Source: Fidelibacterota bacterium
GTDB taxonomy: Bacteria > Fidelibacterota > UBA8477 > JABMPR01
Assembly (NCBI GenBank): GCA_013203185.1
Contig: JABMOS010000096.1
Coordinates: 1-37,321, forward strand
DNA: 37,321 nt
Direction of reading: 5' to 3'
Numbering within the stretch: the stretch's first letter is position 1; every line of letters begins with the position of its first letter. Under the pieces are notes generated by a model. That model saw only the letters and a program-made list of their open reading frames with translations, was not told the DNA's origin and did no database searches. Below, in pieces: positions 1-37,321 of this stretch. Made by a program: the position numbers and the translations under genes.

Positions 1-263
1 CAGCATGACTTCTCGTTCTGTCCGCTTTTTTGTTGCAACTCCAGTAATGAGCGACAGCCCATATGTGAGGAGCAATTGCATACCCGGGTCCACCCACTTA
101 GATCTCATAACCGACGGTTCCATTGAACAATATAGTGAGCTCAGGTAGAAGGTCATACTCATATCAAAACCCGCTCCATTAATTCTCATCGTTATGTCCA
201 AGAATCCCGTGTATTGTGGCTTCAGACACTTAATTTCGTAGCCATCTAAACGAAAGAAGGTAT
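1..263. other. Left-edge region without a confident gene
   Basis: No recognisable gene is seen here. A minus-strand frame is open from about position 270 to the window edge, with ATG codons at about 189 and downstream; its translation contains no motif I recognise and its best start lacks a strong ribosome binding site. It could be the 5' part of a gene that diverges from butyrate kinase, or chance. The last bases, about 255-260, carry the purine-rich ribosome binding site of the butyrate kinase gene. Confidence 0.3.
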
Positions 264-1343
264 ATGCTTAATCAAGGCCACATCCTCATCATCAATCCTG
301 GCTCCACATCTACAAAATTGGCTATATACAGTTTTGACCTGTCGCTTGAGCAAGTTCTGGTTGTGGATGATTCAACAGTGGTTCATTCCGGGCTTGAAGA
401 AGGCATTGCCGAGCAATTGGACAGCCGCTATGAAGATGTAGATCGGTTTCTTAGAGCAGCCAATCTTGATGTTCATATGATTATGGCCAGGGGTGCTCCC
501 TTACATCCCCTCCGTGGCGGTAGCTATGAAGTCAATGATCTCATGCTTGAGGATCTCAGGACGAATAAATATTCCCACCACGCCAGTAATCTTGGAGCCC
601 TTATTGGTGAAAGAATCGGTAAAAAGCTAAACATCCCCGTTTACATAACTGATCCAATCACATCAGATGAATTTGAACCCCTCGCCCGTATATCAGGTGT
701 GCCAGGTATTCAAAGAAAATCTCGGGGCCATGCATTAAACATTAAGGCCAGCTTGAGAAAACTTTGTTCACGTTTGGATAAAAAGTACACAGAAAGTTCC
801 TGGGTAGTCTGTCACATGGGAGGTGGTATCTCAGTTGCAGCCGTCCGCAATGGCCACATTATTGATGTGAATGATGCCCTCCTGGGTATGGGACCTTTTA
901 GCTCCGAAAGAGCTGGCTCTCTGCCTACTTCAGGGATATTGGACCTGGTATTTGAGGCAAATCCGGCCCGCGCCGCTATTGAGGAGTTGCTATCAAAGAA
1001 TAGCGGCTTGAAGGGGTATCTCGGAACTGCTGATCTTCAACAGGTTGAACAAAGAATTAATGATGGCGATTCTGAAGCCGATCTTATTTTTCAGGCAATG
1101 GCATATCAGATTTCTAAAGAAATAGCTGCCATGGCCTCTGTGCTAAATTTTGAAATAGATGGGATTCTACTCACTGGAGGAATGGCAAACTCACAAATGC
1201 TGTGCGACTCTATCTCAGAGCGGGTAAGCGCCATCACTGAAATATTCGTTGAGGCTGGGGAGAATGAAATGGAAGCTTTGGCCACAGCGGGACTCCGAAT
1301 TCTTGCAGGAAATGAATCAGTCAAGCAGTACACTAAGGGCTAA
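264..1343 (+). CDS. buk: Butyrate kinase
   Basis: Butyrate kinase of the acetate/propionate kinase (ASKHA) superfamily, interconverting butyrate + ATP and butyryl phosphate + ADP (EC 2.7.2.7) in the cytoplasm. The N-terminus has the phosphate-binding motif INPGSTSTK (residues 10-18). The middle has the family segments HASNLGALIG, RKSRGHALN and CHMGGGISVA, and the C-terminus has LLTGGMANS. The 359-residue length matches the family. ATG at 264 follows GAAAGAAGG with short spacing. The usual partner gene, phosphotransbutyrylase (ptb), is not in the window; it could lie to the left or elsewhere. Branched-chain acid kinases of this family cannot be separated by eye, so the true substrate may be isobutyrate or another short acid. 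Confidence 0.93.
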   Translation: MLNQGHILIINPGSTSTKLAIYSFDLSLEQVLVVDDSTVVHSGLEEGIAEQLDSRYEDVDRFLRAANLDVHMIMARGAPLHPLRGGSYEVNDLMLEDLRTNKYSHHASNLGALIGERIGKKLNIPVYITDPITSDEFEPLARISGVPGIQRKSRGHALNIKASLRKLCSRLDKKYTESSWVVCHMGGGISVAAVRNGHIIDVNDALLGMGPFSSERAGSLPTSGILDLVFEANPARAAIEELLSKNSGLKGYLGTADLQQVEQRINDGDSEADLIFQAMAYQISKEIAAMASVLNFEIDGILLTGGMANSQMLCDSISERVSAITEIFVEAGENEMEALATAGLRILAGNESVKQYTKG

Positions 1344-1368
1344 TGACATCCAACCACTTCCCAAACAT

Positions 1369-1800
1369 ATGGTAATCAGAATTGCACAACTACATGATCT
1401 AGAACAATGCGTCGCTATTGACGCTCCCAACTTCAATATTTTTGATCGTGAAAAACGCAGGAAACATTTTCTGGATATGATCCCCCGGAAAATGATGCTG
1501 GTCCTTGAAATGGATTCAAGAATTGTTGCCTACGCAACCTTTGACTCAGATTGGTTTGGATGCACCTTCCTCAAGCTGGTGGTCACGGATCAGGCATTTC
1601 GCCGTCGCGGTCTGGCTTCAAAGCTCATCCAGCATATTGAATTGAATCATTGCCCTTCTGGAAAACTTTTCAGTTCCACTGAAGCAGATAATGAGCCTTC
1701 AATTAAAATGCATAAGCAATGCGGTTTTGAAGATAGTGGATGGCTTGACAACTTGCCCCAACCCCATCGAGAGATTTTCTACTTTAAACCAACTCAATAA
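1369..1800 (+). CDS. GNAT-family N-acetyltransferase
   Basis: Small acetyl-CoA-dependent N-acetyltransferase of the GNAT superfamily, substrate unknown. The protein opens with the typical first strand and helix (IRIAQLHDLEQCVAID). It carries the acetyl-CoA pyrophosphate loop in motif A as FRRRGLASKL, in the Q/RxxGxG/A position, followed by a C-terminal segment (HKQCGFEDSG) typical of motif B. An in-frame start at 1249 would overlap butyrate kinase by about 95 bases and add about 40 residues unlike the family. I therefore chose the ATG at 1369, which begins just before the first GNAT strand and gives 143 residues. No strong ribosome binding site precedes it, so it may be translated by coupling with buk, whose stop is 25 bases upstream. 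Confidence 0.82.
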   Translation: MVIRIAQLHDLEQCVAIDAPNFNIFDREKRRKHFLDMIPRKMMLVLEMDSRIVAYATFDSDWFGCTFLKLVVTDQAFRRRGLASKLIQHIELNHCPSGKLFSSTEADNEPSIKMHKQCGFEDSGWLDNLPQPHREIFYFKPTQ

Positions 1801-1850
1801 CGCGACGGAAAATTGGAGCATATTTTTTTCTTCCAATAACGTATTGCATC

Positions 1851-1891
1851 ATGTTAATAATCTTTTACATTATGTCTGTATTTATTAACAT
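1851..1891. promoter_or_regulatory. Concentric dyad, probable operator of the membrane protein/XRE unit
   Basis: Two perfect 10-base arms (ATGTTAATAA at 1851-1860 and TTATTAACAT at 1882-1891) flank a smaller palindrome, ACATTATGT, at 1867-1875. Both dyads are centred on base 1871. The element lies just upstream of the 1911 gene, which is co-translated with an XRE-type repressor, so autoregulatory binding by that repressor is the natural reading. The function is inferred; the symmetry is directly visible. Confidence 0.55.
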
Positions 1892-1910
1892 CTAGTAAAG
1901 GGATCTTAAC

Positions 1911-2339
1911 ATGAATTTATCATACCAGGAAAAAAGCATCTGGGCCTCCCTCGTCATAACCTCTATTATGTTTATCTACTATTTTAGCCGGGTCTTGGGG
2001 GTTATCGCCAATCCAGAGATCCCAGAGACTACCCTGATCATAGTATTCATCGGAGTCATAACGGTCACCATCTTTGCTCAGGTTGTCATTCAGAGTATCA
2101 TGGCCATCATTTATCGTGATGAAGTGAAAGAGGGTGGTGATGAGCGGGAAACTCTTATCCGGTTAAAAGCTACCAGCATCTCACACTATGTCCTCATATC
2201 AGGTGTGTGGATTGCCTGCATGAGCTTCTATCTCAATCCATCAGCCCTCATGTTGATGAATGTGTTCATCGTATTTTTTGTGGTATCTGAAATAGTTGGT
2301 TTTGTAACCCAGCTTATCTATTACCAACGAGGTGTGTAA
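1911..2339 (+). CDS. Small four-helix membrane protein, DUF2178-like
   Basis: A 142-residue integral inner membrane protein of unknown function. Four hydrophobic segments are visible at about residues 11-30, 41-66, 89-107 and 111-136. The charged central loop (YRDEVKEGGDERETLIRLKA) is typical of the DUF2178-like proteins that are commonly encoded next to small XRE regulators. ATG at 1911 follows AAAGGGA. Its TAA stop overlaps the ATG of the next gene by one base, showing translational coupling with the regulator. A role in sensing or modulating the regulator is plausible from this pairing, but nothing in the sequence proves it. Confidence 0.75.
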   Translation: MNLSYQEKSIWASLVITSIMFIYYFSRVLGVIANPEIPETTLIIVFIGVITVTIFAQVVIQSIMAIIYRDEVKEGGDERETLIRLKATSISHYVLISGVWIACMSFYLNPSALMLMNVFIVFFVVSEIVGFVTQLIYYQRGV

Positions 2340-2563
2340 TGCCAACTTGCAGCATTCAGAATAGTATGCGGAAGCTCCGATTCAATCAGGGCGAAATGAC
2401 CCAGCAAGAACTTGCCAAAACTATTGGGGTATCGCGGCAAACCATCATTGCCATCGAATCTCGGAAATATTCTCCTACTCTAGAGCTGGCTTTTAAGATC
2501 GCTGGTGTGTTCCAAGTCCCTCTGGAAGAAATTTTCCAGTATGAACACGAGAAATCCCAATAA
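2339..2563 (+). CDS. XRE/Cro-type helix-turn-helix transcriptional regulator
   Basis: A minimal 74-residue DNA-binding protein consisting almost entirely of an HTH_3 domain. The helix-turn-helix core is MTQQELAKTIGVSRQTI at about residues 20-36, followed by AIESRKYSPTLELAFKIA and the common tail VPLEEIF. There is no effector-binding domain. Its start overlaps the stop of the preceding membrane protein gene, and the pair resembles many membrane protein/YozG-like regulator pairs. It probably represses its own operon through the dyad at 1851-1891. The gene converges with the glycosidase operon, whose last stop codon is only about 26 bases away. Confidence 0.9.
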   Translation: MPTCSIQNSMRKLRFNQGEMTQQELAKTIGVSRQTIIAIESRKYSPTLELAFKIAGVFQVPLEEIFQYEHEKSQ

Positions 2564-2589
2564 CTACTTAATGGTGGTAATACAGCCTT

Positions 2590-4929
2590 CTAGCGCACCA
2601 TCACTTCATCACAGAATATCCAGGATTTTGCACCAGCTGCTGGATGCCAATCTGGACAAACCCCATGGTTTTTTGCCAGCACACGGATATAACGGGTTGA
2701 TTGTGTTGGAAAATCGGCAGTTAACCGATTAATGGTAACTTCCTCGCTCTTGTCAGACACCTCATTATCCACTCTCTGAATAACGCTCCAGGATTCACTA
2801 TCTGGAGAGAAGCTTACCTCCAGATACTCAGGCATGAATATCCATGCTTTGGTTGATTGAAGAAAATTCATTTCCACCCGAAAGATTTCTTTGCTCTCTC
2901 CCAGGTCAAGTGTGATTTCCAGGTCATTTCCCTCAAAACCTTGCCAGGTGCCATCTTTGGAGTTGTCTGAGCCAAGAATACCGTCTACCAGCCCCTTATC
3001 CCCACCACCGGTGTAGCGCATATGGTATTTCGAATCATAAGCAGCAGTGCTTCCCAAAGCTTTGTGGAAGGAAAAATCTCTTTCTGCTATACGACCCATA
3101 CTTGTGGGACCATCAAAAATACCAGCTCTAACTTTTGCATCCTGCCTCAGAAGCAGCTTCCCTGAGTATTCTGGAGAACTCCCATCAGGATCAGAACCAT
3201 CAAGAGTATAGCGAATAGCATACTGTACCTGTTCTGAAATCAACTGGACCTCAACTTCATCCATTTTCAGTGGTCGTCCTGGTAAAATATCCACCAAAAA
3301 GGTGCCGGGACTATAGTTCCACCCCAGGGCTTTGAACCTGGGCAGCAAACCCTGCAATCGTTTTTGGAAATCAGGCCAATCTCGATGATCTTTTGCAGAC
3401 CATAGCACCTCTGACAATGCTGTCATTCTCGGAAGCACCATGTATTCAGCATGGGAGGTGGTCTTGACGAACTCTGTCCACAAATTTGCCTGAGAACCCA
3501 AGACATATTTCGCTTCCTCAGCACTTAATTCTTCTGGGATAGGTTCATAGCTATATACTTTTTTAAGAGGTGTGTAGCCACCGATAGCCTGGGGCTCAGT
3601 TTTTGGATCACCCTGATAATAATCAAAGTAAACATGGGAGGTTGGTGTCATGACAACATCGTGACCTGCTTTCGCTGCAGCTACACCACCCTTGAAACCC
3701 CTCCAGGACATGACGGTTGCCTCTGGTGCCAGCCCGCCTTCTAAAATCTCATCCCAACCGATGAGGTTCTTTCCCTTTGAATTAATGTACTTCTCCATTT
3801 TCTGGACAAACCAGCTTTGCAGTTCATCTTCATCTGCGAGACCTTCTGCCTTAATACGATCCTGACACTTCTCACACGTTTTCCAATAGGTCTTGCGAGC
3901 TTCATCTCCTCCGATATGGATATATTTTGCTGGAAATAAATCCACCACTTCATCCAGAATATTTTCGAGAAAAACGAATACTGAATCATTGCCAGCACAG
4001 AAAATATCTTCATTAGGCCAGTAACTACCAGGACGTACATGTAGCGTTTCGCCCCTACATGATAATTCAGGATAGGCTGCGAAAATTTCAGAGGAATGTC
4101 CCGGCATCTCGATTTCCGGAATTACTGTTATCTGTCTCGATGCAGCATATTCAATTACCTCTCTCACCTCTTCCTGGGAATAGAAGCCTCCATACGTACT
4201 TTTTTCTCCCGCTTCAATGGGGGACCATTTGCGCCAGTCCTCATGCTCTCTATCTACTCGCCAGGCACAAATTTCAGTTAGCTTGGGATAGCGCTTAATC
4301 TCGAGTCTCCAGCCATTGTCATCTGAGAGATGCCAGTGAAACACATTCATCTTATGGAGGGCAATCATATCGATATATCTTTTTACAAAATCCAGAGGGA
4401 AGAAATGCCTGGAAACATCCAGATGCATACCACGCCACCCAAACCTGGGATAATCTACAATGGCTACGGCTTGGATCTTGTGACCAATCAGGGCATTCAT
4501 ACCCTGTTCCACTTCAGGGGGCAAAAGTTGACGGAGTGTCTGTATCCCATAGAATAAACCAGGGTCATCCTGGGCGACGATTCTGATTCCCTGGTTGTTC
4601 ACGTGTAATTGGTAGCCCTCTTCAGGCAATTTGACATCCTGGATGAGATCAAGTTCGATATCCGCTTTTCCTTGTGAACCGACGTTTAGGTCAGGAATCA
4701 ATGACTTCAAATAATCCATGAAAAACGACTTGCTGACGATTTCATCAGAAATCCATACAGTCGTGGTCTGAGCAAAAACAAATTCACCTTTTTGTTCTAG
4801 CATCTGTTGTGGCTTGGGTATAATGTTCATATCCATACTTTCAGTTTTTGGTGCTCTGGGAGTTGAACAGGCTAGAAAGACCTGCGTAAACGTCAATAAA
4901 GCAATCATTCGTTTTGAAATAATTTTCAC
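2590..4929 (-). CDS. Beta-N-acetylhexosaminidase, GH20 lipoprotein
   Basis: Exo-acting beta-hexosaminidase (family GH20, EC 3.2.1.52) that removes terminal GlcNAc/GalNAc by substrate-assisted catalysis. Residues 1-21 form a lipoprotein signal (VFLAC, Cys21). A GH20 N-terminal domain covers about 35-155 and the catalytic barrel about 160-510. Barrel motifs are RGMHLDVSRHF, FHWHLSDDNGWR, PEIEMPGHS and the catalytic Asp-Glu pair in HIGGDEA (D342, E343). Beyond the barrel are a chitobiase-type C-terminal segment (YTLDGSDP, about 570-620) and a discoidin/F5-8-like domain (about 630-779), probably carbohydrate binding. The start codon is GTG at 4929, preceded by GAGGGGA at good spacing; an internal ATG seven codons on would keep the signal. 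It is the second gene of an operon with GH97, 19 bases downstream of it. Confidence 0.93.
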   Translation of the reverse strand: MKIISKRMIALLTFTQVFLACSTPRAPKTESMDMNIIPKPQQMLEQKGEFVFAQTTTVWISDEIVSKSFFMDYLKSLIPDLNVGSQGKADIELDLIQDVKLPEEGYQLHVNNQGIRIVAQDDPGLFYGIQTLRQLLPPEVEQGMNALIGHKIQAVAIVDYPRFGWRGMHLDVSRHFFPLDFVKRYIDMIALHKMNVFHWHLSDDNGWRLEIKRYPKLTEICAWRVDREHEDWRKWSPIEAGEKSTYGGFYSQEEVREVIEYAASRQITVIPEIEMPGHSSEIFAAYPELSCRGETLHVRPGSYWPNEDIFCAGNDSVFVFLENILDEVVDLFPAKYIHIGGDEARKTYWKTCEKCQDRIKAEGLADEDELQSWFVQKMEKYINSKGKNLIGWDEILEGGLAPEATVMSWRGFKGGVAAAKAGHDVVMTPTSHVYFDYYQGDPKTEPQAIGGYTPLKKVYSYEPIPEELSAEEAKYVLGSQANLWTEFVKTTSHAEYMVLPRMTALSEVLWSAKDHRDWPDFQKRLQGLLPRFKALGWNYSPGTFLVDILPGRPLKMDEVEVQLISEQVQYAIRYTLDGSDPDGSSPEYSGKLLLRQDAKVRAGIFDGPTSMGRIAERDFSFHKALGSTAAYDSKYHMRYTGGGDKGLVDGILGSDNSKDGTWQGFEGNDLEITLDLGESKEIFRVEMNFLQSTKAWIFMPEYLEVSFSPDSESWSVIQRVDNEVSDKSEEVTINRLTADFPTQSTRYIRVLAKNHGVCPDWHPAAGAKSWIFCDEVMVR

Positions 4930-4948
4930 TGAAATCCCCTCTATCTTA

Positions 4949-6997
4949 TTATTCTGTGGATCGTTGATCCAGACGCAACTCTGAAATGGGCATCAGATCC
5001 TGATCCATCTCTTCCTTGGTAATTGGTCTAAATCTGATGGCCATTCCCCCTCCAGGGGCTAATTTTGCTTTAAGTGTATCAGCGGGTGATATTGTATAGG
5101 AACCCATCCAAATTGGATACGGGTTGGTATCCCAATGGCTCTCTTCAGTATCCACATAGCATTCTGCAATCATTTCCCCCTGAAGCATCTGGTTTATGGG
5201 GATTTCTAATTCTCGTGCATCCCCGTTGGTAATAGCGCCCAGAAACCAATCACTTCCATGACGGCGAGCAATGGTAACAAACTTACCTATTTCAGCCTCC
5301 AAGTACAGACTTTCATCCCAAACCACCTCAAGATCACGAATGAACTGGAAGGCTGGCTGGTTCACATAATTTTCTGGAAGGTCTGCTGCCATTTGAAGTG
5401 GACTATATAAAACCACCATGAGAGCAAGTTGTTTGGCCAAAGTTGATTGGACTCGGTTATCAGGTTTATAACGATCAAAGCGTAAATCAAATATGCCTGG
5501 CGTATAATCCATGGGACCTGCCAGGAGGCGGGTAAAGGGTAGAATGGTGGTATGGATTGGAGGGTTACCCTCACTCCAGGCATTATATTCCTGTCCCCGA
5601 CCACCTTCTCGGGTCAGCATATTGGGCCAGGTACGTTCAATTCCCGTGGGTTTAATGGGCTCGTGGACATCAATACTCACTTGATATTTTGCAGCCATCT
5701 CCACCACTCGCCGATAATGCTCGACCATCCATTGACCATGATGGTGTTGCCCCACGGGCCTGATTGCACCAACATAACCAGACTTTACTGCCTGGATACC
5801 CAGATCGTGGGCATAAGCAAAGGCCGCTTCCAGTTGACGCTCATAAAAATCTGCATCAGCCCCTGTTTCATGGTGCCCAATAATGGATACACCGCGTTCC
5901 CGACCATATGCCGTAATTTTCTCAATATCATAGTCATCATAGGCTTGTGTCATCACAAAGGCATCAGGTTGACCCCACTTTTCCCAACCAACATTCCACC
6001 CTTCAATAAGCAAGCCTTGGATCTGATTCTCTGCAGCAAAATCGATGTAATGCATGGCATTTGCTGTGGTTGCCCCATGCTTGGGCCCCTGAACCCAGGT
6101 CTCTTTATTTAGATGCATGCCCCACCAAATCCCCATGTATTTCATGGGCTGAATCCAGTCTGGGTTATCAATGAGATTTGGTGGATTGAGATTCAGGATC
6201 ATTCTGGAATTGAGTAAATCTGTGGCCTTCTGGCCAATTGTGATTGTCCGCCAGGGTGAGGTCAGCTGTCGCACCTGTTTGACCTTATCCCCATCAGGCC
6301 AGGGCACCAGAATACTCCTGAGGCTGAACTCTGATTGCTGTGACTTGCCCAAAGTCATGCCCGGGTAGCCAGTCAGATTAGCCTCATGCAAACTTATGTG
6401 AAGTCCATTATCCATGATCATGGTAATGGGAGTATTAACGGACTTCACGTCACTCAGTGGGGTTTGGGTATACAGGAATTCATAGCTATCATAATCACCG
6501 GGAATCCACCAGGACCGTCCATCCATAGCAAAATTAAATTCAGAGAGTTCTTCAGTGATAAAAATTGAATCTATACCTGGTTGGGCTGGAATTTCATACC
6601 GAAAAGCTACACCATCATTAAATACCCGGAAGTGTAAATTGAGTTGCCTGTGGGGAGCCAGTACCTCTCTTAGCTCGAGCCTGATCGCCCGGCTCAGGGA
6701 ATGAATTGACTTCTCCTGTCCCCATACGGGACCCCAATGCTCCTCAATAACCTCTGTATTTGAATTCGTTAGCTGGAAGGGTCCAGTTAGATCTGGTTGC
6801 CCGCGAAACCTATAACCCAGCGCTGAGGGGAGAATACATTTCTTACCATCAACCTGTACAGCGTAAAAAGGCATCCCCTGGTCAAGCTTCACCTCGACCT
6901 GAATTTTATCATCGGGACTTAACACAACTATGTTGGTGGAAATCTCTGGTTTACAGGAAAATAGAATTATTGTGATAAGAATGAGTGTTTTATTCAT
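4949..6997 (-). CDS. GH97 alpha-glucosidase (SusB-like, inverting type), lipoprotein
   Basis: Glycoside hydrolase family 97. Order: lipoprotein signal (ILFSC, Cys15), N-terminal beta-sandwich (about 25-275), catalytic barrel (about 280-560) and C-terminal beta domain (about 565-660). Three glutamates, E377 (HHETGA), E446 (VHEP) and E470 (GRGQEYN), sit with the same spacing (69 and 24 residues) as the catalytic-site glutamates 439, 508 and 532 of Bacteroides SusB. The SGYVG motif stands where retaining members have the aspartate nucleophile. This points to an inverting alpha-glucosidase rather than a retaining alpha-galactosidase. ATG at 6997 follows a GGTAGG-rich leader. It is the first gene of the operon with GH20, so the pair probably trims mixed glycans at the cell surface or in the periplasm. 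No SusC/D pair is nearby. Confidence 0.93.
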   Translation of the reverse strand: MNKTLILITIILFSCKPEISTNIVVLSPDDKIQVEVKLDQGMPFYAVQVDGKKCILPSALGYRFRGQPDLTGPFQLTNSNTEVIEEHWGPVWGQEKSIHSLSRAIRLELREVLAPHRQLNLHFRVFNDGVAFRYEIPAQPGIDSIFITEELSEFNFAMDGRSWWIPGDYDSYEFLYTQTPLSDVKSVNTPITMIMDNGLHISLHEANLTGYPGMTLGKSQQSEFSLRSILVPWPDGDKVKQVRQLTSPWRTITIGQKATDLLNSRMILNLNPPNLIDNPDWIQPMKYMGIWWGMHLNKETWVQGPKHGATTANAMHYIDFAAENQIQGLLIEGWNVGWEKWGQPDAFVMTQAYDDYDIEKITAYGRERGVSIIGHHETGADADFYERQLEAAFAYAHDLGIQAVKSGYVGAIRPVGQHHHGQWMVEHYRRVVEMAAKYQVSIDVHEPIKPTGIERTWPNMLTREGGRGQEYNAWSEGNPPIHTTILPFTRLLAGPMDYTPGIFDLRFDRYKPDNRVQSTLAKQLALMVVLYSPLQMAADLPENYVNQPAFQFIRDLEVVWDESLYLEAEIGKFVTIARRHGSDWFLGAITNGDARELEIPINQMLQGEMIAECYVDTEESHWDTNPYPIWMGSYTISPADTLKAKLAPGGGMAIRFRPITKEEMDQDLMPISELRLDQRSTE

Positions 6998-7123
6998 CCT
7001 GCACCTACCTTAATTAAAGCTCAAAAGTTACACTTGACTGTATATGGTTCAACGTGATGTTCCCCCTTTAAGAAACCACCCTGAATCAGTCTCAGGCAAA
7101 TATTCTACCTACAACTGAGTTAC

Positions 7124-8386
7124 TCAGCGCTTTGGTATGACCTCAAGCAACTCATCATAATGTGCCCTTATATGACCGAGGTCAATATTATTTAAAAACG
7201 AAGAGTATGATAAAAAACATAACAAAAAGCGGATATCATTTGCCCAAGGTGGCAAATATTTGGGAGGGCGGCATAACCCTCTTTCTGAAAGCTCATAAAG
7301 TATGGGTATATCTTCTATGTCGAGCTTCCCGCAGAACAACAGCCGCAGACAATCAGCTCTGCCGGCAGAAACAATAGCTAGCAGGAAATTATGAACCCGT
7401 AATAGTCCATCTAAGTAAACAATATCTTTTGTAAATGGAGCGCCACCGCTGACCATCCCTCCTCGAAATACACGTCGTGCATTCTCAAACGCCTGACCTT
7501 CATTTCCTGTACGATCGAGGAAGTACCTATAAACATCGAGAAAATCAGCACCATCAATAGCCATTTGAATAGCCAAGACCCTATCTGCAAGCCTGTGCAT
7601 CCTATCCAGGTCTATAGAACCGGTGATGAATTCAGCAAAAACTGCCAATCCTTCCTGCGTTTTCGTTGTACCGGGGTGACCAGCAGCCAAGAGTTTTAGA
7701 TCCGATTGAGCCAGGCCATTTAAAGAGGTCGCAACATGCACGTAAGCTTCATGATGTATAAGTTGGTTAATATCTTTGTCTGTAAAACTAGCGGTACGTC
7801 GAATTCTGATTCGCTTTGGACCGGCTAAGGCGTTGGCCGAGAGTTCATCAACAATTAATATTTCAGGAGCTTCCTCGTTGAACATTGTTTTTACCGCCGC
7901 CTCCATCTCTTCAGCAACTGTCCCCGCCAAATAGCAAGCTGGAGGTGGTGCGCCTAAATCGATGTGCGTAAAGGATTCAATCTGCTCATCAAAACGCGTT
8001 GCCAAGGCATGGGAAGTACTGATTTGATCCGGTAAAACGTCCAGGGGTGTGCCATAGAGATCCCTGGAATATTTAAAATAGTCTGGCGTGCCACAGGCTG
8101 CCAACATCCGTGCGCTGTTTTCAATGTAATTGGCTTGACGGCTCAACCAGACATCCACGCTAGAATCTTTAATAAATCTGCGAGCCTCACTGATTATTTC
8201 AAGAGGTTCTGCCACATTAAATGGGGGATAGCTTACAACAGGGAGTTCCTGAGCACCTCTGTTGAAGAATTGTTTCCGAACATCAGATGACCAGCTGACA
8301 TGGCTTAATATTCGTATGGGTCTTGTTGCGCGGTAGAGTAAGTCGTTGATATGACGGATTCTATCTGCTTCGTTTTTTACAACCAT
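7124..8386 (-). CDS. DUF1704 zinc peptidase-like protein (QEGLA motif family)
   Basis: Member of the DUF1704 family, annotated in bacteria as 'flavohemoglobin expression-modulating QEGLA motif protein'. The family is related to the eukaryotic microtubule-associated tyrosine carboxypeptidases (MATCAP). Visible motifs are HHEAYVH (H212, E213 and H217 form the HExxxH zinc site) and TQEGLA (Q244-A248, with E245 as the probable third ligand or catalytic acid). The length of 420 residues and the helical, soluble character fit the family; there is no signal peptide. The start is preceded by CGGAG five bases upstream of ATG. A carboxypeptidase activity is inferred from the eukaryotic relatives; the bacterial substrate is unknown. 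The DUF1232 gene lies 117 bases upstream in the same direction. Confidence 0.85.
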   Translation of the reverse strand: MVVKNEADRIRHINDLLYRATRPIRILSHVSWSSDVRKQFFNRGAQELPVVSYPPFNVAEPLEIISEARRFIKDSSVDVWLSRQANYIENSARMLAACGTPDYFKYSRDLYGTPLDVLPDQISTSHALATRFDEQIESFTHIDLGAPPPACYLAGTVAEEMEAAVKTMFNEEAPEILIVDELSANALAGPKRIRIRRTASFTDKDINQLIHHEAYVHVATSLNGLAQSDLKLLAAGHPGTTKTQEGLAVFAEFITGSIDLDRMHRLADRVLAIQMAIDGADFLDVYRYFLDRTGNEGQAFENARRVFRGGMVSGGAPFTKDIVYLDGLLRVHNFLLAIVSAGRADCLRLLFCGKLDIEDIPILYELSERGLCRPPKYLPPWANDIRFLLCFLSYSSFLNNIDLGHIRAHYDELLEVIPKR

Positions 8387-8503
8387 ACAACTCCGTTAAA
8401 AATGGTTCAATCCAAAATCTAACATCTTAAATATTTCTTTCGAAACTGTTCGATAGAATTCATCAACACTGAGGCTTCGCTTTTTCAGGTAGTTGGAATT
8501 TCC

Positions 8504-8935
8504 CTACTTCACCAACCCCTTGAGCTTATCCCAGATTTTGTTTCCCAGCATATCAGCAGCCACATCCACAATCTGTTGTACCAATTCAAGGATATTCTGT
8601 TCACCAGCCCAGTGTTTGGTCACGATTGAGGGGTCACAACTCTTCATCACCGAGTTTATGACATAGGCTGCCAAGGCAACATCATCGAGATATCCCAGGG
8701 GTCCAAACAGGGCTTCAGGGATGAGATCGATAGGAGAAATAAAATATGCCAGAGCACCAGCAATTTTAGCTTTTTCGGAACTTGGGACCTCTTTGTCCAT
8801 GGCCAATTTTGCCAGCAAATGGAATAGATCTGGTGCCAATAGTAAGTATTCAGACCATTGGTTCTCTTTTCCAGTTTTGGTTTGAATCCATTCCCGAATA
8901 TCCAATCTCATTTTTTGGTAAAAATCTTGATTCAT
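8504..8935 (-). CDS. DUF1232 (YkvA-like) protein
   Basis: A 143-residue protein with a central DUF1232 domain. The hallmark segment is KIAGALAYFISPIDLIPE followed by GYLDDVALAAYVIN (about residues 58-95). This domain appears in many small bacterial proteins, is often weakly membrane-associated, and has no established biochemical role. The helical N-terminus (about 1-50) is soluble, and the C-terminus ends in a basic tail. ATG at 8935 has a strong ribosome binding site (GGGAGG, eight bases away). The gene starts 28 bases after the S1/P1-like gene and is probably co-transcribed with it. Confidence 0.85.
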   Translation of the reverse strand: MNQDFYQKMRLDIREWIQTKTGKENQWSEYLLLAPDLFHLLAKLAMDKEVPSSEKAKIAGALAYFISPIDLIPEALFGPLGYLDDVALAAYVINSVMKSCDPSIVTKHWAGEQNILELVQQIVDVAADMLGNKIWDKLKGLVK

Positions 8936-8963
8936 GCTGCTAGCCTCCCGTAGATGATATTTT

Positions 8964-10076
8964 TTATTTCAGCAAAGTTAATTTTTTTACGTGTCGCTGT
9001 GCAGGTGTTTCCAGAACGAATAGGTATACCCCCGAGCTGACATCATTCCCATTTTGGGTGGTCCCGTTCCAGGTCAGCGAATACTCTCCCCTCCCAAAAT
9101 CACCTTGTGCTAGGGGGGTTACAAGCCGCCCCTGGGTGTCGCAGATAGTCAAGCTGGCGTGGGTATCTTCCTCCATTTGAAATCGAAGAGAAACCTGCGC
9201 ATTAAAGGGGTTGGGAAAGGCATCGATTTGAAATTGACCAGGGACCTGGACGTCATCAACACCTACAACTCCTGGAGGGAATGGCGACCCGGCATTTACC
9301 CAGGCTGTATACCAAATACTGGCAAGATCTACGGATGCACGGCTCAAACTCCAGATAGTTGTATCTCCCAGGTCATCCCACATCATGGAATAATAGGTAT
9401 CATTGTAGCTTGAGGTGGCCAGATCAGCGCGGTCATCAGCTGCCATGATGAGATCAACCAGAGGAAAAATATCCTCGATGTAATCAAACACTGAGTCGAT
9501 GGGACTCTCCCAATAATTGGCTATTGAATCTGGAAAAGAGATTTGATCTAATCGAGGATTCATCATCTGGGTCTCATAGCGGGAATGGATGCCATAATTT
9601 CCACTGAGTTGGCCGTTGTAATTCAGGGCCAGATGCAAAGCCTGGTGAGAATCACCAACATAATGTCCCAGTTCAGCTGCGACCTGCCAGACATCGTTCC
9701 AGTTTCCATCAGCCATAAGGGTTGTCATATCATCCAACCACCATTCTATGACCCAGGGTACCAGGCCCATGTCCTCCATGGTGTCTTGACCATACAAATC
9801 AATCATACCCTGCCAGGTGTGTGGAAGGGTACCAGCAAAAAATTCAGGATAGTAATCAATATCGATATAGTGGTAATATCCAGGATCTGGATCTGAGTCA
9901 GGGTCCACGGCGTGCACAGACAAATAGTCACGATGATCTTCAAAGAAGAACATAGATTCAGGGAGATGATTCACAGCTGCATCATTTATAAAACGATGGG
10001 AGCCCCAGCCCCAGCGCCCATAAATATTTGTGAACATCAATAGTGTTACTAAAAGAATTGTTGTATATTTTTTCAA
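8964..10076 (-). CDS. Secreted S1/P1 nuclease / zinc phospholipase C-like protein with type IX sorting domain
   Basis: Secreted zinc-dependent phosphodiesterase fold. Using the TTG start (numbering from it), residues 1-20 are a signal peptide ending NIYG. The mature protein begins RWGWGSH, placing the Trp and His expected as zinc ligands at the mature N-terminus. Other metal-site candidates are YYHYID (H69), ELGHYVGDSHQALH (H138, D142, H144, H148) and GIHSRYE (H164), which match the S1/P1 nuclease pattern. The last 80 or so residues are a type IX secretion sorting domain (FPNPFN; SSGVYLFVLE). An ATG lies eight codons upstream at 10100, but GGAGAG six bases before the TTG and the clean signal peptide favour TTG. 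Nuclease versus phospholipase specificity is not decidable by eye. Confidence 0.82.
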   Translation of the reverse strand: MKKYTTILLVTLLMFTNIYGRWGWGSHRFINDAAVNHLPESMFFFEDHRDYLSVHAVDPDSDPDPGYYHYIDIDYYPEFFAGTLPHTWQGMIDLYGQDTMEDMGLVPWVIEWWLDDMTTLMADGNWNDVWQVAAELGHYVGDSHQALHLALNYNGQLSGNYGIHSRYETQMMNPRLDQISFPDSIANYWESPIDSVFDYIEDIFPLVDLIMAADDRADLATSSYNDTYYSMMWDDLGDTTIWSLSRASVDLASIWYTAWVNAGSPFPPGVVGVDDVQVPGQFQIDAFPNPFNAQVSLRFQMEEDTHASLTICDTQGRLVTPLAQGDFGRGEYSLTWNGTTQNGNDVSSGVYLFVLETPAQRHVKKLTLLK

Positions 10077-10157
10077 GAATTTCTCTCCATAATCAAACAT
10101 TTTCAGAATTCAGATAATATTGGATCAATTCGCTTAATTACACCATGAAAAGACGGC

Positions 10158-10174
10158 CAATCATTGCCTGATTG
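10158..10174 (-). terminator. Weak hairpin after the aminotransferase gene
   Basis: CAATCA and TGATTG form a six-base stem with a five-base loop. On the minus strand it is followed by a short pyrimidine stretch (GTCTTTTC). It lies about 20 bases past the aminotransferase stop and may be a weak intrinsic terminator. Confidence 0.3.
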
Positions 10175-10193
10175 TGGAGAGAATCGGGAAAGT

Positions 10194-11354
10194 TCAAAGA
10201 TTTTGGTAGTCCAGTATGGCTTTGTGCAATAAATCCAATTCATCTGGCGTATTGTAGGCGTTATAACTAAGCCTCAGGATGGACTCCCCCTGCCATTTTG
10301 TAATCATGGCCTCAATCTTGTATTCTTCCCAAAGATACTGCCAGAGTTTCCCTAGCCTTATGTCCTGAGGTAGTAGAACACTGGCAAGCTGGGCGAGCCA
10401 GGTTTCGTCACATATCATTTCCCGATTAAGACTTTTGGCAAATATCTCTCTGTACTGGTAAAGCAAAATTTTGGATTCTGATATCCGCGTCTCCCAGTCA
10501 TGTTTCTCTCGAAACTTCAGAGCAGTTGGAATGCACAAGAAGCCAGCCATATCACGAGTACCCCACATTTCATGTCGTAAAGCGAAAGATGGTTGATTGA
10601 TTTCCGCCCAGCTTATCACCAGCGGTTCAAATGCTTCCCTCTGGCTTGTGTGAACATACAAGAAAGCAGTGCCTTTGGGAGTTAGGAGCCACTTATGACA
10701 ATTGCTGGTGTAAAAATCAGCATCAATACTTGTAACATCCAAATTCAGCTGACCCACAGCATGGGCACCATCAATCACAGTGATAATCCCGGCTTTTCGG
10801 GCTCGTGCACATATCTCCTTAACAGGTAAAACCAGAGCAGTAGCCGAAGTAATATGACTCATTAGGATCACTTTTGTTTGGGAGTTGACGTGTTTCCAGA
10901 AATAGTCGACAAATTCAGCCTGTGTAGAGACAGGTAGATCAATTGCTACCTCTGTAAGGATAGCATCGTTCTGAGCGCATTTTCGAGCCCAGGAGGCTAT
11001 AATGGTACCATACTCATGATCTGTAGTAAGGACTTCATCACCGGTTTGGAGCTGAATTGAATTGGCAATGGCATTTAAGGCAACTGTCACATTAGGTGTG
11101 AAAATTAAGCCTTCAGGATCTGCATTGACATAATGGGCCAGCTCAGTCCGCGCTTTTTCAAGAGGACCGCTGGCTTCCTGGCCAAAGAGGCCTTTCAGCT
11201 GCCGTGTAAAATAATCAATGGGGTTTTGCTCAAGGATGCGTTGCCAATTTTGGTAATCTTCGAAAACCTCTCGGGGACAGGCACCAAATGATCCATGGTT
11301 CAAATAGTGAATATCTGGATCCAGGAGGAACTCTGAGCGAAGATTTCTTAGCAT
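10194..11354 (-). CDS. Class V PLP-dependent aminotransferase, isopenicillin-N epimerase-like
   Basis: Pyridoxal-phosphate enzyme of the class V aminotransferase fold (cysteine desulfurase / isopenicillin-N epimerase branch). The N-terminus HYLNHGSFGACP (about 16-27) is the start typical of CefD-like proteins. The cofactor site shows VIDGAHAVGQ (D195, H198) and the Schiff-base lysine in SNCHKW (K221). The 386-residue length fits, and there is no signal peptide. The annotation 'isopenicillin N epimerase' is a family label only: no beta-lactam genes are nearby, and an amino acid racemase, desulfurase or lyase role is equally possible. The ATG has a strong site, AAGGAG, five bases upstream. It follows greA across a terminator, so it is probably transcribed on its own. 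Confidence 0.85.
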   Translation of the reverse strand: MLRNLRSEFLLDPDIHYLNHGSFGACPREVFEDYQNWQRILEQNPIDYFTRQLKGLFGQEASGPLEKARTELAHYVNADPEGLIFTPNVTVALNAIANSIQLQTGDEVLTTDHEYGTIIASWARKCAQNDAILTEVAIDLPVSTQAEFVDYFWKHVNSQTKVILMSHITSATALVLPVKEICARARKAGIITVIDGAHAVGQLNLDVTSIDADFYTSNCHKWLLTPKGTAFLYVHTSQREAFEPLVISWAEINQPSFALRHEMWGTRDMAGFLCIPTALKFREKHDWETRISESKILLYQYREIFAKSLNREMICDETWLAQLASVLLPQDIRLGKLWQYLWEEYKIEAMITKWQGESILRLSYNAYNTPDELDLLHKAILDYQNL

Positions 11355-11409
11355 TTTTTCTCCTTAGGTGTGGTGGAGTGTTTACCGGACCCGAACTTAG
11401 AAAAATGAA

Positions 11410-11433
11410 AATCCCCCTAGATGCAGGGGGATT
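11410..11433 (-). terminator. Intrinsic terminator of greA
   Basis: A perfect nine-base stem (AATCCCCCT / AGGGGGATT) with a six-base loop begins 24 bases past the greA stop. Read on the minus strand it is followed by a T-rich tail (TTCATTTTT). It separates greA from the aminotransferase gene. Confidence 0.8.
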
Positions 11434-11456
11434 AATTGTACAGACGAAATTTTAAT

Positions 11457-11915
11457 CTATTTCAGTAATTGAATATCCAGGATAGTCAAAGTTTTGACAC
11501 CATCAGGGAGATCCAGGGTCAGTGTATCACCAACCTTCTTGCCCAGAACCCGTTGAGCAAAGGGGGATGCAGTGGTAACGATGTTTTCATAGAGCTCTAA
11601 TTCATACTCTGCTGCACCGGCCATAGATACAGTAATTGGATTTTCACCATCGGAATAAGTAACCTGTGTACCAAAAGAAACCCGGTCAGCTTTGACATCC
11701 TTAGGTTCTACAACCTCTTCATCCAGATGCTTTTCGAAGCGGTGACGCTTATTGTGCAGGTGTGCCTGGTTGTCCTTGGCAGCATGGTATTCGGCATTCT
11801 CTTTCAAATCTCCAAAATCGGCTGCTCTTTTTATATCCTTTGTATTCTGCTTGATCTCATCATTAATCTCATGAATTTTCTCAACAATCATATTGTAGGT
11901 GCTACGGTATATCAT
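11457..11915 (-). CDS. greA: Transcription elongation factor GreA/GreB family
   Basis: Cleavage factor that enters the RNA polymerase secondary channel and stimulates transcript cleavage in backtracked complexes. The N-terminal coiled coil (about 1-75) carries the tip motif FGDLKENAEYHAAKDNQ, with the two acidic tip residues at D36 and E39. The C-terminal FKBP-like domain (about 80-152) ends SPFAQRVLGKKVGD, matching the usual SP(I/F)GxALLGKxxGD segment. At 152 residues it is a few residues shorter than typical GreA. It sits alone between its own predicted promoter and a strong terminator. GreA versus GreB cannot be settled fully, but the sequence around the tip favours GreA. Confidence 0.93.
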   Translation of the reverse strand: MIYRSTYNMIVEKIHEINDEIKQNTKDIKRAADFGDLKENAEYHAAKDNQAHLHNKRHRFEKHLDEEVVEPKDVKADRVSFGTQVTYSDGENPITVSMAGAAEYELELYENIVTTASPFAQRVLGKKVGDTLTLDLPDGVKTLTILDIQLLK

Positions 11916-11999
11916 GCTTTTCGCCTTTTATCTTCTTCCTGTTTCTTATCCGACTACTTAGTTACATGAGCTCTGTAGACTCGTTTTAGTCGGGCCTTA

Positions 12000-12028
12000 A
12001 TTATAATCGACAGTTGTGCATCAGTCCA
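12000..12028 (-). promoter_or_regulatory. Predicted sigma70-type promoter of greA
   Basis: On the minus strand TGGACT (12028-12023) and TATAAT (12005-12000) are separated by 17 bases, giving four of six and six of six matches to consensus. The start would lie near 11993, about 78 bases before the greA ATG. The first leader bases, CCGACTA (11993-11987), are complementary to TAGTCGG at 11956-11950, so the leader can form a seven-base stem. Confidence 0.5.
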
Positions 12029-12182
12029 GCATTTAGGAGGCATCCAACATAGTAAATTTGCCCCACTCACTCCATAAACAGAACTGATTGGAAAATTCAT
12101 TCTCCAGCTAGTCCCATTAAAATATTTTTAGTGTTCGAGACAAACCATCTGGCTCACCTTGTTGAGATCAGTTGCCTGAGCG

Positions 12183-12557
12183 CTAGTCGATAGCTTCCCA
12201 AATATTTGGGATCGGCAAAAGGGTAATTATAATGCCCGCCAGGACACTAATTATAATATTGCTTGTCAATGGCATCTGACTCACAGTCTGAGGGGATTCG
12301 GAATCTTGAGATTTGTCCATTCCTTCTGGGGTAATCTCATAGTACCAGGACAAAAATAAGGCAGCAGGAAAACCAGCAGCCATTATACCCATAATAAGTA
12401 ATATTATCCATTCAGGGATACCCACCCATGGGAAAGTCATCTTGCACATTTCCAGAATCACAAAGCCTGTAAGCAGATAAACGGTTGCTACCCTGAGGAC
12501 ATGTCTGCGACGGAGCTCAGCATAAAATGAGGCTAATCTTGAAGGTTTATTAGCCAC
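12183..12557 (-). CDS. Orphan membrane module of the TolB_N/TPR family
   Basis: A 124-residue protein equivalent to only the N-terminal membrane part of the three larger genes upstream. It has the basic ELRRRHVLRVATVYL start, two hydrophobic segments (about 22-45 and 48-73), the conserved EITPEGM after the second helix, a linker, and a third helix (about 98-117). It stops where the TolB_N domain would begin. The start is GTG at 12557, overlapping the previous stop by eight bases, so it is translationally coupled. The downstream sequence does not resume a TolB_N reading frame, which argues against recent truncation. It may be a free membrane partner of the larger proteins or a stabilised remnant. 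Confidence 0.72.
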   Translation of the reverse strand: MANKPSRLASFYAELRRRHVLRVATVYLLTGFVILEMCKMTFPWVGIPEWIILLIMGIMAAGFPAALFLSWYYEITPEGMDKSQDSESPQTVSQMPLTSNIIISVLAGIIITLLPIPNIWEAID

Positions 12558-14568
12558 TCTGACCAGAATATTGTTTAAGCAGCTTTTGAAAACGAGGCTG
12601 GTTTCTCAATGGATCATAAAGAGGGGACAATTTTAACCAATTGGCGGATAACCATCCTGGCATGCTCAAAATTTGTGCGTATAAATTAATCGATTCATCG
12701 TATCTGCCACAAACCAGGTATATCTCAGCCAGATCTTCCAGGGCTGTCGGCCCTGACAATCTATCTCGAGATAGAGACATTAGCTCTACTTCCTGCTTGC
12801 CCCAGTCAAGGGCCTCCTCAGTTCGACCGAGTTTTGCTAAGGCAACGCCTAAGTCCCCATAAATATTCCAGTTATTGGGACTCTCCTCGATCAATTTTTC
12901 TGCTTCAATCCGGGCTGAATCAAAATAGGTCTGTGCCATTTCAACTTGACCTGTCAACTCTAACAGATTCCCGATATTTAAATTAGATCCTTCTGGGTCA
13001 GCGAGTTCTATAGCCAACAAGCTTTCATAATCCCTGGTGAATGCAGCATGCATCTTCCTGACCTCAAGCAGATCTTCAGGGTCAAACTTGGTCAGGAGCT
13101 GATCCAGAATGGATTGCAGTTTTTCCAAATCTCCTGATTGCGCCAATTCAATGTAATAACGGCCCTGTTCTGTGCCGGGTTCATTGCCGCTATGAATAGC
13201 AGATAATTGCCCTTGATAGCGTTCAGACAGGTCCCATAAGCGCATCATATATGTCATATCCCGCATCTGCCTCACCTTATTTCCGTCATTGGGATCCAGG
13301 GAAACTGCTTTCTGTAGTTTCTCCAGCGATTCATCCCACTGGCCAAGTCGTCTTTGAACAAATGCTGTGGCAGCGAGGAGGTCACTGTTATTGGGTTGGG
13401 ATTCCATGGCGATAGAAAATTCTTCAAGGGCTTGAGCATAGTTTCGGGCACCATAATAATGGAAATATCCCTGTGCCCGATGCGTTTCAGATGCGTTTGG
13501 ATCGAGTTGGATAGCTTTCTCCAAAGCTGCTCTGGCTTTTTCCAGGCGTTCGGGTCTTGGATCAAGACCTGATCCATCAAAATATGCATAGGCATGCAGT
13601 GCTGTTAGCTCGGTGTATGGCAGCAAAAAACCTGGATCAAGCTCAACCGCCTGTTCAAAAATGACTGCGATTGAGTCCCGCTCCATGATGTCAGCATCCC
13701 ACAGCAATTCTGCCCGGACATACAGCTCCCAGGCTTTCTGATTTTCGGTGGGTTTGGTTTCAATATATTGCTTTTCTTTGGGTGTAAGTTTGGCCTTCAA
13801 AGCCCTGGCAATTTTCTGGGCTACTTCACTCTGCATACTAAAAATATCAGCATATTTGCGGTCAAAGGTTTCCGCCCAGAGATGTTCATCGGTTTCAGCA
13901 TTGATGAGCTGGGCCACAATACGGATCTGATCCCCGACCCTTCGAACACTTCCCTCAAGGACGTTTGCAACGCCCAACTCCCTGGCAATATCTGAAATGA
14001 GCATGGTGGTTTCCTTGTATTGCATGACGGAGGTTCTGGAAATCACCTTTAAATCAGCGACCTTGGAAAGTTGGGTCAGAATATCGTCATGCATACCATC
14101 TGCGAAACTCTGGTCATCGTCAGTTTTGGTAAAGGGTGTAAAGGGCAAAACAGCTATTGACTTGGAATCTATTAGAGACAGTGAGTCCTGACCAACAAAG
14201 CTTGAATCCCTGAATTGTGAATATACCAGCAACCCGGCAATGATGATCAACAAAACGATGATCGTGGCGTTTCCTGTGAGGGGTTTATCCGATTGAGATT
14301 GTTTCTCGCCAGATTTTGGTGAACGGCGTAGTCCTTCGGGTGTCATTTGAAACATCCATGCGAGGATGATGGCTACAGGAAAACCAATCACCAAGAGACC
14401 GAGAATAATTTTTACAATGACACCGGGGAAACCCATTGTGGGTACAATAATGGAGGATGCCTCCAGAATGGCATAACCCACACCCAAATAGACAGCTGTT
14501 ACTCGGAAAACACGGCGGTTGCGGAGTTCCTGGATCAACTTGATCATGCCTGATTCTGATTTAGTCAT
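12550..14568 (-). CDS. Membrane-anchored TolB_N (FlgO-like)/TPR protein, paralog 3
   Basis: A 672-residue member of the 'ELRNRRVFRV' membrane/TolB_N/TPR family. The N-terminus is cytosolic and basic, with hydrophobic segments at about 20-42 and 47-72, the cytosolic linker TPEGLRRSPKSGE, and a third helix at about 99-117. A TolB amino-terminal-like domain follows (about 134-250), with SIAVLPF, FADGMHDDILTQLS, VLEGSVRR and EHLWAETFDR. TPR repeats run from about 270 to the C-terminus. With three helices, the TolB_N and TPR parts are predicted to be periplasmic. Domains of this kind appear in cyclase, CadC-like and kinase proteins, here without any catalytic partner. It is third in a four-gene operon; the biochemical role is unknown, with protein-complex scaffolding or signalling most likely. 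Confidence 0.85.
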   Translation of the reverse strand: MTKSESGMIKLIQELRNRRVFRVTAVYLGVGYAILEASSIIVPTMGFPGVIVKIILGLLVIGFPVAIILAWMFQMTPEGLRRSPKSGEKQSQSDKPLTGNATIIVLLIIIAGLLVYSQFRDSSFVGQDSLSLIDSKSIAVLPFTPFTKTDDDQSFADGMHDDILTQLSKVADLKVISRTSVMQYKETTMLISDIARELGVANVLEGSVRRVGDQIRIVAQLINAETDEHLWAETFDRKYADIFSMQSEVAQKIARALKAKLTPKEKQYIETKPTENQKAWELYVRAELLWDADIMERDSIAVIFEQAVELDPGFLLPYTELTALHAYAYFDGSGLDPRPERLEKARAALEKAIQLDPNASETHRAQGYFHYYGARNYAQALEEFSIAMESQPNNSDLLAATAFVQRRLGQWDESLEKLQKAVSLDPNDGNKVRQMRDMTYMMRLWDLSERYQGQLSAIHSGNEPGTEQGRYYIELAQSGDLEKLQSILDQLLTKFDPEDLLEVRKMHAAFTRDYESLLAIELADPEGSNLNIGNLLELTGQVEMAQTYFDSARIEAEKLIEESPNNWNIYGDLGVALAKLGRTEEALDWGKQEVELMSLSRDRLSGPTALEDLAEIYLVCGRYDESINLYAQILSMPGWLSANWLKLSPLYDPLRNQPRFQKLLKQYSGQSG

Positions 14569-14580
14569 AAATCTTTCTTC

Positions 14581-16728
14581 TCAGGACCGTTTGATCAGGT
14601 CTTGAAAGAGAGGGTTGTCCCTGAGAAAGTTAAACAGTGGTTTTTGTTTAATTATATTCATGGTTATCTGTGATGGAATATTCACCAACCTCTCCACCAG
14701 GCCAAGGGTCTCGTCCACCATTTTAGCGCTGGCGTAGATATAGCATAAATTTTCTAAAGCAACCGCCCCGTCAACAGCGTCGGTCTCAAGGGGTTTGAGC
14801 TGAGTTGCTTTCAGACCAGCCTTGATACCCTCCTCAATCTGTCCCAGAGCTGCCAAGGCAAGACCAAGCTGTCCCCAGGCCAGAATATCCCCTGGAGCTT
14901 TTTTGAGCTTGTCCTGAGATCCTTCCTTGAGTGCCCTGTAGTATTCCTGAGCTTTTTCACTTTGACCCAACAGGTCAAACCCCTGGGCAAAATATTGATT
15001 AAAATAATATTGTTCATTCAGGTAGGATTCACCTATTGCCAATAATTTGCTGATTTCAGCCGTATCTTGCTTTAGATAATAGAGCTCAAATTTATTCTCC
15101 CAGGCCACGATGGTTGAATCGTTCATACCGCTATCCAGATATGAATTAACTGCAAGATCGATATCGCCTGTTTCCTCCAAGGTGATCATCGCCTCAAAAA
15201 ACCTCCAGGTCGGTTGATCTGGTTGGAGAGCAATGAGCAGATCATTGTACTTCCGGGCATTTTCAATATCCCGCACATCGAATGCAGTCATGGCTGCATT
15301 TCCGATAATGCTGGGTGCCAGTGGGTCTAATTCTACAGCGTGATCAAACAGCTCAAGACTTTTTGCTGTATCTCCCTGACGTCTTCTAATAGCTGCTGTA
15401 TATAGAAACAACAGTGCTGCATTAGGCATTTGCTCTATGGAGCGATCAAATTTTTCAAGTGCCAGTTTGTAATCGCGATCCACATAATAGGCATAGAGTC
15501 CTTGTGCAGACTGAACCCTGGGATGATCAGGATCCAACTTAATGGCTCGTGAAAGCGCCGCCCGGGCAATCTCTTTATCCCTGGCTACCTCTCCGATGTT
15601 CCAGTGTACTGAGATCGCACTTGCTTCCACCAGATCCGTAAGCGCATTCAGCATGTCTGGATCCAGTTCAAGAGCCTGTTGATAGAGCTTTACAGCATCG
15701 GTAATGATACTCTGCTCAGCCTGATTAACCCCGTAGCTTAAATAAGTCAGGCGACCCCGCATATATAACTGATAGGCTTTCAGGTTCTCTGTGGGTTTTT
15801 CTTCAATATACGCCATTTCTCTGGGTGTTAGGGTGGCTCGCATGGCAGTTGCTATATGTTTGGCGACTTCTGTTTGAACACTGAAAATATCGGCATACTT
15901 GCGGTCAAAAGTTTCTGCCCATAGATGTTCATCGCTTCTAGCTTTTATGAGCTGGGCGACAATCCTAATCTGCTCTCCAGCCCTGCGCACGCTGCCCTCC
16001 AGGACATGTGCCACCCCTAATTCTGCTGCAATAGTGGAAATAAGTTTGGTGGTCCCTTTATACTGCATCACTGAAGTTCTGGATATAACTTTAAGATCAG
16101 CGATCTTTGACAACTGGGTGAGAATGTCATCGTGAACTCCGTCTGCAAAGGTTTGGTCCTCTTTCTCATCACCGAAAGGAGTAAAGGGCAATACGGCGAT
16201 TGATTTGTCATTGACCACATCTTGAATCGCCACTGGCTGACTTTGGCCTCTCTTGGATTTAAAAAGAGGAACAGCAAGCATGACTGCTATGATTATCAAC
16301 AGAGCAGCAAAGGTGGTGTCGTTCATGAGCCCTCGACCAAGGGAGGTTTCTTCTCCAAGGGATGAGGATATAAAATCGGGTATTAGCATGAGACCAGCTA
16401 GAATAATGAGCAGAACAATGATGATTCCATTGCTGGTGAGTGGTTTTTGCTCCGAGCCTTGCTTCTCACCTGATTTTGGTGAACGGCGTATACCATCCGG
16501 AGTCACCTGGAACATCCAGGCCAAAATGATGGCTACAGGCAACCCAATGACCAGGAGACCCAATATTATTTTTACGATTATAGCAGGGAAACCCATGGTA
16601 GGGATGATAATTGAAGATGCTTCAAGAATGGCATAGCCTACTCCCAGATAGACTGCCACTACGCGAAAGACCCGCCGGTTACGGAGTTCCCGTATGAAAA
16701 GAGCAAATTTGCCTGATTGTTCACTCAT
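14581..16728 (-). CDS. Membrane-anchored TolB_N (FlgO-like)/TPR protein, paralog 2 with extra helix
   Basis: A 715-residue paralog of its two neighbours. It repeats the RELRNRRVFRVVAVYL start, two hydrophobic segments and the DGIRRSPKSGE linker, followed by a third helix (about 104-122). Unlike the neighbours it has a fourth helix (TTFAALLIIIAVMLAVP, about 138-155) followed by the basic KSKRG. The TolB_N domain (about 175-290; SIAVLPF, FADGVHDDILTQLS, VLEGSVRR) and the TPRs (about 315-700) are otherwise as in the paralogs. An even helix count and the positive-inside rule predict that its large domain is cytosolic, opposite to the other two. Its ATG starts two bases after the stop of paralog 1, so it depends on that gene's translation. 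Confidence 0.85.
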   Translation of the reverse strand: MSEQSGKFALFIRELRNRRVFRVVAVYLGVGYAILEASSIIIPTMGFPAIIVKIILGLLVIGLPVAIILAWMFQVTPDGIRRSPKSGEKQGSEQKPLTSNGIIIVLLIILAGLMLIPDFISSSLGEETSLGRGLMNDTTFAALLIIIAVMLAVPLFKSKRGQSQPVAIQDVVNDKSIAVLPFTPFGDEKEDQTFADGVHDDILTQLSKIADLKVISRTSVMQYKGTTKLISTIAAELGVAHVLEGSVRRAGEQIRIVAQLIKARSDEHLWAETFDRKYADIFSVQTEVAKHIATAMRATLTPREMAYIEEKPTENLKAYQLYMRGRLTYLSYGVNQAEQSIITDAVKLYQQALELDPDMLNALTDLVEASAISVHWNIGEVARDKEIARAALSRAIKLDPDHPRVQSAQGLYAYYVDRDYKLALEKFDRSIEQMPNAALLFLYTAAIRRRQGDTAKSLELFDHAVELDPLAPSIIGNAAMTAFDVRDIENARKYNDLLIALQPDQPTWRFFEAMITLEETGDIDLAVNSYLDSGMNDSTIVAWENKFELYYLKQDTAEISKLLAIGESYLNEQYYFNQYFAQGFDLLGQSEKAQEYYRALKEGSQDKLKKAPGDILAWGQLGLALAALGQIEEGIKAGLKATQLKPLETDAVDGAVALENLCYIYASAKMVDETLGLVERLVNIPSQITMNIIKQKPLFNFLRDNPLFQDLIKRS

Positions 16729-16730
16729 GT

Positions 16731-18764
16731 TTAGGCTGTGACCCCATATTTAGTAATCAAATTTGAATAGCGAGGATGCTCCCTGAGCGAATCAAAGAAG
16801 GGATTGAGTTTGATCATCCAGATAGACACCGGGTTAGGATAAGTCAGCAATGATTCCAGCAGGTCGAATGCTAAATCTGCTTCCCCGGTTATGCTGTAAA
16901 CCTCTGCCAATCTGTATATATAATCAAAACCATCGACTGGGTAAGTTTCATTGGGTCGTTTCTGGATGGCTAATTTCCCGAGTTTTGTTGCCTCAAGTTT
17001 CTTGCCCTGCAAGGCTCTGATAAAACTCAAGCTGCTCAGGGCATTGGCATCGTCCTGGTCCTTGCTAATGAGATCTTCCTCCAGTCGGGCAGCTGAATCA
17101 AGTTGGGCAGCCAGGGACTCTACATCTCCCTGTAAATAGTGGACAACAGCTTTAAAATAGTGGATCAAATCCTTTGGGCCTGCATGGGCTATTTGTATCG
17201 CTGAATTATAGTTTCGTTCCTCAATGAGTAACCAGAATTTAACGGGCTTGAGCATTTCTGCATTCTCGGCAACCAGCAGACCATCATCTATCACCCCCAA
17301 AGCTTTCTTCGAATCCCCAAACCCATACTGGTAGGTTCGAGCTAGAAAGGTATAAACCAAAGCGTTCTCTGGATTTACTGTTAGCTCCGCCAAAAGAGCT
17401 TTCAGAGCGATATCATAATTCCGCATATAGGAATTATACCCTCCCCACCAGGCAGCATTGCCCACAGCATCTGGTTCCAGATCGTATGCCGCTTTGAGGT
17501 AGGTACCTGCCTTTTCCCAATTTCCCACATCGAAATATATTCGCCCTGTATGCTGGGCAAACTCACCACGTGTAGGTTCCAGCTTGAAGGCAATTTCAAA
17601 TTCAGCCAAAGCCGCTTCCTGATCATCTAGACACCAGTCATTAAAGACACCCTGGGCAAAGTGACTCTCTGCCTGTGCTGGAATCAGAGCACGAGCCTTC
17701 TTAAGGGCGTTTTCTGCCATGGTTTTTCTCTCTGGGGTTGGGTCCCAGTTTCGGCTCTGATATAACACGGAATGAACGATGGATAGCCTGGCATAGGCCA
17801 GTCCGAAGCTTGGATCAAGATCTACCGCCTTCTGGTACATGGCAGCTGCACGGAGATTGCCTTCTTTGGTTGTCTTGGTATACCAGTAGGTGTTACCCCT
17901 GAGGAAATAATCGTAGGCTTCCATATTGGTTGTTGGAATATTTTCTAAATGCTTTTCTTCTTCTGGAGTCAATGTTGACTTGAGTGCTGTGGCAATTTTC
18001 CGAGCTACATCGGTCTGAATGGAAAAAATATCGGCATATTCACGATCGTAGGTCTCAGCCCAGAGATGCTCATCGCTTTTGGCCTTGATAAGCTGAGCCA
18101 CAATACGTACCTGATCTCCTGCACGACGAACACTGCCTTCCAGAATATTGGCAGCGCCCACTTCTTCAGCAATTTCGTTCATGCTTTTATCAGAATCTTT
18201 GTATTTAATCATGGTGGTTCTTGAAATGATCTTCAGATCACCAATTTTTGATAATTGGGTGAGAATATCATCGTGAATCCCATCTGCAAAATAGGCGTCT
18301 TCCTCGTTGGATGAAAAATTGGTAAAGGGAAGTACTGCTACTGCCTTGGCATCCAGGATATCCAGGTTTTCTGCTTTGGTACCATACTTTTCAGAGGATT
18401 TATCGCTCACTCTAGGATAGGCTAAAAGGCCAACAATAGCTATGAGGAGCACGATAATAACACTATTCCCCGTGAAGGGTTTTTGCTCTTCAGTCTGCCT
18501 TTCGCCTGATTTAGGCGAACGTCGCAACCCTTCAGGGGTAAACTGAAAAGTCCAAGCCAAGCCGATTGCCATGGGAAAACCGCCTATGAGCGTCCAAAAT
18601 ACCGCCTTCACCACATAGCCAGGCAATCCCAGCATGGGAACAACAATATCTGCTGCTTCAAGAAGAGCAAATCCCACCCCCAGATACACTGCTACCGCCC
18701 GGAAAACCCTCCGATTTCGGAGTTCTTGCACTATTCCACCAGGACCGTTTTTTTGCTCGCTCAT
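16731..18764 (-). CDS. Membrane-anchored TolB_N (FlgO-like)/TPR protein, paralog 1
   Basis: The 677-residue first gene of the operon. It has a basic cytosolic start (QELRNRRVFRAVAVYL), hydrophobic segments at about 22-44 and 49-74, a cytosolic linker (TPEGLRRSPKSGE), and a third helix (about 101-117). Next comes a TolB_N domain (about 136-250) with AVAVLPF, FADGIHDDILTQLS, ILEGSVRR and EHLWAETYDR. TPR-type helical repeats run from about 270 to the end, including ALEXP-like turns such as DLDPSFGLAYARL. The predicted topology places the large part in the periplasm. ATG at 18764 has GGGGAT upstream, the clearest ribosome binding site of the operon. No catalytic domain is present; the role is unknown. 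Confidence 0.85.
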   Translation of the reverse strand: MSEQKNGPGGIVQELRNRRVFRAVAVYLGVGFALLEAADIVVPMLGLPGYVVKAVFWTLIGGFPMAIGLAWTFQFTPEGLRRSPKSGERQTEEQKPFTGNSVIIVLLIAIVGLLAYPRVSDKSSEKYGTKAENLDILDAKAVAVLPFTNFSSNEEDAYFADGIHDDILTQLSKIGDLKIISRTTMIKYKDSDKSMNEIAEEVGAANILEGSVRRAGDQVRIVAQLIKAKSDEHLWAETYDREYADIFSIQTDVARKIATALKSTLTPEEEKHLENIPTTNMEAYDYFLRGNTYWYTKTTKEGNLRAAAMYQKAVDLDPSFGLAYARLSIVHSVLYQSRNWDPTPERKTMAENALKKARALIPAQAESHFAQGVFNDWCLDDQEAALAEFEIAFKLEPTRGEFAQHTGRIYFDVGNWEKAGTYLKAAYDLEPDAVGNAAWWGGYNSYMRNYDIALKALLAELTVNPENALVYTFLARTYQYGFGDSKKALGVIDDGLLVAENAEMLKPVKFWLLIEERNYNSAIQIAHAGPKDLIHYFKAVVHYLQGDVESLAAQLDSAARLEEDLISKDQDDANALSSLSFIRALQGKKLEATKLGKLAIQKRPNETYPVDGFDYIYRLAEVYSITGEADLAFDLLESLLTYPNPVSIWMIKLNPFFDSLREHPRYSNLITKYGVTA

Positions 18765-18910
18765 GACATCCCCATCAGGTTTCTATTAGAATGGCTGAAA
18801 ATGGTATAGAGGCCCACAAAATGCAATATCTATTTTAAGATATAAATAGTCATGTTTAAACGATTTATGACAAGCAATAGACGCGATTTAGCACCTATTT
18901 TTTGATTATC

Positions 18911-19672
18911 CTAAAATCTAAGGGAAAGACAGCTCAGCCCACCATCTAGCTTCCTGAATTCGGACACATCAACTTCCAGCACATCATATCCGGCCTGGCT
19001 GATGGTTTGGAGGGCATGAGGATAACCCTGGGGAACAAGAACGGTATCATTGATCCAGATAGAGTTCGCAGCATAACTTTCTGACGGCTCAATGGGCAAA
19101 ATATTGAAACTCTGAAAATCAGGATGGGTGAGAAACTCGCCACAGGCCAGGAGGTTATTGCCTTCCAGATAGGCCACTCCTGTTTTCAGATGGAGCACTT
19201 CCTTCAAATCAACCACAGATCCAGTAAATCCATATTTTTGGAGATAAGCTAGTAGTTGATGAGCTCCCCATAGGTTTGTACGTGCAGATAAGCCGATAAA
19301 AAAATGTGAATCCACCATCATCACATCGCCTGCTTCAAGGGTACCTGGTGTTTGGATTGCTTCAATATTCTCAAAGTAGTGTTCTAGCAAACCTCGCATG
19401 CCCTGAATTTCTCCACGTCGTGAGGGGGCGCCAGGGGTGGTAATAATGGCACACGTATTTGTGAGCAGTGCCACATCTTCTATAAAGGTTGAGTCAGGAA
19501 ATTCAGGCAGTGCTTCCAGACAGGTGACCTCCAAACCACAGGATTCAAGGGCCTGGATGTAGGCCTCATGTTGTTGCACTGCCAGATCAAAGTCAGGCTT
19601 GCCATCATTGGCAGAGGTGAGACCATTGATCATAGTGGGTGCGGGCTTTCTGACGATGGCTTTGGTGAACAT
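18911..19672 (-). CDS. ddaH: Dimethylargininase (DDAH)-like guanidino-modifying hydrolase
   Basis: Hydrolase of the amidinotransferase/pentein superfamily, expected to convert N-omega-dimethylarginine to citrulline and dimethylamine (EC 3.5.3.18) in the cytoplasm. Family motifs are FIEDVAL (63-69), TLEAGDVM (E113), LHLKTGV with the catalytic His161, and the C-terminal LDGGLSCLSLRF with the nucleophile Cys248. The 253-residue length matches bacterial DDAH. A close relative acting on arginine or another guanidine cannot be excluded. The ATG is preceded by GGAGTAGG. The gene is divergent from the BASS transporter across a 281-base gap. Confidence 0.88.
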   Translation of the reverse strand: MFTKAIVRKPAPTMINGLTSANDGKPDFDLAVQQHEAYIQALESCGLEVTCLEALPEFPDSTFIEDVALLTNTCAIITTPGAPSRRGEIQGMRGLLEHYFENIEAIQTPGTLEAGDVMMVDSHFFIGLSARTNLWGAHQLLAYLQKYGFTGSVVDLKEVLHLKTGVAYLEGNNLLACGEFLTHPDFQSFNILPIEPSESYAANSIWINDTVLVPQGYPHALQTISQAGYDVLEVDVSEFRKLDGGLSCLSLRF

Positions 19673-19953
19673 TTCCTACTCCCGATCTGAATAATTATAA
19701 AAGGGACGACGAATCCGACCAAAAATAACCAGCCCCTTATTACTCACAAGGTCTCAAAACAGCATTATATGGAATAGATGATTAGCACAGTAGTTTCCAT
19801 TGAAAAAGAGTAACAATATTTGCAGAATAGTCTATTTTGGGTTGAATCAAAAAAGTGGGGAACGAATGAATACGTAGCCAATCGCCGAGCTATTCATATC
19901 TGCTACCCACAAATACAGCCAAGTAGAATCATAACAAAGAATGGAGTACTTCA

Positions 19954-20835
19954 ATGATTATTGATATCATTTTACCCCTATCCCTTGTCTTTATCATGTT
20001 CAGCCTCGGTTTGAGTCTAACTATTGATGATTTCAAGAATATTGCAAGACAGCCCAAGGTCTTTGCCGTGGGTATTCTGAACCAGATGGTACTGCTCCCC
20101 CTGGTTGCATTTGGAATCATTCTGTTGTTTGGGCTCACAAAAGAAATGGCTGTGGGACTCATGATCCTGGCCTGTTGTCCAGGGGGCGTGACATCAAATA
20201 TTCTCACAAAAATGGCCAAAGGAGATACTGCCCTTTCCATTTCATACACAGCAGTGGTGAGTGTTGTTAGCGTTATCACCCTGCCAATCATCACCGGTTT
20301 TTCTATTGTCTATTTTATGGGTGCAGAAGCTCCTCCCATTAATGTGATTTCTCTGGGCATCACCATGTTTTTAATCACTGCTGTTCCAGTGGCTATTGGA
20401 TTAGTGGTTCACCACAAGGCTGTGGATTTCACAAATGGATTCGAGCCCAAGGCCAGCAAAGTTTCTGCAATTCTATTTGTGATTATTGTCATCGGTGCCC
20501 TGTCCAGCGAGTGGGATACATTCGTGAATAATGTCACCATTCTAGGACCTGGAATTGTAACCTTGATTATTGTCATGTTACTCATGGGCTATAGCAGCGC
20601 TCATCTTTTTAAGATGACTGAGGCTCAATCAGTCTCTGTTGCTATTGCTACGGGTATCCAAAATGCCACAGTCGGAATAACGGTTGGCAATCTCATTCTA
20701 CCCTCTAGTGAGGGCTTGTCCCTGTTAAGTCTGCCTTCAGGAGTTTACGGAATACTCATGTATATGGTTTGCCTGCCCATCGTATTTGGCTATGTCAAAT
20801 GGCTACATCCAAAAGGAGTTGGAGCAGCAGCCTAA
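19954..20835 (+). CDS. Bile acid:sodium symporter (BASS) family transporter
   Basis: Polytopic inner membrane protein of the BASS/SBF family, which co-transports an organic anion with sodium. About nine to ten hydrophobic segments span the 293 residues. Family signatures are the N-terminal FSLGLSLTIDDF, the first crossing-region motif LACCPGGVTSNI (about 72-83) and the second, ATGIQNATVGI (about 231-241). The usual length is about 290-330 residues. The start has GGAG eight bases before the ATG. The substrate is not predictable; in bacteria these carry bile salts, pantoate, 2-keto acids or other organic acids. The neighbouring dimethylargininase does not obviously share a pathway. Confidence 0.9.
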   Translation: MIIDIILPLSLVFIMFSLGLSLTIDDFKNIARQPKVFAVGILNQMVLLPLVAFGIILLFGLTKEMAVGLMILACCPGGVTSNILTKMAKGDTALSISYTAVVSVVSVITLPIITGFSIVYFMGAEAPPINVISLGITMFLITAVPVAIGLVVHHKAVDFTNGFEPKASKVSAILFVIIVIGALSSEWDTFVNNVTILGPGIVTLIIVMLLMGYSSAHLFKMTEAQSVSVAIATGIQNATVGITVGNLILPSSEGLSLLSLPSGVYGILMYMVCLPIVFGYVKWLHPKGVGAAA

Positions 20836-20935
20836 CAATTACGAGGACCAACCAATGGAATTCCAGGTACCCAAATGGGTATTGTCTCAAGATGTGTTTT
20901 GCTTAAAATGGTACTTAGAGTTGGTGAAAAGTCTA

Positions 20936-21310
20936 TCAGTTGAAGTTACGGTTGCCCTTGCTGAGCGCCTTCGTCACTGATCGTAAAAACTCTGGAACAT
21001 CAAACGGTTTTTCAAAGGTATACTTTACACCCAGGGCTGAGACAAAGTTTAAATACTCAGGGAATCCTGCAGACATGGCAATTATTTCTGGTGCAGGGTG
21101 ATATTTCAAGAGTTCCAGACATACTTCGAAACCCTCTTTGCGAGGCATAATCATATCAGTTATTACGAGATCATGGTGTTCTTTGTTAAAGAGATCCATT
21201 CCTGCGATTCCATCTTGGGCCAGATCAACTTTATAACCTTCCATTTCCAGCATTGTAACCATGAATTCACCCATGGATTCTTCATCTTCTATAACCAATA
21301 TGTTCGACAT
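20936..21310 (-). CDS. Single-domain (CheY-like) response regulator
   Basis: A stand-alone receiver domain of 124 residues. The acidic pocket is at VIEDEE (E8, D9), the phospho-acceptor is D52 in LVITDMIMP, the conserved Ser/Thr position is in IIAMSAG (S80), and the invariant lysine is K101 in FEKPF. There is no output domain, so it would act by protein interaction or as a phosphorelay intermediate. The frame ends convergent with the BASS transporter gene. It lies about 2.7 kb from the sensor kinase block and could be a partner, though it is not in that operon. Confidence 0.93.
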   Translation of the reverse strand: MSNILVIEDEESMGEFMVTMLEMEGYKVDLAQDGIAGMDLFNKEHHDLVITDMIMPRKEGFEVCLELLKYHPAPEIIAMSAGFPEYLNFVSALGVKYTFEKPFDVPEFLRSVTKALSKGNRNFN

Positions 21311-21556
21311 AAATCACCTATTCCATTTTCCCCATAAGACCTGCATACAAATAAAAGCTACTGCCAACTATAGTTCAAAGACTGCGCCATTCTATAGACA
21401 TAGTCTTATCTACATGTTATTATTGCTTTTACAAATTTTCCCAACGAAATAATATATGGCTAGAGTGTCATCGAATATTTACAGTTCCCACTGGACTGTA
21501 GGATTTATGACACAGTTTGCAGAATTAAATCTACATGCTGGGGTAACCAGAAACCT

Positions 21557-22447
21557 TTATTTGTCCTCCCCCCTGGGCAGGTCGCTAGACAATAATGCCA
21601 GCTTGAAATATGGATCAATCACCTCACTATGGCCAAGGGTAGTAAATACGGTGACAATTTTTGAGGCCTTCAAATCTGCTTCAGAAACATCATTTTTGTC
21701 AAAACGTTGATTGTAAATCCCCCAGTCATTTAAATCATCAATCAGATCAGCGCTGTTTTGGGCGGTTCCACCATTTGGTGTGGTTATGTTGATCAATCTA
21801 CCATGATAATTTTCAAGCCAATGGATGTAATTTTCCACCTGTCCATAGAGGGCATCAAATAGATAAACCTCTGATATGCGATGGGTTAATCCCCCCCGGT
21901 TCAGGATCAATGAAATAACCCGATACGCACCGGAATGACCTGACAAAATGATTTTTCCCGGGATAATACTATCAATCTTTTTTTCAGAGCTAAGAAAAGC
22001 CATTACATCTTCAACCAGTGCCTTAAAGACTTGAGGTTCTTCCAATTTACCACCAAATGAGTCAGATGCATGCTTTGGGCCTTCTGGGAAAACAAATATT
22101 GCATTGGTGTTGCTGGCCGAAAATTGATCGAGCAGGTTGAACTTTTCCAAGGATTCTTGGATGCTATTCCCCCACCCATGAAAATAGAACACAAGATTTA
22201 CTGTTTCTGATTTGCGGAAATCATCTGGTATAAAAATAGCCACAGAGGAATCATTGTAATGCTCCTCAAAACTAAAGTGGGTATCATTGTAATCATGCCC
22301 TCCCGCCCTTTCAGGGTGTGGGAATGGGCTATGGGAACTACTAATAATGGCAAGTTGCCCACTGGAAACCTTTGTCCACTCAGTTGACTTACACATGGAA
22401 AGACTGGTCATCAGGAATATTACCAGGGGGAAAACAATTTTTTTCAT
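21557..22447 (-). CDS. Alpha/beta-hydrolase lipoprotein
   Basis: A putative surface or periplasmic esterase/hydrolase of 296 residues. Residues 1-19 form a lipoprotein signal with Cys19 (SLSMC). The hydrolase fold is indicated by the oxyanion-loop motif YFHGWGNS (88-95), the nucleophile elbow LSGHSGAYR with Ser172, a candidate acid in YLFDALYG (D198) and a candidate His in TLGHSEV (H273). The substrate is unknown. Start ATG at 22447 has GAGG five bases upstream. Its upstream gap contains a decayed gene end and hairpins described separately. The lack of a close named family suggests a lineage-specific enzyme. Confidence 0.78.
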   Translation of the reverse strand: MKKIVFPLVIFLMTSLSMCKSTEWTKVSSGQLAIISSSHSPFPHPERAGGHDYNDTHFSFEEHYNDSSVAIFIPDDFRKSETVNLVFYFHGWGNSIQESLEKFNLLDQFSASNTNAIFVFPEGPKHASDSFGGKLEEPQVFKALVEDVMAFLSSEKKIDSIIPGKIILSGHSGAYRVISLILNRGGLTHRISEVYLFDALYGQVENYIHWLENYHGRLINITTPNGGTAQNSADLIDDLNDWGIYNQRFDKNDVSEADLKASKIVTVFTTLGHSEVIDPYFKLALLSSDLPRGEDK

Positions 22448-22521
22448 AGGTGCCTCACTTAAGTCAGGGAATCAATAGTCACTGAAACTAACATGGAACT
22501 TAGGCCACGGGCAAGAATGAA

Positions 22522-22552
22522 CAAGGCCCTCAAAAAGAGGGCTTTGTTTTTT
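22522..22552. terminator. Hairpin with T-run, probable (bidirectional) terminator
   Basis: CAAGGCCCTC (22522-22531) pairs with GAGGGCTTTG (22537-22546), a ten-base stem with one G-T pair and an A-only loop, followed on the plus strand by six T. No plus-strand gene precedes it. On the minus strand it lies just past the relic gene end at 22550-22596, with a weaker T-rich tail, so it probably once terminated that gene. Confidence 0.55.
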
Positions 22553-22596
22553 ATCATGTCTACTTAAGGCGTTTTGGAAATAAGCTGATACAGCTA
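22550..22596 (-). pseudogene. Decayed copy of the 3' end of the small lipoprotein gene
   Basis: This 47-base segment aligns without gaps to 22867-22913, with 38 of 47 identical bases by eye. It spans the last codons and the following bases of the 22891 gene. The copy still reads AVSAYF, but the stop codon TAA has become CAA, and reading back into the copy meets in-frame stops. It looks like the remnant of a tandem paralog. Confidence 0.6.
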
Positions 22597-22828
22597 AAGG
22601 GAATCGTTTACTCTCAAGTTTTCACAACGAAGAAAACGAAAAGAACCAATAATCCTATTTAGATTCGTGATCTTCGTCAGACTTGTCTATCGAAACCCAT
22701 AGGGTGTAGATAGAGTCGTTGTGAGAGTAAAACAAATTAACGCTTAGGCCCTGTCTGCATACTTAACCGCCAAATTTTTGCAGCTAACTTTAGAGGGAGT
22801 TCGCCCTCCAACCCCGTAGCCCTAGAGC

Positions 22829-22860
22829 AAAAAAAGAGGCCGCCCCTTTAGGACAGCCTC
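22829..22860 (-). terminator. Intrinsic terminator of the 22891 lipoprotein gene
   Basis: On the minus strand GAGGCTGTCC pairs with GGGCGGCCTC around a five-base loop (ten pairs including two G-U). Seven T follow directly. It begins about 30 bases past the stop codon of the lipoprotein gene. Confidence 0.82.
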
Positions 22861-22866
22861 CGGTTG

Positions 22867-22913
22867 TTTATAGTTTCTTGTTAAGGAGTTTTAGAAATAA
22901 GCAGAGACAGCTA
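22867..22913 (-). repeat. Intact counterpart of the duplicated 3' segment
   Basis: It covers the last eight codons or so of the 22891 gene and 24 bases beyond. It matches 22550-22596 at 38 of 47 positions in the same orientation, 317 bases apart, which indicates an old tandem duplication. Confidence 0.6.
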
Positions 22914-23286
22914 TGGCAGTTGTTTCGTTTGCTGTTGCATAATTAAATTTGTAGCCGGTCAACTTGTCATATCCATCATCATAGGTGCCATTATCGTTGG
23001 TGTCGAGATATACAAAGGCAGTGAGATTGCCTTCAGATCCAGATCCCAGGACAAATTTCTGAGTGGTTTTTTTGTTCGCTTCAATTTGATATTGATCCAA
23101 AACATTTATTTCAGCGCCTTCACAGTTTGAATAGCATCCATCAGATATTGCCAGGTACCAATCGCCTTCCTCTGAAAAATATGAATCATCGGTCCAGATC
23201 ACGCCTGCATCCACGTAGCGAGGGTTTTCACAATTGCTTAAAACCAATGCGATTAAAATGGTAGTAATGATGTTTAGATTTTTCAT
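22891..23286 (-). CDS. Small Asp-rich lipoprotein, unknown function
   Basis: I do not recognise this 131-residue protein. Residues 1-19 form a lipoprotein signal (LVLSNC, Cys19). The mature part has two close cysteines (GCYSNCEG) and an acidic, glycine-containing stretch (YLDTNDNGTYDDGYDKL, about 93-109) resembling calcium-binding DxNDNG-type loops. The C-terminus AVSAYF is short and hydrophobic. ATG at 23286 has a near-perfect site, AAGGAG seven bases upstream. A strong terminator follows, so it is expressed as a single gene or at the end of a transcript. A decayed paralog lies just downstream. It is probably surface or periplasmic; calcium binding is a guess. Confidence 0.75.
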   Translation of the reverse strand: MKNLNIITTILIALVLSNCENPRYVDAGVIWTDDSYFSEEGDWYLAISDGCYSNCEGAEINVLDQYQIEANKKTTQKFVLGSGSEGNLTAFVYLDTNDNGTYDDGYDKLTGYKFNYATANETTAIAVSAYF

Positions 23287-23535
23287 GTCGGGCTCCTTGT
23301 TGGTGATTTCCTTGACAGCACCAGGTTAAGCATCAAGTCAATTTCAAAGGTAAGGCTATCCCTGATTATTTGATAGAAAGACCCCCAAAGGGGTTGTCCC
23401 TTTTGATTAGTCACGGATAATTTCCCCTTACAGGCCCTTGTCAACACCATTTCTACTCCATGAGCCTCAAGAATGCTATGAATTAAAAAAACATATTTTT
23501 TTTGAACTATATAAATCCCAGGCAGGTAGGCCTCA

Positions 23536-23595
23536 CTCGATTTTGAGCTCATTCTGGGCTGTTAGGATATATTTAAACCTCAAATCAAAATCGAG
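23536..23595. repeat. Perfect 11-base inverted repeat in a divergent promoter region
   Basis: CTCGATTTTGA at 23536-23546 is exactly complementary to TCAAAATCGAG at 23585-23595, with a 38-base spacer. It lies about 90-150 bases upstream of the REC-PAS start and could be a paired operator or a stem. Confidence 0.5.
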
Positions 23596-23622
23596 AAAAC
23601 ATGCCCCACGTAAAAGGGTGGA

Positions 23623-23650
23623 TTGCTTAGTTCTTCTAGTGGATTATATT
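23623..23650 (+). promoter_or_regulatory. Possible promoter of the REC-PAS gene
   Basis: TTGCTT (23623-23628) and TATATT (23645-23650) are separated by 16 bases and lie 35 bases before the ATG. The -10 matches five of six consensus positions, the -35 only three. Weak support. Confidence 0.28.
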
Positions 23651-23684
23651 GACAGGAAAGCCACAATAATTATTGGAAGTTATC

Positions 23685-24443
23685 ATGTCGAACGTGTCTA
23701 ATGCACTTATAGTAGAAAAAGAAACGCCTACGCGAATTTTGGTTGTAGAAGATGATCCACAAATGGCCAAATTTATCAGTTTCAAATTGGGGTATCTTGG
23801 GTATGAGGTAGTTGGACATGCCAGCAACGAATCCATGGCAATTCAACTGGCCAAGGAGCTTCATCCAGATCTCATCCTTATGGACATCATTCTGGACAAT
23901 GATGACGACGGAATAGAGACTGCCAACAAAATTCTGGCATTTACAGATGTCCCCATTGTCTATCTCACTGCCCAGGAGGACGATGCCGTATTCCAGCGTG
24001 CGAAAATCACCAAACCTTTTGGCTATTTGTTAAAACCCTTTAATGATCGAGATTTGAATTTAGTCGTTGAAACTGCCACCTATCGTCAGGACCAAAAAGT
24101 AAAGCTGTCCCGTGCTTTAGAAGATGCTAGAAGCATTATAAATAGTTCTTTTGTCATGATTATCAGCTTGAATCGTGAGGATAAAATTGTTGAATATAAC
24201 CAGGCCGCTGAGTGGGAATTGGGTTATCCCTATGAAGAGGTTAGGGGTAGAAGTATACTGGAATTCCTAAGCCATAGCGAAGATCTTTTATTCATCAAAG
24301 AAAATATTGCCCGAGGGAAACGCTGTCAGCTAGAAATAGAATTTAAACATCAGAGCGGGAAAATCCTGAACTGTTTGCTTTCCCTATCCCTTCTTAAAGA
24401 CTCCCATGACAACAACAATGGAATCTTAATGATTTCATATTAG
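23685..24443 (+). CDS. REC-PAS response regulator without output domain
   Basis: A 252-residue protein with an N-terminal receiver domain (about 16-130; VVEDDP, phospho-acceptor D67 in LILMDIIL, YLTAQ, invariant Lys in LLKPF). A C-terminal PAS domain follows (about 140-250; IINSSFVMIISLN, NQAAEWELGYPYEEVRGRS). There is no kinase, HTH or cyclase domain. A frame can be extended to TTG at 23673, but GGAAG five bases before the ATG at 23685 acts as its ribosome binding site, so I use the ATG. It converges with the TPR sensor kinase gene and probably receives phosphate from one of the kinases in the adjacent operon. Single REC-PAS proteins usually act by protein contact. Confidence 0.88.
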   Translation: MSNVSNALIVEKETPTRILVVEDDPQMAKFISFKLGYLGYEVVGHASNESMAIQLAKELHPDLILMDIILDNDDDGIETANKILAFTDVPIVYLTAQEDDAVFQRAKITKPFGYLLKPFNDRDLNLVVETATYRQDQKVKLSRALEDARSIINSSFVMIISLNREDKIVEYNQAAEWELGYPYEEVRGRSILEFLSHSEDLLFIKENIARGKRCQLEIEFKHQSGKILNCLLSLSLLKDSHDNNNGILMISY

Positions 24444-24592
24444 TGCTTTAGCAAGCACTCCCCGTTTCTGGCTCACCCCCTCATCTCCTGACATTCTACA
24501 TCTACACAAACCCACTTATCACTCGTGGCTACTTGAAACTATTTTTTTTGGGGGGAGTCGATGCAGAGCTTGGAGGAAGCTTGGAATCTCTG

Positions 24593-26752
24593 TTATTTCG
24601 CTTTCAGTGAGAAGGTAAAGGATGTTCCTGCATCTGGAACAGGTGCTACACTAATGCTGCCACCTAATTTTTCAACGAATTCCTTGACCAGAATTAATCC
24701 GAGACCACTACTTGGTTCACCATTGGTCCCATCACGTTTTAGCGTATTTCCCAGTGTGAAAATATTAATGTACTCTTCCTCAGGGATTCCAATTCCAGTA
24801 TCAGAGACACTCACAAAAATGTTGGAATCAGCTGTATATATGGAGAGTGTAACCTCTCCCCCAGAGTGGGTGAATTTGATGGCATTAGATATGAGGTTTC
24901 TAAAAATTGCTCCCAACATATCTGCATCAACAAGGACAACGATATCATTTCCAACCTCACTATTGAGGGATATACGCTTTTCTTTTGCCTGACTCCTGTG
25001 AATTGAAAGTTCATGATCTATAAACTCACCTAAATTTAACTCAACCATATTCACCTGCATGGCACCGGTTTGAATGCGTGACCATATCAGTAAATTCTCA
25101 AGCAGATTAAATGTACTTTTAGTTGACTCGCTCATGGTCTTGAGCAACTCAAGCACCTTTTCTCTAGAAAGGGTTGGGAATACTTCCACAGCAGTGGACA
25201 TCAATTGCATGGTGCTTCCCAAGGGGGATCGTAGATCGTGGGAAATAATGGAAAATAACTTATTTTTGGTGGCGACTAGACTCTCCAGCTCCCTGCGTTG
25301 GGCATCCACCACCAGCAACGTTTTTCTTTTGGAGAGATACATAAAAATGAGTACCAGTGTAAATACAAGAATGGAAATAATCACTGCTCCCAGGAGTACC
25401 TGGGTGGTTCTCTGTTTCTCTAATTTTATTTTTATCAACTGATTTTCGAAATTCAGCGTGTTTATCTCCTGGCGACGCGCCTCGCGCTCATGGAAGTTTT
25501 TCATCCCGGTTATTTTCACCGAAGCCAGACGATCTGCAAGCAATTGGGTTAGGGAAGTCTGAAATGATAGATATTCATATGCCGTCTCAAGATCTCCCGC
25601 CTCATAATACATCTCCGCCAGGACACCATACAATTTATTCTCCATACGTAGCTGTTGAGACTCTGTCGCCAGTTTCAATCCCGTTTTTGCTGAATCAATT
25701 CCGGCCTGTTTTTGTCCCATATCATATAATGAACGACCTATGTATTCATAAATTTGTGTTAACACAAGAACATCCTTGCCGCTTTGCTTTAGCAGTCTGG
25801 ATTGTTCAAGATATTCAATGGCTTTAGGGAAATTTTTGAGCTCATATTCGATTTTACCCAAATTTTTTAAGGTAATGGCAAGCCCATGAGAGTTGCGAGC
25901 GGAAGAATGAATTCTATTTGATCTAAGAACAAATTCTAGTGCCTTCTCATATAGTTTTTGATCGAAGTATATGTCTCCAATCTGATCCAGACAGATGGCC
26001 ACGCCGAGGCTATCTTTAACCTCCCGTTCATAGGTATACAGACTTTTATACAAATAGTCCAATGCTTCCTCGTACAACTCTAAATCTTTATAGATATTTG
26101 CCAGTGAGTACTGAATCCAGGCTTTGCCTTCATTGAAACCAATTTGAGCATAGTGTGTCTCGGCCTTGGTGATATAACTAATCGCCTGTTCATATTCACC
26201 TTGGATTCTGTGGACGTTACCCAGTAGCGAATAGCATGCCCCCATTGCCCTGTGATCGCCTGCTCGGGTGGCGGCATCAATTGCCTTGAGATAATTTTCT
26301 ATGGAAGCTGAATTGTTGCCCCTGGCACTCTCAATGGTTCCCAGCTGAATTAAAATTTTTGCTATAAGTTGATCATTATTTGACGCTTCTGCCAAACCCA
26401 GGGCGATGAATTGAACAGATCTTGATTTTTCTAAATTCCTGCGATTAAAATAAAACATCCCTTGATAATATTGCACATATGCCAGATGTGGCTTGTATCC
26501 CTGCAGCACATTTGTCAAGGAGTCAAATGTCTCCTCAACACCGGAGGAATCCATCGTGAAATTAGTTTTCAGTGCTTCCAGAATATTTTGGAGTTCATCC
26601 ACTTTGTTGATATGGGTCTGGTCTGGATCGGCTGCAAATACTGGCACCTGTCCAGCAAGTGATATGATTACTGCGACGGCATATAGAAACGACCGAGGAA
26701 TTAGAGTAGCTTTTAGTATGTTTTTTATGCTATTTGGATTCATTCCGAACAA
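24593..26752 (-). CDS. Periplasmic-TPR sensor histidine kinase
   Basis: Membrane histidine kinase of 719 residues. A signal peptide or signal anchor (about 18-40, ending VFAADP) is followed by about eight TPR units in the periplasm (about 60-430; for example GRSLYDMGQKQAG). A coiled coil and one transmembrane helix (about 448-472) lead to HisKA with H505 in IISHDLRSP and a HATPase domain (about 605-719; N box NLISNAIKF, G1 DTGIGI, G2 SSGLGL). This is the common FCB-group TPR kinase layout, with no receiver attached. The start is TTG at 26752 with AGGGGGA eight bases upstream; ATG three codons later is possible. It is last in the kinase operon, 36 bases after the 870-residue kinase, and convergent with the REC-PAS gene. 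Confidence 0.92.
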   Translation of the reverse strand: MFGMNPNSIKNILKATLIPRSFLYAVAVIISLAGQVPVFAADPDQTHINKVDELQNILEALKTNFTMDSSGVEETFDSLTNVLQGYKPHLAYVQYYQGMFYFNRRNLEKSRSVQFIALGLAEASNNDQLIAKILIQLGTIESARGNNSASIENYLKAIDAATRAGDHRAMGACYSLLGNVHRIQGEYEQAISYITKAETHYAQIGFNEGKAWIQYSLANIYKDLELYEEALDYLYKSLYTYEREVKDSLGVAICLDQIGDIYFDQKLYEKALEFVLRSNRIHSSARNSHGLAITLKNLGKIEYELKNFPKAIEYLEQSRLLKQSGKDVLVLTQIYEYIGRSLYDMGQKQAGIDSAKTGLKLATESQQLRMENKLYGVLAEMYYEAGDLETAYEYLSFQTSLTQLLADRLASVKITGMKNFHEREARRQEINTLNFENQLIKIKLEKQRTTQVLLGAVIISILVFTLVLIFMYLSKRKTLLVVDAQRRELESLVATKNKLFSIISHDLRSPLGSTMQLMSTAVEVFPTLSREKVLELLKTMSESTKSTFNLLENLLIWSRIQTGAMQVNMVELNLGEFIDHELSIHRSQAKEKRISLNSEVGNDIVVLVDADMLGAIFRNLISNAIKFTHSGGEVTLSIYTADSNIFVSVSDTGIGIPEEEYINIFTLGNTLKRDGTNGEPSSGLGLILVKEFVEKLGGSISVAPVPDAGTSFTFSLKAK

Positions 26753-26788
26753 CTAATTAATCCCCCTATTAACCATCCTACGATGGTA

Positions 26789-29401
26789 TCAGCTCGCTTT
26801 CACTTCTTGTGGCAGATGCAACCGAAAACGATTCCCAGTGGGGGCATTTGCCTCAACCCAGACCTTGGCGCCGTGTGCCTGGGCAATACGTTGTACAATG
26901 GCAAGCCCCAATCCCCTTCCAACTTTCTTTTCCTTGGCGAGTTGGATATTGCGTTCAAAGACAAGAGCCTGTTCCTGCTCAGAAATTGTCTCGCCAAAAT
27001 CATCGACGCTAATCTGCACACCATCCTCTTCCCAGGCTTGAACGATTATTCTCTTACCCATACTGGCGTATTTGATGGCATTACTAATGTAATTTTTAAA
27101 GATTTCACTCAAAATGGGATTTGCATGGATCTGAATATGATCTGGACATGTCAATTCAATGGTCATTTTTGCCTCCTTAAGGAGGGCCGGGAACTCGTCG
27201 AGGGTGTCCCTCAACATATGATGGAGGTTTATGTCTTCAAGCGGGATGGTTTCACCTGCAACTGTCTGGCTTAGCAAGGTTGTATTGTCCAGAACCTTGA
27301 GTAGTCGAGTACTCCCTATATGAATATGCTCAATCAAAGTATCATCAGGGAATTGCGCCCGGGCTAACTCTGAGAAATTGTAAATACTCCCTATGGGATT
27401 TCTCAGATCATGGGTAATGATATCCAGCAACAGCTCTTTTAGTCGCTCTGAAACAGCAAGTTTATCATCGGCCTGTTTTGCCATGATGGAGTTGGCAATC
27501 TGAGAGGAGACAAATTCAAGTAGAGATACATGACTCTCATTAAAATGGTTTTCGTCGGTATAACTTTGAACCACAATGGCACCGATACAATTATCACCAA
27601 TTATCATAGGCGTACCCAACCAGATTTTGGATGGCGTCCCAGTTAGAACGATATCACCGTCTTTGTCCATTCTGACCATGTCCTCGCCGTTGGCAAGTAA
27701 GGATTTTTTGGTGTTCAGTATGTATTCAGTCATACCCTTCCCAAAATCTACGATTCCAGGATGATCATCATGCTCATCGATATAGAAGGGAAAGGACAAC
27801 TTACTGCGCTCTGAATCAAGGACAGCGATATAGAAATTTTTGGTATCCAACACATCACTTAGATATGAGTGTATGCTTTGACAAAGGTCTTCAAGAGATT
27901 TTGAGAATTGTCCAGCACTTGCTATCTGGAACAGGACCGATTGCAAGTGATATTCTCTATTCAGATTCTCTTCAGCAATTTTCCGGTCATTCACATTTAG
28001 AGAATACTCAATAATCTGGGTGACTTCGCCTGCATTATCAAATATGGGAAAACTATGAACCTCAAAATGGTTGGGCACCCCATCAGGACCGGGATGAATA
28101 TGTTCCACAACAGCTGGTTGCTTCGTATCCCGGGTTAATACCAGCGGACAGGGGTGTTCTACAGAGTCACAGGGCAAATCACGACCATGGCTCAGTGCAT
28201 AACAGCTCGTAGCTGATTTATATTGAGAGTTAAGGGCAGCCGGATTGGCAAGTACGATGGAATAATCATTGGCATCAATCACCAGGAAGGGATGCTGCAA
28301 TGAACCAATGACATCCTCCAAAAACTTAGATTGTTTTTCAAATTCAAGCCTGGTTTTTACTATATCAGTAATATCCCGTGAGATTCCAACGGTACCGAAT
28401 ATCTCACCACTGGGGTCTTTCAAGGGCCACTTTATGGCTGAGATCCACCGATCTTCCTTACCATCTATGTAATGTTCCTCGCTACCAATTAGAGGCTCCC
28501 CAGTTTTTAGCACGCTTTGCTCATCTTCAAATGCCTGTTGTGCCTGTTCTTTTGTGAAAAAATCAAAATCCGATTTTCCAATAGCCTCCTCGGGGTCCCT
28601 GAGATTTAAAAATTTTGACTGTGATTTATTTATTCTGATAAAGCGGCTGTCAAGATCCTTGAAATAGATATGATCAGGTGTGTTGTCTATCAAACCATTG
28701 AGGAGTATTCTCTCCCTGATCAGTTCTTGCATGACCGCCTTGTTGTGTTTATTCCCTCGATACATTGAGTAGTACAAAAGCAAAAGAGCCAGCGGAAGGA
28801 TGCCCAGACTAATTATCCATATGCCCCAATATTGGGCTCGCAATGCGGAATCAATCTCGTGATCCAGGGCAGTTTTTGACCGGTGCACCCCAATCATCCA
28901 ATTTTTTCCAGGAACTGGTGAAAAAGCAGCAATCTGTAGCTCACCTGTGCTGGATACATAATGTCCAACATAGTCTTTAGGCGCTTGAACCAGAGCACCC
29001 AACGTGGATGTTTTAAAATGTTCTGAATCTACCAGTCGATTACCAGCAATATTATCACCCACTGTCTGAGGTTGGGCACTGTGAAAGAGAAGCTGGGATG
29101 AATCATTTATTACACAGATATACTCATCCCAGGGAAGATTCGGGGTGGCCTGCCAGGATCGATTCATCTCATCAAGCAAAGTTGAATCTGAGAATGAATG
29201 CCTCTCTGAGGATATGGAAGCTAAAGAAATTGCCTTCGCCTGGTAAAAGCTGGCCATTTGAGTTTCAATTTTATTGGATGTCACCTCCAGCATACTCACC
29301 CCCAGCAATAAACTTCCTATGGATGCTGAAAGGCCAAGCACAACGGCGAAGAGTGCGATGATAAGACTCTTTTTCTCGATTCTAGAAGAATTATTTAGCA
29401 T
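26789..29401 (-). CDS. Cache-PAS-PAS-GAF sensor histidine kinase
   Basis: An 870-residue membrane kinase. TM1 (about 14-36) and TM2 (191-213) flank a Cache-like periplasmic domain (YICVINDSSQLLFHS; NWMIGVHR). Two PAS domains follow (about 235-355 and 365-480), then GAF (about 490-645), HisKA with H664 in IITHDLRNP, and HATPase (about 760-870; N box NYISNAIKY, G2 GRGLGL). The second PAS has an unusual Cys/His cluster (C400, H405, C411, H416, C418) that could bind metal or a cofactor. The G1 box reads DDFGETI rather than DxGxGI, so ATP turnover may be altered. The ATG has GAGGA upstream. It has no receiver of its own; the lone receiver gene starts 42 bases upstream in the operon. Confidence 0.92.
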   Translation of the reverse strand: MLNNSSRIEKKSLIIALFAVVLGLSASIGSLLLGVSMLEVTSNKIETQMASFYQAKAISLASISSERHSFSDSTLLDEMNRSWQATPNLPWDEYICVINDSSQLLFHSAQPQTVGDNIAGNRLVDSEHFKTSTLGALVQAPKDYVGHYVSSTGELQIAAFSPVPGKNWMIGVHRSKTALDHEIDSALRAQYWGIWIISLGILPLALLLLYYSMYRGNKHNKAVMQELIRERILLNGLIDNTPDHIYFKDLDSRFIRINKSQSKFLNLRDPEEAIGKSDFDFFTKEQAQQAFEDEQSVLKTGEPLIGSEEHYIDGKEDRWISAIKWPLKDPSGEIFGTVGISRDITDIVKTRLEFEKQSKFLEDVIGSLQHPFLVIDANDYSIVLANPAALNSQYKSATSCYALSHGRDLPCDSVEHPCPLVLTRDTKQPAVVEHIHPGPDGVPNHFEVHSFPIFDNAGEVTQIIEYSLNVNDRKIAEENLNREYHLQSVLFQIASAGQFSKSLEDLCQSIHSYLSDVLDTKNFYIAVLDSERSKLSFPFYIDEHDDHPGIVDFGKGMTEYILNTKKSLLANGEDMVRMDKDGDIVLTGTPSKIWLGTPMIIGDNCIGAIVVQSYTDENHFNESHVSLLEFVSSQIANSIMAKQADDKLAVSERLKELLLDIITHDLRNPIGSIYNFSELARAQFPDDTLIEHIHIGSTRLLKVLDNTTLLSQTVAGETIPLEDINLHHMLRDTLDEFPALLKEAKMTIELTCPDHIQIHANPILSEIFKNYISNAIKYASMGKRIIVQAWEEDGVQISVDDFGETISEQEQALVFERNIQLAKEKKVGRGLGLAIVQRIAQAHGAKVWVEANAPTGNRFRLHLPQEVKAS

Positions 29402-29443
29402 GAGATTCCTCGAGAACCCTCATAAGTATATTTGCCATTTTGC

Positions 29444-29827
29444 CTAGCATCCAAGTGCCTTGATATGTTTTTCCAGCGAATCAATCAATACACCGCTCAT
29501 GATGGGCTTGGTAAAAAATTCAGCAGCACCTGCCTCCATGGCCTCTATCCGATTCTGAGGGAAAGCATGGGCAGTGAGTGCAATGCAAGTTGGTTTCTCA
29601 GGATATTTTTCACCCATGAATTTCATTAAATCAATACCATTCTCTCCACCAGGTAATGATATGTCAATGATAGCCACACAAAACTTGAAATTGACCAGGG
29701 CTTTTTTTGCTTCTGCAACCGTGGAGACAATTTCAAGATCATAATGGTCTTCAAGAATAATAGTATAGTATTGCTGTGATGATATGTCATCCTCAACAAT
29801 GAGTAGTCTGTGTTTCTGTTTATCCAC
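29444..29827 (-). CDS. Single-domain response regulator within the kinase operon
   Basis: A 127-residue stand-alone receiver. Acidic residues are in LLIVEDD, phospho-acceptor D55 is in AIIDISLPG, the Thr/Ala segment is IALTAHAF, and the invariant lysine is in FFTKPI. The sequence resembles receivers of hybrid kinases more than transcription factor receivers. Start is GTG at 29827 with AGGGG eight bases upstream, overlapping the stop of the 896-residue kinase by eight bases. It is therefore translationally coupled to that kinase. It is the natural phosphate acceptor or shuttle between the kinases of this operon, since it has no effector domain. Confidence 0.93.
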   Translation of the reverse strand: MDKQKHRLLIVEDDISSQQYYTIILEDHYDLEIVSTVAEAKKALVNFKFCVAIIDISLPGGENGIDLMKFMGEKYPEKPTCIALTAHAFPQNRIEAMEAGAAEFFTKPIMSGVLIDSLEKHIKALGC

Positions 29828-32510
29828 GATCGTTGCCCCTATATTTTGGGAAGGTGAGTGTAAAGGTAGTACCTACGTTTTTCTGAGTTTCCATTTCAAG
29901 TTCCACATCATTCAAATCGAGAAACTGCCTGGTGAGCGCCAATCCTAAACCAACGCCCTGGTATTCTTTGGTAAACCCTTCACTTTCCTGGGTATAGGGT
30001 TCAAAAACACGGTGCTTGTAGGTTTCTGCAATTCCGATACCCGAATCGCTGATTGAAAGGCAAGCCTGATCATCTTCCATTGCCAGTGTTAATTTGATGC
30101 CACCTGTGTTTGTGTATTTGATGGCGTTGTCAATCAAATTACCAATAGCAGAATTAATACAATTTCTATCTACAAATACTTCGGAGAGATGCCCTGAATC
30201 GATGAGTTCCAGCGAAAGGCTCTTTTTTTCTGCCAGAACCCTGAAATTATTGGCGATAATGGCTGTCGTCTGACTCAAATTTATAACTTCTTTGTGGACA
30301 GAAATAGTACCAGATTTGAGCATGGACATATTGAGAATGGAGTCCACAGTGTGCATCAAGCGCTCACTGGAATCAGTGATATAATCAAAAATAACCCTGT
30401 CTTTTTCCTGAATATCAGCTGAATATCTTTGTTTAAATAAATCTGAAAAACCCAGAATACTGTTCAGAGGTGTCCGTATCTCATGGGAAATATTGGCAAT
30501 GAACTGATCCTTAACTTCATTTGCTTTTTTGGCTTCCAGTAGGGCTTCTGCCTTTTCTATTTCTATTTGCTTACGACCTGTAATATCCTGAATAGCTCCA
30601 AAAAGTCGAATCGTCTTCCCATCTTCCACCTCCACCTCTCCCAGGGTTCTCACCCATAAAGATTCACCGCTGGCATTGATAAAAGGGATCTCCACATCGT
30701 AGGGCTTGTGCTCCTTAATAGCGCGATCTACACATTCTTGGATGATGGCTCGCGCTTCAGGAGGATAGAATTTTGTGCCATCTTCAACGGAAGGGGTTGG
30801 ACCCTCTGGGTCTAGACCATAAATAAGAAATGTCCCCCTTGTCCATCGGGGCTCTCCTGTGACTAGATTTATTTCAAACCCACCAATCTTAGTTAATTGG
30901 GCAGAAGTCGTGATTAACGCTTCCTTGCTGCGCAGCTCAGCTTGTGTTTGCTCCTGCTCAGTGATATCCATTCCCAGGCCAACCAAACAAGGTGCTCCAT
31001 TTACTATGATTTTTTTACCAGTGAATTGGTAGGGTATGCCTTGACCGTCTTTGGCTATAAACCGACCCTTAACTTGAACGTCACCATGGGTGAACACCTT
31101 CTTAATAGCTGAAGCAATCACCTGCTTGTCTGATCCTTCAAACAAATCCACCGGGCTGATTTGTCCCATCTCCTCTGCGGAACGACCTGTAACCCTTTCA
31201 AAATTTGTATTCCAGCGTAAAAACTTTCCTTCCTCACTAATAAGATAAAATACGCCAGGGAGGCCACTAACCAGGGAGTCGGAGAACAGCTTTTCTGCCA
31301 TTACAACTTTCTCAGCCTGTTTTCGCATAGTGACATCTACAGCCATGCTCAGGAGCGTTCGCTTACCCTGGGGGTTGATCCCCAATGGTGTGGTCTTAAA
31401 ATCCCAAATTCGTATGGTTCCATCTTTGGCAGTCACGGACCATTCGCCATTATTAGTGGTATCGTCGATCTCAAAGAGCTCATCGATATACTTTTTCTCC
31501 AAACCACTTGCAGAGCCATATGCCTGTTTGGTCCAATCCTGGAGGGTAGGAATTTCTTGAAGTGTATACCCAGAGGAATCCGTCCACCCTTTACTTAATT
31601 GGAGCACATTATCGTCTTCATCATGGATCATAATCGGGATAGGAGAGCCTGTGACTGCACGTCTAAACTGTTCTTCACTGTGCCTCAGCGCTTGTTCTAC
31701 TCTGGTTCGCTCTGATATATCCTGGAATACGCAGTAGGTTTGCTTTACAGAACCGTCTTGATTATACCCTATATTTCCGTTCAAATTGATATCAATATAA
31801 TGGCCGTCGTGATGTCGGATTTTAAAGTGGACATCATCGACTCTACCGCACTTTTTAAAGTTCGGAAAATTCTCATTAAATGTAGCCACAAACTCGGGAT
31901 GCAGGAATTCTCCAAAATTCAGGCCCAGCACCTCCTCTCGGCTATACCCGAGCAAGTCTAGCCAGGTTTGGTTCAAATCGACAAAGTTGCCTTCGGGATC
32001 TAAGGAATGATAGGGCAGTGGGGAATTCTCATAAAGTGCACGGAACTTCTGCTCGCTATAGTGTAACACCTCTGTTCTTTCTTCTACAAGGTCCTCAAGC
32101 TCACTTTTTTCCTGACGCAACCTATCTTCGGCAATCTTGATACGTAACATGACTTTGATTTGTGCAACCAACTCGTTTTCATTAATGGGTTTATTCAGAA
32201 ACGCATCTGCCCCTATCTCAAAGCCTTTGACACGAGCATCACTACTGGTGAGAATGGCCGTGAGCAGGATTATGGGAATGATACTTAATCCAGGTTCAGC
32301 CTTCAATAAGCGGCAAACTTCATAACCATCCAAACTAGGCATGATAATATCCAACAAAATGACATCAGGGCTTTCCAGCCGAGCTAATTCAATACCTTCC
32401 ATGCCTGAGAGTGCTGTTACAATTTGCATCTCAGGCATGAGTTTTTTGCAAATTGCCCTAACAACTATGAGATTGTCAGGCTTATCATCTATTACGAGAA
32501 TCTTAGGCAT
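29820..32510 (-). CDS. REC-PASx4 histidine kinase (soluble)
   Basis: An 896-residue cytoplasmic kinase with no membrane segment. It has an N-terminal receiver (about 1-118; D54 in VILLDIIMP, K in LNKPI) and a coiled-coil linker (ELEDLVEERTEVL). Four PAS domains follow (about 150-270, 280-395, 405-520 and 530-645; each ends in a DIT/DIS-type PAC tail). Next are HisKA with H676 in NISHEIRTP, and HATPase (about 780-890; N box NLIDNAIKY, DSGIGI, GVGLGL). The ATG at 32510 has GGGGAGG six bases upstream; the GTG at 32525 lies within that site and is less likely. An N-terminal receiver suggests it is itself controlled by an upstream kinase such as the 1113-residue hybrid. Confidence 0.93.
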   Translation of the reverse strand: MPKILVIDDKPDNLIVVRAICKKLMPEMQIVTALSGMEGIELARLESPDVILLDIIMPSLDGYEVCRLLKAEPGLSIIPIILLTAILTSSDARVKGFEIGADAFLNKPINENELVAQIKVMLRIKIAEDRLRQEKSELEDLVEERTEVLHYSEQKFRALYENSPLPYHSLDPEGNFVDLNQTWLDLLGYSREEVLGLNFGEFLHPEFVATFNENFPNFKKCGRVDDVHFKIRHHDGHYIDINLNGNIGYNQDGSVKQTYCVFQDISERTRVEQALRHSEEQFRRAVTGSPIPIMIHDEDDNVLQLSKGWTDSSGYTLQEIPTLQDWTKQAYGSASGLEKKYIDELFEIDDTTNNGEWSVTAKDGTIRIWDFKTTPLGINPQGKRTLLSMAVDVTMRKQAEKVVMAEKLFSDSLVSGLPGVFYLISEEGKFLRWNTNFERVTGRSAEEMGQISPVDLFEGSDKQVIASAIKKVFTHGDVQVKGRFIAKDGQGIPYQFTGKKIIVNGAPCLVGLGMDITEQEQTQAELRSKEALITTSAQLTKIGGFEINLVTGEPRWTRGTFLIYGLDPEGPTPSVEDGTKFYPPEARAIIQECVDRAIKEHKPYDVEIPFINASGESLWVRTLGEVEVEDGKTIRLFGAIQDITGRKQIEIEKAEALLEAKKANEVKDQFIANISHEIRTPLNSILGFSDLFKQRYSADIQEKDRVIFDYITDSSERLMHTVDSILNMSMLKSGTISVHKEVINLSQTTAIIANNFRVLAEKKSLSLELIDSGHLSEVFVDRNCINSAIGNLIDNAIKYTNTGGIKLTLAMEDDQACLSISDSGIGIAETYKHRVFEPYTQESEGFTKEYQGVGLGLALTRQFLDLNDVELEMETQKNVGTTFTLTFPKYRGNDRG

Positions 32511-32552
32511 TATTTGCCTCCCCACAACTTAGGTACGTGGCTGATTTTATCA

Positions 32553-35500
32553 CTACATCAACCATTTATTTAGCTTTGCTTTTAATTTATCCTGATCAAT
32601 TGGTTTGGATAAACTGTCATCACACCCCGCTGCCAACATTTTCTCTCTATCTCCCTTCATGGCCTTCCCTGAAACAGCAATGATAGGGATATCCCTCAAT
32701 TGTATATCCGCCTTTGCCCTTTTAGCAATCGTATAACCATCAAGTTGTGGCAGCATTATATCTAACAGGACGAGATTCGGTTTCTTAGATTGAATCATTT
32801 CCCACCCTTTTTCTCCATCCATGGCCTCTAAAAGGTGGTATTGATCCTTGAGTACCGCTTTTAAGGATGTCAAACTATCCTGATTATCCTCAATGATGAG
32901 TATTGTGGCTTTTGGATTTTGCTTTGACATGTTGACCTGACTAGTATCCCTGCCAGTTGCCGTCTGTCCTGTTGCCCTACCTTGCTCCTCCAGGTGGAGC
33001 ATACGTCCAATTCCATCTATCAAATCCTGTTTGTTTACATCACCTTTTTGAATCATTTGCTGGATATTGTTGTAGTGCAGGGATTTAATTTCAGCACTAC
33101 TGAGATTTTTTGAGCTCAAGACAAGAATGGGTATATGTGCAGAAGTTTGATTTTCCCGTACTGTCTTCAAGACCTCAAATCCGTCAATTCCAGGCAACAT
33201 CAAATCCAGAATGATCCCATCTGGTAGCGTATTTTCAAGATAATCTAAAGCTATCCTACCATCACGGGCTACATCAATGGTATAACCAATAGGCTCCAAG
33301 ATGGATCTGAGCTGGATAATGGCCGGTTCCTGGTCCTCAACAACCAATAACCTGATTTGATCTTTCCCAAGCCTCAATTTTCGTAGGGGGCTTACTGAAG
33401 ATGTCAGGGAGGGCAATGGTTCCATATCAATCAAATGTGAAGCGCGGTTGGGGATGGTAAGCATAAATGTACACCCCGCTCCCAATTCACTGACTACAGT
33501 GAGTTCACCGCCTAATAACTGCGCAGAGCGGTGTGCAATTGCCAATCCCAGGCCCGTCCCCTCATATTGACGACTTGTGGTGCCGTCTACCTGTCTGAAT
33601 TCTTCAAAAATCAGTGGCAGGGCTTCCTGGGAAATCCCTATCCCAGTATCTTGAACAGCGATTGATATTTCACTTTTGGATTGCTCAACGAGAATAGTGA
33701 CTGACCCGTTCTTGGTAAACTTGATGGCATTGCCAAACAGGTTCTGCAGAATACGGTGAACCAGGGTTTCATCGCTGATAATCTCTAAGGACCTATCAGC
33801 GCCATTTACTTCAATGGTATTTTCATTTTCATTGGCCAGGGGTCGCAGACCATCTACCAAATCATTAATGAGAGCTCCCAGAGAAAATTGGCTGGGTAAA
33901 ATTTCCATCTGACCTGCTTCAATCTTGGAGAGATCTAAAATATCATTAATCAGTTTTAACAATTGCCTGCCATTTCGAGCAATAATTTTCAGATAACTCG
34001 ATTCATCCTCAGTCAATCTTTCGTCAGTTTGATCTACCAGAACGTTTGAGAGCGCTAAAATTGAATTAAGTGGGGTTCTTAGCTCATGGCTCATATTGGA
34101 CAAAAACTCACTTTTTAGACGATTGGCTTCCTCCACCTCAGCACGTTGCATATCCAACTCAACATTTTGATTCTGGAGTTCATCTGATGTGCTTTGCAGC
34201 TCTTCTGATTGTTGCTGCAATTCTTCAGCTTGGGCCTCTAATCGCTGGTTGATAGTGGATAGATTTTCTGCCATTACCTGGGTGCGCAAGTTAGCCAGTA
34301 AATTAGCATAGCTAAGATTGATACCCATCCAGGTTTGCTTGAGAATATCAGGACAGGTTTCACTAAACTTGTGCATGTTTACCAGGGATATAATGGCAAC
34401 CGTTATATCATCTACGATGACTGGGATATTTATGATTTCCCTGGGGATTGCTACACCTGATGTGGTTGGAAAGCTAAAAATGGTATCTTCAGGGATATCC
34501 CGTAGATGTACAATTCTCTTCTGGGAGATAGCGACTCCAAATTCACCCTCAGGATGTTTTGCGTTAAAAGGGGTCATTAAATCTGGATTGCTCCCGATAG
34601 ATGTAAAATGCTCATATTCTGAGTTTAATTCATTCAGAATGTAAAAGCTACTCATGTTGGCTTCAGTAACTTCCATTAATTGTTTTAATAGCTCAGTGCA
34701 GAAGTCCTCCATATTAGAGGGAGCAATAATAGTCTCAGAGATATGCAAGACGGCTTCTTGGACAACGGCCCTGTTCTGAATAGAACTGTTCATATTATTT
34801 ATGGCTTCTGAGAGCGAGCCCAATTCATCGCGAGAAAATACTTCTATTCGATTGGTATAATCACCTCCAGCTATTTTGGTGGAGGTCTTTGCCATTGCAA
34901 TAATCGGTTTTGAAATCGTCTTGCCCAGATAGGTGGCAACGAAATAAACCATGATTGTAGAGAGGACAAAGAGGTAGATGAAATTCACCAACAGCTGTCG
35001 AACTGGTGCATTTAACTCGTACATATCTTGTTTGCAGACAAAACCCCATCCAGTTTCAGGAATATGGGTATAGGCAGCCAATATGGGCTCATCACGGTAA
35101 TCTGTTGTCACGGCGATTCCCGTTTCACCCCGGGCAGCGCTCACTGCAGGCTCAGCATGTATTTGAAGATTCAGGGGTGCGTTTTCTGCCCAGCGCAATT
35201 CATTTAAGGCGATGACCTCATTGTTTACAATAAGGGTTTCACCTGTTTCCCCCAAACCAGATCGGTCCAGCAACATTTTATATAAGGTATTTTTTAGGTT
35301 AATCCGTGCCATGAGCACACAAGTGATATGTTCACCGTTGTGGGATTCACAAAAGATGGGCATTGAATAGACCATGGATGGCCCGCCAGCGATAGTCGAG
35401 TAATGAATGTCCCTTATGGTGAGTGCTCTTGATTCTATTGCGGATAAGAGACTTGCGTCCTTTGACATATCCTCGCCTTCATGGTGGACATCTGAGGAAA

Positions 35501-35894
35501 CCAATATTTTTCCTGTGAGGGGATTGACAACGAAAAACTCCATATAATCTGCATGATTTTTCAAATATAGATTAACCAATCGTCTACTTGAGGATAGTAC
35601 TTTTTTGTCTGCTTCACTGTATGCAGATTTACTGATGACGTATTCTAAATTGATTAATTCCTGGGCACTCGATAGAGTATTCATCTCACCATGTCGTTCA
35701 AGTAGCCAGCTCTCCAATTGCTTCACTTTTAAATCGCGAATGGCTAATAATTTATCAAATGTTTGATTCTCAATTGCTTCAACTCTTTGGCTATAGGTAA
35801 TGATCAGGGCAGTCAGGAGGGGCAACAATGCGAAAATGAGAAACCAAAATGTGATCCGGGTTTTCATGCTTTTAAAACTATATGGGGGGGTCAT
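32553..35894 (-). CDS. Cache-HAMP-GAF hybrid histidine kinase with two receivers
   Basis: An 1113-residue membrane hybrid kinase. TM1 (about 15-34) and TM2 (about 303-325) flank a large periplasmic Cache region. HAMP (about 326-380) is followed by GAF (about 395-550), a Gln/Glu-rich coiled coil (about 555-590), HisKA with H603 in NMSHELRTP, and HATPase (about 705-815; NLFGNAIKF, DTGIGI, GTGLGL). Two receivers end the protein: REC1 (about 843-960; IILDLMLPG) and REC2 (about 990-1110; LVLLDIMLPQ, LSKPI). No Hpt domain is present, so phosphate must leave through a protein encoded elsewhere or flow to the neighbouring receivers. ATG at 35894 has GGAG eight bases upstream; an ATG nine codons later is a weaker option. 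Confidence 0.93.
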   Translation of the reverse strand: MTPPYSFKSMKTRITFWFLIFALLPLLTALIITYSQRVEAIENQTFDKLLAIRDLKVKQLESWLLERHGEMNTLSSAQELINLEYVISKSAYSEADKKVLSSSRRLVNLYLKNHADYMEFFVVNPLTGKILVSSDVHHEGEDMSKDASLLSAIESRALTIRDIHYSTIAGGPSMVYSMPIFCESHNGEHITCVLMARINLKNTLYKMLLDRSGLGETGETLIVNNEVIALNELRWAENAPLNLQIHAEPAVSAARGETGIAVTTDYRDEPILAAYTHIPETGWGFVCKQDMYELNAPVRQLLVNFIYLFVLSTIMVYFVATYLGKTISKPIIAMAKTSTKIAGGDYTNRIEVFSRDELGSLSEAINNMNSSIQNRAVVQEAVLHISETIIAPSNMEDFCTELLKQLMEVTEANMSSFYILNELNSEYEHFTSIGSNPDLMTPFNAKHPEGEFGVAISQKRIVHLRDIPEDTIFSFPTTSGVAIPREIINIPVIVDDITVAIISLVNMHKFSETCPDILKQTWMGINLSYANLLANLRTQVMAENLSTINQRLEAQAEELQQQSEELQSTSDELQNQNVELDMQRAEVEEANRLKSEFLSNMSHELRTPLNSILALSNVLVDQTDERLTEDESSYLKIIARNGRQLLKLINDILDLSKIEAGQMEILPSQFSLGALINDLVDGLRPLANENENTIEVNGADRSLEIISDETLVHRILQNLFGNAIKFTKNGSVTILVEQSKSEISIAVQDTGIGISQEALPLIFEEFRQVDGTTSRQYEGTGLGLAIAHRSAQLLGGELTVVSELGAGCTFMLTIPNRASHLIDMEPLPSLTSSVSPLRKLRLGKDQIRLLVVEDQEPAIIQLRSILEPIGYTIDVARDGRIALDYLENTLPDGIILDLMLPGIDGFEVLKTVRENQTSAHIPILVLSSKNLSSAEIKSLHYNNIQQMIQKGDVNKQDLIDGIGRMLHLEEQGRATGQTATGRDTSQVNMSKQNPKATILIIEDNQDSLTSLKAVLKDQYHLLEAMDGEKGWEMIQSKKPNLVLLDIMLPQLDGYTIAKRAKADIQLRDIPIIAVSGKAMKGDREKMLAAGCDDSLSKPIDQDKLKAKLNKWLM

Positions 35895-35974
35895 GCTCTC
35901 ATCTCCAGTTTACATATCAATGGTTTTTAACGTGGCGTAATCCGAATAGCTCCTGCAATTGGCGAGCCATCGTA

Positions 35975-37234
35975 CTACTTCCCCTGTAAAGCCTTTACTT
36001 TATTCTGTAACTCAAGTATTTTGGTTTCCCGGCCAACAAAGACCCGCATGGTCTCATCAAGCTCTTTATTTTTTTCTTCCAGCTCCCTGGTTCTTTTCTC
36101 AACTCTTTCTTCAAGTTCTACCTTATAGCCAGCTAGTTCTAGTTCAGACAGTTTCTGCTCTGTAGTATCACGATGAACAGAGACTAAAACTTCTCCATAT
36201 CTTGTGTGCTCAAACACAGATACCCGGGCTGAACACCAAAACATGGTTCCATCCTTTTTAATATTATGGACTTCCCCACTCCACTGCCCCTCCTTCAAGA
36301 GAACTGCCATTATATCCTCCACAGTCTCTCCAGGCGTTTTTTTAGTTGGTGCATTCACAATGGACACCTGCTTTCCCACCATTTCGCCTGCCTCATACCC
36401 AAACATGCTTTCAAATTCTGAATTGGTTTCCAGAATGATGCCATCCTTCATTCCAACTAAATACACCGCCTCAGATATATTTGAGAGAATTTCTGCCTGG
36501 GTACTCATGGTTTCTTCAGTCAGTTTACGATCAGTGATATCCTGAAATGATCCTGATATACTTATTATCTCATCATTCTCATAATTCGCCTTGCCTATGG
36601 TGCGAGCCCATTTTCTATTGCCCTTTGCTGTGACAATTTCCCATTCCTGATCATAGGGTTCGCCTTTTTCTATGGCCATCTGAATGGCTTTGTCTGCCAT
36701 GGACCTGTACTTCGGGGCAATAAAATCTACGCCTTCTGGTACCTCTGGGGCACCGCCTCCCATATCGACCTCCATGATGCGGAAAGTCTCTTCCGTCCAT
36801 GTCTGGTGCATGGTTTTCACATCAAATGAAAAGGCCCCGAGCTTGGCAAGATTCTGAGCTTCTGCCAGTAATGTGCGACTCTTTGTCAACGCTTCCTCTG
36901 AATGTATTCGTTTTGTAATATCAACAAAACTGATCACGGCTCGCTCAACACTACCGTTTTCTTTCAGATCAACATAGCCATTAACAACAACCCAAACCAA
37001 ATCTTCAGTTGCCGGGCGATTGATACCTGTAATCATGGTGTAAATGGGTTCCTTGGTAGCGAGTAGCCGATTTACCGGGTAATCAGTTAAAGCCATGTCA
37101 CTTCTATCCGCATTTAGAAACTTCCATTGAGGATCCATGGCTTTTTTCCCATGCAATTGTTCCTCAGATAATCCCAGAAGTGTACTAGCAGTGGCGTTAG
37201 AATACAGGATGGAAGTATCACTGGCGTGAACCAC
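35975..37234 (-). CDS. Multi-PAS sensor protein without kinase domain, 5' end disrupted
   Basis: Three PAS domains (about 1-110, 115-235 and 245-365, each with a PAC tail: VDITKRI, QDITDRK, RDTTEQK) followed by a coiled coil ending ETKILELQNKVKAL. No histidine kinase or other catalytic domain follows; the stop at 35975 is 80 bases before the hybrid kinase, so this may be a stand-alone sensor for it. The GTG used as start here cuts the first PAS domain. The same frame continues upstream without a start codon, reading YFDDLQNAGIVV, as far as a TAG at 37298-37300. The true beginning is therefore off the window or in another frame (see the upstream entry). Confidence 0.8.
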   Translation of the reverse strand: MVHASDTSILYSNATASTLLGLSEEQLHGKKAMDPQWKFLNADRSDMALTDYPVNRLLATKEPIYTMITGINRPATEDLVWVVVNGYVDLKENGSVERAVISFVDITKRIHSEEALTKSRTLLAEAQNLAKLGAFSFDVKTMHQTWTEETFRIMEVDMGGGAPEVPEGVDFIAPKYRSMADKAIQMAIEKGEPYDQEWEIVTAKGNRKWARTIGKANYENDEIISISGSFQDITDRKLTEETMSTQAEILSNISEAVYLVGMKDGIILETNSEFESMFGYEAGEMVGKQVSIVNAPTKKTPGETVEDIMAVLLKEGQWSGEVHNIKKDGTMFWCSARVSVFEHTRYGEVLVSVHRDTTEQKLSELELAGYKVELEERVEKRTRELEEKNKELDETMRVFVGRETKILELQNKVKALQGK

Positions 37235-37321
37235 AATTCCAGCATTTTGTAAGTCGTCAAAGTAATTCGGACAAGATCGCTTAAAAAATAAGAGACACTA
37301 TCCGGGCATCCAACATATTAA
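37235..37321 (-). other. In-frame 5' remnant of the multi-PAS gene with possible frameshift
   Basis: Upstream of the GTG at 37234 the same frame encodes PNYFDDLQNAGI, the expected start of the PAS domain, back to TAG at 37298-37300. A second frame, with ATG at 37316-37314, is open to a TAA at 37283-37281. The two frames would join if the run of six A at 37283-37288 had five, giving a continuous protein. This is either a real frameshift or a homopolymer error. Confidence 0.5.

Follow-up and report, generated by a model that had tools for sequence, protein, structure and literature searches.

Within a tandem array of TolB_N/TPR paralogs on the minus strand of the window (the whole 37,321-nucleotide stretch of Fidelibacterota DNA analysed here, contig 85 of a 3.07-Mb assembly), the middle paralog, p2, carries four hydrophobic segments before its soluble module. 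The additional segment, TM4, resembles TM3, is found in two species and lies between an acidic loop and a basic stretch. The explanation that we consider rather probable as a whole is that TM3 was duplicated and that the p2 module came to lie in the cytosol, with the homologous modules of p1 and p3 in the periplasm; for the p2 module itself, the cytosolic side is the most likely one. The observation holds, whereas the topological claim is likely and is contested by amino acid composition.

Table 1 Features of the TolB_N/TPR array (positions in the window)
Feature	Position	Strand	Description
p1	12550..14568	-	672 aa, 3 TM, TolB_N predicted periplasmic
p2	14581..16728	-	ATG start, 715 aa; 4 predicted TM, TolB_N/CadC-like alpha-beta domain, TPR
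p3	16731..18764	-	677 aa, 3 TM, TolB_N predicted periplasmic
p4 stub	12183..12557	-	124 aa, three-helix membrane domain only
Dimethylargininase-like gene	18911..19672	-	directly upstream of array
p2 TM1	16603..16662	-	aa 23-42, marginal hydrophobicity (scan and HMM)
p2 TM2	16510..16578	-	aa 51-73 (scan and HMM)
p2 basic loop RRSPKSGE	16438..16509	-	aa 74-97, predicted cytosolic; common to p1 and p3
p2 TM3	16378..16437	-	aa 98-117 (scan and HMM)
p2 TM3-TM4 loop	16318..16377	-	aa 118-137, acidic, predicted periplasmic
p2 TM4	16261..16317	-	aa 138-156, extra helix, likely tandem TM3 copy
p2 KSKRG	16246..16260	-	aa 157-161, basic flank behind TM4
p2 TolB_N/CadC-like alpha-beta domain	15799..16206	-	about aa 175-310
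p2 TPR superhelix	14584..15798	-	about aa 311-715 (Pfam, AlphaFold2, fold comparison)

By coordinate the minus-strand array runs p4, p1, p2, p3, with p2 between p3 and p1. The intergenic gaps measure 2 bases (p3/p2) and 12 bases (p2/p1) and the p4 start overlaps the p1 end by 8 bases; therefore, the array is likely transcribed as a single unit. No enrichment over shuffles emerged when the array was scanned for promoters and terminators (15 vs 13.0 and 6 vs 7.1). The first 120 residues of p2 are 73% identical to p1 and 57% identical to p3, and all three proteins share the family motifs, namely an N-terminal anchor with ELRxRRVFR and GFPxAxxxAW followed by TolB_N. We regard p1, p2, p3 and p4 as a putative tandem inner-membrane family with a related three-helix anchor, in which p1-p3 would carry a CadC-like sensor or scaffold module composed of the alpha-beta domain and the TPR. 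Anchor-only stubs similar to p4 terminate the arrays of loci L036 and L038, a full-length p4-like protein is present in L033, L034 and L016, and L037:6513-6878 encodes a 114-aa form with two helices and a C-terminal tail, as if a paralog with an internal deletion.

Pfam assigned only TPR and TPR-like helical families to the array proteins, with no DNA-binding domain family listed for p1-p3 at E 0.01; their N-terminus is a membrane domain at the place where CadC has its winged-helix DNA-binding domain. The AlphaFold2 model of p2 (44 sequences) has a mean pLDDT of 88.1, with low values around TM3-TM4 and the linker. In this model the soluble module adopts the same fold as the periplasmic sensor of CadC. 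Its residues from about 166 to 500 superimpose on the CadC periplasmic domain over 301-306 residues with an rmsd of 3.7-4.0 and 10% identity. The top four VIA-align rows are all CadC (3LY7, 3LY8, 3LY9 and 3LYA; Z 23.0-23.4) and are followed by TPR proteins at Z of at most 19.4, while Foldseek places the CadC rows at ranks 23-31, after TPR proteins, with a target TM-score of 0.68-0.70. According to passages of PMC9214523, the CadC periplasmic domain is an alpha-beta sandwich followed by TPR; passages of the same paper and of PMC3096576 describe a sensor that responds to low pH, binds cadaverine and has a C208-C272 disulfide at pH 7.6. The E. coli protein, a ToxR-like one-component regulator, thus shares the alpha-beta plus TPR sensor fold with p2, yet it differs in having a winged-helix DNA-binding domain, which p1-p3 lack, in having one TM helix and a shorter TPR instead of three or four predicted helices and a longer one, and in the periplasmic position of a domain that in p2 is predicted on the opposite side of the membrane.

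Residues 139-266 of p3 match positions 22-149 of NCBIfam TIGR02800 (E 2.9e-5, 23.2 bits; cut-off 343), by which the name TolB_N is fair for p3. The N-terminal domain of Tol-Pal TolB matches p3 in this way, but TolB continues into a beta-propeller whereas the p2 model continues into TPR helices. For p2, none of the TolB, CadC or HilA NCBIfam models was listed at E 1. The CadC model PRK10153 gave 24.1 bits for p1 and 35.7 bits for p3, below its curated cut-off of 400, and the HilA/EilA model PRK12370 matched p1 at aa 136-517 (E 5.9e-8, 31.5 bits; below its cut-off of 589) and was not listed for p2 or p3. PRK12370 also matches K-12 YgeH (aa 13-432), an E. coli HilA-family protein of 458 aa, 10 of them Cys, for which no TM is predicted. 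The HilA/EilA/YgeH regulators have an N-terminal DNA-binding domain and no membrane domain, in contrast to p1-p3, which are without a DNA-binding domain. With the family TolB_N profile alone, neither YgeH nor CadC nor TolB was recovered, so the HilA-family link runs through PRK12370 and the fold; a profile of the family soluble part gave weak scores for CadC (E 0.015) and YgeH (E 0.0013, on the TPR part) under an assumed 5000 sequences. The matches of PRK12370 to both YgeH and p1 are hints that different families use the module on opposite sides of the membrane.

To count the membrane helices, the paralogs were subjected to a hydrophobicity scan and to a topology HMM. Upstream of TolB_N, p1 and p3 each gave three segments in the scan, whereas p2 gave four. 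The fourth segment of p2, TTFAALLIIIAVMLAVPLF, occupies aa 138-156 and is directly followed by KSKRG (aa 157-161); the initial annotation had seen this helix and its basic flank and had ended the helix one residue earlier, at 155. TM4 contains 19 residues without a charge, and its hydrophobicity is about that of TM2 and TM3. TM1 is marginal in all three paralogs (scores 1.0 to 1.8) and uncalled by the scan in a few 3-TM relatives, and TM2 of p3 is equally marginal (1.2). The HMM is TMHMM-like with our own approximate parameters, and its TM-entry setting was chosen on the same 29 E. coli proteins, with topologies assigned by us, that served as the test set. At the setting used, its best path returned the right TM count in 26/29 and the right C-terminal side in 26/29 of these proteins, with no false TM in 8 soluble proteins; sides by posterior were right in 21/29, and the probabilities are consequently not calibrated. 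The HMM predicted 3 TM for p1 and p3 with P(out) of 0.987 and 0.983 at the TolB_N start, and 4 TM for p2 with P(in) of 0.995 and P(out) of 0.003. The same uncalibrated measure gave P(in) 0.995 for the p2 ortholog described below and P(out) 0.98-0.99 for its three array neighbours. The 14 family members tested kept their TM counts and sides over three TM-entry settings. The annotation had proposed that three helices leave TolB_N of p1 and p3 in the periplasm; the scan agrees with the helix count, and the HMM, a topology prediction of the kind that it had suggested for all three paralogs, gives the domain an outside position in p1 and p3 but an inside one in p2, on uncalibrated probabilities.

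A common sidedness could be restored if one of the early p2 helices did not span the membrane, which the annotation had named as the observation that would undo its claim. This is not what the HMM favours. When TolB_N of p2 is forced outside, the best path retains TM1-TM3 and omits TM4, at a cost of 4.3 nats (3.1 nats for the same path in the ortholog). Loss of TM1 in p2, although that helix is marginal, was rejected as it is not the cheapest alternative. Forcing TolB_N inside cost 5.3 nats in p1 and 3.1 nats in p3, which are likewise modest margins, and there the alternative path does lose TM1. The basic N-terminal RNRR stretch is common to p1, p2 and p3 and therefore argues against an N-out p2.

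An ortholog of p2 with 74% identity is encoded at L031:6546-8714 in genome G018 and retains the 4-TM form. Identity between the two proteins amounts to 63% in TM4 and 65% in TM3, compared with 25% in the loop before TM4 and 17% in the linker behind it; TolB_N is 88% identical and the TPR has a dN/dS of 0.06. For TM4 itself, synonymous sites are saturated for a dN/dS. Retention of the helix in this ortholog ruled out chance hydrophobicity of TM4. Of 18 members aligned, only p2 and the G018 ortholog have the TM4 insert. A TM3 profile built from 13 other members scored 20.1 against TM4 of p2 and 25.1 against TM4 of the ortholog, as opposed to -15.3 to -0.1 against TM1 and TM2 of all 18 members; none of 5000 shuffles of the TM4 core attained the observed score in either protein. 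At the DNA level, the likeness of TM3 and TM4 exceeded that of codon shuffles (0/200 in both p2 and the ortholog). The match of TM4 to the TM3 profile of 13 relatives therefore makes a tandem duplication of TM3 the most likely origin of TM4, as judged from sequence likeness. In the p2 ancestor, the TM3 segment would have been copied in tandem and the copy would have become TM4; the identity pattern may further be read as selection having kept TM4 as a helix after the duplication.

TM4 is known from these two sequences only. Searches with whole p2 matched 11 of 245 genomes of the phylum (E 1e-100), and the whole protein including TM4 was recovered in two, its own genome and G018; the same two genomes were recovered among 19 genomes of the genus (E 1e-30). 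Such whole-p2 searches may miss copies cut at contig ends.

The charges around TM4 were then compared with those of relatives. The TM3-TM4 loop has a net charge of -3 in p2 and -5 in the ortholog, and the 15 residues after the last TM carry +2 and +1, respectively. The acidic loop and the basic stretch behind TM4 would most likely place the p2 module in the cytosol. The 15-residue measure ranges from -4 to +1 in 32 same-genus 3-TM members, from -4 to +2 over 67 3-TM members (L098 dropped; three at +2) and from -2 to 0 in 2-TM members. Since 3-TM members reach +2 and 2-TM members sit at -2 to 0, this charge does not separate the classes cleanly and does not by itself indicate a cytosolic side.

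To place p2 among its relatives, the anchored TolB_N/TPR family was surveyed in Neomarinimicrobiota, Gemmatimonadota and Pseudomonadota; for the same-genus loci, the tree labels read Fidelibacterota. A motif scan of genome contigs with a single pattern yielded 60 loci, which together with regions of relatives provided 84 distinct proteins with the anchor and a placed TolB_N. HMM calls were 3-TM/outside for 66 of these, 2-TM/inside for 16 and 4-TM/inside for 2. The proteins called 2-TM in L016 (P(in) 0.34) and L098 (P(in) 0.15) were relabelled 3-TM on reading the sequences, which reduced the 2-TM class from 16 to 14. Two further 4-TM calls were set aside, one from L113, whose 172 aa lack TolB_N and whose fourth segment is of low complexity, and one from L125 (masked residues, no placed TolB_N). 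A tree was calculated from the 77 of the 84 proteins whose soluble part reaches 250 aa or more (61 three-helix, 14 two-helix and 2 four-helix rows, including L076_9171, a contig-cut copy of L031_10716). On this tree helix number requires at least 3 changes. Uniting the 2-TM rows as one clade was rejected (p-AU 0.00035), as was uniting all even-helix rows (p-AU 8e-5). The 2-TM rows form one clade in Neomarinimicrobiota (3 rows) and another in Gemmatimonadota plus Pseudomonadota (3 + 8 rows). The stem leading to the p2 pair is long, at 0.93 changes per column. Helix number, and hence the side predicted for the module, was altered repeatedly in the evolution of this family. TolB_N members of both parities occur together in the window, L031/L076 (G018), L035/L085 (G007), L041/L081 (G017) and L122. 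Judging from the 2-TM relatives and their predicted topology, a cytosolic module appears possible in this family. The initial annotation's notion that homologous modules face both sides of the membrane gains from 2-TM relatives that adjoin 3-TM ones in other genomes, and its sidedness remains a prediction. Literature searches on opposite or inverted topology listed no paper on the anchored TolB_N/TPR family (presumed label COG5616), as judged by title or abstract start.

Cysteine content offered a test that is independent of helix counts. Periplasmic proteins tend to be cysteine-poor. A literature search on cysteine content by compartment found nothing, and the rule used here is general knowledge together with our own counts. 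In these loci the mean is 1.17% for TM-less proteins (n=45) and 0.43% for probable exported proteins (n=9). For soluble parts longer than 400 aa, it is 1.00% in 2-TM members (12), 0.16% in 3-TM members (55) and 0.09% in 4-TM members (2). Three same-genus 2-TM members have 3, 4 and 4 cysteines in their soluble parts and 24 3-TM members have 0-2; p2 has 1 and the ortholog 0. When the first 420 aa of each soluble part in the tree were counted, more than 0.4% cysteine was present in 14/14 2-TM, 5/61 3-TM and 0/2 4-TM proteins, although this link with parity comprises 2 independent pairs on the tree, so that a sign test is unable to reach 0.05. Among proteins of at least 400 aa, none of 2 exported and none of 8 TM-less proteins was as cysteine-poor as p2, with the exported yardstick being small (9). 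The parity rule is thus backed for 2-TM versus 3-TM members, and by its cysteines p2 looks periplasmic. Given cysteine-rich 2-TM members, cysteine-poor 3-TM members and a cysteine-poor p2 pair, p2 therefore either flipped late or never flipped. A simple relaxation model with assumed turnover put the probability of at most 1 Cys in one sequence at 0.07-0.24 for a switch at the base of the stem and at 0.41-0.59 for a late switch; an ortholog without any Cys is less likely still under this model.

These counts favour the strongest alternative, in which the p2 module is periplasmic, TM4 is re-entrant, surface-bound or packed on TM3 without crossing, and one sidedness holds throughout the array. 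Besides the cysteine content of p2 and the ortholog, which matches the 3-TM class, the cheapest outside HMM path simply omits TM4, and AlphaFold2 models TM4 as a low-confidence 16-residue helix (137-152, with pLDDT under 50 at 121-135 and 150-169). However, TM4 as an uncharged segment about as hydrophobic as TM2 and TM3 resembles a spanning helix, KSKRG lies behind it, the uncalibrated P(out) is minimal, and the low cysteine content may be inherited, as its probability extends from 0.07 to 0.59 with assumed turnover and switch time. We therefore judge this alternative unlikely, though the best placed of the rivals. Considerably less probable is a mixed or dual topology, in which some p2 molecules insert TM4 and others do not so that one gene supplies both sides; the modest best-path margin and the conflict of helix count with cysteine content would agree with it, but the charge asymmetry across TM4 does not. 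That TM4 is no more than a functionless insertion in a degenerating paralog is hardly credible, for although arrays of this family do decay (the p4 stub and the L037 form) and the same-genus loci fetched have a 4-TM member only in the window and L031, the ortholog keeps both frame and helix and its TPR and TolB_N are conserved. Returning to TM3 duplication with a cytosolic module, the annotation's step from the fourth helix to the cytosol is partly supported, by the four predicted spans, the charges and the conserved helix, and is opposed by the cysteine content. We regard a cytosolic p2 TolB_N/TPR module as a probable prediction, and hold our estimate no higher because the cysteines of p2 and its ortholog look periplasmic.

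Under the favoured explanation, three crossings would leave the modules of p1 and p3 in the periplasm. Helix gain would have occurred through tandem TM3 copying in the p2 clade, with a two-helix state in two other separate clades. It is possible, at somewhat less than even confidence, that the family repeatedly moves its module by the gain or loss of one helix and that mixed operons make a receptor with homologous modules on both faces, joined via similar anchors. More doubtful is the specific proposal that p2 pairs with p1 or p3 via these anchors and offers a cytosolic TPR surface to an effector. Membrane protein pairs of the SMR dual-topology type are likewise encoded by adjacent homologous genes with part of the chain in opposite orientation, which for the p1-p3 array is a prediction; unlike in those pairs, the anchor of p1-p3 would keep its orientation and only the soluble module would switch, via the added helix.

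The family may have a sensor or scaffold role tied to signals from the envelope or from amino acids, a proposal with weak support. A gene resembling dimethylargininase (358 bits against NCBIfam NF045658, whose cut-off is 450) is directly upstream on the same strand in all 10 loci where it was found among 21 sequences searched, a count in which L032 and L043 are near-copies. MASE10-adenylate cyclase genes adjoin family members at L041:7497-8957 and L039:2216-3688. Elsewhere in the window, 24593-37234 carries histidine kinase, PAS and response regulator genes in a row, one of them coding for a TPR-histidine kinase, and 7124-8386 matches MATCAP (PF08014, microtubule-associated tyrosine carboxypeptidase; E 5e-123) over almost the full length, here in a bacterial genome. 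A DUF2804 gene lies between the array and GreA in L032, L033, L034 and L036 (Pfam on the L034 copy) and is absent from that place here (11915-12183) and in L031 and L038.

Soluble domains are usually kept on one side of the membrane through evolution. If confirmed, p2 and its relatives would constitute a natural series of two, three and four helices along which a single homologous module moves between compartments, by a route that in one case is traceable to the copying of a single helix. Such a series would allow direct tests of how topology evolves and of how fast composition, such as cysteine content, follows, and it would point to receptors that present matching faces to the interior and the exterior of the cell.
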